Assembly (NCBI RefSeq): GCF_010894435.1
Contig: NZ_JAAIXZ010000002.1
Span: 434,001-498,000 of the forward strand
DNA from: Pyxidicoccus trucidator
GTDB lineage: Bacteria; Myxococcota; Myxococcia; Myxococcales; Myxococcaceae
Reading direction: 5' to 3'
DNA: 64,000 nucleotides
Within the stretch, counting starts at the first letter, position 1. Each line of letters begins with the position of its first letter. A program made the position numbers and the translations under genes. The notes beneath the pieces were generated by a model that was not told where the DNA came from, made no database searches, and worked only from the letters and a program-made list of their open reading frames with translations. Shown here in pieces: positions 1-64,000 of the stretch.

Positions 1-1207
<1,207 letters not shown>

Positions 1208-1341
1208 TGGGTAGGGAATCCTCCGGGAGACCTTCATTTATCGCGATTGGACCCACGGGCTCCACTGCCGTGTGGGGACTCTGGTACAAGACGCCTGCAA
1301 GGTCAGCGGGCCTGCACTCCTCAGCCTGGAGACTCTCCTCG

Positions 1342-1929
1342 ATGCCCAGCGACAAGAGCGAACTTGCCCAGCGGATCGCACTGACGCGCTCCGAGCACAC
1401 CGTGCGGGGCTTCATCTTCAACTCCCTGCTCGCCCTCGTCTCCGGGCGGGCGGGCAGCGAGGCCACGGCCCGGCTGGCCGAAGAGGTGAGGCTGAAGAGG
1501 CCCATCGACTTCTTCTCCTATCCGGCGGTGGACTTCCTGCGCCTGCTCTACGGCGCGGTAGACGTGCTGGAGCCGTACTACGGCTCCCTGGACGACACCT
1601 TCCGGGCCTGCGGGGCCGCCACCGTCTCCGGCTTCTTCGAGTCCCACGTGGGCAACACGCTGTCCAAGCTGGTGGGGCGGGGGGACCCGAAGCGGGCCTT
1701 CTCCAGCACCTCCACCGTCTACAAGACGCTGGTGAGCTACGGCTCCCACGACTGCGAGCCGCTCGAGGGGCGGCGGGTGAAGATTGTCTTCCGCGGGGAC
1801 ATGCAGCCCATGCTCTTCCACGAGGGCAGCCTGAGGGCCGCGCTGATGGCGGTGGGCGGGGGCCAGCAGAGCACGGTGGAGGGCACCGCCCGCGCGCTGG
1901 ACCACGCGGAGTTCCTGGTGCGCTGGTAG
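1342..1929 (+). CDS. DUF2378-like (TIGR02265) myxobacterial paralogous family protein
   Basis: Protein of 195 residues without signal peptide or membrane segment. The pattern (RGFIFNSLL near the N-terminus, an FFSYPAVDFLRLLYGA block, FRACGAATVSGFFES, then a basic-aromatic C-terminal half ending EFLVRW) matches what is known of the DUF2378/TIGR02265 family, which is expanded in Myxococcus relatives and has no firm biochemical function. The frame is open further upstream to 1207, but the internal ATG at 1342 is preferred because the upstream part runs into the promoter region of the divergent glgP and reads as low-quality protein. The assignment rests on pattern memory, not a search. Confidence 0.75.
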   Translation: MPSDKSELAQRIALTRSEHTVRGFIFNSLLALVSGRAGSEATARLAEEVRLKRPIDFFSYPAVDFLRLLYGAVDVLEPYYGSLDDTFRACGAATVSGFFESHVGNTLSKLVGRGDPKRAFSSTSTVYKTLVSYGSHDCEPLEGRRVKIVFRGDMQPMLFHEGSLRAALMAVGGGQQSTVEGTARALDHAEFLVRW

Positions 1930-1956
1930 TCGGCTCCGGGGCGAGGCCCCGGCCGC

Positions 1957-3033
1957 TCAGTCCCGCCGTCCGGCCCAGAAGAGGTTGGTGCCCGACTCGT
2001 CGCAGGTCAGCTCCATGGTGGCCAGCCGCCGCGCCGGGCCGCCCTCGCAGAGCGACTGGAACTCCTCCTGGCTCCGGTGCAGCACGCGCCAGTCCCCCAC
2101 GTACTCCATGAAGGCCTGCCACGGGTTGGGGTGGTGGAGGTTGGTGAGGAGGACGCGCCCGCCGCGGGCCACCAGGGGCGCGAGGGCGTCCAGGAAGCGC
2201 TCGGCGACGTTGCCCTTCAGGTAGTCCAGCAGGCCTGCCACCACGAGGACGTCCTGGCCCTCCGGGTGTCGCAATTGCGACAGCAGCTCCTTGTGGCGCA
2301 GCACCTGGTAGGTGGACAGCTGGACGTAGTCCACCGTGGGCGGGGGCGGAAGGCCCGGGCCCGCGCGGCGGGTGAGCACCTGGAACTGGCGGCGGCAGTA
2401 CTCCAGCGGCGCCGGGTCGAAGTCGCAGAGGGTGAAGTGGCCCGAGGCTCCCGCGGTGGCGTACTCGCGCAGCGTGTGCTCGGGGCCGCAGGCGAAGGAC
2501 AGCACGCGCAGCGGGCGGCCCAGCTCCCGTTCGTGCTGGCGCAGGTGGCGCAGCAGCCAGGGCGGGCGGGCGCGGTGCGCGCGGGCGGGGCCGCAGTGCA
2601 GCGCGTAGCGGGACAGCAGGCGGGCGAAGGTGGAGACGCCCTCGTCCTGCTCGTTGAAGAGCATCTCCACCGTCAGGTAGTCGCCCGGGTAGCCCAGGGG
2701 CTTGTCCGCGGCGCGGCGGATGAAGGGGCACTGGAGGAAGAAAGGCTGTACGCGCGCGCGGTGGTGCTCCAGCGCGGCCTCGCGCTCCTCTTCGGAGAAC
2801 AGGGCGTCCAGCTCCGTCAGCCGCGCGTAGGTGGCGTCCAGCCGCCCGGTGAAGGTGGGGAGGTGGCGCCGCAGCGCGTCCGCCTGCTCGTGTTGGATGG
2901 CGCGGCGCTGCTCCGGGTCTCTCGGGTAGCGCGCCAGCCGGTCCGGAAGGCCGTTCAGCAGCTCCTCGTCCAGGGCAAGGAGCTCGGCATGGAGCTGCTC
3001 CGACAGCGCGATGAACTCGGCGACGGAGGACAT
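1957..3033 (-). CDS. Class I SAM-dependent methyltransferase-like protein
   Basis: Protein of 358 residues. The N-terminal half is helical and Arg/Leu rich. It contains a CPFIRRAADKPLGYPGDYL block around residues 110-130, typical of a family often annotated as extracellular-factor (3-hydroxypalmitic acid methyl ester) biosynthesis methyltransferases. The Rossmann SAM-binding loop follows as RVLSFACGPEHTLREY, with acidic residues at FTLCDFDP, and then a DVLVVAGLLDYL strand and a GGRVLLTNLHHPNPW strand. The start ATG at 3033 has AAGGGGG about ten bases upstream. It lies 19 bases downstream of the M23 peptidase gene on the same strand, so the two are probably cotranscribed. The methyl acceptor is unknown. 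Confidence 0.8.
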   Translation of the reverse strand: MSSVAEFIALSEQLHAELLALDEELLNGLPDRLARYPRDPEQRRAIQHEQADALRRHLPTFTGRLDATYARLTELDALFSEEEREAALEHHRARVQPFFLQCPFIRRAADKPLGYPGDYLTVEMLFNEQDEGVSTFARLLSRYALHCGPARAHRARPPWLLRHLRQHERELGRPLRVLSFACGPEHTLREYATAGASGHFTLCDFDPAPLEYCRRQFQVLTRRAGPGLPPPPTVDYVQLSTYQVLRHKELLSQLRHPEGQDVLVVAGLLDYLKGNVAERFLDALAPLVARGGRVLLTNLHHPNPWQAFMEYVGDWRVLHRSQEEFQSLCEGGPARRLATMELTCDESGTNLFWAGRRD

Positions 3034-3052
3034 GGGGGGCGCCCCCTTGGGG

Positions 3053-4249
3053 CTAGGGCTGCGTGGGTGCGACAGGGGCGTTGGCGGCCTGACCGGCCAC
3101 CGCGGCCACGGACACGGCTTCCATCTGCCCGGACAGCTCCTGCGCCTTCGCCAGGAAGTCCGGGAGCAGCGCCTTGGGCAGCGGGTCGGCGCGGGGGAAC
3201 TGCTGGTTGAGCGGGTTGGCGTAGCCGCCGTTGCGCTTGAGGCCGAAGTGCAGGTGCGGCCCGGTGGAGCGGCCGGTGTTGCCCGAGTAGGCGATGACCT
3301 GCTTCTGCCGCACGCGCGAGCCGGCGCGCACGCCGTCACCGAAGCGCGACAGGTGCATGTACTGCGTCTCGAAGCCGTTGGCGTGGCGGATGACCACCAT
3401 GTTGCCGGCGGCGCCCGAGTAGCCCGCCTGCGTCACCGTGCCGTCCGCCACCGCCCACACCGGGGTGCCGATGGGGGTGCCGTAGTCCACGCCGTTGTGG
3501 GCCTTGAGGTACTTGAGCACCGGGTGGAAGCGCGAGCCGAAGCGGCTGGTGACGTGGGCGTACTTGAGGGGGCTCTTGAGGAAGGTCTTCTTCGCGCTGG
3601 CGCCCTCCTCGTTGAAGAAGTTGGGCTGCCCGTCCGGCAGGACGTAGCGGAACACCTTCTTGTTGCCGACGAGGCCGCCCGCGTAGGTGGCCGCCAGCAC
3701 CTCGCCGTAGCGCAGCACGCGGCCCTTGGAGACGAACTTCTCCACCAGCGCGCGCGCCTGGTCGCCCTTGCGCACGTCGCGGTAGAAGTCGATGTCCCAG
3801 GCGAACACGTCCGCCAGCACCATGCCGATGGCCGGGTCCTCGCCCGCGTCGACGGCGGCCTCGTACAGCGAGGTGTTGATGTCCAGCGAGACGACGGAGA
3901 CCTGCTTCTCCACCTCGATTGCGCGCTTGCTGCCCACGTACTTCTCGCCGTCGCGGCGGACCTGCCACTCGTCCACCAGGCTCTGGCGGTAGTCGAAGAA
4001 GTCCAGCTCGCCGTCCCGGATGACGAGCCGGAACTGGTCGCCCACCCGCGACTTGCGGAAGTCGAACACTCCCTCCAGCGCGGAGATGACGGCCGTCACC
4101 TGTGCGTCCGGCAGCTGCGCGTCATGCAGCGCCGAGGCGAGCGTCTGGCGGGCCTCGATGCGGCGGTTCTTGATGCTGTAGCGGACGACGGCTTCGGAGC
4201 TGGAGGCCACCAGCAGGGCGGCCAGGCAGAGCAGGGGGGCGATTCTCAT
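3053..4249 (-). CDS. M23 family metallopeptidase (LytM/peptidoglycan endopeptidase type), secreted
   Basis: Protein of 398 residues. The first 20 residues (MRIAPLLCLAALLVASSSEA) form a Sec signal peptide, so it should act in the periplasm. The middle region (YSIKNRRIEARQTLASAL, FDFRKSRVGDQFRL) resembles the propeptide/OapA-like part of M23 proteins. The catalytic domain has HNGVDYGTPIGTPVWA followed by ADGTV, then HLHFGLKRNGGYANPL, giving the HxxxD and HxH zinc ligands. Expected role: cutting peptidoglycan cross-links, or activating amidases if inactive. The ATG at 4249 was chosen because it gives a clean signal peptide; a longer frame upstream is unlikely. It probably shares a transcript with the methyltransferase. 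Confidence 0.92.
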   Translation of the reverse strand: MRIAPLLCLAALLVASSSEAVVRYSIKNRRIEARQTLASALHDAQLPDAQVTAVISALEGVFDFRKSRVGDQFRLVIRDGELDFFDYRQSLVDEWQVRRDGEKYVGSKRAIEVEKQVSVVSLDINTSLYEAAVDAGEDPAIGMVLADVFAWDIDFYRDVRKGDQARALVEKFVSKGRVLRYGEVLAATYAGGLVGNKKVFRYVLPDGQPNFFNEEGASAKKTFLKSPLKYAHVTSRFGSRFHPVLKYLKAHNGVDYGTPIGTPVWAVADGTVTQAGYSGAAGNMVVIRHANGFETQYMHLSRFGDGVRAGSRVRQKQVIAYSGNTGRSTGPHLHFGLKRNGGYANPLNQQFPRADPLPKALLPDFLAKAQELSGQMEAVSVAAVAGQAANAPVAPTQP

Positions 4250-4406
4250 GGGGCGGGGCGAGTCTAGTGGACGCTCGCGCCCGCGCCCAACAGTCGGCCG
4301 GAGAATTCCCGCGCCCGCCTGCCCGGCAGCCCGGGAACCCCCTGGGTAGGGGCTCACCGGGCCGTTTTTCCTGAAGTTGTACCGCGAGGCTGAAGCGCCT
4401 GACGGA

Positions 4407-5900
4407 CTAGAGGTCGACCTTCTTCTCCGAGTGGCTCGTCCCGTCGAAGCGGAGCATGGCGCCCTTGTTGTCGTACCGGGTGACGATGTTGACGGGGCGG
4501 CGCCACAGGGACTGGAGGTTGCGGAGCGTCTCGCGGGCGTAGTCGCCCTTGAGGTCCTGCCCGTCGTGCTTGTGCGCGAGGAGCAATTCGCCGCGGTTCT
4601 CGTGGTTGCCGTCCACCACCTCGATGATGGGCTGGCCGAAGTTGGTGAGGCCCTGGAGGAGCTTGCTCTTCACCTTGCGGAACTCGCGGTCCATGATTTC
4701 CCACGAGTTGCGCTTGTCGTTGAAGCCGTACACGAAGAGCTTCTGCTCCATCGCGAACTCGGGCGTCAGGAACGTGTCGATGAAGGTGATGTCGTTGTAG
4801 TGCTTGCGGACCTCGAAAATCTTTTCGCGGCCTGCGCCCAGCTTCTTGTCCCAGGAGCGGCGCGCGCGGAGGTCATCGCACTCGTCCCACTCCTTGCCGA
4901 ACCGGCCCTTGTTCCACCGGTCCTCGATGTCCCGCCACAGCTCGATGCCGAGCTTGTACGGGTTGATGGCCCCGGGGCGCGTCCCCATGGTGCCGGAGTG
5001 GTGGTCCGCGTAGTCGATGATTTCATCGTCCCGGAGGGCCCGCCGCGTCATGATGGTGGAGTGCCAGTAGCTGGCCCACCCCTCGTTCATGATTTTCGTC
5101 TGGCCCTGGGGCGCGAAGTAGTGGGCCTCGTCGCGGAGGATGGCGAGGATGTCCGACTCCCATGGCTCCAGCGGGGCGTGCTCCAGGAGGAACATCAGCA
5201 CGTCGCGCTGCGGGCGCTCGGGGAACTTCTTCGCGCGCAGCTTCTCGTCCTCCACGCGCTTGCGCTGCGAGTCCAGGAACTCGGAGGGGTTGATGAAGCC
5301 GCGCATGTACTCGCGGCCGACCTTGAAGCCCTCCACGCGCTCGTTGGCCTTGACCTCTTCCTCGGCCTTCTTCGGGTCCGGGTTGCGGCGGATGTGGGGC
5401 GCGTGCTGGTCGATGAGATTCTCCAGGCTCAGCGTCCGGTCGATGAAGTCCTCGACCTTCTCCACACCAATCTTGTCCACCCACCTGCGCACCCGGGTGG
5501 CGTGGTTGGCCATGTCGTCAATCATCCGGCGGTTGGTGTGCCGGAAGGAGAAGTTGTTCTTGAAGAAGTCGCAGTGCCCGTAGACGTGGGCCATGACGAG
5601 CTTCTGGTCCACCTCCGGGTTGCTCTCCATCAAGTAGGCGTAGCAAGGGTCATTGTTGATGACGAGCTCGTAGATCTTGCTGAGCCCGTACTCGTACCCC
5701 TTCGCCAGTTGCTCGTACTCCATGCCCCAGCGCCAGTGCGGGTAGCGCGTGGGAAAGCCGCCGTAGGCGGCCACCATGTTCATCTCGTCGTAGGACACCA
5801 TCTCGAAAATGGTGTCGAAGAAGTCGAGACCGAACTCCTTGGCGTAGCCGTGGATTTCGTCCCTGAGCGCGGCGAGGCGGGGTGTCAGGCTCTTGGGCAT
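4407..5900 (-). CDS. SpoVR family protein
   Basis: Cytoplasmic protein of 497 residues, matching the normal family length (about 470-510). Diagnostic stretches include FEMVSYDEMNMVAAYGGFPTRYPHW, YELVINNDPCYAYLMESN, and VMAHVYGHCDFFKNN followed by FSFRHTNRRM. Family members are named for a Bacillus spore cortex gene and E. coli YcgB; biochemistry is unresolved. It is the last gene of a three-gene operon with a DUF444 protein (31-bp gap) and PrkA kinase, a conserved set (E. coli yeaG-yeaH with ycgB) linked to starvation and stationary phase. In a fruiting bacterium a role in development is a reasonable inference. Confidence 0.95.
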   Translation of the reverse strand: MPKSLTPRLAALRDEIHGYAKEFGLDFFDTIFEMVSYDEMNMVAAYGGFPTRYPHWRWGMEYEQLAKGYEYGLSKIYELVINNDPCYAYLMESNPEVDQKLVMAHVYGHCDFFKNNFSFRHTNRRMIDDMANHATRVRRWVDKIGVEKVEDFIDRTLSLENLIDQHAPHIRRNPDPKKAEEEVKANERVEGFKVGREYMRGFINPSEFLDSQRKRVEDEKLRAKKFPERPQRDVLMFLLEHAPLEPWESDILAILRDEAHYFAPQGQTKIMNEGWASYWHSTIMTRRALRDDEIIDYADHHSGTMGTRPGAINPYKLGIELWRDIEDRWNKGRFGKEWDECDDLRARRSWDKKLGAGREKIFEVRKHYNDITFIDTFLTPEFAMEQKLFVYGFNDKRNSWEIMDREFRKVKSKLLQGLTNFGQPIIEVVDGNHENRGELLLAHKHDGQDLKGDYARETLRNLQSLWRRPVNIVTRYDNKGAMLRFDGTSHSEKKVDL

Positions 5901-5931
5901 GGGCAGTCGCTCCGGTGGCGTGGCGTCCGCG

Positions 5932-7041
5932 TCAGCGGCCCTTGCCGAGGAAGTCCTTGATGGACGCGTAGATGGCGTCCTTGTCCGCGATTTCGCTCAG
6001 CGCGACGTTGGGCGTGTCCCCCACCGCCTCGCGCAGGTCCTTGATGAACTGCCCGCTGCCGTAGGGCGATTCGACCTGGCCGTAGGCGAACTGGTTGACG
6101 TTGGGCAGCACGTCGTTGCGCAGCATCTCGATGCACTGGCGCGTGTCGTCCGCGCTCCAGTTGTCACCGTCGCTGAAGTGGAACGGGTAGATGTTCCACG
6201 CGCTCTTCGGGTAGTCCGCCGCGATGATGTCGCGGCAGAGCTTGTAGGCGCTGGAGATCATCGTCCCGCCGGACTCGCGGGTGTGGAAGAAGGTGTCCCG
6301 GTCCACCTCGCGGGCCACGGCGTCGTGGATGATGTAGCGCGACTCCAGGCCCTTGTACTGGTGGCGCAGCCACGTATCGAGCCAGAAGCTTTCAATCCGG
6401 ACGATCTCCTTCTGCTCGTCACCCATCGAGCCGGACACGTCCATCATGTAGATGATGACGGCGTTGGTCTCCGGCAGGTTCTGCAGCTTGTAGCTGCGGT
6501 AGCGCCGGTCCTCGCGCATGGGGATGATGATGGGCCGGTTCGGGTCATAGGTGCCCGCGGCAATCTGCCGCCGCAGGGCCTGTTTGTAGGTGCGCTTGAA
6601 GTGACGCAGCGACTCCGGACCGGTGGTGTTGATGCCGGTGTAGCGGATCTTCTGGGTGACGATCTTCTCGTTGTGCCGCCGCTCGATGTTGGGCAGCTGC
6701 AGTTCCTCGCCCAGAATCTGGGCGAGCTCGTCGAGGGTGACATCCACCTCGAGGGCGTGGTCGCCCTCGCCTTGTCCTGCCTGGTGGCCCTCCCCGGGCT
6801 CCACGGCCCCGGGGCCGAGCTGCTGACCCACCTCTCCGTCCCCCTGCCCGACACCGCCCTGCTCCTTGTGGCCGTACTTGAAGCGGGGGATGTCGATGAA
6901 GGGAATGGGGATGGAGATGGCGTCCTTGCCCTTCTTCCCAAGCATCTCGCCCTTCTGCACGTACTTGCGCAGGTTGGCCTTTATCTTGCCGCGGACGATC
7001 TGTTTGAAGCGGGAGTGGTCCTGGTGGATCTTCAAGGTCAC
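5932..7041 (-). CDS. DUF444 family protein (YeaH/YhbH type, VWA-like)
   Basis: Protein of 369 residues. It begins [20 protein letters not shown], with a basic [28 protein letters not shown] segment. A Gly/Glu/Gln-rich acidic insert (about residues 60-100) follows, as usual in this family. The C-terminal part has a von Willebrand A-like [11 protein letters not shown] motif (DxSxS metal site). The role is unknown; it is functionally tied to the PrkA kinase through conserved gene order. It sits 25 bp after prkA and 31 bp before spoVR, all on the minus strand, so cotranscription is very likely. Confidence 0.95.
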
Positions 7042-7066
7042 GACGGCTCGCCTCTCTCCTGGGGGG

Positions 7067-9130
<2,064 letters not shown>

Positions 9131-9205
9131 GTCTCTCCCTCGGGGCCGCCCCGGTGCGCGGAGGAACCGCGCCGACAGGGGGCTAGAATGGTGAACCTGG
9201 AGGGC

Positions 9206-9220
9206 TGGAATGCCATTCCA
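9206..9220. promoter_or_regulatory. Perfect 15-bp palindrome upstream of prkA (possible operator)
   Basis: The sequence TGGAATGCCATTCCA is a 7-bp inverted repeat around a single central base, centred about 83 bases before the prkA start codon. Its size and symmetry fit a binding site for a dimeric regulator. No regulator is identified and no obvious promoter hexamers are positioned with it, so function is inference. Confidence 0.45.
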
Positions 9221-9324
9221 CAACCACCCGCCGAGGTCCCAGGCACAAACAGCCCTGCTGCCCCTTCGGGACCCCGCCGCGGAGTGGGACCGCGCGTTAC
9301 GCTCGTGTCGGGGGTTGGACGCCG

Positions 9325-9352
9325 AAAAAGGGCGCACCCCCTCCACGGGGTG
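9325..9352 (-). terminator. Possible intrinsic terminator after the ABC transporter operon
   Basis: On the minus strand CACCCC (complement of 9347-9352) pairs with GGGGTG (complement of 9335-9340) over a 6-base loop. A GC spacer follows and then five T residues (9325-9329). It lies about 120 bases past the permease stop codon at 9472. The T-run is separated from the stem by five bases, which weakens the call. Confidence 0.4.
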
Positions 9353-9365
9353 AAAAGGCACTTTG

Positions 9366-9371
9366 ATTATA
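9366..9371 (-). promoter_or_regulatory. Perfect -10-like hexamer (TATAAT) on the minus strand
   Basis: TATAAT read on the minus strand is rare by chance in DNA this GC-rich. It would drive transcription toward prkA with a leader of about 230 bases. No good -35 hexamer is seen at 16-18 bases, and the candidate terminator lies immediately downstream, so this may be coincidence. Confidence 0.25.
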
Positions 9372-9471
9372 AGGTGCCTCGCCCACGGGGGTAGGGTCCC
9401 CCCTCTGGCGCGAGGGGTATTGAACGCCCGGGCAGTGGATTTCCGTGCGCCCGCCGAGGCCGGACTGTTAC

Positions 9472-10269
9472 CTAGCTGTGGGGCAGCGTGCCCGTTCGTT
9501 CCACATGTCGGCGCGCGGCCTGCACGGCCCAGCCGGCAAGTGGCCAGAGGACCGCGCTGAACGCCAGCAAGGCGCCCCAGGTGGGCAGGAGGCGCTCCAT
9601 CCCGGCGCCCTCCAATGCCGCGGCGCGCAGTCCGTGCAGCGCATGTGTGGCCGGCAGCAGGCGGGCGGCCATGCGGAGCGCTTCGGGCAGCACGTCCACT
9701 GGATAGAGCACACCGGCGAACAGATAGCTGAGCATGTCGAGCGCGTAGGCGAACGGGTCTCCGCGCTTGAAGACGAGGACGAAGGCGGCGGACAGCAGGC
9801 CCAGCGCGCTGAAGGCGAGCACGCTGAGCACGAGCGTCACGCCGAACGTCAGCGGGTGCACGGAGAGCCGGGCGCCGAAGAAGAGCGAGCCGCCCAGCAG
9901 CAGCCCGCCCGCGCGCACCAGCGAGCCCGCCACGGTGCCGGAGGCCATCAGCGCGACGACGTGAAAAGTGGAGAGGGGCGCGGCGAGCAGGGGCTCCAGC
10001 GAGCCGTCGTTCTGGGCGGCGCGCACCGCGTTGCCGAAGCCGCGCTGCAGGCTGCGCAGGAGGGTGGCGGTGGACAGGCCCACGAGGGCGAACGAGAAGT
10101 AGTCCGCGCCATACCGGCCGCGCACGGCGGGGGCTTCCCCCACGGTGCGGGCAAGGAAGTAGAAGAGCGTCAGGGTGAACAGCCCGCCTGCCACCAGGAG
10201 CAGCCCGTTGAGCCGGTAGGCGGTGGCGATTTCGAGGTCGCGCCGGAGGAAGGCGAGCAGGCGCCTCAT
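9472..10269 (-). CDS. ABC-2 type transporter permease
   Basis: Integral membrane protein of 265 residues with about six hydrophobic helices: [21 protein letters not shown], a segment near [67 protein letters not shown] and [17 protein letters not shown]. The [12 protein letters not shown] motif before the last helix is typical of ABC-2 exporter permeases. Its start codon overlaps the stop of the ATPase gene by four bases, so the two are translationally coupled and should form one exporter. The substrate is unknown. Confidence 0.88.
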
Positions 10270-11027
10270 GCGTCCTCCTCGGCGCTCGCCGCGAAGACGG
10301 CGTCGGCGGCGGAGCGCACGTCCGCGAAGGCGCCCGAGGCGGCGATGCGCCCGGCGTCGAGCAGGAGGACGCGGTGGGCCACGGCCTGGACCTCGGCCAG
10401 GTCATGGCTGGCGAAGAGGACGGCGGCGCCGCGCGAGGCCGCATCGGCCAGGACGCGGCTGCGCACGCGGCGGGCGGCGCCGGGGTCCAGCGAGCGCGTC
10501 ACCTCGTCCAGCAGCAGCACACGCGGGCGGTGGAGCAGGGCACGCATCAGCACCACGCGGGCCTTCTCTCCGCTGGAGAGGGTGCGCGTCTCGCGGTCCA
10601 GGAGGCGGCGGGCCTCCAGCGTGTGGGCCAGCTCGTCGATGCGTGCGTCCACCTCGCGGGAGGGCACGTCGTAGAGCGCGGCGTAGAAGCGCAGGTTCTG
10701 GCGGGCGGTGAGGCGCGGGGCGAGTCCGCGGTCATCGCTGAGCGCGGCGCCGACGTGACGGCGGACTTCCGGCCTGTCCCGCACCACGTCGCGCGAGGCC
10801 ACCCGGGCGGTGCCCGCGTCGGGGAGCAGGAGGCCACAGAGGATGCGCAGCAGGGTGGACTTGCCGGCGCCGTTGGGGCCTATGAGCGCGACGACTTCGC
10901 CGGCATCCACGTGGAAGGAGACGCCGCGCAGGGCCGGACGTGAGGAGGACGCGCGCCCGCGCAGTCGCGCCCAGACTCCGGGCGGCGGGTACGTCTTCTC
11001 CAGGGCAGCGACCTCGACCTCCGGCAT
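10266..11027 (-). CDS. ABC transporter ATP-binding protein
   Basis: Protein of 253 residues with a complete nucleotide-binding domain. Walker A is [14 protein letters not shown] near residue 47. The signature is [16 protein letters not shown], Walker [14 protein letters not shown] and the H-loop FASHD. The residue after the Walker B Glu is Val where Pro is usual (DEVT instead of DEPT). The start at 11027 ([13 protein letters not shown]) fits family N-termini; in-frame codons upstream have no support. It pairs with the permease at 9472-10269 through a four-base overlap. An imperfect 61-bp-period direct repeat lies directly upstream. Confidence 0.93.
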
Positions 11028-11038
11028 GGGCGGCCATT

Positions 11039-11141
11039 GGAGCCGAAATCGCGCACGGTGTCTCCGGCGGTGGACGCGGGTGTCGTCGGGAGCCAGCAGG
11101 GAGTCGGAATCCTGCACGGTGTCCACGGCGCTGGACGGCGT
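11039..11141. repeat. Two imperfect direct repeats, 61-bp period
   Basis: Copy 1 (11039-11080) and copy 2 (11100-11141) share GGAG-CG-AATC, then GCACGGTGTC, CGGCG and TGGACG at matching offsets, with about eight mismatches in 40 bases. They lie in the divergent intergenic space between the ABC ATPase gene and the secreted-protein gene at 11223, so they may be paired regulator sites. They could also be remains of a local duplication. Confidence 0.6.
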
Positions 11142-11222
11142 TGGGGCCGTGCTGCGTCGGGACGCGGGTGAGCACGGCGTGTGCATCGGGCCCGGACGTC
11201 ACCCGACCCAGGGAGTCGAGTC

Positions 11223-12170
11223 GTGTCCGCCTTGCTTGCCGCGTCATGTCTGCTGGGCTCATTGCTTCAGGGCCTCTCACCCTCCACCGCCGAGGATGTG
11301 GTCGCCACGGTGCTGCTGGACGCAGGCGCGGAGCCACGCAGGGCGCTGAGGTTGGTGCACCGGCCGGGCTGGGCGCAGCGGGCGCGACTGTCGGTGGCCT
11401 CGGAGGTGGACACCGTGTCGGGAGCCGGCCCGGAAGGTGAGCTGCGCACCGAGTACGGCCCCGAGGTGGTGGTGCCGCTCCGCCTGTCGCTGCCGGTGAC
11501 GGGCGCGGTGGACGACAGCGCGAGGTATCGACTGGGCCCGGGCCGTCTCGTGCCACCGGACCCGTGGGCGATACCGGGGGAGGCCCGCTATCGGCTGCGC
11601 GTGGGTCGCCCGGAGGTGCGCGCCGTGGACGAGGACGGCATGGAGGCCGCGCTCGCTCTGGCCGAGGCCCTGGGGGCGCTGAGCGGACGGGACGGGGAGG
11701 CCGTGCTGTCAGGGACGGGAGCGCTCGTGGAGGCGTGGCTGGACCTGCGCGGGGGCGTGTCCTCGCAATTGGTGTCGCAGGTGCGGGCGGCGCTGTCATC
11801 GCACTGGCTGGCCACGCCGCCATTTCCCGAGGAGCCGGTGGGGCCGGGCGCGCGCTGGACGGTGGCCCGGGCCCATGAGCCGGGTTCGCTGTCCGTCATC
11901 ACCTACGAGCTGCTGGAGCTTCGCGGCTTCCGGGGGCGGGTGCGGTTCGAGTTCCAAGCCCGGACGCCCGGAGGCTCGCGGGAGCCGGTGGCGGAGGGCG
12001 AGCTGCGCTTCGACCTGCGCCGTCCCCTGCCCGAGCGGCTGGAGGTCGTCTTCACGTCTCGCACACCTCGGGGACGAGGAGGGAGCGTGGTGCGGCGCAC
12101 CCGGGTGACGCTGGAGGCCGGCGGGTTGCAGCCACTGTCGCGGAGAGTACGGGTGGCGGTTCCCCCGTGA
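11223..12170 (+). CDS. Secreted hypothetical protein
   Basis: Protein of 315 residues with a Sec-type signal (SALLAASCLLGSLLQGLSPSTA), so periplasmic or outer-membrane associated. There is no recognised domain. It is rich in beta-prone, Arg/Gly segments, for example YELLELRGFRGRVRFEFQA and GELRFDLRRPLPERLEVVF, the latter resembling DUF6263-like proteins that measure or bind at the membrane. The start is a GTG at 11223, because AGGGAG lies about ten bases upstream and it opens directly into the signal peptide; an ATG at 11181 would add an unlikely polar leader. Divergent from the ABC exporter genes. Confidence 0.75.
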   Translation: MSALLAASCLLGSLLQGLSPSTAEDVVATVLLDAGAEPRRALRLVHRPGWAQRARLSVASEVDTVSGAGPEGELRTEYGPEVVVPLRLSLPVTGAVDDSARYRLGPGRLVPPDPWAIPGEARYRLRVGRPEVRAVDEDGMEAALALAEALGALSGRDGEAVLSGTGALVEAWLDLRGGVSSQLVSQVRAALSSHWLATPPFPEEPVGPGARWTVARAHEPGSLSVITYELLELRGFRGRVRFEFQARTPGGSREPVAEGELRFDLRRPLPERLEVVFTSRTPRGRGGSVVRRTRVTLEAGGLQPLSRRVRVAVPP

Positions 12171-12326
12171 GGTGGGCGGTAGGGGCACCGATGGTTGCGG
12201 TTCCAGGGAAAACCGGTACGGGAGAGCGCAGCTTCGCGGTGGGTGAAGCCCGGGACGCCCTGCAAGCAGGGGAGCAGGGGTCGCTGGCTTGGCTTTGGCC
12301 CCTGCCTGCGTATCCTCCCGCGCGTC

Positions 12327-13910
12327 ATGGCGACCGCCCCCTCCCCCCTGTCCGTTCAGCCGTCCCACACGCCGAATCTCTCGGCGGTGCCCGCCCTCGT
12401 ACCCGAGCCGAGCACCCGGCTCCTCATCGGGCTGCTGCTGGTGGCGGCGCTGGTACCGCGCCTGCTGGTGTTCGTCGTCAACGAGAACCTCTACGGCGAC
12501 GCGGTGGTGCGCACGGAGCTGGCGGAGCGCTGGCTGCGAGAGCCGCACGTGATTACCGCGTACGGCGATGGTGCCTTCCAGTTCGGCCCGCTGCACATGT
12601 ACCTGGTGGGCGCGGCGCTGTCGGTGATGGACCGCGAGGTGGCGGGCCGCGCGGTGAGCCTCCTGTTCGGCGTGCTGTCGGTGATTCCGCTGTTCGCGCT
12701 GACACGGAGGCTGTTCGGCTGGCGCGCGGGCGTGGCGGCCGGGCTGGCCTTCTCCGCCTGGGGCATGCACCTCCAGTTCTCCACCACCGCGGGCAGCGAG
12801 GCGGTGTCGCTCTTCTTCATGCTGGCCGCCTTCGCGCTGTACGCGGAGGGCGTGGAGGAGAATCGCTTCGCGCCCCTGTTCCAGGCGGCGCTGATGCTCA
12901 ACCTCGCCTGCGCGCTGCGCTACGACGCGTGGATGTACATCCCGCTGCTCACGCTGGCGCTGTGCTTCAGCAGCGAGGACAAGGTGGCGGCGCTGACGCG
13001 CGCAGTGGGCTTCGGGCTGACGTGCCTGCCGTTCCCCCTGCTGTGGATGCAGGGCAACGAGCTGATGCACGGGGACCCGTTCTTCCCGGTGAAGGCGGTG
13101 GAGGACTTCCACCGCAGCTGGGTGCTGTCCTCGGCGGGCTCGGGCCCGGCCATCGGCTGGCGCCTGCAGCAACTCGGGTTCTGGCCCGGCATCGCGCTCC
13201 TCACCCTGTCTCCGGGCGTGGCGGTGCTGGGGATGTTGGGCATGGTGAAGGCCTGGCGCTCGCGGCCGGACACGCGCTGGCTGGTGGCGGCGGCGGTGGT
13301 GCCCGCCGTGTACTTCACCTTCCGCGCGGCGGTGCTGATGACCTTCGTGCCGCTGGGGCGCTTCACGGTGACGCAGATCGCCGTGGTGCCCGTCTTCATG
13401 GCGCTCGGCTTCGCGGCGCTGGTGGGGCAGCGTGGCGCTGGCGCGCGTAAGGCGCTGGCGGGCGTGACGGCGGTGCTGGCCGTGGCGGTGCCGGTGGCCA
13501 TGGGCCTCTACACCTTCCGCGCTGACGGTCGCCTGCAGAACTCGATGCGCCCGGTGAGCCCCACGTCCACGAACCCCGTGGCGGTGATGCAGGTGGCGGA
13601 CTTCGTGAAGGCGGAGGTGGCCGGCAAGGGTGGCGCGGTGGCCATCGATGACGACCCCAGCTACATGGACCTGCAGATTGCCTTCTTCTCCGGGCTGCCC
13701 GAGGAGCGGATGGCGCGCGTGCGCTGGGACACCTTCCGCAAGCTCATGCAGGAGACGCAGCCGGAGGTGCTGGTGCGCTTCGACCAGGGCTCGCTGGTGA
13801 AGGACCCCGGCGTGAAGCTGGAGGGCCGCGTCCTGGTGCTGGACGGCGTCACCTTCGAGGAGCTCGACGGCTTCTCGGCGCCGCTGCACGTGTACCGGCG
13901 CCGCCCGTAG
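12327..13910 (+). CDS. Glycosyltransferase family 39-like integral membrane protein (ArnT/PMT_2 type)
   Basis: Protein of 527 residues with at least ten hydrophobic helices and a soluble C-terminal domain (about residues 410-527). The first extracytoplasmic loop has NENLYGDAVVRTELAERWL, with the acidic Asp expected for GT-C fold transferases. A HMYLVGAALSVMDREVAGRAVSLLFG segment follows as in PMT_2 proteins. The expected activity is transfer of a sugar from a polyprenyl-phosphate donor at the outer face of the inner membrane; the acceptor is unknown. The start at 12327 (MATAPSPLSVQ) is preferred over 12195 because the upstream part is not protein-like. Upstream gene ends 157 bases before it. 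Confidence 0.82.
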   Translation: MATAPSPLSVQPSHTPNLSAVPALVPEPSTRLLIGLLLVAALVPRLLVFVVNENLYGDAVVRTELAERWLREPHVITAYGDGAFQFGPLHMYLVGAALSVMDREVAGRAVSLLFGVLSVIPLFALTRRLFGWRAGVAAGLAFSAWGMHLQFSTTAGSEAVSLFFMLAAFALYAEGVEENRFAPLFQAALMLNLACALRYDAWMYIPLLTLALCFSSEDKVAALTRAVGFGLTCLPFPLLWMQGNELMHGDPFFPVKAVEDFHRSWVLSSAGSGPAIGWRLQQLGFWPGIALLTLSPGVAVLGMLGMVKAWRSRPDTRWLVAAAVVPAVYFTFRAAVLMTFVPLGRFTVTQIAVVPVFMALGFAALVGQRGAGARKALAGVTAVLAVAVPVAMGLYTFRADGRLQNSMRPVSPTSTNPVAVMQVADFVKAEVAGKGGAVAIDDDPSYMDLQIAFFSGLPEERMARVRWDTFRKLMQETQPEVLVRFDQGSLVKDPGVKLEGRVLVLDGVTFEELDGFSAPLHVYRRRP

Positions 13911-13932
13911 GCGGCGGGTGCCGGGGGCCTGC

Positions 13933-14391
13933 TCAGGCCTCCGGGTCGTAGTCGTCGTCCGCGTGGTAGGCGGAATCAGCCGGGCGGTGGGCGTCGAGCC
14001 AGCCCTGGAGGATGAACTGCGCGGCCACCTGGTCGATGACCTCGCGGCGGCGGGCGCGGCTGACGTCCGCCTCCAGCAGGGTGCGCGTGGCGGCCACGGT
14101 GGACAGCCGCTCGTCCCAGAGCTCGACGGGGACTCCCAGCGCGGAGCCCAGCGTGTCCGCGAACTTCCGTGAGGCCTCCGCGCGGGGGCCCTCGCTGCCA
14201 TCCATGTTCAGCGGGAAGCCCAGCACCACGCGGCTCACCTCGTGCTCCCGCGCGAGGTTCGCGAGCGCGGCGAGGTCCGCCTTCAGTGAGGTGCGCCGCA
14301 CGGTGGTGACACCCTGGGCGGTCAGCCCCAGTCCGTCCGAGACGGCCACTCCGATGGTCTTGGTGCCCAGGTCCAGGCCCATGGTCCGCAT
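13933..14391 (-). CDS. ruvX: RuvX/YqgF family (putative pre-16S rRNA nuclease / Holliday junction resolvase)
   Basis: Protein of 152 residues, the usual size. The RNase H-like fold shows GLDLGTKTIGVAVSDGLGLTA at the N-terminus with its first catalytic Asp. VVLGFPLNMDGSEGPRA, VELWDERLSTVAA and a terminal VIDQVAAQFILQGWLD with the last catalytic Asp follow. Family members process the 16S rRNA 5' end or resolve junctions in the cytoplasm. It converges with the membrane glycosyltransferase gene (22-base gap) and diverges from the NolX/HrpF-like gene. Confidence 0.95.
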   Translation of the reverse strand: MRTMGLDLGTKTIGVAVSDGLGLTAQGVTTVRRTSLKADLAALANLAREHEVSRVVLGFPLNMDGSEGPRAEASRKFADTLGSALGVPVELWDERLSTVAATRTLLEADVSRARRREVIDQVAAQFILQGWLDAHRPADSAYHADDDYDPEA

Positions 14392-14582
14392 GGCGGCGGG
14401 ACATTAGCCCCAATCCCCCGCCGTGGACCGCCCCGTCCGCGTCCGGGGACGTGTCCGGACGGGGGGACGGGCCAACCCATGGATTTCGCTGGAGGAAGGG
14501 AGGGACGGCCGACGGCACCGGCGCTGCAAACCGGACAGTGACAGCGCGGCGTCACATCCAACCCCGCCGCGCCAGAGGGCTC

Positions 14583-16028
14583 ATGCTCGACTTCCTCAAA
14601 GGTGCGGCCAACCTGCTGGCCGGTCCCATGTCCGCGGCGGTGGACTTCGCGGGCAACGCGCTGGGACTGCCACCACTCATCACCAACTCCATCAAGGCCG
14701 CGACGGGGGCCGCGACGGGCAACGTCATGATGGCGGCCAGCGGCGCCATGGGCGTGGCCCAGGAGCTCTCCAAGAACCCCGCGGCGAAGACGGAGTACCG
14801 GCCGCCCTCCGGAGGAGACTCCAAGGTGGGGGACGGTTATGCGTCCTCCGCGTCCATCCTCGCCCCGGGCAGCAGCCCGCTGGACCCGAAGATGCTCGGC
14901 TACGCGGACTCGCTGCGGGTGCTGGAGGCGAACTTCGACCAGCTCGACTTCCTGGACGGGAAGAAGAACGGCTCGTTGACGAAGAAGGACCTGGAGCGCA
15001 TCTCCAGCGACTCCAGCCTGTCACCGCAGCTGCGCAACGCGGCCCGCTTCATGCTGGAGAACAAGGCGCTGTTCGAGCGGCTCGACAACCGGGGCCCGTT
15101 TTCGAATCTGGGCTTCCTGGGCATGCTGGGAGACAACGACCGCTTCAAGGCGTCGGACCTGCGCGGCGAGCTGCGGCGGGTGGAGGGGGAGTTCGCTCGC
15201 TACGGCCGTCCCGAGCGTCCCGGCAGTGGCGTGCCCGGCCCGGGAACGACGCCGCCGGGCCCGGGAACGACGCCGACTCCGGGGACGGGCGGGACGCCTG
15301 GCTGCGACAGCCCCACGCCCACCACGCCGGTGCCGGCTCCCTCGGGTGGCACGCTGGACCCGGACTTCCGCGAGTACCGCGACGCGCTGTCGGTGCTGAG
15401 CCAGAACTGGGACACCTTCGACTCGGCGGTGGGGGCGAAGGACAACCTGCTGACGCGCGACAACCTGGCCGCCATCCTGAACAACCCGGCAACGTCGGCG
15501 ACGCTGAAGCGGGCCGCGCAGTTCTTCAAGGACCACCCCGAGTACTTCGACCGGCTGGAGATGGCGGCGGGCGTGGGAGGGAGGGACGGCATCGTGGGTC
15601 GGCCGGACGTGACGGCGGCGCTGCGTCAGGCGGACTCGGTGCTGGGCTCGTCGGGGACGCAGCCCTCCACGGGCGGGAGCCGGCCGGTGGGCGGCGGCGT
15701 GAGCGTGAAGGGCATCCTCGACAACCCGAACATGAGCGTCGAGGACAAGATTCAAGCCATCCTCATGTCCATCTCGCAGGACACGGACGATGAGCTGCTC
15801 GGCGTGCTGAACGAGATGGCGAGCGCTCGTGACGAGCAGGCCACGCTGGGCACCGGCGACGCGGACAAGAAGAGGGCCGCGAAGCTGGATACCAGCATGC
15901 AGGAGCTGAACCTGCGCCTCCAGAAGCTGATGGAGAAGCGCAAGTCCATGTTCGACCTGATGAGCAACATGTCCTCGAAGTTCCACGAGATGGCGAAGAC
16001 GGCCATCTCCAACCTGCGGAGCGCGTGA
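14583..16028 (+). CDS. NolX/HrpF-like repeat protein (possible type III secretion translocator)
   Basis: Protein of 481 residues. The N-terminal 65 residues are Ala/Gly-rich and hydrophobic (LLAGPMSAAVDFAGNALGLP, GNVMMAASGAMG). Two related repeats follow at about residues 107-175 and 264-335: YADSLRVLEANFDQLDF...GSLTKKDLERI...LRNAARFMLENKALFERLD and YRDALSVLSQNWDTFDS...LLTRDNLAAIL...LKRAAQFFKDHPEYFDRLE. They are separated by a Pro/Gly/Thr linker. This repeat style is that of the HrpF/NolX translocators of plant-associated bacteria. The C-terminus is a long amphipathic coiled-coil. The start at 14583 follows AGAGGG. A TPR gene 42 bases downstream looks like a secretion chaperone. The family call is from memory and moderate. 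Confidence 0.6.
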   Translation: MLDFLKGAANLLAGPMSAAVDFAGNALGLPPLITNSIKAATGAATGNVMMAASGAMGVAQELSKNPAAKTEYRPPSGGDSKVGDGYASSASILAPGSSPLDPKMLGYADSLRVLEANFDQLDFLDGKKNGSLTKKDLERISSDSSLSPQLRNAARFMLENKALFERLDNRGPFSNLGFLGMLGDNDRFKASDLRGELRRVEGEFARYGRPERPGSGVPGPGTTPPGPGTTPTPGTGGTPGCDSPTPTTPVPAPSGGTLDPDFREYRDALSVLSQNWDTFDSAVGAKDNLLTRDNLAAILNNPATSATLKRAAQFFKDHPEYFDRLEMAAGVGGRDGIVGRPDVTAALRQADSVLGSSGTQPSTGGSRPVGGGVSVKGILDNPNMSVEDKIQAILMSISQDTDDELLGVLNEMASARDEQATLGTGDADKKRAAKLDTSMQELNLRLQKLMEKRKSMFDLMSNMSSKFHEMAKTAISNLRSA

Positions 16029-16070
16029 GCCGCCATGGCACGCATCATCAGACACGAGGGAGCAACGGCC

Positions 16071-16556
16071 ATGCAGATGCAGAGTGGAGCGGTGACGCGA
16101 CTGAAGGCCTTCGCCCGGGGCGAGGCGACTTGGGCGGAGGTGGAGGGGATGACCTTCGAGGAGGCGAAGGCGATTGCGCAGGTGGGGTGTGACCTGGCGG
16201 CGGCCGGGAGGCTGGAGGAGGCGCGCATCCTCTTCGAGGGGCTGGTGGAGGGGAACCCGAAGGACACGGCGGCGCGGTCGGCGCTGGGCACCGTGTACCA
16301 GAAGCTGGGACGGCTGGAGGAGGCGGTCGCCGAGTACAGCGCCGCGCTGGAGCGGGAGCCCGGCAACCCGGTGGCGCTGGCGAACCGCGGTGAGCTCTAC
16401 CTGCGCAAGGGAGAGCGGCAGGGGTTCACGGACCTGGCCAACGCGGTGGAGGCGGACCCGCACGGGGAGACGGCGGCGGGGCGCCGGGCGCGGGCGCTGG
16501 TGAAGGCCATCACCCTGGTGGCGGTGGAGAAACTGAAGGAGGACTCGCAGCCGTAG
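16071..16556 (+). CDS. TPR protein, LcrH/SycD-like chaperone candidate
   Basis: Protein of 161 residues with three tandem TPR units in the middle: IAQVGCDLAAAGRLEEARIL, ARSALGTVYQKLGRLEEAVA and ALANRGELYLRKGERQGFTD. The layout (about 45 residues, three TPRs, short helical tail) is that of class II type III secretion chaperones (LcrH/SycD/IpgC), which hold translocators before export. Generic TPR proteins look similar, so the main support is position just after the NolX/HrpF-like gene on the same strand. The ATG at 16071 was chosen over 16035 because GAGGGAG lies about nine bases before it and nothing precedes 16035. Confidence 0.65.
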   Translation: MQMQSGAVTRLKAFARGEATWAEVEGMTFEEAKAIAQVGCDLAAAGRLEEARILFEGLVEGNPKDTAARSALGTVYQKLGRLEEAVAEYSAALEREPGNPVALANRGELYLRKGERQGFTDLANAVEADPHGETAAGRRARALVKAITLVAVEKLKEDSQP

Positions 16557-16724
16557 GGCGAGAGGGAAAGGGAGGCGTGCCGCCGGGACGACGGGGAGCG
16601 GTCCGGTGGCGGCTGTCGGTGGGTGGGCTCGTGAGGGCGGGGACGGAGGTCGCGGGGAGCCCACCTGCCGGCCGCTTTTTTCAGGATTGAATCGGAGCCC
16701 GTGCGGCCCCGCGTCCGGGTGTCC

Positions 16725-17918
16725 TCACGGAGGAGGGAGCGCGGCGAGTCGCTCGCCAATCGGCGGGTGGCTCATGCCCTTGAGTACGACCCAGCGCGGG
16801 GGCTCGGGGTCCATCTTGTTCACCCGGGCCGCCTTCACCAGCATGCGGCGGAAGGACTCCACGTCGCCGGTGAGGCGCAGGGCATACCGGTCGGCCTCGC
16901 GCTCCCCCTCGCGCGAGAAGGCCCCGGCCACGGGGTTGCCCAGCAGGGAGACGCAGGAGAAGAGCAGCCAGAGGAGCGGCAGGGTGCGGATGTCCGCGAA
17001 CCGCGTGGTGCCGAACCAGCCCCGGGCCGCGGACACGCGCAGCAGCCGGTCGATGGTGAAGAGCAGGGCCAGCAGCACGAACGAAGAGGCGATGCGGCCC
17101 GGCCACTTCGGCTCGTGGACGTGGCCTGCTTCATGGGCCACGGCGGCGAGGACCTCCTCCGCGGAGAGCTCCTTGAGGATGACGTCGTTGAGGACGATGG
17201 TGCGCGTGGGGCCCTGGCCGGCGAAGTACGCCTGGACCCTGCGCGACGCGACGGAGGTCTCCTCCACCATGACGTCGGCGAAGGGAATGCTGGCCTGCTC
17301 CATCATCGCCGTCATCCGCGTGCGCAGCGGGCCCGCGGGCAGCGGCTTCTGGTCGAAGTAGAGGAGGTCCCGGTACGGGTCCAGGACCGAGGAGCCGAGC
17401 ATCATCAGCGCGACGGGCACGCCCAGCACCAGCCACCAGTGCCGCACCCTGCGGGCCAGCCCGTACACGCCGATGACGAGCGCGGCGACGCAGATGGCGG
17501 CCACGAGGTGGCCCTTGAGCAAATCCCAGGCGTACGCGCCCGGGGTGTAGTTGGACAGGCCGTGCCGGTGCTCCAGCGTGTAGGTGAACCAGACGTCCAC
17601 CGGCGTGTAGACGAGCTTGATGAACAGGTCCGTGGCGAGCGCGAAGAGCACCGCGGCGCCCCAGCCAGGCTCACCCCACAGCCGCTCCATGGCGCGGAAG
17701 AAGGCGCGGCTGACGGGGGCCGTGCGCAGGAAGCCGAGCCGCCGCTCCAGTCCGGCGGTGGCCGCCGTGGCCGCGCGGTACAGCGGGTGGACGAGGAAGC
17801 GAAGCTGCAGCACCATCAGGGCCAGCAGCGCGAACGGGTCCACCGCGGCCCGGATGTAATAGGGCAGGTGGTAGGCGTGGATGTCCGCGAGCTGCTCGGC
17901 GGTGAAGAGAGGCTCCAT
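16725..17918 (-). CDS. M48 family zinc metalloprotease (STE24/CAAX-type)
   Basis: Protein of 397 residues with about six membrane helices flanking the catalytic part. The zinc site is VAHEAGHVHEPKWPGR near residue 260 (HExxH) with the third ligand in GEREADRYALRLTGD near residue 337. Segments NYTPGAYAWDLLKGH and FDQKPLPAGPLRTRM match the STE24-like subgroup, which has an N-terminal multi-helix region ahead of the peptidase. Acts on membrane or misfolded proteins at the inner membrane; a specific substrate is unknown. The gene converges on the TPR gene ending at 16556 and lies 55 bases after the start of the TPR lipoprotein's 3' end. Confidence 0.93.
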   Translation of the reverse strand: MEPLFTAEQLADIHAYHLPYYIRAAVDPFALLALMVLQLRFLVHPLYRAATAATAGLERRLGFLRTAPVSRAFFRAMERLWGEPGWGAAVLFALATDLFIKLVYTPVDVWFTYTLEHRHGLSNYTPGAYAWDLLKGHLVAAICVAALVIGVYGLARRVRHWWLVLGVPVALMMLGSSVLDPYRDLLYFDQKPLPAGPLRTRMTAMMEQASIPFADVMVEETSVASRRVQAYFAGQGPTRTIVLNDVILKELSAEEVLAAVAHEAGHVHEPKWPGRIASSFVLLALLFTIDRLLRVSAARGWFGTTRFADIRTLPLLWLLFSCVSLLGNPVAGAFSREGEREADRYALRLTGDVESFRRMLVKAARVNKMDPEPPRWVVLKGMSHPPIGERLAALPPP

Positions 17919-17973
17919 GGGGGAGCCCCAGGCTATGCCGCGCAGCCCCCGGGTGCCCAGCCGGGGGTGGAGC

Positions 17974-19110
17974 TCAGGAGTGCGGCTCGGCGTCCGTGGC
18001 GGGCGGGGCGGGGGAGGGGTCCGCCTCGGCGTCCGCCAGCAGCAGGGCCTTCACCTTGGCGAGGCTCTCACGGGTGCGGTCCACGAAGGCGCTCTGCGAG
18101 CCGATGCGCTCGGCCGTCTCCAGCGTGCGCTCGTAGATGTTGATGGACTTGGTGAGCAGCACGCGAATCTTCTTCCGCAGCTCCTGGCGGTAGACCTCGG
18201 CCTCGGCGGCGTCCAGCTCGGACGGGGCAGGCGAGTTCACCATGTGCTCGTAGAGATTCTCGTACAGGGCGCCAATCTGCGCGCCGGCGGCGGTGGCCCA
18301 GTAGCCGTTGCCCACGCGGATGGAGCGCAGGTAGTGGCCCTGCGCGGACAGCAGCAGCTCCGCCTTGTAGTTGAGGTCCTCCGCGAGCTTGTCGCTGCCC
18401 TTCACCGGGTCCAGCTTCACGTTGTCGTAGTGGAGCCGGAAGACTTCCCCGACGAAGAAGTGGGCCTGGGCCGGGAAGTAGTCGTCCACCTCGTCCTTGT
18501 CGGACAGCGCGTCGTAGGTGGAGAGCGCCTTGCGCAGCGTCTTCTCCGCCTCCTCGCTGCGGCCGGCCTCCAGCTGGCAGACGCCCTGCTGCACCTGGGC
18601 CTCCAGGCGCCGGTTGACGGGGAGGTCCTCGCGCGCGGAGATGACGCCCAGCAGGGCGACGGCCTCGTCGTAGCGCTCCAGGTGGTAGTGCGTCTCCGCC
18701 ACGCGGAACGCCGCGTCCAGCGCATCGCCCTGGCCCTTGGCGGGGTCCGCGAGCTCGGAGAAGCGGTGCCCGGCCTCCTCCCACTCCTTGAGGCGCTGGT
18801 GCGCGAGGCCCGCGTTGTAGAGGGCCGCGCGGCGGTGGCGGCTGTCCGGGTGGAAGTCCGCGAGCCGCCCGAAGTAGCGCGCCGCCTGCTTGAAGTCATT
18901 GGCCGCGAAGGCCGAGGTGCCGCCCGCGAAGAGCTCCTCGTCGTTGAGCTTGTCCAGCTCCAGGTCCGCCGTCACCGTCACCGCGTCGAACTCGAGCTCC
19001 TGCTTCGGAGCCGTGCCCTGTCCGTCGGCGCGCGCGGCCGAGCCCGTCGTCCTGCACCCGGACACCGCCAGCCCCAGCGCCGCGACCCACCACCACCGAC
19101 TGACCGACAT
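17974..19110 (-). CDS. TPR-containing lipoprotein
   Basis: Protein of 378 residues with a lipoprotein signal peptide (WWWVAALGLAVSGC, lipobox VSGC), so anchored in a membrane facing the periplasm. At least four tetratricopeptide-like units follow: LFAGGTSAFAANDFKQAARY, AALYNAGLAHQRLKEWEEAG, AFRVAETHYHLERYDEAVAL and QVQQGVCQLEAGRSEEAEKT. The tail is Asp/Glu/Pro-rich. The start at 19110 has GGAGAGAG upstream; a GTG at 19134 would add eight residues before the signal. Such lipoproteins often scaffold envelope complexes; no specific complex can be named here. Confidence 0.85.
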   Translation of the reverse strand: MSVSRWWWVAALGLAVSGCRTTGSAARADGQGTAPKQELEFDAVTVTADLELDKLNDEELFAGGTSAFAANDFKQAARYFGRLADFHPDSRHRRAALYNAGLAHQRLKEWEEAGHRFSELADPAKGQGDALDAAFRVAETHYHLERYDEAVALLGVISAREDLPVNRRLEAQVQQGVCQLEAGRSEEAEKTLRKALSTYDALSDKDEVDDYFPAQAHFFVGEVFRLHYDNVKLDPVKGSDKLAEDLNYKAELLLSAQGHYLRSIRVGNGYWATAAGAQIGALYENLYEHMVNSPAPSELDAAEAEVYRQELRKKIRVLLTKSINIYERTLETAERIGSQSAFVDRTRESLAKVKALLLADAEADPSPAPPATDAEPHS

Positions 19111-19371
19111 GTGCGCCCGCTCTCTCCGAATCACGAAATGCGTCCTCCTGGACCGGACGACCGGCCACCCTCCCGGACATCGCGGAGGCCCGGGGAGTTC
19201 CCACCTCCAAAGGTGGGCGTGCCCGGCGCCCTCTTTCGAGGGGTGGGCGCGCCCAGCTTAATGCGGCTCCACCGCCCGCGCTTCCCCGGCCGCCTGCCCT
19301 CCGGACGGGAACGGTGAAGAAGTCCGGCCAGCCTGCATCCGGGCCCGGGCGGGGCAGGGAAGCGGGCGACC

Positions 19372-20487
19372 TCAGGCGATGGTGTCGTCGCCCAGCAGGT
19401 AGCGGCCGGTGCGCCACAGGGCGGTGATGTCGTGCACGTCCAGCTCGAAGCGGGGCACCTGGATGATGGGGACGCCCGGGCAGGCGGCCTGGAGCTGGGA
19501 GATGCCCGCCGAGTCCTGCTCGGCGAGGACCTGGAGCTCGCGCAGCGTCTCCTCCACCTTGGCGCGGCGGGTGGGCGTCAGCGTGGCCGCGTCCGTCCAC
19601 AGCGCCTCGGGCGGCATGGGGTGCACGCGGTTGACCACCAGCGCCACCACCTCCATCCGGTGCTGCTTGAGCAGGGTGTGGAAGTGGATGGCCTCGTCCA
19701 TGCGCTCCGGGTGGGGGCTCGTCACCAGCACGAAGCCGGTGCTCGGGTCCTCCAGCAGCTGGCGCACGCCGCGGGCGCGCTCGCGGAAGCCCTCGTTCAT
19801 CGAGGAGAGGGCGAGCATGAAGTTGGACAGCTCCTGCAGCATCTCCGTGCCGGTGAACTTCGCCAGCGCCCGCATGACGTAGCCGCTGCGGTTGAACAGC
19901 GACATGCCCAGCTTGCCGGCCTTCAGCGCGGGATTGAGCAGCCACTTCGCCGCCTCGTTGTCGAGGAAGTCCAGCACGCGGTTGGGCGCGTTCAGGAAGT
20001 CCAGCGCGTGCGCGGTGGGGGGCGTGTCCAGGACGATGAGCTCGTGGGCGTTGCGGCGGCGCAGCTCCCACAGCTTCTCCATGGAGATGTACTCCTGGCT
20101 GCCCGCCAGGGCCGTGGAGAGGGACTGGTAGAAGCGGTTGGAGAGGATGCGCTCTCGCTGGTCCGGCGGGGCGACGCGGGTAATCAGGTCGTCCCACGTC
20201 TGCTTCATGTCCAGCATCATCGCGTACAGCTCCGCGCGGGGCTTGATGCCGAGCGGCTCCAGCGCGGTGGCGGGGACGCGCGTCTCCGTGTTGCCCAGGC
20301 CGGTGAGGCCCAGCGAGTTGGCCAGCCGCTTCGCCGGGTCGATGGTGCACACCAGGCTGGTGCGCCCGTCCGCCGCGGCGCGCAGGGCCAGCGCGGCGGC
20401 CGCCGTCGTCTTGCCCACGCCTCCCGAGCCCACGCAGATGAGGACGCGCTTGCCCGAGAGCGCGGAAGCCAGGGCCGTCGTACTCAC
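19372..20487 (-). CDS. ArsA/GET3-family ATPase (second of a coupled pair)
   Basis: Protein of 371 residues, one ArsA-type ATPase unit. The deviant Walker A is GSGGVGKTTAAAALALRAA near residue 20. Switch regions are CTIDPAKRLANSLGL and LIVLDTPPTAHALDFL. The arsenite-binding Cys residues of true ArsA are not obvious, and no ars genes are near, so a targeting or assembly ATPase is more likely than arsenite export. The start overlaps the stop of the upstream ArsA-like gene by four bases. Such adjacent ArsA pairs could form heterodimers (inference). Confidence 0.92.
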   Translation of the reverse strand: MSTTALASALSGKRVLICVGSGGVGKTTAAAALALRAAADGRTSLVCTIDPAKRLANSLGLTGLGNTETRVPATALEPLGIKPRAELYAMMLDMKQTWDDLITRVAPPDQRERILSNRFYQSLSTALAGSQEYISMEKLWELRRRNAHELIVLDTPPTAHALDFLNAPNRVLDFLDNEAAKWLLNPALKAGKLGMSLFNRSGYVMRALAKFTGTEMLQELSNFMLALSSMNEGFRERARGVRQLLEDPSTGFVLVTSPHPERMDEAIHFHTLLKQHRMEVVALVVNRVHPMPPEALWTDAATLTPTRRAKVEETLRELQVLAEQDSAGISQLQAACPGVPIIQVPRFELDVHDITALWRTGRYLLGDDTIA

Positions 20488-21398
20488 ATCTCCCCCGTCA
20501 CCATCGGTTCGAGGTGCCCCATGACCTGCTCAATCGCGTCGCGTCCGAACTCGGGCGTGAACAGGCGGGGCACCGTGAAGAGCGGGGCGTGCAGGTTGCG
20601 CTCCAGCTTCGTCCCCGCGAGCACCGCCTGCGCCGCCCGGTCATGGTGCGCCTTGGCCACGCCGTGCAATTCCGGGTGGCCCAGCAGCGCCTCCAGGTCC
20701 GCCTCCGTGAAGCGCTCCGGGAAGGCCTGGTTGAGCACCGCCGCCTGCGTGCGGATGTTCACCTTGTCACGCAGCGCCGCGTGCAGCTCCAGCGCCTCGT
20801 TCACCGGCATCTCCTCCGGCAACGCCACCAGCACCATCGCCGTCACCGCCGGGTCCACGAGCAAATCCCGCATCTTCTGCGCCTCGCGGGACATGGGCCC
20901 CGGGGGCACCGTCTGCACCAGCACCTGCGGCACGCTGAGGAAGGAGATGGCGTGTCCGGTGGCCGGCGCGTCCATGACGATGGTGTCGAAGCGCGGGCGC
21001 CCGTCCGGCCCCTTTTCCTGCAGGTGGTACATGATCTTCCCGAGCAGGACGAGCTCCTGCAGGGAAGGGATGAAGCGCAGGAAGTAGCGCACCAGCCGGT
21101 TCTCGAAGACCGTCTTGTAGAGGGTCTCGAAGCGCAGAACCATGAGGCCGTACTCGCGCATGGCCTCCTGGGGGCGCACGTCCACGGCCCAGAGGTTCTC
21201 CTCCAGCATCGTGACTTCGGGGCCCGCGGCGGGGCGCTCCAGGAAGCGGCTGACGCGCTCCTGGGTGTTCACCTCGCAGACGAGCGTCTTGCGTCCCGCG
21301 CGCGCTGAGGCAAGGGCGAGGGCCGCGGCAATGGTGCTCTTGCCGACTCCGCCCTTGCCGGAGACGATCCACAGACGCTTGTCGAGAAGTCCGGCCAT
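20484..21398 (-). CDS. ArsA/GET3-family ATPase (first of a coupled pair)
   Basis: Protein of 304 residues. Deviant Walker A GKGGVGKSTIAAALALASA lies at about residue 13, with TLVCEVNTQERVSRFL as switch I and TIVMDAPATGHAISFL as switch II. Shorter than its partner. The ATG at 21398 (MAGLLDKRLWIVSGKGG) gives a standard N-terminus; the longer open frame to 21491 has no support. The partner gene begins within its stop codon. It diverges from the small coiled-coil gene at 21566. Function is unassigned; family members couple ATP hydrolysis to binding of hydrophobic clients. Confidence 0.92.
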   Translation of the reverse strand: MAGLLDKRLWIVSGKGGVGKSTIAAALALASARAGRKTLVCEVNTQERVSRFLERPAAGPEVTMLEENLWAVDVRPQEAMREYGLMVLRFETLYKTVFENRLVRYFLRFIPSLQELVLLGKIMYHLQEKGPDGRPRFDTIVMDAPATGHAISFLSVPQVLVQTVPPGPMSREAQKMRDLLVDPAVTAMVLVALPEEMPVNEALELHAALRDKVNIRTQAAVLNQAFPERFTEADLEALLGHPELHGVAKAHHDRAAQAVLAGTKLERNLHAPLFTVPRLFTPEFGRDAIEQVMGHLEPMVTGEM

Positions 21399-21565
21399 AG
21401 AATGAGAGCGGCGAACCGTAGGAATCGCGTCTCCAGGAGTCAACGCGTTTGGCCACGTGTTGTTGCGCTGCTTGACACGTCGCGTTGGCACCTCACAGAG
21501 TGCGGCGTCTTTTTCCTGACTTCCTGAGGCCGAGGCAGGCCTCGCGCGCGAGGACGCGCTTTCCC

Positions 21566-21874
21566 ATGCTCAAGAACAACCCGGTGATGAAGAAGCTCGT
21601 GGAGACGGGCGAGGAGCGGATTGGCAAGCTGGCGCAGCAGCTGCTGTCGAACGAGAAGTTCGTGGCGACGGTGCAGACGCTGGTGTCGCGCTCGCTGGCG
21701 GCGAAGGGCACGCTGGACAGCGCGCTGCGCTCGACCCTGTCGGCCATGAACCTGCCGTCCACGGGAGACCTGGAGCAGCTGCGCTCGAAGGTGGATGACC
21801 TGGAGCGGCTGCTGGCCTCCGTCGAGGGCAAGGTGGACACGCTGGTGGCGGCGAAGACGTCGCCGAAGAAGTAG
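21566..21874 (+). CDS. Small helical protein (phasin-like)
   Basis: Protein of 102 residues, almost entirely helical and without Cys. It starts MLKNNPVMKKLVETGEERIG and ends in a heptad-like coiled-coil (DLEQLRSKVDDLERLLASVE) with a Lys-rich tail. This shape resembles phasins or other small scaffolding proteins. It lies 31 bases before a ParA ATPase on the same strand, and a PhaR-like gene (polyhydroxyalkanoate regulator family) lies nearby, which weakly supports a granule-associated role. The start at 21566 was chosen because the upstream in-frame part is not protein-like. Confidence 0.72.
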   Translation: MLKNNPVMKKLVETGEERIGKLAQQLLSNEKFVATVQTLVSRSLAAKGTLDSALRSTLSAMNLPSTGDLEQLRSKVDDLERLLASVEGKVDTLVAAKTSPKK

Positions 21875-21905
21875 CCACCCTCGCGGCGGCTGAGGAGTCC
21901 CGGCC

Positions 21906-22709
21906 ATGCGGCGCATCGCGTTCATCAACGAGAAGGGCGGCACCTGCAAGACGACGCTGGCGGTGAACACCGCCGCGTGGCTGGTGCGGGAGCGGGGCCT
22001 GCGCGTGCTGCTGGTGGACCTGGACACGCAGGGCCACGCGGGCAAGGTGCTGGGCGTGGACGTGCGCACGCTGCCGCGCAACGTCTTCCACCTGCTGACG
22101 GACGAGGCGGTGCGCTTCGAGGACGTCGTCCAGCACTCGGCGACCGAGGGGCTGGACGTGCTGCCCGCGTACAAGGAGATGGCGGACTTCCCGGTGGTGG
22201 TGGCCGGCGACGCACGCAAGGCCTGGCGGCTGGCGGACCGGCTGCGCGCGGCGGAAGCGGCGGGCTACGACGCCATCGTCTTCGACGCGCCCCCGTCCAT
22301 GGGGCTCACCACGCGCAACATCCTCGTGGCCTCCACGGAGGTGGTGGTGCCGGTGGCGCTGACGTACCTGTCGCTGGATGGCTGCGCCGAGGTGGCGGAC
22401 ACGGTGCGGCAGGTGGGCGAGGCGGAGGGGCGGCCGGAGCTGCGCGTTACCAAGGTGGTGCCCACGCTGTACCGGAAGACGGCGCTGGCCACGGCGATTC
22501 TCGAGCGCCTGAAGGCCTACTTCCCGGACGCGCTGGCGGCCACGCCGCTGGGCTACGACGTCAAGGTGGACGAGGCCCAGAGCCACGGGAAGACCATCTG
22601 GGAGTACGCGCCGAAGAGCCGGGGCGCGCAGATGCTGGCGGCCATCGCCGCGGAGCTTCACGGCGGCCCGGCCCCCAGGAAGCGGAGGCGGGCGCCGGAG
22701 GTGGCGTAG
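21906..22709 (+). CDS. ParA family ATPase
   Basis: Protein of 267 residues. The deviant Walker A is EKGGTCKTTLAVNTAAWL near residue 10, VLLVDLDTQGHAGKVLGV forms Walker A' and DAIVFDAPPSMGLTTRNIL is Walker B. ParA-type ATPases bind DNA non-specifically and position cargo. No parB gene is adjacent, so this is an orphan ParA that may position a protein cluster or granule. Gene order with the small helical protein (31-base gap) suggests a shared transcript. The C-terminal PRKRRRAP segment is basic. Confidence 0.93.
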   Translation: MRRIAFINEKGGTCKTTLAVNTAAWLVRERGLRVLLVDLDTQGHAGKVLGVDVRTLPRNVFHLLTDEAVRFEDVVQHSATEGLDVLPAYKEMADFPVVVAGDARKAWRLADRLRAAEAAGYDAIVFDAPPSMGLTTRNILVASTEVVVPVALTYLSLDGCAEVADTVRQVGEAEGRPELRVTKVVPTLYRKTALATAILERLKAYFPDALAATPLGYDVKVDEAQSHGKTIWEYAPKSRGAQMLAAIAAELHGGPAPRKRRRAPEVA

Positions 22710-22744
22710 GGCGCGGCCGGCGACGGCTCGCGCCCCGTGCGCGG

Positions 22745-23404
22745 TTACTGCTGCTTCTTCTGCTGCTCGACCTGCTCGAGCTTCTTCTCCAGCTCCTCCA
22801 GACGCTGGGTGAGCGACGCCATGTCGCGGCCCAGGGCGGGGAGGTTGCCGGTGAGGTTCTCCACGACGTGCTTCACGCGCTCGTCGATCTTCCGCTGCCA
22901 GTCCTCGAAGGCGCGCTGGCTGGCCTTGAGCAGGTCGGCGGGGTTGAGGCCGGCGGCGGCGGCGGACTCGGGCGTCGCGGCGGCGGCGGGCGGCTCCTCG
23001 GGGGCGCCTTCCACCTTGCCGGTGGTCTCGTCACGGCGCAGGAGCTTGTCGAGGCGGGACTCGGCTTCCTCGCGGATGGAGGCCACGCGGGGGGTGACCT
23101 GCTGCTGGATGAAGCCGGAGATGGACTCGCCGGGGTGGCGGATGATTTCGCGCAGCACCGACAGCGGCATCTGGTTCTTCTTCTTCTCCTCCTCGAAGAT
23201 GATCTGCGCGAGGGTGACGGAGGTCAGGTCCTCTTTGGTACGATTGTCGACAATCCGTACCTCGGTACCTTCCTTGATCATCGCGGCGATCTCATCAAGG
23301 GTGACGTACCGGCTCTCCACGGTGTCGTAGAGCTTCCGGTTCGTGTACCGCTTGATGATCTTGGGCTCCTTGCTCGGAGCGCCTGCTTGCTCGGCCTCGC
23401 TCAT
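22745..23404 (-). CDS. PhaR-like polyhydroxyalkanoate synthesis regulator domain protein
   Basis: Protein of 219 residues. The N-terminal PHB/PHA accumulation regulator DNA-binding domain is distinct: KIIKRYTNRKLYDTVESRYV followed by TLDEIAAMIKEGTEVRIVDN and LTSVTLAQIIFEEEKKK. An Ala/Pro-rich linker and a long coiled-coil (LTQRLEELEKKLEQVEQQKK) end the protein. Relatives repress phasin and synthesis genes. In myxobacteria proteins of this kind also occur without a PHA pathway, so the role may differ. The ATG at 23404 has GGAG about seven bases upstream. Confidence 0.9.
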   Translation of the reverse strand: MSEAEQAGAPSKEPKIIKRYTNRKLYDTVESRYVTLDEIAAMIKEGTEVRIVDNRTKEDLTSVTLAQIIFEEEKKKNQMPLSVLREIIRHPGESISGFIQQQVTPRVASIREEAESRLDKLLRRDETTGKVEGAPEEPPAAAATPESAAAAGLNPADLLKASQRAFEDWQRKIDERVKHVVENLTGNLPALGRDMASLTQRLEELEKKLEQVEQQKKQQ

Positions 23405-23570
23405 GTGTCTCTCCGCCCCTTTTGGGCTCGACTCCAAGCCACGTGCCCCGCCTGAGTCTCGCAGGGGCGAACCTCGTACCAGAGGGGTTGGGAGCGAGCA
23501 AGCTACGAGAACCCGGCTCGCCGTGGCCGCCTACTGCCCCTATACTCGCGCTCCCAGCCGGGCCTGTTGA

Positions 23571-26060
23571 ATGATCGTCAAGTGCGAGCAGTGCCAGACG
23601 CGGTTCAAGATCCCCGACGAGAAGGTGACGGACAAGGGGGTCAAGGTCCGCTGTACCAAGTGTCAGAACACCTTCCGGGTCACCCGTGAGAGCGCCACGG
23701 CGGAGACGGGTGCGCCGCCAGCACCCCCTCCGGGCGGTCAGGTGGACCCCTTCGCCCAGTTCGGGGTCGCTCCGGACCCTCGGGGCGTGGAGATAACGAA
23801 GCCGGGGTTCTTCGCGCAGGGCGTGGAGGCGACCAAGGGCTCGCCCGCCGTCCGGCCACCCGCGGCGCCGTGGAACAGCGTGGATGGGGACATCGGCACG
23901 GAGGCCGGCGTCTTCGACGAGCCGACCCGGATCGGCCCGATGCCGCTGCCTCCCGCCGCGCGCCCGTCGGCGAATCCGTTCGATTTGCCCCAGAGCGCGG
24001 GGCCCGGCGTGGCTTCCCCGGGTGCCGTGCCGCTGCCGGCCCCCACGGGCGCGGTGGGGGGACAGGCCCGGCCCGGGTCCGCTACAGGGCTGTATGGCAG
24101 CGCGGTGCCTCCGAGTGAGGCGCAGGGCGCCTACGCCCTGGGCGGGGCCGTTCCGCTTCCGGGCGGAGTCCGGGGTGGGGCCGTGCCGCTTCCGGGTGTC
24201 GCGGGGGTTGTGCCATTGCCTGGCGCCGCAGGTGGACGCGCCGCTCCTCCGCCTCCGGCTGCGTTCGCTTCTCCTGGGACGGGGGCTCTGGCTTCCGGCC
24301 CCATGGGCCCCGGGCGCGGGCCGGCCGCGGTGGGGACTCCAGGGGCGGCTGTCCCTGCGCCAGTCACCATGTTCGGCGCCCCGAAGGGCGGGGCTCCGGC
24401 GCCCGTGGCCGCGCGTGGGGCTGCCCCTCCGGCCGGAAGCGTGCCTCCTCCGGCTCCAGGGACTCCTGGGTTCGGGGCCGCTCCGGGAGCCGGGGCGCCG
24501 CCTCCCTTCGCCCTGGGCGGAGACGACCCGTTCGCGGACCTCCTTGGAGGCCAGGGCCCGGCCGCGCCGGCGGGGGCGTTCGACCTGCTTCCTCCGCCCC
24601 AGGCCGCCCCGTCTGCTCCCATGGGCGCGTTCGACCTGCTGCCCTCGCCCAAGGCGCCTCCGGCCGACGCGCTCCGCCGGGCCGCGGCGGCTCCTGCCCC
24701 CGCGTCCACGGGGGCGGTGGCCCTGGGCCCGGTGCGCCCCGCACCGCCGAGAGCCGCCGCACCCTCGGCTCCGGCTCCCTTCCCGGGAGAGGACCCGTTC
24801 GGCTCCATCGACATCGATGACGTGACGGTTCCCGCCGCGCCTCGGCCGGCACCCGCTGCCGTGGCGGCTCCCGCTGGCGAGGACCCGTTCGGCTCCATCG
24901 ACATCGATGACGTCACAGTGACTTCCGGTCCGACTGTCCCGGGCGCACCGGCAGGGGAGGACCCGTTCGCGTCCATCGACCTCGGCGGCCCCGGCGCGGT
25001 GCCGCCTGCTCCCGTGGCTTCGGCGCCGACCGCCCGGGGCCCCGCTCCCGTGGCTTCGGTCCCGGCCGCGTCGTCTGCCCGGGGCCCCGCTCCCGCGAGC
25101 GCTCCGCCGGGGAGGGCGCCCGTCGCCGCGCCCCAGCCCCTGGCGCCCAGCGCCAACAACCTCTTCGACTCCGGGGCCGATGCGGACCCGTTCGGCGAGC
25201 ACGCGGGCATGCAGCCGACCGACACCGGCCGCGCCGCGCTGCTCGGGACGTCGCCTCCGGCCGATGACGGCCTGGAGGGCTTCGCCGCCTCGCTCGAGGC
25301 GGACGGAGTCTCGCTGCTGGGGGACCTGCCCCCCATGAACGAGGCCCAGGAGTTCAGCGTCACCCTGGGCCGGGTGGGGGCACCCGCCACGGGCGCGGTC
25401 GAGGTGCTGGACGTGGGGGGCCTGCCGGCCTCGCCCTCCGTGGCCCGGCCCACCGCCCGTCCCGAGGACGTGGGCATTCCCCAGAGCCGCCCGCCGAGCC
25501 GCGCTCGCAAGGCGACGGCGTTCATCGCCAACCTCGTCGTGGCCGCCGTGCTCGTGGTGGGCTTCGCCGCCGTGGGCCGCGTCTACCTGCGCGAGGGCCG
25601 GGTGGACCTGTCGGTGCTCTCACCCGAGCAACTGCGCGCGCTCGTCATCCCCGCGCCCCGGCCGCTGGTGGCCGTGGACGTGAGCAATGCCCTCTACGAG
25701 ACGAAGTCGGGCCGGCCGCTGTTCTTCGTCCGGGGCGAGGCGGAGAACCGCACCGGCTCCGCCACCCGCATCCGCGTGCGCGCCGCGCTGTATGACGGCG
25801 ACCAGCGGGTGCGCTCCGCCGAGGCGCTCGTGGGCGCGGTGCCCACGCCCGAGGACCTGTACGCCGTGGGCAACTCGGAGTCGGCTGCGGCCCTGAGCCA
25901 GCGCCTGGACGCGGCGGCTGTCTCCGTGGCGCCCGGCGCGAAGGCGCCCTTCCTCGTCATGTTCCACGAGTACCCGGCGGACCTCGGCGGCTTCCGGCTG
26001 GAGGTGACGCTGGAGCCGGTGGCCCCCGCGACGGCGGAGGCCGGCAAGCGCACGGAGTAA
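23571..26060 (+). CDS. MJ0042 zinc-finger protein with Pro/Ala linker and C-terminal membrane anchor
   Basis: Protein of 829 residues. It starts with an MJ0042-type finger, with Cys5-x2-Cys8 and Cys28-x2-Cys31 in MIVKCEQCQTRFKIPDEKVT. A linker of about 600 residues rich in Ala, Pro and Gly follows, with repeated GEDPFGSIDIDDVTV units (two exact at DNA level, a third degenerate EDPFASIDLG). A single membrane helix (ATAFIANLVVAAVLVVGFAAV) lies around residues 647-670, then a DUF3426-like soluble domain of about 150 residues. The finger is cytoplasmic and the C-terminal domain outside. Likely a scaffold; many myxobacterial polarity and motility proteins share this plan. The next gene starts six bases after the stop. 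Confidence 0.85.
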   Translation: MIVKCEQCQTRFKIPDEKVTDKGVKVRCTKCQNTFRVTRESATAETGAPPAPPPGGQVDPFAQFGVAPDPRGVEITKPGFFAQGVEATKGSPAVRPPAAPWNSVDGDIGTEAGVFDEPTRIGPMPLPPAARPSANPFDLPQSAGPGVASPGAVPLPAPTGAVGGQARPGSATGLYGSAVPPSEAQGAYALGGAVPLPGGVRGGAVPLPGVAGVVPLPGAAGGRAAPPPPAAFASPGTGALASGPMGPGRGPAAVGTPGAAVPAPVTMFGAPKGGAPAPVAARGAAPPAGSVPPPAPGTPGFGAAPGAGAPPPFALGGDDPFADLLGGQGPAAPAGAFDLLPPPQAAPSAPMGAFDLLPSPKAPPADALRRAAAAPAPASTGAVALGPVRPAPPRAAAPSAPAPFPGEDPFGSIDIDDVTVPAAPRPAPAAVAAPAGEDPFGSIDIDDVTVTSGPTVPGAPAGEDPFASIDLGGPGAVPPAPVASAPTARGPAPVASVPAASSARGPAPASAPPGRAPVAAPQPLAPSANNLFDSGADADPFGEHAGMQPTDTGRAALLGTSPPADDGLEGFAASLEADGVSLLGDLPPMNEAQEFSVTLGRVGAPATGAVEVLDVGGLPASPSVARPTARPEDVGIPQSRPPSRARKATAFIANLVVAAVLVVGFAAVGRVYLREGRVDLSVLSPEQLRALVIPAPRPLVAVDVSNALYETKSGRPLFFVRGEAENRTGSATRIRVRAALYDGDQRVRSAEALVGAVPTPEDLYAVGNSESAAALSQRLDAAAVSVAPGAKAPFLVMFHEYPADLGGFRLEVTLEPVAPATAEAGKRTE
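24789..24913 (+). repeat. 35-bp exact direct repeats within the MJ0042 gene
   Basis: Copies at 24789-24823 and 24879-24913 are identical over 35 bases (starting GAGGACCCGTTCGGCTCC) and encode EDPFGSIDIDDV. A third, diverged copy begins near 24957. They encode spaced acidic motifs in the disordered linker. Confidence 0.85.
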
Positions 26061-26066
26061 GCCGCC

Positions 26067-26879
26067 ATGTCCACCCTGGAGGAGGCCCGCAACGTCGCCC
26101 GCTTCATCCACGCCCTGAGCGGAGGCGCCGAGGTGCGCCGCAAGGCCGCCGCGCGCGAGCTGTCCCGGAGAGATCCGCTCGACACCAACGAGCTGGTCGG
26201 CGTGCTCATCTCCCTGTCCCGCCAGGGCTGGGGGCCCGCCACCTGTGTGCTGACCGACTTCATGGCCGCCCTGGAGCAGGAGGCCGAGCACATCCCCCAC
26301 GTGGACGTGCTGCGCCGGCTGGCGCACGTGCAGTCGCTCGACACGGTGGCGGACCTGTTCGCCCAGGGCCCGGCGAAGAAGGAGATGGACGCGGATGCCG
26401 CCGCCCGCGCGGACGCCAACGCCTTCTCCCAGTCGCTCGGGCACCTCAAGCAGCAGGCGCGCCTCACCCGGGATCCGGACACCCTGTCCCGCCTGGCCAC
26501 CGTCAGCAACCCGACGGTCCTTCGCAACGTGCTCATCAACCCCCGGCTCACCGAGGACCTGGTGGTGCGCATCGCCGCCCGGCGCCCGGCCCGCCCCGAG
26601 CCGCTCATCGAAATCTGGAAGTCACCGCGCTGGTCCGTGCGCCATGCCGTGCGCCGGGCGCTCGCCTTCAATCCGTACCTGCCGCCGGAGATTGGCGCGA
26701 AGATCGTCCCGCTGCTCAACACCGCGGACCTGCGAGAGCTGGTGGCCAGCACGAGCCTGCACTCCGCCCTGCGAGAGCAGGCCACCCGGCTGCTCGCCGA
26801 GGGAGTCGATGCCGTACGACAGGCGGTGACCCACGCGGTTCCAGCGCGGCGTCCCGACGGGCCGCACGGGCTGGACTGA
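26067..26879 (+). CDS. Helical-repeat hypothetical protein
   Basis: Protein of 270 residues, all-helical, without signal or membrane segment. A HEAT-like pattern is visible (LSRLATVSNPTVLRNVLINP, LTEDLVVRIAARRP and LIEIWKSPRWSVRHAVRRAL). An acidic middle and a His/Arg/Pro tail complete it. No named family is recognised. It starts six bases after the stop of the MJ0042-finger gene, so the two are cotranscribed and probably act together. Confidence 0.78.
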   Translation: MSTLEEARNVARFIHALSGGAEVRRKAAARELSRRDPLDTNELVGVLISLSRQGWGPATCVLTDFMAALEQEAEHIPHVDVLRRLAHVQSLDTVADLFAQGPAKKEMDADAAARADANAFSQSLGHLKQQARLTRDPDTLSRLATVSNPTVLRNVLINPRLTEDLVVRIAARRPARPEPLIEIWKSPRWSVRHAVRRALAFNPYLPPEIGAKIVPLLNTADLRELVASTSLHSALREQATRLLAEGVDAVRQAVTHAVPARRPDGPHGLD

Positions 26880-26897
26880 GCAGGGAAGGGAAGCGGG

Positions 26898-27131
26898 CTA
26901 GCGGCGGCGCGGGCGCTCGGAGTCGCTGAACTCGGCGTCCGTGCTGCCCCGGCGCGTGGTGGTGAGCGACTTCGAGTCCACGTCTACCAGGTCCTCGCCC
27001 TTCGAGGCCTTCTTGAACGAGTACACGAACTTGCCCACGGCGTTGCCGAGCTGACCCATGCGGGCGGCCGAGAAGACCACCAACAGGATGAAGCCGAGGA
27101 CGATGATTTCTCCGAGGCCGAGGCCCAGCAT
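26898..27131 (-). CDS. tatA: TatA-type twin-arginine translocase subunit
   Basis: Protein of 77 residues with the classic plan: one N-terminal membrane helix (GLGEIIVLGFILLVVFSAARMG), a short hinge, then an amphipathic helix (LGNAVGKFVYSFKKASKG) and a polar tail ending in SERPRRR. The FG hinge of many TatA proteins is replaced by SAARMG. No tatC is visible nearby, as in many bacteria where tat genes are dispersed. TatB-like function cannot be excluded, but length fits TatA. Start ATG at 27131. Confidence 0.92.
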   Translation of the reverse strand: MLGLGLGEIIVLGFILLVVFSAARMGQLGNAVGKFVYSFKKASKGEDLVDVDSKSLTTTRRGSTDAEFSDSERPRRR

Positions 27132-27246
27132 GGTGCGGGCACAGTGCAGCAAAGCGCCGGGGGAGGCAAGCCGCGCGTCCACCTGTGGACGCGGCCGCTC
27201 GCACCGTTGCTGCACGGCGGGCCCGGCCGTCGCAGACTGGGGGCCC

Positions 27247-27972
27247 ATGCTCCTGCTTGCCCACCGCGGTGCCAGCGCCGATGCCCCCGAGAACACCCTG
27301 GAAGCCTTCGCCGAGGCCGCCCGTCAGGGCGCGGACGGCGTGGAGCTGGACGCCATGGTGTGCGGCTCCGGCGAGGTCGTCGTGTGCCACGACGAGCAGC
27401 TCGACAGGCTCGCGCGCCTGCCCTGGGAGGTGCGCCTCACGCCGTGGTGGAAGCTCCAGCGCGCCGACGTGGGCTCGGCGCTCGGCTTCGCTCCGGCCCG
27501 AATCCCCCGGCTGGAGGAGGTGCTGGAGGCGCTGCCCGCGCACTTCCTCATCAACATCGAGCTGAAGTGCGACCGCTTCGAGGACGGCGGCCTCGCGCAG
27601 AAGGTGGCGGACCTGGTCCGCCGGCGTGGGCTGGCCGAGCGCGTGGTCCTCTCCAGCTTCAACCCGCTGTGCCTCTTCCGCCTCGTCGCCGTCGCGCCGG
27701 AGCTGCGCCGGGGCTTCCTCATCGACCCGGACAAGCCCTGGGCCGTGCAGGCCTACGGGGTGAGCCCGCTGGTGTCCTCACACTCGGTCCACCCCTTCCA
27801 CGAGGCGTGCACCCACGAGCGCGTGGCCGCGTGGCGCGCCGCCGGCCTGAGGGTGGCCGCGTGGACGGTGGATGACGCCGCGCGCGCCGACGCCCTGGAG
27901 CGGATGGGCGTCAGCTACCTCATCACCAACCGGCCCGGCGCCGTGCGCGAGGCCCTGCGCGCCGCCGCGTAG
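27247..27972 (+). CDS. Glycerophosphodiester phosphodiesterase
   Basis: Protein of 241 residues, a TIM-barrel GDPD. The active-site blocks are LLAHRGASADAPENTLEAF (His-Arg), GADGVELDAMVCGSGEVVVCHD (Glu, Asp, His), LINIELKCD and the C-terminal VAAWTVDDAARADALERMGV. It has no signal peptide and so acts in the cytoplasm, releasing glycerol-3-phosphate and an alcohol from deacylated phospholipids. The ATG at 27247 begins directly at the barrel; the longer frame from 27058 overlaps the divergent tatA gene and is not used. Confidence 0.94.
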   Translation: MLLLAHRGASADAPENTLEAFAEAARQGADGVELDAMVCGSGEVVVCHDEQLDRLARLPWEVRLTPWWKLQRADVGSALGFAPARIPRLEEVLEALPAHFLINIELKCDRFEDGGLAQKVADLVRRRGLAERVVLSSFNPLCLFRLVAVAPELRRGFLIDPDKPWAVQAYGVSPLVSSHSVHPFHEACTHERVAAWRAAGLRVAAWTVDDAARADALERMGVSYLITNRPGAVREALRAAA

Positions 27973-27975
27973 GGC

Positions 27976-28875
27976 CTAGAAGTCCAGGCCGAGCGTGGTG
28001 CTGAAGGCGAACACCGCCGGCACGCCCACCGTCTCCTCGGAGTCCGGGTCCGGCGCGACGCTGCCGGTGCGCGTCAGCGACAGCTCCGCGCCCAGTTGCA
28101 GCACGCCGCCGATGAACCGCACGCCGCCGTAGAGGCGCTGGTTCATGTTATCGCCGAAGGACACCTTCTGGTACGCGGCCGTGTTCTCCAGCGCCGCGCG
28201 GGAGTTGTTCTCCGTCGTGTCCTCGAAGGTGCGGCTCGTGTCGAAGTCGAGGCGGCTGGTGGTGGCCCCGACGAAGCCCAGGTCCAGGCCCCCGTAGGGC
28301 GTCAGCGTCACCATGCCGCCCAGCGGGAACTGCTTGCCCACGCCGAAGTCCAGGCCCAGCACCGTCAGGCTCAAGTCGCGCGCGCCGAACAGCTTCGTCA
28401 CGTGGCCGCGCACGCCGATGTCCGGCAAATAGGTGAAGCCCTCGTTGGCGGCCCACTTCAGCTCGCCCGTGCCCACCACCTGGCTGCTCTTCTCCACCCA
28501 GCCGATGCGCCCGCCCAGCTCCAGCGAGAAGGGCAGGCCCTTGCGCACGTGGAAGGAGGGGATGAGCACCGAGGAGGGCTGCGCGCTCTCCGTGGGGATG
28601 AGGATGCTGTCCGGCATCGACACCACGGACAGCTCCGCGTTGACGGCCCAGGCCGAGTGGCCCGTCGTCTCCGGCGGCATCAGGTTCACCGAGGTGATGG
28701 CGGCGCCCATGACGCGGGCGAAGGCCTGGAAGTCCGCGTTGGCCGTTACCTGCGCATTCACGCCGTTGGGGTCCGGGTTGCCGAACTGCCAGACCTGCAG
28801 GTCGTTGTCGTCCGCGTACGCCGTCGCCCCTGCCGCCCAGGCCGCAAGGGCCAGCCACCGACTGAACGTCCGCAT
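27976..28875 (-). CDS. Outer membrane beta-barrel candidate
   Basis: Protein of 299 residues with a signal peptide (RTFSRWLALAAWAAGATAYA). The remainder is rich in short alternating strands, Gly and aromatic residues (GRIGWVEKSSQVVGTGELKW, YGGLDLGFVGATTSRLDF) and ends in Phe (TLGLDF), a typical outer-membrane insertion signal. No function can be assigned. GGAGG lies 11 bases before the ATG at 28875. It converges with the GDPD gene, with only three bases between stops. Confidence 0.8.
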   Translation of the reverse strand: MRTFSRWLALAAWAAGATAYADDNDLQVWQFGNPDPNGVNAQVTANADFQAFARVMGAAITSVNLMPPETTGHSAWAVNAELSVVSMPDSILIPTESAQPSSVLIPSFHVRKGLPFSLELGGRIGWVEKSSQVVGTGELKWAANEGFTYLPDIGVRGHVTKLFGARDLSLTVLGLDFGVGKQFPLGGMVTLTPYGGLDLGFVGATTSRLDFDTSRTFEDTTENNSRAALENTAAYQKVSFGDNMNQRLYGGVRFIGGVLQLGAELSLTRTGSVAPDPDSEETVGVPAVFAFSTTLGLDF

Positions 28876-28960
28876 TCGAGTCACCGCCTCCGGGGGCGCA
28901 CAACCGGCCGGGGGGCGCCCAACGCGTCCGACGCTAACGCCTGCCCGCGAGGAGCGTCAA

Positions 28961-28996
28961 CAAAACGGGCGGCCCTTCCCGCTGGAAGGGCCGCCC
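28961..28996 (-). terminator. Strong intrinsic terminator after the S41 protease gene
   Basis: A perfect 13-bp stem (28967-28979 and 28984-28996) closes a 4-base loop, GGGCGGCCCTTCC with GGAAGGGCCGCCC. On the minus strand it is followed directly by GTTTTGTTG. It lies 32 bases past the protease stop at 29028 and ahead of the next minus-strand gene, which fits its orientation. Confidence 0.88.
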
Positions 28997-29027
28997 GGAG
29001 GATGCGGTCCGCCGTTTTTGAAGCCGA

Positions 29028-32000
29028 CTACTGCTGCTGCGGCTTGCCCGTGGCGGCGCCCGGCGTGGCGACCTTCTGGGCCACCGCGGCCGGACGGCGG
29101 CGGATGACCAGCGTGCGGCGGCTGGCGAAGTCGGTGTCCTCGCGGGCCACCACCAGCACGTTGTTGTTGCCCTCCTTCAGGGCGAACTCGGTGGAGAACT
29201 TCAGCGAGTTCGGCTCACCGCCCTTGGGGTCCACGCCCTTGAAGTAGACCTTCTGGTCGTTCACCAGCACGTAGACGTCCAGCAGCCCGTTGGGGTCCGT
29301 CACCACGCCGGACAGCGTGAACTTGTCCCCGTTGGCCACCAGGCCCCCGGCGGCCGGGTCCACCTCGAGGCGGATGTCCGGCGGACGGTGCTGCGTGGTC
29401 CACGCCAGCTTGGGCGCCGTGGCGCGGCCGGCCGTCTTCTGCTCCCGGGCGTCCTGGATGCGGACGAAGGCGAAGCGGTCCTTCTCCATCTCCACCCGGT
29501 AGAAGCCCTTGCTGACGGCCTCGACGGGCAGCACGGTGGCCCCGCCGACCTTCGCCACCGTGCGGGCATCCGCCGTCGGGGCGCCGAACAGCTCGGCCTT
29601 GTCGTTGATGCGGACGAAGCTCTTCTTGGGCTCCAGCGCGGCCACCGCGGCGTCACGCACCGGCAGCTCCAGCTTCTCCATGACGAACTCCTCCAGGGGC
29701 TCGTCGATGATGGCCAGCTTCAGGGCGAACGTCTCACCCTTGAAGCCCTTCTTCACCTCGAGGTTGAAGCGCGCCGACTTCGTCTCGCCGGGCTTCAGCT
29801 CGCCCAGCTTGAAGCGGCCCTTCTCGATGAAGATGTTGGGGTCCCCGCCATTCTTGATCTGCGTGAAGGAGTCCAGCGCCGGGCCCGTGCCCGCGTTCGT
29901 CACGTCCAGCACCACGGCGACCGTCTCGCCGCGCTGCACGGTGCCGTCACCGTTGCAGGTGGTGCAGTCGTCGATGACCTGCCAGTTGAAGGCGAAGGCG
30001 GGGCGGGGCAGCTCGACGAAGTTGAGCTCGGCCACGCGCGTCTCGGGCAGCGCGCCCTGGTCGTCGAAGAAGCGCACCGTCACGTCGTCGCGGCGGCTGG
30101 TGAGGTCCTTGGGCAGGCGCACCTTCACCTTCCAGGACTTCTTCTCACCCGGGTTCAGCGCGCCGAAGAGGAACTCGCGGCGGTCCAGGAAGGCGTTGTC
30201 GCTCTCCGTCCAGGCGCGCACGCGCTTGAGGGGCTCGGTGCCCTTGTTCTCGGCGGTGACGACCATCTCCAGCACCTCGCCCGCGGCAATCTTCGCGTCC
30301 CCGCTCGGGGACAGCGTGGTGGCCAGCTGCACGTTCTTCGGGGTGGGGCCGGCGCTCCAGTCGATGCCCAGGCCGGCGATGGCGGCGTTGATGCGGCCCT
30401 CCTCGTCCTTGCGCTTCTGGTCCACGAAGCCCTTGCCCTGCTGCAGCTGCGCCTTGCGGGTGGTGGCCGGCGCCTTCAGCACGTAGTCGCGCGCGAACTG
30501 GACCTCGAAGTCCTCCTTGATTTCGTCCTGGGACTCGGCGTCGAGCTGGTCGTCCAGGTCCTCGCCCTGGCCGGCGACGTCCACGTCCAGCAGCGGGTCC
30601 TTCTCGCCGTGCTTCTTCTCACCGGCGGCCTTCTCGTTGGCGGCGACCTTCGGATTCTTGCTCTCTTCCTTCGCGGCGGACGCCTGCTGCACCTTCTCGT
30701 CCACCTTCAGGTACTTGAGCGTCTCCAGGGGCTTCTCACGGTCCAGCACCTCCTCGCGCTTCTTGGCGACGGTGGTGGAGTCCGGGTTGCCGAAGTGCTG
30801 ATCCAGGTCCGCCTCGCCCATGGAGCGGCGCGGGGCGAACACGTCCAGGCGCTCGTCGGTGACGCGCGTGGGGACGAGCTGGATGTCGGGGACGATGCCC
30901 ACCTCCTGGATGGAGACGTCGCCCGGCGTGAGGTACTTGGCGATGGTCAGCTTCAGGGCGCTGTCGTCCGGGAAGTCGTACAGCACCTGCACGCTGCCCT
31001 TGCCGAACGTCTGGCGGCCGATGATGACCGCGCGGTCCAGGTTCTTCAGCGCGCCGGCCACGATTTCGGAAGCCGAAGCGCTGCCCGCGTTCACCAGCAC
31101 GGCGATGGGGTACGCGTCCTCGCCCTCGGTGGGACGCGCGCGCTTCTCCTCGCGGAGCTTGTCGGACAGGCCCACCGTCGCGACGATGGTGCCGCTGGAG
31201 AGGAAGGTGTCGGACACCTGGATGGCCTGCTCGAGGAGGCCGCCCGGGTTGCCGCGCATGTCCAGCACCAGGCCCTTGAAGCCGCCCTTGGCCGCCGCCT
31301 GCTTGCGCAGCTCGGTCAGCGCGGACTCGAGGTCTCGGGTGGTGTTGCCCTGGAAGTTCTTCAGGCGGACATAGCCGACGTTGCCGGCGAGCATCTTGTG
31401 CTGGACGCTTTCGATGGAAATCATCGCGCGGGCCAGCGTCATGGGGCGGGGCTTCTCCCAGCCGTCACGCTCGACGGTGATGGTGATGCGGCTGTCCACC
31501 GGGCCGCGCAGCTTGGACACGGCCTCGTTGAGGTCCATGTTGACGGTGGACTCCTCGCCAATCTTCTTGATGCGGTCGTCCTTCTGGATGCCGGCGCGGT
31601 GCGCGGGCGTCTTGGGCAGCACCTTGACGACGGTGAGGTTGCCCTCGCGCATCTGGATGACGAAGCCGAGGCCGCCGAACTCACCCTTGGTGGAGAGCTT
31701 CATCTCCCGGTAGAGCTCCGGGCGCAGCAGCACCGAGTGCGGATCCAACGTGGACAGCATGCCGTTGACGGCCGCGTACTCGATGTCGCGCGTCTCCTCG
31801 ATGGGGCGCATGTTCTTCGACAGGAAGTCGAAGACGTCCTTGAGGGCGAAGGACATCTTCCAAAGCGAGTCCACGTGGGCGATGTCGAACTCGCGCTGCT
31901 TGCCATTCACGTTGACGTTGAGCTTGCCCGTCTCGGCGCTGCCCTCGACGAGGACGTCGGGGACGCTCTTCTCCACGTACTCCAGCGCGGAGATCATCAT

Positions 32001-32264
32001 CTCCTTGGGCTTCACGCGCTTGGGGTCGACGTAGTTCTCCTTCACGTAGAGGATGACCTTCGTCAGGACGCGGAGGCTGTTGAGGTCGTGCTGGGGCTTC
32101 TCGCCCTTGGCGGCGGGCAGGCTGCCGTCCCAGGAGCCTTGCCCGGCCTCGGCTGCGCCCATGGTGAGCGGCAAGGGAGCCCTGTCACTGCCCACCAGGG
32201 CCCAGGCGCCGAGGAGCACGGCAACAGCTGTGATGCGGCGGAGGAAACGCGGCATGTGATTCAT
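29028..32264 (-). CDS. S41 family C-terminal processing protease with long C-terminal extension
   Basis: Protein of 1078 residues, more than twice the usual CtpA length. A signal peptide (LRRITAVAVLLGAWALVGS) exports it. A PDZ domain (EFGGLGFVIQMREGNLTVVK, AHRAGIQKDDRIKKIG) spans about residues 195-270, followed by the S41 domain: LVLDMRGNPGGLLEQAI, catalytic Ser in NAGSASASEIVAGAL near residue 395 and Lys in GRQTFGKGSVQ near 421. An acidic Lys/Glu linker, two CARDB-like beta-sandwich stretches (VVTAENKGTEPLKRVRAWTE; VVLDVTNAGTGPALDSF) and a CTTCNGDG motif near residue 765 follow. It cuts periplasmic proteins at their C-termini. A perfect hairpin lies in its leader. Confidence 0.93.
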   Translation of the reverse strand: MNHMPRFLRRITAVAVLLGAWALVGSDRAPLPLTMGAAEAGQGSWDGSLPAAKGEKPQHDLNSLRVLTKVILYVKENYVDPKRVKPKEMMISALEYVEKSVPDVLVEGSAETGKLNVNVNGKQREFDIAHVDSLWKMSFALKDVFDFLSKNMRPIEETRDIEYAAVNGMLSTLDPHSVLLRPELYREMKLSTKGEFGGLGFVIQMREGNLTVVKVLPKTPAHRAGIQKDDRIKKIGEESTVNMDLNEAVSKLRGPVDSRITITVERDGWEKPRPMTLARAMISIESVQHKMLAGNVGYVRLKNFQGNTTRDLESALTELRKQAAAKGGFKGLVLDMRGNPGGLLEQAIQVSDTFLSSGTIVATVGLSDKLREEKRARPTEGEDAYPIAVLVNAGSASASEIVAGALKNLDRAVIIGRQTFGKGSVQVLYDFPDDSALKLTIAKYLTPGDVSIQEVGIVPDIQLVPTRVTDERLDVFAPRRSMGEADLDQHFGNPDSTTVAKKREEVLDREKPLETLKYLKVDEKVQQASAAKEESKNPKVAANEKAAGEKKHGEKDPLLDVDVAGQGEDLDDQLDAESQDEIKEDFEVQFARDYVLKAPATTRKAQLQQGKGFVDQKRKDEEGRINAAIAGLGIDWSAGPTPKNVQLATTLSPSGDAKIAAGEVLEMVVTAENKGTEPLKRVRAWTESDNAFLDRREFLFGALNPGEKKSWKVKVRLPKDLTSRRDDVTVRFFDDQGALPETRVAELNFVELPRPAFAFNWQVIDDCTTCNGDGTVQRGETVAVVLDVTNAGTGPALDSFTQIKNGGDPNIFIEKGRFKLGELKPGETKSARFNLEVKKGFKGETFALKLAIIDEPLEEFVMEKLELPVRDAAVAALEPKKSFVRINDKAELFGAPTADARTVAKVGGATVLPVEAVSKGFYRVEMEKDRFAFVRIQDAREQKTAGRATAPKLAWTTQHRPPDIRLEVDPAAGGLVANGDKFTLSGVVTDPNGLLDVYVLVNDQKVYFKGVDPKGGEPNSLKFSTEFALKEGNNNVLVVAREDTDFASRRTLVIRRRPAAVAQKVATPGAATGKPQQQ

Positions 32265-32271
32265 CCAAGCT

Positions 32272-32291
32272 GGGGTACCGGGTGGTACCCC
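32272..32291 (-). promoter_or_regulatory. Perfect hairpin in the leader of the S41 protease gene
   Basis: GGGGTACC, a 4-base loop, then GGTACCCC form an 8-bp perfect stem whose near edge is 8 bases before the start codon. No good Shine-Dalgarno is visible outside it, so it may limit translation. It could equally be an operator. Confidence 0.45.
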
Positions 32292-32480
32292 TGGGGTAAT
32301 ACGAGAAATGCCCTGAGATTCCGAACGTTTGTAACGCGAGAAACGAGCGCTGGGAGCGGCCGGGCAAGCCTAATCACGCCTGCCGGGTGCTTCAAGGCAT
32401 CGCCTTGCTGCTGAGGATGCAGAACGTCCCTGACGGGCATTGCGTTCCCGCCACCTCGGGAGGACACGCAGCCGGGACGT

Positions 32481-33296
32481 TTATTTCAGGGCAACCGGGA
32501 TCGCATCCGGAGGGGGTGGGAGGACCCGGGCCTCGCGCAGGCCGCGGTAGAGGAGCGTCCCGGCGATGATGGCCAGGGGCAGGAAGAAGGTGTTGAGAAT
32601 GGGGACCCAGAGCAGGACGTAGACGCCCGCCCCCAGGCCCAGGCAGAGGGCCCGTCGCTCGCGGAGCATGCGGCGCACCTCGGCGAAGGGGTAGAGGTGG
32701 CGGGTCATGGGGCCGGCCAGGAACTCGCCCGCCATCCACATCATGGTCCACAGGCTGCCGAGCACCGTCCACAGGATGCTGCCGATGCCGGGCAGCAGGT
32801 GGAGCGGCAGCAGGACGACCAGGCCCAGGATGAGGAAGAAGAGCCGGGCCAGCGTGTGCGCCACCCCGGTGACGATGCCACGCACCAGTCCGGCCAGGGT
32901 GAAGGGCGCTCCCTCGTCACCACCCACCACGGCCTCGGTCGTCTCGGAGAGGGGGTCCTGGAGCGGGGCGAGCAGCAGCGGAGGCACCACGTTGGCGCCC
33001 ACCACCCAGACGACGAGGGAGGACAGGACGAGCACCGTGTACCAGCCGGCCCGGCCGTACCAGGACTCGGGCAGGGGCCAGTAGCTGCCCAGCAGGCCGG
33101 GGGCCTGGTTCCACAGCAGCCAGCCCAGGCCGACCAGCGCCACGGCGGTGACGATGGCGCAGAGGGCTGACAGGAGGAACAGGCGCCGGGAGCGGAAGAC
33201 CAGGGAGATGGCGCGCCCGAGCAGTCCCAGACCCTGGAAGAAATCGGACAGCCTGGCCTTGGGGGCGATGATGGGGACGGCGGAGTGTGGGGTCAT
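32481..33296 (-). CDS. EI24 domain membrane protein (CysZ-like)
   Basis: Protein of 271 residues with about six hydrophobic segments and the EI24/CysZ-type layout. Signals include DFFQGLGLLGRAISLVFRSR at the N-terminus, LLLAPLQDPLSETTEAVVGG in the middle and LLPGIGSILWTVLGSLWTMMW. The family includes sulfate transport-related CysZ, but most bacterial EI24 proteins are unassigned. The divergent gshA start lies only 59 bases away. The ATG at 33296 is the first in frame. Confidence 0.88.
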   Translation of the reverse strand: MTPHSAVPIIAPKARLSDFFQGLGLLGRAISLVFRSRRLFLLSALCAIVTAVALVGLGWLLWNQAPGLLGSYWPLPESWYGRAGWYTVLVLSSLVVWVVGANVVPPLLLAPLQDPLSETTEAVVGGDEGAPFTLAGLVRGIVTGVAHTLARLFFLILGLVVLLPLHLLPGIGSILWTVLGSLWTMMWMAGEFLAGPMTRHLYPFAEVRRMLRERRALCLGLGAGVYVLLWVPILNTFFLPLAIIAGTLLYRGLREARVLPPPPDAIPVALK

Positions 33297-33339
33297 GGAG
33301 GCGTCGTGCGCAAATCAGGGCGGGTCCAACGCCCTACGT

Positions 33340-33345
33340 TATATA
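33340..33345 (+). promoter_or_regulatory. Possible -10 element for gshA (near-leaderless)
   Basis: TATATA stands out in GC-rich DNA and its right edge lies ten bases before the gshA start, so transcription would begin at or just before the ATG. No good -35 hexamer or Shine-Dalgarno is visible. A weak call. Confidence 0.3.
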
Positions 33346-33355
33346 GGGCGCGCTC

Positions 33356-34693
33356 ATGTCTCTCGATCTCAAGCGCGCGGCCTCCGAGCCCCTCACCTCC
33401 GTCGACATGCTGGTGGCCGGCTTCCGGGCCGCCGAGAAGCCCCGGGGCGAGCACCGGCTCGGCCTGGAGCACGAGAAGTTCATCTACCCGGCGGGCTCCT
33501 CGAAACCCCTTCCTTATGAGGGGCCGTCCGGAGTAGGGGCGCTGCTGGGCCGGCTGGCCCCCGCGGGCTACACGCCCTTCCGGGAGACGCCCGAGTCGCC
33601 CGTCATCGCCCTGCAGCGCGGCATGGCCACCATCTCCCTGGAGCCGGGTGGACAGTTCGAGCTGTCCGGCAGCCCCTTCCACACGGCGCGCGAGGCGCAC
33701 GCGGAGAACCTGGCCCACCTCCAGGAGGTGAAGACGGCCGCGGACGCGCTGGGCCTGCGCATCGTCTTCCTGGGCTACCGGCCCACCGTCACCCCGGCGG
33801 ACATGCCGTGGATGCCCAAGACGCGCTACCTCGTCATGCGGCGCACCCTGCCGGAGCGCGGCCGGCTGGCGCTGAACATGATGCTGATGACCGCCACCGG
33901 ACAGGTGTCGCTCGACTGGGCGGACGAGGCGGACTGTGTCCGCAAGACGGTGGTGGTGGCGCGGCTGTCCCCGCTGATGAACGCGATGTACGCCAACAGC
34001 CCGCTCGTGGAGGGCAAGCCGTCCGGCTACCTGTCCTTCCGCAACCGCGTCTGGGACGAGGTGGACCCCACGCGCTGTGGCTACCTGCCGGCGTTCTTCG
34101 ATGGCTCGTTCTCCTACCGCGCCTACGTGGAGTGGGCGCTGGACGCGCCGCTGCTCTTCCTGCGCCGCAACGGCGAGTACCTGCACCCCAAGCTGTCCTT
34201 CCGGCAGCTGCTGAAGGAGGGCTTCGAGGGCAAGCCCCCGGACCTGGACGACTGGACGGACCACCTGTCCACGCTCTTCCCGGAGGTGCGGCTGAAGAAG
34301 GTGTTGGAGGTGCGTGGCGCGGACTGCTCGAATCCGGCGATGACGGGCGCGCTGGGCGCGCTGTGGCGCGGCATCCTCTATGACGCCACCGCGCTGGACG
34401 AGGCGGAGCGCCTGCTGCCGAAGCTGACGTACGCCGAGCACCTGGCCTTCCACGACACCGCGCGCCGCGAGGGACTGGAAGGGCGCCTGGGCACCCAGGA
34501 GCTGCACCGGCTGGCGGCGGAGATGGTGGCCATCTCCCGGCGCGGCCTGCAGCGGCTGGACGCGGCGGACGCGCCGCTGCTGGACCCGCTGGCGGAGGTG
34601 GCCGCCTCGGGGCGCTCACCCGCGAAGGCGGTGCTCGAGGCGTGGGAGAAGGACCCCCGCCCCGAGTCGGTGCTGGCGCGCTTCGCCCTGTGA
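33356..34693 (+). CDS. gshA: Glutamate-cysteine ligase (plant/alphaproteobacterial type)
   Basis: Protein of 445 residues catalysing the first step of glutathione synthesis, ATP-dependent joining of glutamate and cysteine in the cytoplasm. The type-3 GCS signatures are clear: RLGLEHEKFIYP, MATISLEPGGQFELSG, LGYRPTVTPADMPWMPKTRY and TGQVSLDWADEADCVRKT, then GYLSFRNRVWDEVDPTRCGY. Length is normal. Possible near-leaderless start with a TATATA box close upstream. No gshB is seen in the window. Confidence 0.94.
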   Translation: MSLDLKRAASEPLTSVDMLVAGFRAAEKPRGEHRLGLEHEKFIYPAGSSKPLPYEGPSGVGALLGRLAPAGYTPFRETPESPVIALQRGMATISLEPGGQFELSGSPFHTAREAHAENLAHLQEVKTAADALGLRIVFLGYRPTVTPADMPWMPKTRYLVMRRTLPERGRLALNMMLMTATGQVSLDWADEADCVRKTVVVARLSPLMNAMYANSPLVEGKPSGYLSFRNRVWDEVDPTRCGYLPAFFDGSFSYRAYVEWALDAPLLFLRRNGEYLHPKLSFRQLLKEGFEGKPPDLDDWTDHLSTLFPEVRLKKVLEVRGADCSNPAMTGALGALWRGILYDATALDEAERLLPKLTYAEHLAFHDTARREGLEGRLGTQELHRLAAEMVAISRRGLQRLDAADAPLLDPLAEVAASGRSPAKAVLEAWEKDPRPESVLARFAL

Positions 34694-34718
34694 GGCGCGC
34701 AGTCGTGGTGGCCGCTGG

Positions 34719-35336
34719 CTAGAAGCGGCCGCCGACGGTGATGTTGGCGTTGAAGAGGCTGCCCTTCTCATCATTGCCGCCGGAGGACTCGACGATCTCC
34801 TCGCCACCCAGTGCGCTGAAGGTGGCGCGAGCGCCGGCGAAGATGTTGCCGAAGCGGTAGTCCAGGCCCGCCGCCAGCGGCAGCTCCGTCTGGAAGTCGT
34901 TGTCGTAGACGCCATCCGCGCCGTCCGACGGGTTGAGGTAGCTCAGGCCCGCGCCCACGCCCACGAAGGGTTTCCACTTCTCGTTGAGGGTCGGCCCCAC
35001 CTTGGCCAGCAAGCCGACGTTGTGGCGCCAGATGCCCTCGTCGCTGCCCACGCGGTCGTCGTCGATGCCCAGCCGCTGGCCCTCGTAGCCCGCCTCGATT
35101 CCGACGAGCGGCAGAATCTCGGCAGTGGCGTCGATGCCCAGCAGCGGGCCTGCTTGCGTGGTTTCCGCCAGGTCGCCCGTGAAGCCACCCACGCCCAGGC
35201 TCACGTTCAGCCCTGGCACGGGCTGCTGCTCGCCGATATTCAGCCGCTCGCCCACCTGCTGGGCTTCAATCGCGAAAGCCGGCCCTGCCAGGCACACGGC
35301 CGCCGCGGCGACTCCTCCCACAAACGAATGTCGCAT
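34719..35336 (-). CDS. Small outer membrane beta-barrel candidate
   Basis: Protein of 205 residues with a signal peptide (RHSFVGGVAAAAVCLAGPAFA). The mature part alternates strands with Gly-Asp turns (GVGGFTGDLAETTQAGPLLG, FVGVGAGLSYLNPSDGADG, YRFGNIFAGARATF) and ends ANITVGGRF with terminal Phe, consistent with an OmpW/OmpA-like 8-strand barrel. GGGAGGA is six bases before the ATG at 35336. Converges with gshA. Confidence 0.82.
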   Translation of the reverse strand: MRHSFVGGVAAAAVCLAGPAFAIEAQQVGERLNIGEQQPVPGLNVSLGVGGFTGDLAETTQAGPLLGIDATAEILPLVGIEAGYEGQRLGIDDDRVGSDEGIWRHNVGLLAKVGPTLNEKWKPFVGVGAGLSYLNPSDGADGVYDNDFQTELPLAAGLDYRFGNIFAGARATFSALGGEEIVESSGGNDEKGSLFNANITVGGRF

Positions 35337-35454
35337 CGCATTCCTCCCGATCAACGCTCACCGGAAAGGTGGGCATCTACCGGCCTCCCTCAACTGGGCG
35401 CGTGCCTTCCAGCGGTGGAGGGGCCCGTCGCGAAGGCGCCGGGAGGACGGGCGC

Positions 35455-38103
35455 TCAGCGACGGCCGAAGAGCTTCTTCAAGCCGGACAGCAGGCCTCCC
35501 GGACGTGTCTCGGGCTCTCCCACCAGGGGCGAGCGGCCGATGAGCGAGTCCCGGGTGGTGTCGTCCAGGTCCTCGGCGGCCAGGGAGACGGGCTTTCGCT
35601 TCGCGCCTGGCAGTGTGGCCTCCAGCGAGAGGGCACCATCGGCGGAGAGGGCGAAGTGCAGCTCCACCTCGCCTGGGCGCTCCACGAAGAGGGCGAGCTT
35701 GCCGAGGTACTCGTTCTCCGCCGCGAGCGGGGACGGGCCCTGGAAGAGGACGAGCTCCAGCGGGCCGGGCGCGGTGACGGGCAGCACCAGCGTCTTGCTG
35801 GTGGGCAGGCGGGTGTTGCGCTCCAGCACGCGGCGCAGCGTGCCGCCGCGCTCGGCGACGCCGATGGGGGCGGAGAGCACCTCGGAGACGGTGGCGGCGG
35901 GCTTGCCGGCCTCGGCCAGCAGCAGGCCCTGGCCGAGCAGCGCCGCGCCCAGCGCCACGGTGCCTCGCGGGTCCACGTCGTCGCGCACGGGCACGCCGAG
36001 GCTCTCCTCCAGCCGGCGGCGGACCAGCGGCGCGCGGCTCTGGCCGCCCACGAGCAACACCGCGTCCAGGCCCTGCGGCGAGAGGGAGTTGGACTCCAGC
36101 ACCTCGCGGACGACGGTCGTCACGCGCTGGGCGAGGTCCGCGGTGAGGGCTTCCACGCGCTCGCGGGTGAAGGGGGGCACGGTGCCGGAGGACAGCGAGA
36201 CGTCCACCTGCTCGCGCTCGGAGAGGGCCACCTTGGTGGCCTCGGCGGCGGTGCGCAGGGAGGCCCAGTCGAGGAGGTGCTGCGGCCGGGGCACGCCCTG
36301 CTCGGCCAGGTCGGCGGCGAGCGCCTCGGCGATGCGGGCGTCGAAGTCCATGCCTCCCACCGTCGGGTCTCCGCCGGTGGTGATGACCTCCAGGTCGTCG
36401 CCCGTCACCTGCACCACGCAGACCTCGAGGCCGCCGCCGCCCAGGTCCACGACGAGCACCCGCTTGCGGGCCAGCCCGCGCCCCTGGCCATAGGCGAGCG
36501 CCGCCGCCGCGGAGGCGGTGAGGATGCGCTGCGCGTCGAGCCCCGCGAGCGTGGCGGCCTCGCGCAGGGCGGCGCGCTGGCGGTCGGTGAAGTGCGAGGG
36601 GGCGCAGATGACGGCGCGCGTGGCCTTGCGGCCGACGAGCGTTGCCGCGGCGTGCTTCAGCTCGCGCAGCACCAGGGCCATGAAGAGGGTGGGGGCGATG
36701 AGCCGGCCACCCAGCTCCACCGCGGCGTCGCCGCTCGGGTCGGACGCGACGGGGAAGGGGAGCTGCGTGGACAGCTCACGCAGCCGGGGTGAGCGAGCGC
36801 GCAGGCCGAGCAGCCGCTTGAGGCCCGAGGCGGCGCGGCGCGGGGCCCGGTCCGCTTCCACCTGCGCGGCGGGGCCGACGAGCAGCTCGCCGCTGCCGTC
36901 CACGGCGACGAGGGCGGGCAGCTCCGTGCCGTCCGTGCCCGGCAGGGGGACGAGCTTGGCGGTGCCCTCGTGGAAGACGGCGACGCGCGCGTGCGAGGTG
37001 CCGAGGTCGATGCCGAGGACGACCTCGGGCACCGAGGGCGAAGGCGTCGGCGCGGTGACGGGCACGTCGAGCAGCGCGCGGCGACGGTGGTTGCGCACGG
37101 CTTCGGCGTCCTGCGCGGCGGAGGTCGGAGGCTCGGACTCGGTGGGCGGCTCGACGCGGTCGGTGGGGGGCGGGGCCGCGAGGCCGGACGGGGCGGCGGT
37201 GGCCTCCGACGCGGGCGTGGCCGCGAGGCCGGACGGGGTGCTGGCCTCCGACGCGGGCAGGCCTGAGAGGCCGGACGTGGCACTGGGCTTCGACGCGGGC
37301 GGGCCCAGCGGCTCGGCGCGCTCAGCGGTGGGCGCATGGGCCGAGACTGGCGGGGACGCGGGCTCGGACGGGGCGGCGATGGCGTCCGAAGCGGGTGGGG
37401 CCAGGGGCTCGGTGAGTTCGGCGGTGGCCGAGACGAGTGGGGCCTGGGGCTCGGACGGGGCGGCGATGGCGTCCGACGCGGGTGGGGCCTGGGGCTCGGC
37501 GAGTTCGGCGGTGGTCGAGACGGAAGGGCCCTGCGGCTCAGTTGGAGCGGTGGGTTTGGAGGTCGCCTCTTCGGGCGTGCCCTGGTCGGTTTCCGTCAGG
37601 CTCGCGGTGATGTCGAAGCCGAGGTCCTCGTCTTCGGCCTGCCCGGACGTCGGAGACGGAGCACTGGGAGCCTCGGTCGAAACAGGTTCGCGGGTGGGCG
37701 CCTGTTCTTCCTGGGCGGGCGGCGTCGCTGGGGCCGTGGGCTCCGTCACCCGTCGCGCGGAGACGGGCGGAGCCTCCATGGGGCTACTGCGCCGGGCCAC
37801 CAGGCGGTCGATGAGCGCCTTGCTCGCGGCGTCCAGCTTCACGAAGCGCACCGTCATCCCGGAGCGCCCGCCGCCCGCGTCGACCTGCGCCTTCACCACC
37901 ACGCCTTCACCGCGCAGCAGCCGGGTGCCGTCCGCCAGGACGAACTCGAACGCGAGCCCGGTGCCCTCGGGCTTCAGCGCGCGCGTGGCCACGAACACGC
38001 CGCCGCGGGCCACGTTCGAGCCGTACTTCTCGATGAACTCCTCCTCCGTCGTGTACGGGAGGCGGATGCGCAGGGGAAGGAGCTTGGACGCGAGGCCGCT
38101 CAT
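35455..38103 (-). CDS. PilZ-like domain fused to Hsp70-like ATPase
   Basis: Protein of 882 residues in three parts. Residues 1-105 (LPLRIRLPYTTEEEFIEKYG, ARGGVFVATRA, GMTVRFVKLDAASKALIDRL) match the myxobacterial PilZ-like (TIGR02266) domain, though the RxxxR of c-di-GMP binders is not evident. Residues about 106-360 form a repetitive Ala/Pro/Glu linker. Residues about 361-880 are a DnaK-like ATPase and partial substrate domain: LGIDLGTSHARVAVF, VVDLGGGGLEVCVVQV and VLLVGGQSRAPLVRRRLEE. It may couple a PilZ signal to a chaperone. Its start overlaps the upstream lipoprotein stop by four bases. Repeats within the linker and the fusion are unusual. Confidence 0.88.
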   Translation of the reverse strand: MSGLASKLLPLRIRLPYTTEEEFIEKYGSNVARGGVFVATRALKPEGTGLAFEFVLADGTRLLRGEGVVVKAQVDAGGGRSGMTVRFVKLDAASKALIDRLVARRSSPMEAPPVSARRVTEPTAPATPPAQEEQAPTREPVSTEAPSAPSPTSGQAEDEDLGFDITASLTETDQGTPEEATSKPTAPTEPQGPSVSTTAELAEPQAPPASDAIAAPSEPQAPLVSATAELTEPLAPPASDAIAAPSEPASPPVSAHAPTAERAEPLGPPASKPSATSGLSGLPASEASTPSGLAATPASEATAAPSGLAAPPPTDRVEPPTESEPPTSAAQDAEAVRNHRRRALLDVPVTAPTPSPSVPEVVLGIDLGTSHARVAVFHEGTAKLVPLPGTDGTELPALVAVDGSGELLVGPAAQVEADRAPRRAASGLKRLLGLRARSPRLRELSTQLPFPVASDPSGDAAVELGGRLIAPTLFMALVLRELKHAAATLVGRKATRAVICAPSHFTDRQRAALREAATLAGLDAQRILTASAAAALAYGQGRGLARKRVLVVDLGGGGLEVCVVQVTGDDLEVITTGGDPTVGGMDFDARIAEALAADLAEQGVPRPQHLLDWASLRTAAEATKVALSEREQVDVSLSSGTVPPFTRERVEALTADLAQRVTTVVREVLESNSLSPQGLDAVLLVGGQSRAPLVRRRLEESLGVPVRDDVDPRGTVALGAALLGQGLLLAEAGKPAATVSEVLSAPIGVAERGGTLRRVLERNTRLPTSKTLVLPVTAPGPLELVLFQGPSPLAAENEYLGKLALFVERPGEVELHFALSADGALSLEATLPGAKRKPVSLAAEDLDDTTRDSLIGRSPLVGEPETRPGGLLSGLKKLFGRR

Positions 38104-38765
38104 CGAAGCGGAATCCGTACGTCCCCTCCGGACCCCTGCAGGACCAGGTGCAGGCCGTCTTCCCGAAGGACGGACGGGGGGACTTCGAACAGGAGGACCA
38201 CGTCGGTGCGCTCCTCCGGTGCCCAGGTGCGCCGCAGCGGGCGCGTGCCCACCACGGCCTGCGCATCACGGGCCAGCGGCACCTCCTGGCCCCCGGCGCC
38301 CGCCACCTTCGCGCCGCCCAGGTCCAGCGTCAGCGGGGTGGCGCCCACGTTCTGCGTGACGAGCTGCACGCGGAGGAACAACTCCTCCGTCGTGAGGCTC
38401 ACCTTCCCCGAGCCCTTCACCGAGTGGGACGACTCCAGCCCGGTGAGCTTCACCGCCAGCGCCTCCACGTGCACGGTGTTGTTGGCGTCGGGCAACGGCA
38501 GCTTCCGCTCCGCGGACTCGTCCAGCCCCGCGGCCAGTCCCGCCAGGTTCGCGTTCGGGTCTCCGCGCGTGGACTCGGGCCCCTGGGTGGGATGGCCCCC
38601 CTGGTTCACCCGGTCCACCTCCGCGCGGAGCTTCTGCAGCGTCCGGTCATCTCCACCTCCCTGGGCGCCAGGCGCGGACTCCTCCTTCGTGCAGCCCCCC
38701 GTGAGGAGGGCCGCCGCCGTGAGGAGCGCCATTGACGCCAGGGAAGGGGAGGATCGGGGACTCAC
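38100..38765 (-). CDS. Hypothetical lipoprotein in the alaS operon
   Basis: Protein of 221 residues with a lipoprotein signal (ASMALLTAAALLTGGC, lipobox TGGC). A polar region follows and then a beta-sandwich-like domain (LTTEELFLRVQLVTQNVGAT, TDVVLLFEVPPSVLREDGLH) like those of DUF4352-type proteins. The GTG at 38765 overlaps the alaS stop (GTGA), and its own stop overlaps the PilZ-Hsp70 start, so three genes are translationally coupled. An alternative start is the ATG of MALLTAAALL. Function unknown. Confidence 0.8.
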   Translation of the reverse strand: MSPRSSPSLASMALLTAAALLTGGCTKEESAPGAQGGGDDRTLQKLRAEVDRVNQGGHPTQGPESTRGDPNANLAGLAAGLDESAERKLPLPDANNTVHVEALAVKLTGLESSHSVKGSGKVSLTTEELFLRVQLVTQNVGATPLTLDLGGAKVAGAGGQEVPLARDAQAVVGTRPLRRTWAPEERTDVVLLFEVPPSVLREDGLHLVLQGSGGDVRIPLR

Positions 38766-41455
38766 GCCGCGCCCGCTCCCTTCACCAGCTCGTACAGCTT
38801 CTCGAGCGCCGCGGGCAGCTTCGCGGCATCCGGGCCACCGGCCTGCGCCATGTCGGCCTTGCCGCCGCCCTTGCCGCCGACTTCCTTGGCCATCTCCCGC
38901 ACCAGCGCGCCCGCGTTGATGCCCCTGGCCACCACGTCCTTGGTGGCCGCCACCAGGATGATGGCCCGGCCGTCCTTCTCGCCGCCGATGGCCACCACAC
39001 CCGAGCGGATGCGGTCTCGGAGCTGGTCCGCCATGCCGCGCAGCACGCTGTCGTCCGCCGAGTCCACCTGCGTGGCCAGCACCTTCATGCCGTTGACCTC
39101 GCGCGCCTGCTCCAGGAGGTCCTTGCTGCCCGCCGTCTGGGCCTTCACGGCGACCTCTTCCAGCTTGCGCTCCAGCTCCTTCACGCGCTTCTGGGTGGCC
39201 TCGACGCGCTTGGACAGGTCCTTCGGGGAAGTCTTCAGCAGCTCGGCCGCGTGGCGCAGCTCGTGCTCCTGTTCGCGCACGTACTGGAGCGCGCCAACGC
39301 CGGTGAGCGCGACGATGCGGCGCACGCCGGACGCCACGCCGCCCTCACTGGTAATCCTGAACAGGCCGATGTCACCGCTGCGGCGCACGTGGGTGCCGCC
39401 GCACAGCTCGGTGGACTCCGGGTGCACGGTGACGACGCGCACCGTCTCGCCGTACTTCTCGCCGAACATGGCGACGGCGCCGGACTTCTTCGCGTCCTCC
39501 AGCTTCATGACGCGCGTCTCCGCCGACGGGTTGTCGCGAATCCACCCGTTGACCAGGTCCTCCACCTTCTCGAGCTGCTCCGGCGTGGCCGGCGAGAAGT
39601 GCGAGAAGTCGAAGCGCAGGTAGTCCGGCGCGACGACGGAGCCCGCCTGCTTCACGTGCTCGCCGAGCACCAGCTTGAGCGCCTTGTGCAAGAGGTGCGT
39701 CGCGGAGTGGTTGGCGCGGATGGACTTGCGCCGCTCCACGTTGACGCCCGCCTGCACCATGTCGCCGACCTTGAAGGTGCCCTCGGTGACTTCCACCGAG
39801 TGGACGACGAGGCCCGCCACCGGACGCTGCGCGTCCTTCACCTGCGCCACCGCCTTGCCACCGTGGCCGACGATGCGGCCGGTGTCTCCCACCTGGCCGC
39901 CGGACTCGCCGTAGAAGGGCGTGCGGTCCAGCACCAGCTCCACCGTCTCGCCCTGGGTGGCCTGGGTCAGCTCGGCGCCGTCCTTGAGGATGGCGCGGAT
40001 GCTGCCCTCGCCCTCGTGGCCCTCGCCCTCGTAGCCGAGGAACTCGGTGGGCCCGAGCCGCTCCAGCAGCTTCAGGTAGATGTCACCGATGCCCTTGTCG
40101 CCGGAGCCGGTGAACTTGTTCCTGTCCGCCTCCTCCTTGAGGAGCTCCTCGAAGCGCTTCAGGTCCACGTCGAGGCCGCGCTCGCGGGCGATGATCTGCG
40201 TCAGGTCCCACGGGAAGCCGTAGGTGCCGTGCAGCAGGTAGACCACCTCACCGGAGAGCTGCTTGCCCCCGGCCTTCTGCAGCTTCGCCAGCTCCTCCTC
40301 GATGAGCTTGAGGCCGCGGCTGAGCGTCTGGCGGAAGCTGGTCTCCTCGTGACGGCAGACCTCGAGGATGAAGGTGCGGCTCTCGCGCAGCTCGGGGTAG
40401 GCGTCGCCCATCAGCTCGATGACGCGGTCGACGACCTTGAAGAAGAACACGTCCTCCAGGTCCAGCTGGGTGCCGTGGCGGATGGCCCGGCGCATGATGC
40501 GGCGCAGGACGTAGCCGCGGCCCTCGTTGGAGGGCTGCACACCGTCGGCGATGAGGAAGGCCGCCGCGCGACTGTGGTCCGCCACCACGCGAAGGGACGC
40601 ACCGCCCTCCTGCGAGTAGGGCTTTCCGGACAGCTCGCTGACCTTGGCGATGATGTTCTGGAAGAGGTCGGTCTCGTAGTTGGAGCGCTTGCCCTGGACG
40701 ACGGACGCGATGCGCTCCAGGCCCGCGCCGGTGTCGATGGACGGCTTGGGCAGCGGAATCAGCGGCGCGTCCTTCTCCTTGCGCTCGAACTGCATGAACA
40801 CGAGGTTCCAGATTTCGAGCCAGCGGTCGCAGTCACATGCGACGCCCTGACACTTCTTGCCCTCCGCCTCTTCCGCACAGGCGATGTCGTTGCCCTGGAA
40901 GTAGTGGATTTCGGAGCAGGGGCCGCACGGGCCGGTGTCGCCCATGGCCCAGAAGTTGTCCTTGAGGCCGAGCTTGTAGATGCGCTCGCGGGGCACACCC
41001 TGCTTCGCCCACAGCTCGAAGGCCTCTTCGTCCCAGGGGGTGCCGCCCTCGCCGTTGAACACGGTGACGGCGAGGCGCGAGGTGTCCAGGCCGAGCGTCT
41101 TGGTGACGAACTCCCAGCCGTAGGCGATGGCCTCGGGCTTGAAGTAGTCGCCGAAGGAGAAGTTGCCGAGCATCTCGAAGAACGTGTGGTGCCGGGCGGT
41201 GAAGCCCACGTTGTCGAGGTCGTTGTGCTTGCCACCGGCGCGGACGCACTTCTGCGAGGTGGTGGCGCGCTTGTAGTCGCGCTTCTCGCGCCCGGTGAAG
41301 ACGTCCTTGAACTGGACCATGCCGGCGTTGGTGAACATCAACGTCGGGTCATTGGCGGGGACCAGCGACGAGGAGGCGACGCGGCTGTGACCACGCTCCT
41401 CGAAGAACTTGAGGAACGCCTCGCGAATCTGGGAGGCGGTGAGGGCGGAAGGCAT
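38762..41455 (-). CDS. alaS: Alanyl-tRNA synthetase
   Basis: Protein of 897 residues, the usual length. The catalytic domain starts at once with EAFLKFFEERGHSRVASSSL, then DPTLMFTNAGMVQFKDVFTG and a GDTGPCGPCSEIHYFQG motif 2/3 region. The editing domain has the zinc site ANHSATHLLHKALK plus CGGTHV. The C-terminal part ends in a Gly/Ala C-Ala domain (GGKGGGKADMAQAGGPD). It charges tRNA-Ala and clears mischarged Ser or Gly. The start at 41455 (MPSALTASQIRE) is standard. First gene of a coupled operon with the lipoprotein and the PilZ/Hsp70 fusion. Confidence 0.97.
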   Translation of the reverse strand: MPSALTASQIREAFLKFFEERGHSRVASSSLVPANDPTLMFTNAGMVQFKDVFTGREKRDYKRATTSQKCVRAGGKHNDLDNVGFTARHHTFFEMLGNFSFGDYFKPEAIAYGWEFVTKTLGLDTSRLAVTVFNGEGGTPWDEEAFELWAKQGVPRERIYKLGLKDNFWAMGDTGPCGPCSEIHYFQGNDIACAEEAEGKKCQGVACDCDRWLEIWNLVFMQFERKEKDAPLIPLPKPSIDTGAGLERIASVVQGKRSNYETDLFQNIIAKVSELSGKPYSQEGGASLRVVADHSRAAAFLIADGVQPSNEGRGYVLRRIMRRAIRHGTQLDLEDVFFFKVVDRVIELMGDAYPELRESRTFILEVCRHEETSFRQTLSRGLKLIEEELAKLQKAGGKQLSGEVVYLLHGTYGFPWDLTQIIARERGLDVDLKRFEELLKEEADRNKFTGSGDKGIGDIYLKLLERLGPTEFLGYEGEGHEGEGSIRAILKDGAELTQATQGETVELVLDRTPFYGESGGQVGDTGRIVGHGGKAVAQVKDAQRPVAGLVVHSVEVTEGTFKVGDMVQAGVNVERRKSIRANHSATHLLHKALKLVLGEHVKQAGSVVAPDYLRFDFSHFSPATPEQLEKVEDLVNGWIRDNPSAETRVMKLEDAKKSGAVAMFGEKYGETVRVVTVHPESTELCGGTHVRRSGDIGLFRITSEGGVASGVRRIVALTGVGALQYVREQEHELRHAAELLKTSPKDLSKRVEATQKRVKELERKLEEVAVKAQTAGSKDLLEQAREVNGMKVLATQVDSADDSVLRGMADQLRDRIRSGVVAIGGEKDGRAIILVAATKDVVARGINAGALVREMAKEVGGKGGGKADMAQAGGPDAAKLPAALEKLYELVKGAGAA

Positions 41456-41746
41456 GGTGTGGGTATATGCCACAACGCGAGGCGGCGCAGGAGTTCTTGG
41501 AGGGTGCATGGGTGGGAGGACGGCCCACGCTCCCAGGGGCTGACCTGGCCGGTGGCATGCCGGGGGAGGGGGCGGTTCCGGGGAGGGACGGCCGGCCGGT
41601 GCCCGGGCGGGCGGTGTCGGGTGGGGGACGGTGGCGGGAGGGGGAGGGCCGACGGAGTGCCTTCGCCCGTGGGCTCCGCGACTGCTGCCAGGCTCCCGCC
41701 GCGTCCACGTGTACCTACGTGCGCGTGCGGGAGTGAGGCGAGAGCT
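41456..41746. other. Intergenic region upstream of alaS
   Basis: A 291-base stretch between alaS and the broken gene. It contains a G-rich tract near 41600-41650 (runs of G on the plus strand) but no believable coding sequence and no T-box. Nothing else is seen. Confidence 0.6.
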
Positions 41747-42307
41747 TCACCCCCACTTCGACTTCATCTGTGCGATGAGGAAGATGAGGATCCGGGTTGT
41801 CACATAGACCGCCAGGAGCACTCCGAAGAAGAGGCCTGTCGCACCAATGCGGCCGATGCCGCCGCTCTGGTGGGGACCGGTTTCCAGAACGAGCATCACG
41901 GCCGTTCCTCCCGCGACGAACACCAGTAACCCACCTCCAGTGCCCCCGTGGAGAAAGCTTAGAGTGTCAGCAGCCCACCTCTCAACCTCGATCTGGTGCG
42001 CGCTCATGGACGGCTCACTCCGCGCGTCAGCAACCCACCTCTCCAACTTGAACTGCTGTGCACTCATGGACGGCTCACCCTCCTTGGCTCGTGGCAGAGC
42101 TTCCTCCTTTTCGTCTACGAGCTCATTCCATGCGGAGCACACCGCCATCGCGTAATCCGTAGGACTTGTGCAGCCGTCAGCGAACACAGAGGCGCACCAG
42201 TTGTCGTCGAGGCTCAACACGGTTCCCGCCCCCGGATCCTGCCGCGGAAGTGTCCAGCCCTGCGCAGAGAACTGCCGGACCACCGCTGCCCACGGGAGCC
42301 GGTCCAC
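41747..42307 (-). pseudogene. 3' part of the membrane-anchored gene split by the IS element
   Basis: Encodes residues 147-332 of the intact frame: VDRLPWAAVVRQFSAQGW then about 100 polar residues and two hydrophobic segments at the C-terminus (LLVFVAGGTAVMLVL and LFFGVLLAVYVTTRILIFLI). A GTG at 42307 keeps it open, but it has lost its promoter, RBS and N-terminal domain. A tandem duplication (EPSMSA-Q-ERW-AD, 60-bp period) lies inside. The other half is 43582-44017. Joining 44017-43573 to 42300-41747 gives 999 bases, one continuous reading frame. Inference: the broken protein is inactive, unless the downstream half is expressed from the IS. Confidence 0.8.
41966..42080 (-). repeat. Tandem 60-bp duplication inside the broken gene
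   Basis: Copies at about 41966-42020 and 42026-42080 share GTCAGCA, CCCACCTCT, and CTCATGGACGGCTCAC at the same offsets. They encode a repeated 20-residue unit with EPSMSA and ERW. The period is exactly 60 bases, keeping frame. Confidence 0.7.
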
Positions 42308-42309
42308 TC
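42301..42309. repeat. 9-bp target-site duplication (left copy)
   Basis: GGTCCACTC adjoins the left IS end. The same nine bases follow the right end at 43573-43581. Confidence 0.9.
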
Positions 42310-42326
42310 CTGAGGCATCCCCTCAT
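42310..42326. repeat. IS terminal inverted repeat, left
   Basis: Sequence CTGAGGCATCCCCTCAT, exact reverse complement of 43556-43572. Confidence 0.95.
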
Positions 42327-43480
42327 ATGACACCGAAGACTTCGCGGAAAACCGGTTGCTCTCGAACGAGTTGGCCGAAGAGTTCCATCAGCGGTCGCAA
42401 CTGGGCCTCGGGCATCATGGGCAGGGCCTGATAGTAGAAGTAGAAGCAGCCTTGGCGGAAGAGGGAGTAGGAGCGTTTCTTGACCGTGTTGGCTTTGAGG
42501 TAGCGCTCCATGCCCAGCCGCTCCCCGGCCGCTCCCAGCAACGTCAGCAGCGAGAGCGCCAGCGCACACACCAGCAGCAGCCGGTCGCGCCGCTCCGGCT
42601 CGGCAATGCTCATGGCGGACAGGCCCATACCGAAACGCAAGTCCTTGATGTCGCGGAAACTCTCCTCCGTGCGGAAGCGGCGACTGTAGAGCGCCACCAC
42701 CTGAGCGGCGCTCGCCGCGCTCAGGCTGGTGGCCAGACACCAGGGCTCCTTCATGTCCTTCTTCTTCACCAGCACCACCGCGCCCACCGGGGCCTCGTCG
42801 GCGGTGACGCGAGCGGCTGGCAGTCGGCAGGCACGGCCCGAGGCGGGCACCCACTCGGCGGCCGGGCGCCGCTCGCCGTCCCGACGGGTGACGGTGATGC
42901 ACTGGCGGAAACGGATGACGTACTCGAAGCCCAACTGCTCCAGCAGGGCGTAGAGATTCTGGTCAGCAAAGCCTCGGTCGGCCAGTACCGTCACCTTCAC
43001 CTCGGGGGCGATGAGCTCGCGAAGGCGCAAGAGGACGGAGTCTTCCACTTCATTGCGCAGCCCCTTGAGTGCGGACTTCTGCACCGTCAGCCACACCAGG
43101 GGCGTCGAGCGGCCATGTCGCGTCTTGAGCGCGGCCACCAACGTCGTCTGGTCGTCGGCGTCGAAGTCCGTCCAGTCTAGCGACACCACGGCCTCGGTGC
43201 GCTGCCCCAGCACATAGGGCACCCACAGGGCGAAGAGGTGCCAGACGTCGATGCCCGTGTTGGACAGCAGCCGGTCGCCCTGCTTCACCCCGTGCTTGCC
43301 CTTGGTGCCACGAGCCAGCGCCAGCGCCCGGCCAATGGCGTACACCGACAGGCTGGCCGCATGGACCACGCCCAGCGTCGCCAGCGACAGCGACAAGACT
43401 CTCTTGGCATGCAGCTCGTCCCCGAAGAGTCCGTCGAGGAAGGCGTGCACCTTCTTTTCGTTGATGGGAGAGGCTCTCAC
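42323..43480 (-). CDS. IS4-family transposase
   Basis: Protein of 385 residues with a DDE core: Asp in VVSLDWTDFDADD, Asp in KVTVLADRGFADQNLYALL and Glu in YSRRFRTEESFRDIKDLRFG. The last gives Y-x2-R-x3-E-x6-K, the IS4-family YREK signature. The C-terminus is hydrophobic (DRLLLVCALALSLLTLLG). The start is a GTG at 43480. The stop lies inside the left inverted repeat. It probably remains functional. Confidence 0.95.
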   Translation of the reverse strand: MRASPINEKKVHAFLDGLFGDELHAKRVLSLSLATLGVVHAASLSVYAIGRALALARGTKGKHGVKQGDRLLSNTGIDVWHLFALWVPYVLGQRTEAVVSLDWTDFDADDQTTLVAALKTRHGRSTPLVWLTVQKSALKGLRNEVEDSVLLRLRELIAPEVKVTVLADRGFADQNLYALLEQLGFEYVIRFRQCITVTRRDGERRPAAEWVPASGRACRLPAARVTADEAPVGAVVLVKKKDMKEPWCLATSLSAASAAQVVALYSRRFRTEESFRDIKDLRFGMGLSAMSIAEPERRDRLLLVCALALSLLTLLGAAGERLGMERYLKANTVKKRSYSLFRQGCFYFYYQALPMMPEAQLRPLMELFGQLVREQPVFREVFGVI

Positions 43481-43555
43481 CCTGTACGTAGTGTCGAGGC
43501 GGCCCTACTCCTCGCACGAACCAGCCGACCCGCCGCTTCCTCGTCAGCTTGCTAA

Positions 43556-43572
43556 ATGAGGGGATGCCTCAG
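43556..43572. repeat. IS terminal inverted repeat, right
   Basis: ATGAGGGGATGCCTCAG, the exact reverse complement of the left end. Confidence 0.95.
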
Positions 43573-43581
43573 GGTCCACTC
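43573..43581. repeat. 9-bp target-site duplication (right copy)
   Basis: GGTCCACTC, identical to 42301-42309, directly outside the right inverted repeat. Confidence 0.9.
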
Positions 43582-44017
43582 CGGAAGGTTCGTTCAAGAG
43601 GAGGATCTGCTCTGGGGGGAAGACGGACCGCAGATACGCCAATTCCCAGGCCAGACCTGGCGTCGTTCCTGGAAGAATGAGGACGAGCTGCACCTGGCTC
43701 ACGAGAGCCCGGATGCGCTGCTTCCAGTCATCCTCAGCCATAGTCACTCCCGCCTGCGATGGCTCCAGACCCTTCAAGGGCCCAACCCATTCCTCCAGCT
43801 GGGGCGACAGGAATTGCATGAATGAGTTCGGCTTGAAGAGTTCTCGCAGCGCGAAGCCAGGTGCACCAAGAGAGAGCGTCGCCGCGCCTATCGCCCCGTC
43901 ATCCACCATCATGGCGTTCTCGATAGCGGTCTTGTCCCGAGCATATGAGCGCAAGAGCAACACATGCGGGCGCTCGGGCATCGCGTCCTCTGGCTCCTGA
44001 TGCTCCGACCCTTCCAT

Positions 44018-44301
44018 GGCGTACCTCCTTGGGGGTGGCTCACCCTAACAGCGTCCGCGCGGCAGTCTGAAGCAACAGCCGAGGACCAGGAAGCCGAGGT
44101 GGACGTCAGCCTTGTGCTCATCTCGGACTCGAAGCCGCAGGAACTAGCGTTTGCGGCCTCATCCGAGGTCAGGCTGTTCCACGAAGCGGCTGGCCAGGAA
44201 CGGCCTGAACCCGAGTAGCGGCGCCAGGAAGGTGCACGCTTCCCCCAGACGTGAGGCGCTTCGAGAGGAATTGTGCGCGTTCTGGCGTAAAATCCCGAGC
44301 C
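44018..44301. other. Intergenic region with possible coding remnant
   Basis: Promoter region of the broken gene (leftward) and of the DUF4062-STAND gene (rightward). A plus-strand frame ending at 44218 reads EVDVSLVLISDSKPQELAFA in its last third, which looks protein-like, but its start lies antisense inside the broken gene and has no RBS. It may be the tail of a lost gene. Confidence 0.35.
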
Positions 44302-47300
44302 ATGGCGGGTAAGCTTCGAACGGTCTTCCTTAGTGGAACTCGACGTGACCTGGGTAGCTTCTTCGAGGCGGCGAGCGCTGCCATCGAGAAGGAGCTGGCA
44401 GGTTACCGCGTGAGCACGATGGAGGACCTGACACCGGAGGATATCCCGGTGGAGCGCTGGAGCCGCCGTGAGGCGGCAGTGCCGGATCTGCTGGTAGGAC
44501 TGGTGGGCCACTACTATGGGACGCCCCGGGCTGGCGGGCCTTCGCTGAGCGAGCGGGAGTTCGAGCGCGCCGGGATGGCGGGCGTCCCCCGGCTCATGTT
44601 TCTCACCGAGGCAGGCGACCCGGCACTCATCGAGCGCCAGGGCGCAGAGGAACGCCAGCACGTGGCGTCCTTTCGGAGCCGCCTTCAGAGCGGGGAGTTG
44701 GTCATCCGCCCCGGCATCATCACTCCCCAGGAGTTTTCCCGGGAGGTCGTCCGCGCCATCGGGGCGTGGGAGCGCCGGACCCTGGGAGGCGTGCTCCTGC
44801 CGGTGAAGCGATTCGTGGAACTCAACGAGCCATCCGCGCCTGACGGTATGCTGAGCCACCAGCACCCCTATGTTGGTTCGCACGCGTTGCTCGACATCCT
44901 CGAGCGCTTCGCCACTTCAGGCCAACGGATCCTCGTGCTGCATGGGCCGTGGGGACGCGGCAAGACGAGGCTCCTGCTCGAATGGTGCGGCAGGACGCGC
45001 GCAGAGCTCCGGTTTCTGCGGGAGGACGTAACGCTCCCCCATGACGCGCTCAAGAGCGCCGTGGATGACCCGTATGTCTTCATCGTGGAGGACGTGCACA
45101 AGCGTCCGGATGACGAGAAGCAGGCCCTGCTGCACTTTCTCCGGACCCGGGCTTCCAACCTCAAGCTGGTGGTCACCACGCGTACGAACCGCCTTGCCTC
45201 ATTCACCGGGGTGCTGCGGGGACATCACATGGAGCCAGGGCAGGTAGACGTACGAGAAGTCGAGGCACTGAGCGACCTGGCGCAGCGCCAACTCATCGCG
45301 TCCATCCTGGGAAAGAACGACGAGTGGGCCTACACCTTGGCGATGCGCACCCGCGGAAATGCGCTGGCGGGTGTGGTGGCTGCACGGGCCGCCCTGCAGG
45401 GAAGAGCGAACATCCGGGAGATTGAGGGCGAACATTTCGAGAGGGTGGTCGTCGAGAGCTTCCTGGACGCCGTTCTTGACAACGTGGAGGGAGAGCCCGC
45501 ACGGCGTGAGCGCTACAAGAAGGTCTTGAGGTTGGTTGCCGTGGCAGGTCCTGTCTGGCCCAAGGACACCGACGGGCTAGAGGCACTCGCCTGCTTCATC
45601 GGGGTGCGGCGCTATGAACTGCACGAGGATTTTAGTGCCCTGGAAGCCGCAGGGCTGCTGGTGCGCCATGGTGGACTGGTCCGCATCCCGGTTGATGCCG
45701 TCTCCGAATACCAAGTGGTGGATGCCTCCGTTTCCCCACATGGCGAGTCGACCGGCTATGTCGAGGAGGCCCTGAAAACGCTTGCAGAGCCTTTCCTGGG
45801 AAACATCCTCCGCAACCTGGCGATGGCCGATTGGGACCCGAATCAGAACGGACGTGTGGCGAGTGTGACCGGGGAGGTCTGGCAGCTTGTCCCAGACCTT
45901 TACGAGCATATGCCTGCTGTACGCCAAAACAAGATTCGCGAGGTCATCGCGGAGATTGCCCCACTCCATCCGGAACCCGCGTTGCGCTTCGCCGACAGGT
46001 TCCTCGGACCGGAGCTAGAGGATGCAGAGCGCACCGCGCCTTCCTCGCTGTCGTTCCTCTATTACGTGCGGCGGGACTTCACGAGGCTCCTGAAGAACGT
46101 CCTCGGTGCGCCGGTGTGTGTCGCACGGGCTTGTGATCTGCTCTGGAGCCTGGCCATGCAGGAGCCGAACCCAATCAACCCGCAGTCGGACAGTGCTGAA
46201 CGCGTCTTGCAGGACGCAGGTGAGTACCGGCCCACCCAATCTCTGGCGGCGTATGAGGCATTCGTCTCCTGGGCGGAGGTTCGCAGCCATGGAGCGAACA
46301 GACTCCCAGGGCACCGACTGGCGAAGTACCTTTCGCCCCTGCTCCACAAGGAGCTGATGCACGAGTGGTTCGATGGACAGCAGATCACCCTGGAAGCAAA
46401 AGGGCTGCTCTACTCCTACTGGAAACCACTGCGGCGAAGGGTCATCGACCTGCTCATCCGCATTGCGATTGATGGGGACTGGAAGGACGCGCGGGGGGCC
46501 TTGGTAGCGCTCGGCGCGGCGCTCTGGCATCAGCCCGGCTCCTTCCAGCGGCTCGTGAGCGAGGGGGAGCGGAGCCAGTGGATTCCAGAGCAGGAGTATG
46601 CCCTTGCGTGCTTGCGCAAGCTTCGCCAGGAGCGGCGCAGTCCCATCCTGGACCTCTGCATGCCGATGCAACTGTCGAGGCTGGCAGCGCGTGAGCGAGT
46701 GCCGGAACTCCGCGACACGGCCCGAGCACTGGTGGACGAGCTCCAGCGGGACCTGGCGGGCACACTTGAACAGGCCCTGGCAGGGGTGCACTCGGGCGAC
46801 CGACGCGACCCCGCAGGTACGGAGCGCGAACGGCAGGAGGCGCTCCAAGCAGCGGCGCGAGTGCTGGCGGCCCCCGGCGTGTCGCCCGAAGACTCGCTGG
46901 CGCGGCTGACGCGGTCGGCCGTTGCCCTGAATGAGGCCAATCGGCCTCCACGGGTCGAGGAACTCTTCAGTGACGTTGCCCAGACTTCCTCCCGCGTGGC
47001 GACCACCTGGGGCTTACTGCTGGTGCGCGAGCCTGGCCACCCGCTCAGGCCGATGGTGAACGGCTTGGTACGGGGGCTGCTAGGCTCGGATCCCGAAGCA
47101 GGGAAACTCCTCGTGGACGTCCTTCTCGACGACGGAAGCCCGGACTTCCTGAGGAGCCTCCGCTTCGCCGATTCAGACGTGGAGCTCCTGGGGGAGGCCA
47201 AAGTGGTCGCCTTGCTGAAGCGAATGCTGACGCACCCAGCGCTGTCCGTTCGCGCGCATGCTTTCAAACTCCTCGCTTATTCCGGTGGGCTCGGGGCGGC

Positions 47301-48081
47301 AGTACGAGCGGGCTTGCTGCTCAGCCACCACGTGAACGAAGAGCTGGCGGAGTCGTGGGCCGAGGCGGTCGTCCAGGAGGAACTCTACGTTGTGTATGGC
47401 CAGGAAGAAAAAGAGGTGCTCGCGCAGGCCCTCAGAACACCTCGCTCGCTCGGTCATTGGTGCGGGGAGCTCATGGTGAAGCTTGTCGAGGACGTACCCG
47501 CCGCAGTGGTCGATATGATGCTGGCGCGAATCGAGGCGGTGGACCGGGAGGGCATCGGCTTCGAGGCCGTCCCTGTACTGGCCAGCCACGAGACACCCGC
47601 TTCGGAGGGACTGGTTCCGGAGGAGCGGCAGCGAGCGATGCTGGCGCTGAGCCGCCTGCTCGAACACGAGAATGTCTTGGTGGGTGAATATGCCCGGCGG
47701 TGGTTCGCGGAGCTCGCGTCCATGAACCGCGAGGTCAGGCGTGCCATCCGGCTCCACTGGATCCAGGCAGGTACGGCAGGCGCCGTGATGCGGGCCCTCG
47801 ACAGCTTCGAGGAAGAGCCGCCCATGAGCCTCTTCGAGCAGGAGGACGAGGTCATTGCGCTCCTGGAAGCCGCGATGAAGTGCGGCCCGGAGCTTCTGGA
47901 GGAAGCCCAGCAGGTGCTGGCCCGTGTCGCGCGCGGTGGTGTGAGGCAGGGGGCTCCGGGTGAGCAGTCTTCGCGCGACCTGGAGTTCCGGGAGCGCTCT
48001 CAAGTGCACAGCCAGAAGCACCCGGACGAGACGCTCGCGGGCCGGTTCTACCGGCGGCTCGCTGGAGAGTTGGACGGTTGA
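44302..48081 (+). CDS. DUF4062-STAND ATPase with helical-repeat C-terminus
   Basis: Protein of 1259 residues. The N-terminal DUF4062 domain (TIR-like fold) reads TVFLSGTRRDLGSFFEAASA then MEDLTPEDIPVERWSRREAA, LLVGLVGHYYGTPRA and LSEREFERAG. A STAND-type ATPase follows with P-loop ILVLHGPWGRGKTRLLLEW near residue 207 and Walker B YVFIVEDVHKRPDD near 255. From about residue 450 on it is Leu-rich and helical with HEAT-like units (LGEAKVVALLKRMLTHPALS, VRAHAFKLLAYSGGLGAAVR) to the end. STAND proteins of this plan sense phage or stress molecules and trigger the N-terminal effector. The ATG at 44302 has no good RBS. Confidence 0.88.
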   Translation: MAGKLRTVFLSGTRRDLGSFFEAASAAIEKELAGYRVSTMEDLTPEDIPVERWSRREAAVPDLLVGLVGHYYGTPRAGGPSLSEREFERAGMAGVPRLMFLTEAGDPALIERQGAEERQHVASFRSRLQSGELVIRPGIITPQEFSREVVRAIGAWERRTLGGVLLPVKRFVELNEPSAPDGMLSHQHPYVGSHALLDILERFATSGQRILVLHGPWGRGKTRLLLEWCGRTRAELRFLREDVTLPHDALKSAVDDPYVFIVEDVHKRPDDEKQALLHFLRTRASNLKLVVTTRTNRLASFTGVLRGHHMEPGQVDVREVEALSDLAQRQLIASILGKNDEWAYTLAMRTRGNALAGVVAARAALQGRANIREIEGEHFERVVVESFLDAVLDNVEGEPARRERYKKVLRLVAVAGPVWPKDTDGLEALACFIGVRRYELHEDFSALEAAGLLVRHGGLVRIPVDAVSEYQVVDASVSPHGESTGYVEEALKTLAEPFLGNILRNLAMADWDPNQNGRVASVTGEVWQLVPDLYEHMPAVRQNKIREVIAEIAPLHPEPALRFADRFLGPELEDAERTAPSSLSFLYYVRRDFTRLLKNVLGAPVCVARACDLLWSLAMQEPNPINPQSDSAERVLQDAGEYRPTQSLAAYEAFVSWAEVRSHGANRLPGHRLAKYLSPLLHKELMHEWFDGQQITLEAKGLLYSYWKPLRRRVIDLLIRIAIDGDWKDARGALVALGAALWHQPGSFQRLVSEGERSQWIPEQEYALACLRKLRQERRSPILDLCMPMQLSRLAARERVPELRDTARALVDELQRDLAGTLEQALAGVHSGDRRDPAGTERERQEALQAAARVLAAPGVSPEDSLARLTRSAVALNEANRPPRVEELFSDVAQTSSRVATTWGLLLVREPGHPLRPMVNGLVRGLLGSDPEAGKLLVDVLLDDGSPDFLRSLRFADSDVELLGEAKVVALLKRMLTHPALSVRAHAFKLLAYSGGLGAAVRAGLLLSHHVNEELAESWAEAVVQEELYVVYGQEEKEVLAQALRTPRSLGHWCGELMVKLVEDVPAAVVDMMLARIEAVDREGIGFEAVPVLASHETPASEGLVPEERQRAMLALSRLLEHENVLVGEYARRWFAELASMNREVRRAIRLHWIQAGTAGAVMRALDSFEEEPPMSLFEQEDEVIALLEAAMKCGPELLEEAQQVLARVARGGVRQGAPGEQSSRDLEFRERSQVHSQKHPDETLAGRFYRRLAGELDG

Positions 48082-48198
48082 TAGCGCAGCGGCGGACGGT
48101 TGAGGAAGAGATTGCCCGAGAGCCGCCGGGAGCGTGCCGGAGGCTGGAGCCCGCCACATCCTTCCAACGCGGTGATGGCTGATACGTTGGAAGCGCGT

Positions 48199-49689
48199 AT
48201 GTTCCCGCACGTTCGTCAGCGCCCTGGAGGTTTCGTGTCCGTGCCCGTCCCGCCCCGTCCGATGTGCTTCGTGGCCATGCCGTTCGGCACCAAAACCCCT
48301 CCGGGGCTGGCTGGGCCCGCCGTGCACTTCGACGAGGTGTGGCAGGGGCTCAAGGCCGTTCTCGAACGGCAGGGACTCGAGGCCATCCGTGCCGATGAGG
48401 AGCTGATGGGTGGCTTCATCCACCGCCCCATGTACGAGCGGCTGGTCGTGTCCGAGTACGTCATTGCCGACCTCACCTTCAGCAACGCCAATGTGGCCTA
48501 CGAGGTCGGCGTGCGCCATGGCGCGAGCCGCGGTGCCACCGTGCTCATCTGCGAGCAGCGTTCTCTCGCGCAGCTTCCCTTCGACTTCCGGGCGCTTCGC
48601 GTAGTGCCCTACGACGCGGGGAGCGACGGACACGTCACGACCGAGGCGATGCAACAGCTCGAAAAGACGCTGACGGAGCGCATCCAGCAGGCCCGACGCG
48701 GCGAGCTGCCCCCGGACAATCCGCTCATCCAGGTGACCCGCATCGGCCCGGGGAGCATCGCGCATGACAAGACGGACGTCTTCCTGCTGCGCACGCCCTA
48801 CGTGAATGCGATGACGGAGCGGATTGGCGCGGCCCTGACCCTGAAGGACAAGGAGAAGGCGCTCGCCCAGCTGGAGTCCGTGCGCGCGGAGATCCTGAAA
48901 GCGCCTCAGGAGGTGGCCCAGCTCCACACGGTGCTGCTGCACCTCTTCATCGCCTATCGCGAGAAGGGCGAGTTCCAGCGGCTGGTGGACCTGTACCCGC
49001 ATCTGCCCGCGGAGCTGCAGCGGACTCCCGTGGCGCGCGAGCAGCTCGCGCTCGCGCTCAACCGCCTGGCGGAGGCTGCCGCCAAGGCCAAGGACTTCGC
49101 GGGCGGCCAGCAGTTGCGGGCGCAGGCGCTCGAGGTGGTGCGCACCATTTCTCCGGAGCAGCAGAGCAGTGAGACCTTCGGCATCCTGGGCCGCATCTAC
49201 AAGGGCCTCGCGGACGCCGAGCAACAGGCGGGGAACACGGCCGAGGCTCAGGCCGCGGTGAAGAAGGCCATCCAGGCCTACGAAGATGGATTCCGGAAGG
49301 ACCCGCGCGACTACTACCCGGGCGTCAACGCGGTGACGTTGCGAATCGTCCGAGGCCGTGCCGAGGACGAGGTCGCGCTGAAGCGCCTGCTGCCCGTGGT
49401 CCGCTTCTCGGTGGACCGCGCCCCAGCGCCCAACTCGCAGAGCAAGGCCGAGGCGTACTGGCAGGAGGCGACCCGGCTGGAGCTGGCCTGCGCCGAGAGG
49501 GACTGGCCGTCCGTGGAGCAGCATGTCGAGGCGCTGCTGGGGCTCGGGGCCGAGCCATGGATGCAGTCCTGGATGTACGAAACGACGTCCGCGAATCTGA
49601 AGAAGCAGCGCGACGCCCGGTCCGGCGAGCCCGAGACGGTGAGACAGCTCGAAGGCATCCTCCAGAAGCTCATGCCGAAGACGTCCTGA
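48199..49689 (+). CDS. Deoxyribosyltransferase/TIR-like domain plus TRAFs-binding-like (DUF4071) protein
   Basis: Protein of about 496 residues. The N-terminal domain is a Rossmann-like nucleotide-binding fold: RPMCFVAMPFGTKTPPGLAG, FDEVWQGLKAVLERQGLEAI, then VIADLTFSNANVAYEVGVRH and TVLICEQ, the pattern of nucleoside 2-deoxyribosyltransferase-like conflict domains. The rest is helical with TPR-like units (AREQLALALNRLAEAAAKAK, FGILGRIYKGLADAEQQAGN), like the TRAFs-binding domain (formerly DUF4071) named from animal MAP3 kinases. Starts at 48175 (ATG), 48199 (ATG, GGAAG upstream) and 48235 (GTG, after GGAGG) are all possible; 48199 was chosen as a compromise. It follows the DUF4062-STAND gene on the same strand. 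Confidence 0.8.
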   Translation: MFPHVRQRPGGFVSVPVPPRPMCFVAMPFGTKTPPGLAGPAVHFDEVWQGLKAVLERQGLEAIRADEELMGGFIHRPMYERLVVSEYVIADLTFSNANVAYEVGVRHGASRGATVLICEQRSLAQLPFDFRALRVVPYDAGSDGHVTTEAMQQLEKTLTERIQQARRGELPPDNPLIQVTRIGPGSIAHDKTDVFLLRTPYVNAMTERIGAALTLKDKEKALAQLESVRAEILKAPQEVAQLHTVLLHLFIAYREKGEFQRLVDLYPHLPAELQRTPVAREQLALALNRLAEAAAKAKDFAGGQQLRAQALEVVRTISPEQQSSETFGILGRIYKGLADAEQQAGNTAEAQAAVKKAIQAYEDGFRKDPRDYYPGVNAVTLRIVRGRAEDEVALKRLLPVVRFSVDRAPAPNSQSKAEAYWQEATRLELACAERDWPSVEQHVEALLGLGAEPWMQSWMYETTSANLKKQRDARSGEPETVRQLEGILQKLMPKTS

Positions 49690-49712
49690 GCCCCCTGGGG
49701 CTCGGCGGCACA

Positions 49713-50669
49713 CTACTTGGGCGAGAAGGGGTCCTCGGGGAACGGGCGGGTCGCCACGGTGACGCTGAAGTCTCCTCCCAGGGAGGGCTCCATCCAATCC
49801 TCGAGGTTTGGCTCCACCTCGCACCCGGCCTGCATGAGCTTCCTGCGAAGCGTGCGCCTCGAGTCGATGCCATTGGTGAGGCGGATGTGGAGGATGCCGT
49901 CAAGGTCGGAGGGCAGCTCGACATGCCCCACGGTGACCAGGATGGTGCCGTCGCGGTTCAGCCCCATGGCCATCCCCGCCTCGTAGATGACATTGGGTCG
50001 CGGCTGCCAGCGGCGGATGTTCCGCTCTGACTCGGTGGGCTCACGCCGTTCAGGGACGAGGCATGCGAATTCGTCCGGAGTCAGAAGCGCGATGACGGCC
50101 CGGGTCTTCGACACCCCGCGTGCGACGATCTCCACGATGGGCGTGTTGGAAACGGATTCGTGAAACTCGTCCACGAAGGTCCAGGCCTGGAGTCCCACGC
50201 CCTTCAGGAAGCGCTTCAGCTCCTGCAGGGTGGCTCTGTCCCGGCCGTGGATGATGAAAACCTTCTTCCCGTCTTTCGCGGGGGGCGCCACCGTCGGCAC
50301 TGCGGCATCCACCTTCGGTGGCGACACCGGAGGATGGGGTTGTTGCGGCTCGGCGGGCTCGCTCACGTCCTCGATTGCGCCCAGCTCCAGGATGCGCTCG
50401 ATGAGCGGCGCCTTTTCGCGACCGCTTTCGTCCACGTCGAGCGCCAGGCAGATGGCCTTCAGCTCGTCACGTGTGAGCAGCTCGAGAACGTCGGCGAACT
50501 CCACCGACCTGGAGCGGACAATTGCGGAGATGTGCTGCTCGTAGACGCGGCGATCTTCAACGTGCAGGTCGAAGACGGTCGTGATGTCGGAGAGCCGATC
50601 CCGGCTGAGCTCCTGAAGGGCTGCTCGCCGCACTGCCGGAGGAAGCCGACGTTTTTCTTTCGAGGCCAT
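49713..50669 (-). CDS. TIR-like (CAP12/PCTIR-type) nucleotide-binding protein
   Basis: Protein of 318 residues. The N-terminal 110 residues are helical (ALQELSRDRLSDITTVFDLH, VLELLTRDELKAICLALDVD) and resemble an adaptor or DNA/protein-binding part. A Pro linker follows. The C-terminal TIR-like domain starts KKVFIIHGRDRATLQELKRF around residue 134, with GLQAWTFVDEFHESVSNTPI, AVIALLTPDEFACL, NVIYEAGMAMGLNRDGTI. This is the PF10137-type domain found in CBASS and Pycsar effectors and in stand-alone genes. It probably hydrolyses NAD or a nucleotide (inference). It converges with the TRAFs-binding gene and diverges from the TIR-WD40 gene. Confidence 0.85.
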   Translation of the reverse strand: MASKEKRRLPPAVRRAALQELSRDRLSDITTVFDLHVEDRRVYEQHISAIVRSRSVEFADVLELLTRDELKAICLALDVDESGREKAPLIERILELGAIEDVSEPAEPQQPHPPVSPPKVDAAVPTVAPPAKDGKKVFIIHGRDRATLQELKRFLKGVGLQAWTFVDEFHESVSNTPIVEIVARGVSKTRAVIALLTPDEFACLVPERREPTESERNIRRWQPRPNVIYEAGMAMGLNRDGTILVTVGHVELPSDLDGILHIRLTNGIDSRRTLRRKLMQAGCEVEPNLEDWMEPSLGGDFSVTVATRPFPEDPFSPK

Positions 50670-50832
50670 CGCGGGGAGACGCTACCAGAGGCCCTTGGCG
50701 AGGCACACGAACTCCGCGAGGGCGATGCGGCGAAGCAGCAGCAACTTGAGTCGGCGCCGGGCCGTGGGCTACGGCCGCGTTCAGCGGCGCTCCTGCTTCG
50801 GCAGAGGTGTATACCTGCCTTGAGGTGAGCCG

Positions 50833-53800
50833 ATGGTAGAGCTGACGGACGTCTATCTCTGCTGCGTCCCGGAGGAACGGGAGTTCGTACGCTCGCTGGA
50901 GGACACTCTCCGCCTCGCCCGGCGGAAGCCCTTCGTCGCGGACGGAGAAGGCGCCACCGGAAGCTGGGAGCCAGGCGCCGAAGCCGCACTGAAGGCGGCG
51001 CGTAACTTCGTCCTCATCCTCAGCCCGGACTCCGCGGCCTCCCCACGCTGCCGAGCGCAGGTCGCGCACGCGGTGAAACAAAAGAAGCGCATCGTGCCCG
51101 TGCTGCGCAGGGACGTGCAGGCGGAGGCCCGCCCCCGGGCCGTCACCTTGCTGCGTCCCATTGACTTCCGGGAGCAGGATGACGCCAAGGCGGCGATGCG
51201 GGCCCTGCTCCTCGCGCTGGACAGTGCGCTCACAGTGGATGTCTTCATCTGCTACTCGCGGAAGGACAAGCCCTTCGTGGACCACCTGTACGCGGCCTTC
51301 GAGCGGGCGGAGAAACGGACCTGGCTGGACCTGAGGAACATCCCCCTGTTGGCCGAATGGCCGACGGAAATCGAGGCTGGCATCGAGGCCGCCGAGCACT
51401 TCCTCTTCGTCCTGAGCCCGGACTCCGTCGCCTCCACGGAGTGCCGGAGGGAGCTGGACCATGCGCTGCGCCTGCACAAGCGGCTGGTCCCGGTGCTGTA
51501 CCGGGACGTCCCGGACGCGCAGGTCCCCCGCCCACTCTCGGTCATCGAGCGAGTCCCCCTTCGGGAGAAGAGCTTCGACGACGACTTCGTGGCGCTGCTG
51601 GCCGCGCTCGGAACCGACCTGTCCTTTGTGCGCGCGCACACGCGCCTGTTGGTACGTGCGCTCGATTGGGAGAAGCAGCAGCAGGATGACAGCCTGCTGC
51701 TTCAGGGCAAGGACCTCGAAGCCGCGGAAGCCTGGCTGGGGACGGCGGTTCCCGGCACCGGGCCGCAGCCGGTGCCGCTGCATACCGAGTACATCCTGCG
51801 CAGCCGCCAGGAGGCGACGCGGCGTCTCCGGCTCCAGTTGGCCGCCGTCTCGATGGGCCTCGTCATCGCGATAGCCCTGATGCTGACGGCTCTCTACCAG
51901 TACTCTCAAAAAGAGGAGCAGCGCCGCATCGCCGTCTCGCTGCAGCTTGCGGCGCAGTCGAACGAGCAGCGGCCCCGGAAGCTCGAGCTGGCGCTCCTCC
52001 TGGCCGCCGAGTCCTTCGAGGCCTCGCCTACCGTGGAGGCACGCAGCGCCCTGCTCTCGGCGCTGCGTGACGCCTCGTACCTCCAGTCGTACCTGCACGG
52101 GCACGAGCGCCGCATCAGCCAGGTGGCCTTCAGCCCTGATGGCAGGTGGCTCGCCTCCGGAAGCCACGATGGCACTGCCCGGCGCTGGGATGTGCGAACG
52201 TGGGAATCCCACGCGATTCCCGAGCTGGCCAGCGAGAGCGACTTCGTGCAGGGGGTGGCCTTCAGTGGCGACGGACGGTTCCTCGCCGCTGCGGCGGATG
52301 ACGGTGCGGTCCGGGTCTGGGACAGCGTGAGCGGGACGCCTGTCTGTGCGCCATTGAAGAAGGACGGCGGGCCCATGCAGAGCGTGGCGTTCAGCCCGAA
52401 GGGCGGACTGCTGGTGGCGGGGGACCTCCTTGGGAAGCTTCACCTCTGGCAGGTGGAGCCGGGACGATGCGAACCGCTCGAAACCGCCGTGCATGGTGCC
52501 GAGGGCCCCGTGGTCCAGCTGGCCTTCAGTCCGGACGGCCAGCGCCTGGCCTCGGGACATGGAGATGGCTCCGTGCTGATGTGGCAGGTCCAGGCGGAGC
52601 AGCTGCGGGAACCCCACTTCAGTCCGCTGGGCGCGGCGAAGAGAGTCCTCGACCTCGCCTTCAGCCCGGACGGCCAGTGGGTGGCCGTGGGCGGCTTCGA
52701 TGGCAGCCTCCGGCTCTGGAGCATCACCACGCCGGAGGCGCCGGTCATCCCGCTCCTGAACGGTGGCGAGCGGGTCTTCAGTGTCGCCTTCAGCCCGGAT
52801 GGGCGGAGGCTCGCTTCGGGCGGCGCCGATGGGCGCGTGCGCCTTTGGGACCCGCAGCTCGGCAGGGAGCTTCCTGGTTTCAACCCGGGCCGCCAGTCAT
52901 GGGTCACCAGCCTCGCGTTCAGCCGGGATGGCCGCTACCTCATCTCCGGGAGCGCGGATGGCGCATTGGCGCGCTGGGACCTGGAGATGTACGAGGACCC
53001 CGGGGAGCACCGACCCCTGGGGCGCCGTCTCACCGGGAAGCGTGGGCAGGTGATGCACCTAGCGTTCTCTCCCGATGCCGGAACCCTCGTCTCGGGCGGG
53101 CTGGACGGTGACGTGGTGCCGTGGGCCCTGGGCTCCCCCTCGGTGCAGCCCCTTGCGGCACGTCCCTGCTCACGTTTCGAGGAGGTCCGGGGCGTGGGTT
53201 TCCACCCGGGTGGCGGTGAGTTCGCGGTCGCCGCGGGAGACACCGCGGTGCGCCTGGATGCGCGGAGCTGTGCGTCTATCGGGACTCCGTTCCACGTCGA
53301 TGCGGGTCCCGAGACGCTGATGGGCATCGCCTACGGCGAGGACGGCAATACCCTGGTGGCGGTGAGCGACGTGGGGGCGGTCTACCTCTGGGATGTCACG
53401 GGGAAGCCTGATGCGCGGCTTGCTCCGGATGCAGGTGTCGGGGTGGTGGACGTGGATTTCAGTCCGGACCGCCAGCGGGTGGCGCTGGGCGCTGGTGATG
53501 GAAGCGTCCTCTTCGTGGAGGCCAAGGCGGGTGGCCGCTATTCCAGAGCTGGCCCGATCCCTCGTTCTTCGGTCTCGGCCGTCGCGTTCAGCCCCGACGG
53601 TCGGCTGCTGGCCTCCGGGGGAGACGATGGCCGCGTCCTGTTCTTGGACGCGAGCACGGGCAAGGCGCTCGGGGACCCGGTGCCCACCCAGGCGAAGCGG
53701 GTGTTCAGCGTGGCCTTCAGCGGGGATGGCCGCACGGCGGCCTCAGGGTACGAGGATGGGACGCTGGTGCTCTGGGACGTGCAGTCCCGGGAGCCCATCG

Positions 53801-54042
53801 GGATTCCCCTGAAGGGGCACCGTGACTTCGTCACGGCCCTCGCGTTCACGGCGGACGGTGCCTTCCTGGCATCCGGAGACGAGAAGGGCACGGTGCTCCT
53901 GTGGGATGCGCGGGTGGAGTCCTGGCAGGCCCGGGCCTGCCGCATCGCGAATCGAGACTTCACCCCCGACGAGCGGAGACGCCACTTCGGCGACCCGCCT
54001 GTGCCTGGCGCGTGCCAGCGTCTGCTCGGGGAGTCCCCCTGA
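50833..54042 (+). CDS. Tandem TIR - membrane helix - WD40 propeller protein
   Basis: Protein of 1069 residues. TIR 1 (about residues 5-130) reads DVYLCCVPEEREFVRSLEDT then VLILSPDSAASPRCRAQVAH. TIR 2 (about 134-270) reads DVFICYSRKDKPFVDHLYAA then LFVLSPDSVASTECRRELDH. Alignment places Gln76 of TIR 1 opposite Glu207 of TIR 2, the usual NADase Glu. A membrane helix spans residues 334-357 (LAAVSMGLVIAIALMLTALY). From about residue 420 at least 12 WD40 units follow (VAFSPDGRWLASGSHDG, SVAFSPDGRRLASGGADG). TIR domains would face the cytoplasm and the propeller the periplasm, unless the helix is a signal anchor in reverse. GAGGTGA precedes the ATG. Confidence 0.9.
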   Translation: MVELTDVYLCCVPEEREFVRSLEDTLRLARRKPFVADGEGATGSWEPGAEAALKAARNFVLILSPDSAASPRCRAQVAHAVKQKKRIVPVLRRDVQAEARPRAVTLLRPIDFREQDDAKAAMRALLLALDSALTVDVFICYSRKDKPFVDHLYAAFERAEKRTWLDLRNIPLLAEWPTEIEAGIEAAEHFLFVLSPDSVASTECRRELDHALRLHKRLVPVLYRDVPDAQVPRPLSVIERVPLREKSFDDDFVALLAALGTDLSFVRAHTRLLVRALDWEKQQQDDSLLLQGKDLEAAEAWLGTAVPGTGPQPVPLHTEYILRSRQEATRRLRLQLAAVSMGLVIAIALMLTALYQYSQKEEQRRIAVSLQLAAQSNEQRPRKLELALLLAAESFEASPTVEARSALLSALRDASYLQSYLHGHERRISQVAFSPDGRWLASGSHDGTARRWDVRTWESHAIPELASESDFVQGVAFSGDGRFLAAAADDGAVRVWDSVSGTPVCAPLKKDGGPMQSVAFSPKGGLLVAGDLLGKLHLWQVEPGRCEPLETAVHGAEGPVVQLAFSPDGQRLASGHGDGSVLMWQVQAEQLREPHFSPLGAAKRVLDLAFSPDGQWVAVGGFDGSLRLWSITTPEAPVIPLLNGGERVFSVAFSPDGRRLASGGADGRVRLWDPQLGRELPGFNPGRQSWVTSLAFSRDGRYLISGSADGALARWDLEMYEDPGEHRPLGRRLTGKRGQVMHLAFSPDAGTLVSGGLDGDVVPWALGSPSVQPLAARPCSRFEEVRGVGFHPGGGEFAVAAGDTAVRLDARSCASIGTPFHVDAGPETLMGIAYGEDGNTLVAVSDVGAVYLWDVTGKPDARLAPDAGVGVVDVDFSPDRQRVALGAGDGSVLFVEAKAGGRYSRAGPIPRSSVSAVAFSPDGRLLASGGDDGRVLFLDASTGKALGDPVPTQAKRVFSVAFSGDGRTAASGYEDGTLVLWDVQSREPIGIPLKGHRDFVTALAFTADGAFLASGDEKGTVLLWDARVESWQARACRIANRDFTPDERRRHFGDPPVPGACQRLLGESP

Positions 54043-54196
54043 ATCCTGTCCTGCGCGCGCTCGACTTCATGGGTATCCGTATGGTCCAGCCCGTGCCAGT
54101 TCCTGGCGGATGCGCACCTTCCAGGGGCGGGTCCACGACATCCAGCACCAGGAGGACCCGGCGGGGGCGTGGGGCCCTGCGCAGCAATTCTGAATC

Positions 54197-57100
54197 CTAC
54201 CTGCCCATGGAGCGCACCTTCCTCTCCCGGTGCATCCACGGAACCTGTGCTCGCTCTCCGTCGAACCACGCGACACCCTGCGTGTTGACCCATCCCGCCA
54301 GCTCAGAGTTCTCAACGAGGGCGTGCCTCTCCCCGTGAATCATCCATGCCAGCACCCACCCCGAAGCTTCGAGCCGCTCTGCGAGAGCGGGCAGCGAAGC
54401 GAAGACGGCATCGGGCCCACCTGCCAGAGCGAAGTTCCTGAAGAGCAATCGCCCATCCGGAAGCCGGTACCCGCTGGACTCCCGGTCTAACTGCAATTGC
54501 CACTGCTGAATGAGCCAGGGGGTGGGAAGGGTGATTATCCTTTCGTGTGTATCCATCTCAGCGAACAGGTGGGCGTAGGGCACGGGGAAATACTCATCCC
54601 AATCGATGCCTGGCTGGTTCGCGTGGATGAACCCCACAGCGAGTTCCCCCTTCAGCGCGCTCCAACGATCCAGGGGGAGCGCGTCCGCTCTGGGGATCTC
54701 CGGCCGCCCGATGCTTCGCAACCGCTCCTGCACCTGGGGCTTCTTCAAATCCTCGAGAAGCCGGCGCAGGCTCGATTTCTGGATCACCTGCGCCCTGCCC
54801 ATCCACCGGATATCCGCCACGAAATCCGGCTCCGCCCATTCGCCAGGCACCCATGGGCGCTCCCAGACCTGGAAGATGTTCGCGCGGATCCAGGGAGTGG
54901 CTGGTGAATCGCCTGCTTCAGGTGGAACCCGGTGCAGGAGCGTAGGGAACGCAGGCTCGACGTGCGGATTCTGGATCCAGGCTTGGATGGATGGCTTTGT
55001 CGGCTCGGGCCAGGGCTGTGAAGGCTCGCCACCATCCGGGGCAGTGGATTTGAAAGGCCTCTCGGCCCGCTTGGGAGGGACGAGCCATAGGGATGGTGCA
55101 GGCAGGTCTTTTCGCAAGTCCCTGGGGGTTTCATAGACCTTGGAGCCATCGCGCCGGTCTGCGCTCACATAGTAGTGGTCCGTCAGGAAGGCCTGCAGGG
55201 TTCTCCATCCAATCCACTGGTATTTCTTGCCGATTCGTTCGATTCGCCCCCCTGCATGGATTCTCACGTCCGAGTGCATTGCTTCTTCATCGAAGGAATT
55301 GAACCGTTGGGACGTCCAGCCGAGCTTCAAGCAGTTATGCGCGATGAACCGGCCCATCAACGCAATGTCGAAGGACTCTGCCTTGGCCGCGCCGCCCAAC
55401 AGTGCCTCGGACCTCCGATAGGGTCGTTCGGGTTCCGTTGAAGACGGCAGCGGGCGAGCGAAGAACCGCGCACCTCCAGAGTTTCCTCCCAGTTCATACA
55501 GGAAGAAGTCTCCGCTCGTGCAGGAACGGACGATGGCCCGATAGCCCCGGGATTCGTCCATGGCTCGGAGCTGCTCTATGGAGGGAACACTCCCCAGCTC
55601 CAGATGACTTGCATGGGGTGGGACAACTCGGGCGAGGTCAATCTCCCCGGGCTTCGTGACCGCGGCCGCACGCTCGACAATGGACCGGGCATAGTGCCGG
55701 ATGAAGAGGTGGCACCACCGCGGCCCTCCCTGCGGGAAGTGTTGCTGATACACGAGCCGGCCGATGCGGCTGACCCACGCCTGGTTCTTCTGAACCTCGA
55801 CTACGCCTAGAACAGCCCGAAGGGAGGATTCGACCACATAGGCGTCGTCTACCGGAGTCAGCGCGGGCAGGAAGTTCTCGACAATACCCGGACAGGCATT
55901 GAGGACACGGCAGAGCCCCCGGGTTGCCGCCTCACGCTGTCCGGTGTGTGAACTGGCGCAGGCCCACATGAGGACAAGCGCAAGGGGGGCGGCGACGTCG
56001 GGCTCTAGCTCCTTGAACCCGTACGCATCCGTCCATTGCGTCAGGATGGAAAGCGTCGCGCCCTCATCCTTCCAGGAGTTGGCGAGATGAACCGACCAGA
56101 GCGCGTCTCGGTCCCCGAGGGACTTCTGAGCAGATAGCCCTGGATGGAGGAACTTCGCCACCTGTAGCGGATGTCCAGGGATGAGAGAGAGCCGGATGTA
56201 GAAATCAACACGTTTTGAGAAGGTCCACGGGAGACATGCCTCCCATTGCTCCAGAAGCTTCCGGAGCTCCAGCGGAGACACTCCAAATTCCCGGTCCTGG
56301 TTGCGCCAGAGGAGACTGTCAAAGAACGCCATGGCCACCCGGCGCTTCGAGACCCCAGCCGGAGGAATGATTTCGACGAGCTCCTGGCCTGTCCTTCGAG
56401 GGATTTCCAGGGCAAGCGCCTTGAGGAGCCCAGGCGCGTTGTAGGGTGGGCTCCCAGGCGAGTCCGAGACGAGCGCATGGAGTTCGCCCCCTTGCGAGAA
56501 TGAATGGATGAGCCTCTTCTGTCCGATACGGCCCTCCGCGTCCGCCATGCGGCCGAGCAACCGGTCCGCCAGGAAGGTGTCCGAGAGCCGCTCAAAGGCA
56601 AACTGGAGAAAGTCATCATCCGGATTCGGACCGGGAACCTTCATCAGGATGTCGTTGGAGATGAAGAACGCGATGAGAGGTCGGCCGTGTGCGTACCGGT
56701 TGGCGATCTCCTCCGCACGGGCGCGGTCAATCGAGAGCGAGCCGCTCTCGAGCAGGGTGTCGGCGAGTTGATTGAGCGCTCTACGGATGGGGCTTTTCGC
56801 GGTCTCGTCAATTCCCAGCGCCGCATCTTCGAGCGCTGCACCCTCCAGGTGGTCGATGAGTCCATCCCGGACATCGAGCCAGGAAGGAAGCAGTCCGCGG
56901 ATGCGCCCGTGGCCCCGCATGCTCAGGCAGAGCAGCTTCAGGTAGAGGGGATTGCTGAGCTCGGGAATGATGGGAGGAGAGACGGGGGCTTCAAGTCCAT
57001 AGTGCGCGAAGAACCTGAGCAGCGCTTCGGCCTCGACCCCGGCGAATCCCCTGACCTCGCATTCGTTCCAGGCGGTGCGCCCTGCCTCGTCTTGAGGCGG

Positions 57101-58573
57101 TAGGGTACTCTTCAGGTAGTCGCTGCGTACCGAGAAGACCACTGCGATATTCGAGTACTTGCGGGCTTGTTCGAGCATGCCCGCGAGCTGTACCCGCCAG
57201 CGGCTCCGTGGCTGCGTCTCGTTGAGTGCATCGAAAGCGATGAGCGCCATGCACTGACGGCGCCGGGCTTCCGCCGAGAGCGTCGCGAGGAACTGGTCCG
57301 GCGTTGTGTCGCCAGCGATGCCCAGCCGGGCAAAGATTTCCTGCCACAGGTCGCCTGTACCCGTGAGCTGCTGTCCGAGCACGCCGACCGCGACACCTCC
57401 CTGCTGAACATGGCGGAGGACCTGATCGACCAGGGCATGGGTCTTCCCCTGTCCTGCCGAGCCATGGAGCAACAGGACCGGTGACTCCATCAAAGGGGCG
57501 TACTGCTCGACCAGGTCGAGCACCGAGCTGCATTGTATTGCCGCTGCCTGAAGGAGATACGTACGGTCGACAGAGGAACTCGCCGTATCGCCGGGGGGGC
57601 TGCTCCCTCTCGCCGCGCGGCCCTTCGCTCCCTTCTTCCTGCTCACCGTGTCCAGTCCCTCGATGCATCGCTTCTCCAAAGCCCTCAAGACGGCCTGAAT
57701 CCGCTCGAAGTCTGGAGGCGCCTCCCACGGCTCGAGCTGCCCGAGTGCGGTGGCTACACCCCGCAGGGCCTGCCTGCTCGACTCCAGCTCCTCCGTGTAG
57801 CGGACCAGGGCAAAGACTTCGCCCAGTGCGTCATCCAGTTCCTTGAGGGCCTGTGGCAGCCTCAGCACTGCATGGAACGCCTTCGCCAGTGGCGTTTCAA
57901 CGTGAACTTCCGGGGTGAAGCGGGGGCCCGCGTCCTTCGCGAGCCTCCTGGCGCTGTCCTGGAGCCATTGGTCGAATGGCTGCCGCAGCCAGGGAGCCTG
58001 CCTGTGGAGATAGGTGCGGAGGTGATGCTCCAACTGCTCCGCGAAGTCCCGTGTCGTCTTGAAGGTGTGAAAACCGCCGTGCTGTGAGCCGTCCAGTGCC
58101 TGCACCCATGAAGACTCGAAGAAGGCGTCTACCTTCTTCCTCTGGCGGGAGTCTGCCTTCGCGTTCGCCGGCCCCCGGTAGAGCAGTATGTACGGCTGAG
58201 CGCCCTGCGTCCGCTGGGCTTGCTTCCACGCCTGGTGGAACTCGTACTCGCTTCCAGATTCGAAGGCAGAGCCATCTTCCTTCTGGAACTTCTTTCGCGG
58301 CAGGGGCGTGCCCATGCGGCCGCGGAAGATGCCCACGCAGACATCGCAGTCCTGTGGGCGCTTCACTTCCAGGTCGACGGATTCCTGGGGCGGGCGAGTG
58401 GCCACCATGGGCACCGTGCGTCCCTGGGCATCCGAAGCCTCGACCCGAAGAATGAAGCGGTCTTGCAGGTACGGGTCGCGCAGGAGCTTCTGGACTACGC
58501 GTTCAGTCGCCCGTCGCTCGTGCACGCAGTCGCCAGGCGAGGAGAGGAACAGCGTCAGGGTGCGGAGGCCCAT
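54197..58573 (-). CDS. DUF4062-STAND/NACHT-like ATPase, large
   Basis: Protein of 1458 residues. DUF4062 domain at the start: LRTLTLFLSSPGDCVHERRA, DCDVCVGIFRGRMGTPLPRK and FESGSEYEFHQAWKQAQ. The P-loop VLLLHGSAGQGKTHALVDQV lies near residue 364, and Walker B CMALIAFDALNET near 440, with DALNE like many STAND ATPases. The C-terminal 700 residues are of unknown fold (PLALVLMWACASSHTGQREA, GWVLAWMIHGERHALVENSE), without clear repeats. GGAG lies nine bases before the ATG at 58573. Its DUF4062 resembles that of the next gene. It converges with the TIR-WD40 gene. Confidence 0.87.
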   Translation of the reverse strand: MGLRTLTLFLSSPGDCVHERRATERVVQKLLRDPYLQDRFILRVEASDAQGRTVPMVATRPPQESVDLEVKRPQDCDVCVGIFRGRMGTPLPRKKFQKEDGSAFESGSEYEFHQAWKQAQRTQGAQPYILLYRGPANAKADSRQRKKVDAFFESSWVQALDGSQHGGFHTFKTTRDFAEQLEHHLRTYLHRQAPWLRQPFDQWLQDSARRLAKDAGPRFTPEVHVETPLAKAFHAVLRLPQALKELDDALGEVFALVRYTEELESSRQALRGVATALGQLEPWEAPPDFERIQAVLRALEKRCIEGLDTVSRKKGAKGRAARGSSPPGDTASSSVDRTYLLQAAAIQCSSVLDLVEQYAPLMESPVLLLHGSAGQGKTHALVDQVLRHVQQGGVAVGVLGQQLTGTGDLWQEIFARLGIAGDTTPDQFLATLSAEARRRQCMALIAFDALNETQPRSRWRVQLAGMLEQARKYSNIAVVFSVRSDYLKSTLPPQDEAGRTAWNECEVRGFAGVEAEALLRFFAHYGLEAPVSPPIIPELSNPLYLKLLCLSMRGHGRIRGLLPSWLDVRDGLIDHLEGAALEDAALGIDETAKSPIRRALNQLADTLLESGSLSIDRARAEEIANRYAHGRPLIAFFISNDILMKVPGPNPDDDFLQFAFERLSDTFLADRLLGRMADAEGRIGQKRLIHSFSQGGELHALVSDSPGSPPYNAPGLLKALALEIPRRTGQELVEIIPPAGVSKRRVAMAFFDSLLWRNQDREFGVSPLELRKLLEQWEACLPWTFSKRVDFYIRLSLIPGHPLQVAKFLHPGLSAQKSLGDRDALWSVHLANSWKDEGATLSILTQWTDAYGFKELEPDVAAPLALVLMWACASSHTGQREAATRGLCRVLNACPGIVENFLPALTPVDDAYVVESSLRAVLGVVEVQKNQAWVSRIGRLVYQQHFPQGGPRWCHLFIRHYARSIVERAAAVTKPGEIDLARVVPPHASHLELGSVPSIEQLRAMDESRGYRAIVRSCTSGDFFLYELGGNSGGARFFARPLPSSTEPERPYRRSEALLGGAAKAESFDIALMGRFIAHNCLKLGWTSQRFNSFDEEAMHSDVRIHAGGRIERIGKKYQWIGWRTLQAFLTDHYYVSADRRDGSKVYETPRDLRKDLPAPSLWLVPPKRAERPFKSTAPDGGEPSQPWPEPTKPSIQAWIQNPHVEPAFPTLLHRVPPEAGDSPATPWIRANIFQVWERPWVPGEWAEPDFVADIRWMGRAQVIQKSSLRRLLEDLKKPQVQERLRSIGRPEIPRADALPLDRWSALKGELAVGFIHANQPGIDWDEYFPVPYAHLFAEMDTHERIITLPTPWLIQQWQLQLDRESSGYRLPDGRLLFRNFALAGGPDAVFASLPALAERLEASGWVLAWMIHGERHALVENSELAGWVNTQGVAWFDGERAQVPWMHRERKVRSMGR

Positions 58574-58686
58574 CGCGATGACTCCAGGAGCGGCGGAGGT
58601 GCCGCCGAAGCAGGTGGAGCGGGGAAGAACGGCATCCTCGTGCTGACCGAACGGAGCTCCGGCCCGCGGGGAAGCCCGGCGCGGCT

Positions 58687-61600
58687 TCAGCGTGCCGGGG
58701 CGCGCGACGTACGGCGCAGCCGGGTGAGTGCCTGGGCCGCCCACTCCCTGAGCCAGGGCGTGGGGTCCACCGCCGCCCGCTGTTCGAGGAGGGTGAGTGT
58801 CTCGGAGTGGTGAGGCCAGTGCAGGACCAGGCCATGCAGTGCCGCCTCACGGACGTGGTATGGGGCGTCGCGAGGCTCATCCTCCGGGCCCGGTGACTCG
58901 TCCCTCACCGCCGCATCGGTCAGCAGTACCCGGGTCTCTTCCCGGTCCGCGAAGTACTCGGCGAGCGCCAGCGCGACGATGGTGCGTGGGTACTTGTGCT
59001 CCTCCTCCCTCAGGCGCTCGGCCAGGAGTCGGAAGGTCTCCGGGTCTGCCCGGAACTGGCGGGCCAGTCCGCTCGCCGCGGATGCCCGGTCCAGGGCATG
59101 GGGGCCTCGTGCGGTCATCTCCCGGAGCAATTCTGCTGTCCCTTCGTGCCGGGGATAGTGGTCCGCCAACGCGTAGAGGGCCGCGTAGCGTACGCTTGCG
59201 TCCGTGTCCGAGCGCGCGAGCCGTGTCAGCCGGGAGTAGGTGCCTCCTTCTGGCCAACCCTGCGCAAGGGCGAATGGTGCGAGAACCCGCTGGCGGGGGT
59301 CCGAGTGGGACGACGCATAGTCCAGCACCGCGGCATGCACCTGAGAGTCACCTCTGCCGAGCGCGCCAATGCTGATTCCGAAGAGCTTGTCGTAGATATA
59401 CGAGTACCGCTGTGGCGCTCGCTGCTTCAGCAGCCTCGCCAGGTGGTGACGCTCGGGCCATGCGGTGCCGATCGACATGAGGTGCGGCACCACGTGCAGT
59501 TGCATGAAGTTGTAGAAGATGGGGACCGAGGCCATGTCCTTGTCGAACTCCATGCACAGGCCTTCGAGCAGGCGTGCCGCTGGAACAGCCATCTCCGCGG
59601 GCCGCTTGACCTCCCGCAGGCACTGCAGGGCCAGGGCGAGGTGCCACGGCGGCCGGCCCTTTGTGCGCTCCGCCGAGGCGTCGCCACACTCGGCGCAGAG
59701 GTACTCGATGATGTTCGCGGTGAAGGACGGGTCGATGACGCCCGCGATGAGCCGCAGGACCTCGTGCCAGGACTGGTCGCTCCAGTGCTGCCCATACACC
59801 TCGCGCTTGAGCTGCTCCGGGTCGAGCTTCCGCGTCTTCTCGAACTTGTGCGTGAGCGAGGCCGCGCAGAAGTACTCCAGGAAGCCCCGGTGGACGAAGC
59901 CATAGAGCCCCGCTCCGAAGGGCGAGATGATGAAGTTGCGTTCGTGGAGCTGCTGGATGATGGCCCGTGCCACCGGGGTTGCCTCCGTGGGCACCGCGCC
60001 GTACCGCGTCTGGACGTAGTCCTCGAACTCGTTCAGCAGGTCCTGCTTGTGGATGTAGTTCCCGGCGAGCCCGCGACTGGCCTGCATCTTGTACGCGAGC
60101 CTCCGCAGCATCTCCTTCTTGTCGTCCGCGTCGATGTACCTCACATGCAGTTGCTGGTTCCTCAGGAGCCGGTTCACGTCCCAGTGCTGGATGAGCACCG
60201 TCGCCGCATGCTCGTAGAGCTTCCAGCGCTCTCGGGGCAGCTCCTGGTTCTTGCCGATGATGGCCAGGATGGTGAGCAGCAGGGGATTGCCGGAGAGGGC
60301 GCGGATGGACGGAGACGCTTCGAGTGCCTCGGCGAGCCGCTGGGTGCGCTCGGCGGCCTCCTGCGACCGGTCGTACATGGCTCTTGAGAACCACGCATCG
60401 AGGAACTCCCGGGTCTGCTGCGGGGACAGGTCTTGAAGTGAGTAGTGGCGGAAGCCCGCATCGGTGAGGATCTTCCGCCGGTAGCCTACGTGCCGGCTCG
60501 TCACCAGGACTCGGGCCTGGGGATACTGGACCCCGAGGCCAGCAATCTCCCGCGCCACCTCATCGCGCTCCTCGGGCTGGAACACTTCATCCAGGCCGTC
60601 GAAGATGAACAGCACTCGGCCCTCTTCCTTCAGGTAGGAGCGCAGTGCCTGGGTGGACGGGTAGTAGCCCTCCATGGTCTTCAGCCGCTCAATGTAGTCG
60701 AAGAGCGTGGCACAGGGGCCCGTGGGCTGGCGCAGCGCCACGTAGCTCCGCAGCTCGATGAGGAGGGGGATGAATCTCTCGTAGGCCTTCCGCACCCGCT
60801 CGTCGCCCTGCTCGTCCACGAGCGACAGGAGGATGTAGCGGGCGAGGGTGGACTTGCCGGAGCCAGGGTCCCCCAGGAGGATGACCTGCTCGTTGACGGC
60901 CCGCGCCAGGGCGTCGAACACCGGGATGGGAGGCTGCTCGTAGTAGACCTCGCTGACGCGCCGGACCTCCTCCAGGGGGACCTCGCGGGGCAGGTCGTCC
61001 GGGTGCAGTTCTCCCTCGTTGCTCAAGCGCTGGAGCACCTCCTTGGGGATGTCGAGCGGGGGCGCGTTCTCCCGGACTCCAGCCTCCACGAAGACGGAGC
61101 GGAGCTGGATCTGGAGGTATTCCTCCCGTTCCGGCGGGGTGAGCCCTTCCAGGTCCAGCCGTTGATAGCGCTTGAGGGCCTCTCGCTGGTACACGGTGAG
61201 CTCCTGTCGCCATGAGGGCTCGGGGGGCGGCCGCGGGGCCTCCTGACCGCCGTCATCCAAGCGCTGGCGCAGGAAGCTCTCAAGGTTCTTCTTGAGGAGG
61301 GCGCTGAACGCCTCGGGCTCGGGATAGGCGTTGTAGCCACCCCGTAGTGAGCCGTCCGGGGCCGTGAAGCGGCCCAGGAACTTCTTTACCGCCGCGTACT
61401 GCGCGCGCTTCACGTCGAAGTCTGGGTCGTCGATGTCGAGCTGCGGCTTGTAGGTGCGGTGATAGACGAACACCGTCTTCTTCGCGCGCTGCGCATCCTC
61501 GAACTCCCACTCCGTTCCAGACGCGTACCGGGTGCCATCGGGACGCGCGTCCTGCTCTGGCAGCGGGGTGCCCAGGCGGCTCCAGAGGATGACGAGCGTG

Positions 61601-63096
61601 AGGTCACATTCCGAGGGCCTGGGCGAATACCGGTTGACCGTGCGCTGGGGTGTCTCTCCCGCTTCCATCGGCGTGGGTGCATTGGGGTCATCCCAGGCGA
61701 CCAGCTCCAGCGTGACCCTGCCTCGCAGCAAGGGCTCCTTCTGGAGCCGGTCCACCACTTCGCGTGCCATGCGCCGTTCATCTGTCACGTCACCGGGAGA
61801 AGAGAGGAACACCCGGAGGTGGAGTGGCCCGCGCTTCACCGCGGAGCCCCCTGCTTTCTTGCCGCGCGGAGTGCGCCTGGGAGTCTGGCGGGTGGGCGGT
61901 GATGCCGTCGCGGAGCGCAACACCGAGTCTACCGCTCGCTGGACCGCGGCTTTCGAGGCGTGCCACGGCGTCGGAGCCCGCGTCATGTCGTCGGAGGGGA
62001 ATGGGTCCTCTGGCGGCATCGCGAAGTTGGAGAACTCCTTGTCGCGAACGGTGACGTACTGCTCCCAGCTTTGCAGTTCCTTGAAACGCCAGATGGCGTC
62101 CTGCGCGACGTGGACTCTCCAGCCGCTGTCTTCGAGGAGCCCGGCGTCTCCCGAACCCCAGGGCTGGTGTTCGAGCATTCGGGCCAGGGGCAGCACCTTT
62201 TCGACGGGGCGCTGCATCCGGGCGGCGATCTGCTCGATGGTGAAGCTCGTCCCCGGTCCAGGGGCGGCGTCGAACCAGAGCTCCGCCACGGTTCGGACGA
62301 AGCGGACCGCCAGGGCAAGGCCCTCTTCATCCTCCACGAATGGCAGCGCATGTGCCGCCAGGATGATTCGGCGGGGCTGCTTGTAGCCACCGCGGGACTC
62401 GCGGATGAAGGCAGGGGTCAGCTCATCCACGAGGCTGGGAATGAAACCCAGCGTGCCTCGGTGCTGGAGGGTGAAGGGGACCAGCCTGGGCCACGTGCCC
62501 ATCTCGCGGAGCGAGGCGTATACCGTCCGCAGGAGCGCAAGGTGCGGCCCTCGTGGGTTCCGCTTCACCCGGCCGTGATGCACGGGCTGGGAGAGCCGCA
62601 GGTAGTCGTCGAGCGACAGCACGTGCTCGTACTTGACGCTCGCCAGGGTGGCTTGAAGATACGAGTTGCTTTCGGGGAGGGTTCCCACCGGTAACAGAAT
62701 CCAGCGGGCGAAGCGGGTGAGAAGCCGCGCCGCCCATCTCGCGTGCTCATCGTTCCCCCAGAGCGCCAGGAACTCCGTGCTCGTCACCTGTGCCTCGGGA
62801 TTCTTCGAGTCGTCGCCGAGGTCCGGGTGCTCGATGAAGCGCTGGGCGAGCAACCGCATCAGGTCAGGAAGCGGCGCCAGGACAGCCCGTACCTGGGGCA
62901 ACATGAGCAACGATTCGAAGGTCGTGCTCACGCTACTGCCGGTGACTGTCAGCCACGAAGTGCTCTCCGCGAGGGTATCGAGCTGTATTCCCTGCTGCTG
63001 GAGCCGGAGTTCCAGCCGCCCTCGCTGGGGCCAGTCGTCACGCTCGCGGACATTCGCCCAGAGGTGTTCCAGAACTGTCGCCTGCTCAGGAGTCAT
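58687..63096 (-). CDS. Winged-helix-like/DUF4062/NACHT ATPase with HEAT repeats
   Basis: Protein of 1469 residues in four parts. The first 400 residues form an unusual region (LRLQQQGIQLDTLAESTSWL, SFTIEQIAARMQRPVEKVLP, the latter winged-helix-like). A DUF4062 domain starts near residue 427 (RVFLSSPGDVTDERRMAREV, CDLTLVILWSRLGTPLPEQ). A NACHT ATPase follows with P-loop ILLGDPGSGKSTLARYILLS near 745 and Walker B VLFIFDGLDEVFQPEERDEV near 827. The C-terminus has HEAT-like repeats (SDTDASVRYAALYALADHYP, LDRASAASGLARQFRADPET). Bacterial NACHT proteins detect phage products. It lies 113 bases before the other DUF4062 gene on the same strand, so possible cotranscription. Confidence 0.9.
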   Translation of the reverse strand: MTPEQATVLEHLWANVRERDDWPQRGRLELRLQQQGIQLDTLAESTSWLTVTGSSVSTTFESLLMLPQVRAVLAPLPDLMRLLAQRFIEHPDLGDDSKNPEAQVTSTEFLALWGNDEHARWAARLLTRFARWILLPVGTLPESNSYLQATLASVKYEHVLSLDDYLRLSQPVHHGRVKRNPRGPHLALLRTVYASLREMGTWPRLVPFTLQHRGTLGFIPSLVDELTPAFIRESRGGYKQPRRIILAAHALPFVEDEEGLALAVRFVRTVAELWFDAAPGPGTSFTIEQIAARMQRPVEKVLPLARMLEHQPWGSGDAGLLEDSGWRVHVAQDAIWRFKELQSWEQYVTVRDKEFSNFAMPPEDPFPSDDMTRAPTPWHASKAAVQRAVDSVLRSATASPPTRQTPRRTPRGKKAGGSAVKRGPLHLRVFLSSPGDVTDERRMAREVVDRLQKEPLLRGRVTLELVAWDDPNAPTPMEAGETPQRTVNRYSPRPSECDLTLVILWSRLGTPLPEQDARPDGTRYASGTEWEFEDAQRAKKTVFVYHRTYKPQLDIDDPDFDVKRAQYAAVKKFLGRFTAPDGSLRGGYNAYPEPEAFSALLKKNLESFLRQRLDDGGQEAPRPPPEPSWRQELTVYQREALKRYQRLDLEGLTPPEREEYLQIQLRSVFVEAGVRENAPPLDIPKEVLQRLSNEGELHPDDLPREVPLEEVRRVSEVYYEQPPIPVFDALARAVNEQVILLGDPGSGKSTLARYILLSLVDEQGDERVRKAYERFIPLLIELRSYVALRQPTGPCATLFDYIERLKTMEGYYPSTQALRSYLKEEGRVLFIFDGLDEVFQPEERDEVAREIAGLGVQYPQARVLVTSRHVGYRRKILTDAGFRHYSLQDLSPQQTREFLDAWFSRAMYDRSQEAAERTQRLAEALEASPSIRALSGNPLLLTILAIIGKNQELPRERWKLYEHAATVLIQHWDVNRLLRNQQLHVRYIDADDKKEMLRRLAYKMQASRGLAGNYIHKQDLLNEFEDYVQTRYGAVPTEATPVARAIIQQLHERNFIISPFGAGLYGFVHRGFLEYFCAASLTHKFEKTRKLDPEQLKREVYGQHWSDQSWHEVLRLIAGVIDPSFTANIIEYLCAECGDASAERTKGRPPWHLALALQCLREVKRPAEMAVPAARLLEGLCMEFDKDMASVPIFYNFMQLHVVPHLMSIGTAWPERHHLARLLKQRAPQRYSYIYDKLFGISIGALGRGDSQVHAAVLDYASSHSDPRQRVLAPFALAQGWPEGGTYSRLTRLARSDTDASVRYAALYALADHYPRHEGTAELLREMTARGPHALDRASAASGLARQFRADPETFRLLAERLREEEHKYPRTIVALALAEYFADREETRVLLTDAAVRDESPGPEDEPRDAPYHVREAALHGLVLHWPHHSETLTLLEQRAAVDPTPWLREWAAQALTRLRRTSRAPAR

Positions 63097-63273
63097 CGCG
63101 ATGGTCCCCCTCTCTCGAGCTTGGGAGGGACGGAGATTAGCAAGAACATCCAGGCGTGCTTCGAACGCGTGCGCCAGGCGGTCCGCAGGCTCTCGTCCGG
63201 AAAAGGGCGCGGGTGATTTGACATCGCGCCTCGCCCGTTGTGAGGCTGGGCTCCTTTCGAGGGGGAACGCAAG

Positions 63274-64000
63274 ATGGTGCTGATTCTTGTCCTGGCAGCG
63301 GTGGCCGCGGGCGTGGCCGTGTTCGTGATGTCCGGCAACAGGCGCGGTACCAGCGACACGCTCTCACTCGGCGGGAGCGCGTCCTCCATGGCCGACCGTT
63401 CCCCTCCACCGCCCCGGTCCCTGCCGGGCTCGGACGAGGCGGACCCGGCGGAGGCGCTCGCGTGGACCGCGGCCCTGCAGGACACCCGGAGCCCGGCCGT
63501 TCCTTCCGTCAACAGGCCCAGGCTCACCTCGCTGCACATCATCGACAACGTGCATCGGTTCCACTTCGTCGCCACGCTCGGCCGGCGGCTCGTCTTCGTC
63601 TTCCACCCCTATGCGCCCGACAGACTCGTGGGAGTGGAGCAGGGGCTGGACGAGGACGGGAGCAACACGGGGCCGCTCTTCGACCACCTCGCGGAACGCA
63701 CCATCGCGGCCGGCCTGCCTGACCTCCCGACCCGGCGCTCCCAGGACGCCTTCCAGCCCCACACCCTGCACACGCCCTCCATCCACATCCGCGCCCTGTT
63801 CGAGGACGGCAGACGCTGGGCGGACATGTTCGACGCGGAGGCGCTGATGCAGCAGGGGCTTCCGGCGGGTCTCCTGGAGCTCCTGCTGGACATGCGTGCG
63901 CTGGGCATGCAGCTGGTTCCGGAAGGCATCAAGGCGGAGGGAGAACGCGCGCCCTTGCTGCACTTCACTCTCATGGACAAGGCAACCCAGCCCGCCTCTG
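63274..64000 (+). CDS. Membrane-anchored hypothetical protein, 3' end outside the window
   Basis: At least 242 residues, still open at the edge. An N-terminal membrane helix (VLILVLAAVAAGVAVFVMSG) is followed by a Pro/Ser-rich linker, then a soluble domain with HIIDNVHRFHFVATLGRRLV, LFDHLAERTIAAGLPDLP and ELLLDMRALGMQLVPEG. No family recognised. GAGGGGGAA lies about eight bases before the ATG. It is divergent from the NACHT gene and may mark the island's right edge. Confidence 0.8.
   Translation, partial: MVLILVLAAVAAGVAVFVMSGNRRGTSDTLSLGGSASSMADRSPPPPRSLPGSDEADPAEALAWTAALQDTRSPAVPSVNRPRLTSLHIIDNVHRFHFVATLGRRLVFVFHPYAPDRLVGVEQGLDEDGSNTGPLFDHLAERTIAAGLPDLPTRRSQDAFQPHTLHTPSIHIRALFEDGRRWADMFDAEALMQQGLPAGLLELLLDMRALGMQLVPEGIKAEGERAPLLHFTLMDKATQPAS

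What the first reader, a model, noticed from the sequence alone, without database searches (positions are those of the whole stretch)
50833..54042. Tandem TIR with catalytic Glu missing in the first copy, tethered to a WD40 propeller by a membrane helix
Aligning the two TIR copies puts SPRCRAQVAHA over STECRRELDHA, so position 76 is Gln where TIR 2 has Glu207. The second copy keeps the Glu that TIR NADases need. This suggests a pseudo-TIR paired with an active TIR in one chain, perhaps pre-forming the composite active site used by TIR filaments. The propeller beyond the membrane could sense an envelope event.
Basis: partly seen in the sequence, partly recalled or inferred. Interest (0 to 1): 0.82.

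Follow-up and report, generated by a model that had tools for sequence, protein, structure and literature searches.

The report
Pseudo-TIR fused to active-looking TIR
A membrane protein in a bacterial defence-gene cluster carries two copies of an NAD-destroying enzyme domain side by side, one with its active site worn away and one that looks intact, and unrelated bacteria seem to have evolved the same lopsided arrangement.

Summary
ORF 50833-54042 (+, 1069 aa) reads TIR1, TIR2, helical linker, one membrane helix, 14 WD40 repeats. TIR1 has Gln76 where TIR2 has Glu207, with no acidic residue in TIR1's alphaC helix. TIR1 still passes Pfam's TIR cut-off and is predicted as an intact TIR fold (pLDDT 89). 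More than the Glu is gone: the AA/BB-loop part keeps 4 of 13 family positions, the rest an ordinary 14 of 22. It is not a lone case. Among related domains gathered here, Glu stands in 174 of 174 of single-TIR chains but is lost in 9 of 84 of multi-TIR chains (8 to Gln; window included). On a weakly resolved tree these are 9 separate losses. One genome drawn from the Anaerolineaceae phylum has the same TIR(Gln)-TIR(Glu)-TM-WD40 layout. The gene lies among NADase-type and NLR-type defence genes. Best reading: TIR2 is the NADase and TIR1 a fixed non-catalytic partner, as half the TIRs may be in SPARTA tetramers. Activity, partnership and the propeller's side are untested. Cooperating tandem TIRs are already known in a cotton receptor. 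New variant of a known kind.

The parts
50833..54042 (+). whole gene, 1069 aa: TIR1-TIR2-linker-TM-WD40
50845..51231 (+). TIR1 (aa 5-133), pseudo-TIR
   Evidence: Pfam TIR_2 59.4 bits; model pLDDT 88.6, pTM 0.84; VIA Z 17.6 to SPARTA TIR 8qlp
51058..51060 (+). codon of Gln76 (CAG) at the catalytic-Glu position
51232..51618 (+). TIR2 (aa 134-262), keeps the catalytic Glu
   Evidence: Pfam TIR_2 93.9 bits; VIA Z 19.7 to SPARTA TIR 8i87
51451..51453 (+). codon of Glu207 (GAG)
51619..51807 (+). helical linker (aa 263-325), shared with the TIR-TM relatives
51838..51903 (+). membrane helix (about aa 336-357)
   Evidence: hydropathy 2.49; 117 of 134 relatives have more K/R before than after it
51904..52086 (+). 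post-membrane segment (aa 358-418)
52087..53922 (+). 14 WD40 repeats (about aa 419-1030)
   Evidence: Pfam WD40 6.1e-95; 14 regular cores plus one irregular
49713..50669 (-). divergent neighbour: SAP-like + CAP12/Pycsar-type TIR (318 aa)
   Evidence: PF10137 1.3e-21; SAP below its cut-off; PDC-S35 2.1e-23
48100..49689 (+). neighbour: TPR-S / MAP3K_TRAF_bd protein
44251..48081 (+). neighbour: DUF4062 (above cut-off) + STAND-like NTPase (below cut-off)
   Evidence: PF13271 9.6e-6, nSTAND_NTPase5 0.0025
54197..58744 (-). neighbour: Avs2 homologue, perhaps with a DUF4062-like N-terminus
   Evidence: PADLOC Avs2 3.5e-175; DUF4062 only 0.13, below cut-off
58687..63096 (-). neighbour: NACHT + HEAT protein with a PDC-S60 match

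Best explanation
This is a membrane-anchored, NADase-type immune receptor in which the two halves of a TIR pair are fixed in one chain. TIR2 (Glu207, largely intact AA and BB loops) is the enzyme. TIR1 is a pseudo-TIR that kept its fold and most of its rear half but lost Glu and both NAD-binding loops, so it cannot be an active head. It serves as a built-in tail or stacking partner that lowers the number of chains needed to make TIR2 active, or stops a filament growing past the pair. A signal read by the WD40 propellers, on the far side of the membrane helix from the TIRs, clusters the chains and lines up TIR1 and TIR2; TIR2 then breaks down NAD+ and halts the infected cell. Shown here: the anatomy, Glu-to-Gln, the selective loss of the NAD-binding half, recurrence elsewhere, defence context. 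Inferred: activity of TIR2, partnership, side of the propellers, signal and outcome.
For: Gln76/Glu207 with no other acid in TIR1 alphaC. TIR1 predicted as a full TIR fold; ten-residue blocks are at 91 or more except the N-terminus (79), residues 31-50 around the BB loop (79, 68) and the last three residues (66). Top VIA matches are SPARTA TIRs, Z 17.6, rmsd 2.1, 122 aligned, tied within 1 Z with others such as a Hydra Toll-related TIR at 17.0. Selective decay: head columns 4 of 13 kept (0.8th percentile of 247 Glu-bearing TIRs), the rest 14 of 22 (36th percentile). Recurrence: L170 TIR(Q)-TIR(E)-TM-WD40, L169 TIR(Q)...TIR(E). Glu lost in 9 of 84 multi-chain domains against 0 of 174 single (Fisher p 3.0e-5; without the window, L170 and L212, 7 of 78, p 2.2e-4); 9 changes on the tree. 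Precedents: the SPARTA tetramer may hold only two competent TIRs of four, BB-loop head inserted into the neighbour's tail (PMC10474274 passages; PMC11156904 active-site section); composite sites in TIR-STING and Cat1 (PMC9402430, PMC12421889, PMC12162218 passages); plant review: one TIR gives BB loop and Glu, the DE surface of the other is more variable, and in cotton GhRVD1 (TIR-TIR-NBD-LRR) neither TIR alone kills (PMC12856790 passages). A cNMP-binding domain takes the place before the TIR in relatives L065 and L087, as expected of a regulatory module. Defence setting.
Against: No activity, binding or assembly data. The family Asn-Trp pair near betaE (69% each in single-TIR domains) is absent from TIR1 (Arg-Pro) and TIR2 (Glu-Arg), and TIR2 has Cys for a 96% Ser, so the tail face is not canonical and TIR2 is not textbook either. 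A Glu-less plant TIR receptor still confers resistance (PMC12856790) and TirC E162A kept activity under crowding (PMC13142454 passages), so lack of Glu does not prove TIR1 dead. The model of 1-326 has pTM 0.72 and no interface score, so it says nothing about TIR1-TIR2 docking. The head/tail split of columns was chosen after seeing the sequence. In L198, L200 and L205 the last TIR, next to the membrane, is a Gln copy, so the order is not universal. The tree is poorly resolved. In the window's phylum 1 of 195 genomes showed this tandem, so purifying selection on TIR1 could not be measured.
Confidence: 0.45

Rival explanations
1. TIR1 is a brake. Without its own active site it covers TIR2's BB loop or pocket in the resting cell, and the propeller signal pulls it away.
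For: Autoinhibition through the BB loop is reported in TIR-like NADases (KpSwz in PMC13174449, Results part 1 read; ElSTING in PMC12421889, passages). The TIR2 match starts 6 residues after the TIR1 match ends, which favours a fixed contact. Fold kept, NAD-binding half lost.
Against: Nothing here distinguishes a brake from an activating partner; no intrachain interface was scored.
Confidence: 0.2
2. TIR1 is a relic: an internal duplicate of TIR2 that lost constraint and is decaying without a role.
For: TIR1 joins TIR2 on the tree (local support 76 only) with a long end branch of 1.21; the tandem was seen in 1 of 195 genomes of the phylum.
Against: The non-catalytic half is as conserved as in average Glu-bearing TIRs (36th percentile); reading frame and predicted fold are intact; 8 of 9 losses in the set go to Gln, not to a spread of residues; the arrangement recurs.
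Confidence: 0.18
3. Neither TIR is an NADase; both are scaffolds that recruit another TIR or NADase of the cluster, such as the divergent CAP12/Pycsar-type TIR.
For: A CAP12/Pycsar-type TIR gene diverges 163 bp upstream; TIR2 lacks the family Asn-Trp pair and a 96% Ser.
Against: TIR2 keeps Glu207, Tyr, Trp-x-Asp-x-x-x-Ile-Pro and 19 of 21 non-head positions.
Confidence: 0.1
4. TIR2 makes a signal (a cyclic ADP-ribose isomer) rather than depleting NAD+, feeding another effector of the cluster.
For: Several NAD- and nucleotide-type proteins lie side by side; Thoeris TIRs are reported to do this (abstract starts).
Against: No SIR2-SLOG or Macro receptor was recognised among the neighbours scanned.
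Confidence: 0.07

Closest known systems
Single-TIR TIR-linker-TM-WD40 proteins of Chloroflexota, Cyanobacteria and others (unnamed here; many of loci L035-L100)
   Same: TIR, helical linker, membrane helix, WD40; up to 51% identity over TIR2
   Different: One TIR; Glu in each readable domain of the set
Three- and five-TIR membrane proteins (L033, L034, L102, L104, L111 and others)
   Same: Same TIR family, several TIRs in one chain; a few copies lose Glu
   Different: TIR matches lie 74-187 residues apart; here 6
Cotton GhRVD1, TIR-TIR-NBD-LRR (PMC12856790, passages)
   Same: Two TIRs in one immune receptor that need each other through the BE interface
   Different: Plant NLR; whether either TIR lacks Glu was not seen
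SPARTA TIR-APAZ/short Argonaute (PMC10474274 passages; PMC11156904 passages and one section)
   Same: Top-ranked fold matches; head-to-tail TIRs of which perhaps half are competent
   Different: There the difference is conformational between identical chains; no Argonaute here
Bacterial TIR-STING and Cat1 (PMC9402430, PMC12421889, PMC12162218; passages)
   Same: TIR NADase switched on by assembly of a site formed by two TIRs
   Different: Nucleotide-ligand sensors, single TIR per chain
DUF4062 'Swarozyc' NADases (PMC13174449; abstract, first part of Results)
   Same: TIR-like antiphage NADase; one DUF4062 gene in the window and one downstream pass the Pfam cut-off
   Different: Separate proteins; not the family of this gene
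Human FAM118A/FAM118B (PMC12700824, passages)
   Same: NAD processing raised when two paralogues stack head-to-tail
   Different: Sirtuins, two chains; both active sites are needed there, unlike a pseudoenzyme pairing
Mollusc Toll-2 with tandem TIRs (PMC4929906, passages)
   Same: Two TIRs in one receptor; both together signal more strongly
   Different: Animal adaptor signalling, not NADase

Membership tests
TIR domain (Pfam TIR_2), TIR1 | score above the curated cut-off | tested here: met
   59.4 bits against 28
TIR domain (Pfam TIR_2), TIR1 | TIR fold | tested here: met
   predicted model pLDDT 88.6; SPARTA Z 17.6, SARM1 7anw Z 16.5 over 127 residues; prediction, not experiment
TIR NADase, TIR1 | catalytic Glu in alphaC | tested here: not met
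   Gln76; no acid in residues 67-93
TIR NADase, TIR2 | catalytic Glu in alphaC | tested here: met
   Glu207 aligned with the Glu of Cat1 and of the family
TIR NADase, TIR2 | AA and BB loop positions | tested here: met
   12 of 14 head columns kept; a 96% Ser is Cys
TIR NADase, TIR2 | NAD+ cleavage | not testable with these tools
   needs an assay
TIR-TM-WD40 proteins | TIR, linker, single membrane helix, WD40 in this order | tested here: met
Pseudo-TIR/TIR pair | contact of the two TIRs in the active state | not testable with these tools
   no complex prediction offered
Thoeris ThsB | match to a ThsB model over its length | tested here: inconclusive
   weak partial matches, E 0.002-0.007, to TIR2 only
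TIR-STAND / NLR | STAND or NACHT NTPase domain in the chain | tested here: inconclusive
   none among the 25 best Pfam rows shown of 49; linker and membrane helix lie where it would be

The most novel reading that the evidence does not exclude
Pseudo-TIR/TIR pairs are a recurrently evolved solution: bacteria hard-wire into one chain the division into catalytic head and non-catalytic tail that SPARTA and TIR filaments reach by assembly, so that a minimal NADase unit forms inside one or two receptor chains at the membrane instead of needing a filament. Glu-to-Gln is the favoured replacement.
Probability: 0.3. Interest if true: 0.8.

Novelty: new variant of a known kind. Interest (0 to 1): 0.6.

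Why it matters
TIR NADases are switched on by assembly, and it is hard to separate the residues that catalyse from those that stack. Chains in which nature seems to have kept one role per domain let each role be tested alone. If the pair works as proposed, it would be a very small natural composite TIR active site, and would show that pseudoenzymes have arisen repeatedly among bacterial TIR NADases. Eight literature searches (open-access library, listings of up to 30 papers each, a few followed into passages) showed me no description of bacterial TIR-TM-WD40 proteins or of Glu-less copies in bacterial multi-TIR chains; longer hit lists were not read through.

Tried and rejected
Relatives in phages: no match. 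Viral contigs: 62 pattern matches, none confirmed. Plasmids: 7 records, all below 60% identity, none covering 80% of the query; the three that I translated have one or three spaced TIRs, the other four were not opened; a second query gave 4 records. A hit covering query 78-372 in the Rubrivivax genome (L117) looked like a tandem, but the frame upstream is spurious. The second 'TIR' matches in L091 and L098 are the tail of the same TIR after an insert, read by eye; they were labelled multi, and moved to the single class. L124 holds only two short fragments. Before the counts, domains with under 70 filled columns were dropped and copies of the window (L001, L011) merged. The head/tail split and the tree are post hoc. 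A probability from branch lengths (4e-6) and one for the Gln bias under BLOSUM62 (4e-8) were computed; I do not lean on them, since the background is crude and the set was gathered with a query that holds a Gln copy. L170 was found through its TIR1 similarity, so the count is also given without it. That each of the multi-TIR chains keeps at least one Glu says little, because losing all copies is improbable at this rate. First-look caps (29 candidates scored per genome, 9, 4; all scored) mean that tandems may have been missed. Swarozyc and Avs2 were rejected as the identity of this gene: those are neighbours. The prokaryotic WD40 survey PMC5587647 and the conflict-system papers PMC8195603 and PMC7159879 were searched for passages; none of the passages shown describes this architecture.
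Full report
WHAT IS THERE. ORF 50833-54042 (+) encodes 1069 aa. Pfam finds TIR_2 twice and WD40. Anatomy: TIR1 about 5-133, TIR2 about 134-262, a helical linker to about 325, a membrane helix at about 336-357, a short segment, then 14 evenly spaced WD40 repeats to about 1030. With 14 repeats two propellers are likelier than one (inference). The window is G000:C2:434001-498000 of a 12.67 Mb genome.

THE CATALYTIC POSITION. TIR1 and TIR2 align at 34% identity, without a gap around the site. TIR1 has Gln76 (CAG), TIR2 Glu207 (GAG). TIR1 holds no Asp or Glu between residues 67 and 93, so no neighbouring acid can stand in within the helix. In the model of TIR1 (69 sequences, pLDDT 88.6, pTM 0.84) Gln76 lies in helix 71-82; apart from the last three residues the least confident block is 41-50 at 68, in the BB-loop region. 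In the model of residues 1-326 the matching TIR2 helix is 202-213. VIA-align puts TIR1 on SPARTA (Z 17.6, rmsd 2.1, 122 aligned) and SARM1 TIRs (7anw, Z 16.5), and TIR2 on SPARTA (Z 19.7, rmsd 1.6, 128 aligned) and SARM1 (9mw2, Z 19.0); a Hydra Toll-related TIR ties with the best in both lists. A residue-level superposition was not available to me, so the equivalence rests on the sequence alignment and the helix order.

MORE THAN ONE RESIDUE. Against positions conserved in single-TIR relatives, TIR1 keeps 4 of 13 in the AA/BB-loop part (0.8th percentile of 247 Glu-bearing TIRs) but 14 of 22 in the rest (36th percentile); TIR2 keeps 12 of 14 and 19 of 21. The Ser-Tyr-Ser-Arg and Trp-x-Asp...Ile-Pro signatures are gone in TIR1; TIR2 keeps them except that the first Ser is Cys. 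TIR1 seems to have lost what is needed to bind NAD while keeping what is needed to fold. The boundary between the two parts was set by me after seeing the sequence.

RELATIVES. A genome-contig scan found 308 relatives, of which 80 loci were kept. Searches of 195, 398, 400, 386, 149 and 149 genomes in six phyla, with 61 near relatives and 7 and 29 genomes re-searched by class, added more. Most of the relatives listed have one TIR, then a membrane helix; many go on to WD40. Others carry three or five TIRs set apart by long linkers. In L065 and L087 Pfam finds a cyclic-nucleotide-binding domain before the TIR; L067 looks the same by eye but its row is not among the 25 shown. One search held 208 distinct ORFs with a TIR. 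After dropping domains with under 70 filled columns, 258 remained: 172 single, 86 multi. With L091 and L098 moved to the single class, Glu stands in 174 of 174 single-TIR domains; in multi-TIR chains 75 of 84 have Glu, 8 Gln, 1 Ala (Fisher p 3.0e-5). Without the window it is 8 of 82 (p 8.7e-5), and without L170 and L212 too 7 of 78 (p 2.2e-4). Loci fetched later were not added. On a FastTree of 254 domains with the catalytic column removed, the fewest changes are 9, one for each case, but 100 of 248 inner branches are open. Window TIR1 joins window TIR2 (76), L169 TIR1 joins its own second TIR (79), while the first TIRs of L170 and L212 join each other (98) and not their second TIRs. The pattern therefore looks convergent, with modest support.

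THE NEAREST COUNTERPART. L170 (genome G613, drawn from the phylum of an Anaerolineaceae genome) has two TIR matches 20 residues apart, Gln in the first, Glu in the second, then a membrane helix by eye and WD40. Its paralogue L212 keeps Glu in the first TIR but has lost most head positions (5 of 14 kept). This suggests that the loops can go before the Glu. L169 has TIR(Gln), membrane segments by eye, then TIR(Glu). Results against a simple rule: in L198 the third TIR, and in L200 and L205 the second and third, are Gln; in L097 the second is Ala. So which copy is lost varies.

TOPOLOGY. Lys/Arg are commoner before than after the membrane helix in 117 of 134 relatives, equal in 12, fewer in 5 (means 4.5 and 2.2). 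By the positive-inside rule (established knowledge) the TIRs are cytoplasmic, as an NADase needs, and the propellers lie beyond the membrane. This is inference from charge only.

SETTING. Divergent from the gene, 163 bp away, is a CAP12/Pycsar-type TIR protein. Around it lie a DUF4062 protein with a sub-threshold STAND match, a TPR-S protein, an Avs2 homologue (3.5e-175) with a possibly DUF4062-like start (Pfam 0.13, not significant; PDC-S60 2.2e-8), and a NACHT-HEAT protein. Past the window come TPR-S, patatin, dynamin-TIR, DUF4062 and TIR-HEAT genes. A DDE transposase lies at 42323-43480 and a class II (alanyl-type) tRNA synthetase at 38762-41509. DUF4062 was recently reported as a TIR-like antiphage NADase (PMC13174449; abstract and first part of Results read). 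The gene sits in a defence cluster, which supports an immune role without proving one.

HOW IT MOST LIKELY WORKS. [quoted passage not shown] TIR-STING and Cat1 use the same principle (PMC9402430, PMC12421889, PMC12162218, passages). A plant review puts BB loop and Glu on one TIR and a more variable DE surface on its partner (PMC12856790, passages). A chain with one good head and one headless but folded TIR fits a fixed head-tail pair. The best explanation, at 0.45, is that TIR1 is such a partner for TIR2. A brake (0.2) and a relic (0.18) remain open. Against the partner model stand the loss of the family's Asn-Trp in both copies, reported activity of TIRs without the Glu, and the lack of any interface evidence.

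NOVELTY. The parts are known kinds. Cooperating tandem TIRs are known in cotton GhRVD1 and mollusc Tolls (PMC4929906, passages), and a Dictyostelium protein has two diverged tandem TIRs (PMC13142454, passages). The pairing of a degenerate and an intact TIR in one bacterial chain, and its recurrence, did not appear in the listings of eight searches of the open-access library. The TIR survey PMC7075850 reports the Glu in more than 70% of all TIRs (passages), so Glu-less TIRs are common overall; they are rare in this family.

Noticed in passing
54197-58744 (-): Avs2 homologue (PADLOC 3.5e-175 over aa 235-1088) whose N-terminus looks DUF4062-like: perhaps an Avs2 with a TIR-like NADase effector.
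   Followed up: partly
49713-50669 (-): SAP-like plus CAP12/Pycsar-type TIR protein (PDC-S35) divergently transcribed from the finding's gene, 163 bp apart.
   Followed up: partly
58687-63096 (-): 1469-aa protein with a PDC-S60 match, NACHT and HEAT repeats; its 3' end overlaps the start of the Avs2-like ORF as called.
   Followed up: no
44251-48081 and 48100-49689 (+): DUF4062 gene with a weak STAND match followed by a TPR-S/MAP3K_TRAF_bd gene, possibly one operon.
   Followed up: no
L287 (G000:C2:497000-516500): Cluster continues past the window: TPR-S, patatin, dynamin-TIR, DUF4062, TIR-HEAT.
   Followed up: partly
L065, L087 (and by eye L067): Cyclic-nucleotide-binding domain N-terminal to the same TIR-TM-WD40 arrangement: candidate cNMP-gated NADase.
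   Followed up: partly
L070, L102: Five TIR domains in one chain of about 2000 aa, all five with Glu.
   Followed up: no
G196 (genome of L035, Anaerolineaceae MAG): 39 matches to the TIR-TIR-TM query in one genome.
   Followed up: no
L066 4694-5008 and 5001-7451: Truncated TIR fragment directly before an intact TIR-WD40 gene.
   Followed up: no
L012: TIR-linker-TM protein with a TPR-like tail next to a gene that looks like SLOG plus membrane helices, read by eye.
   Followed up: no
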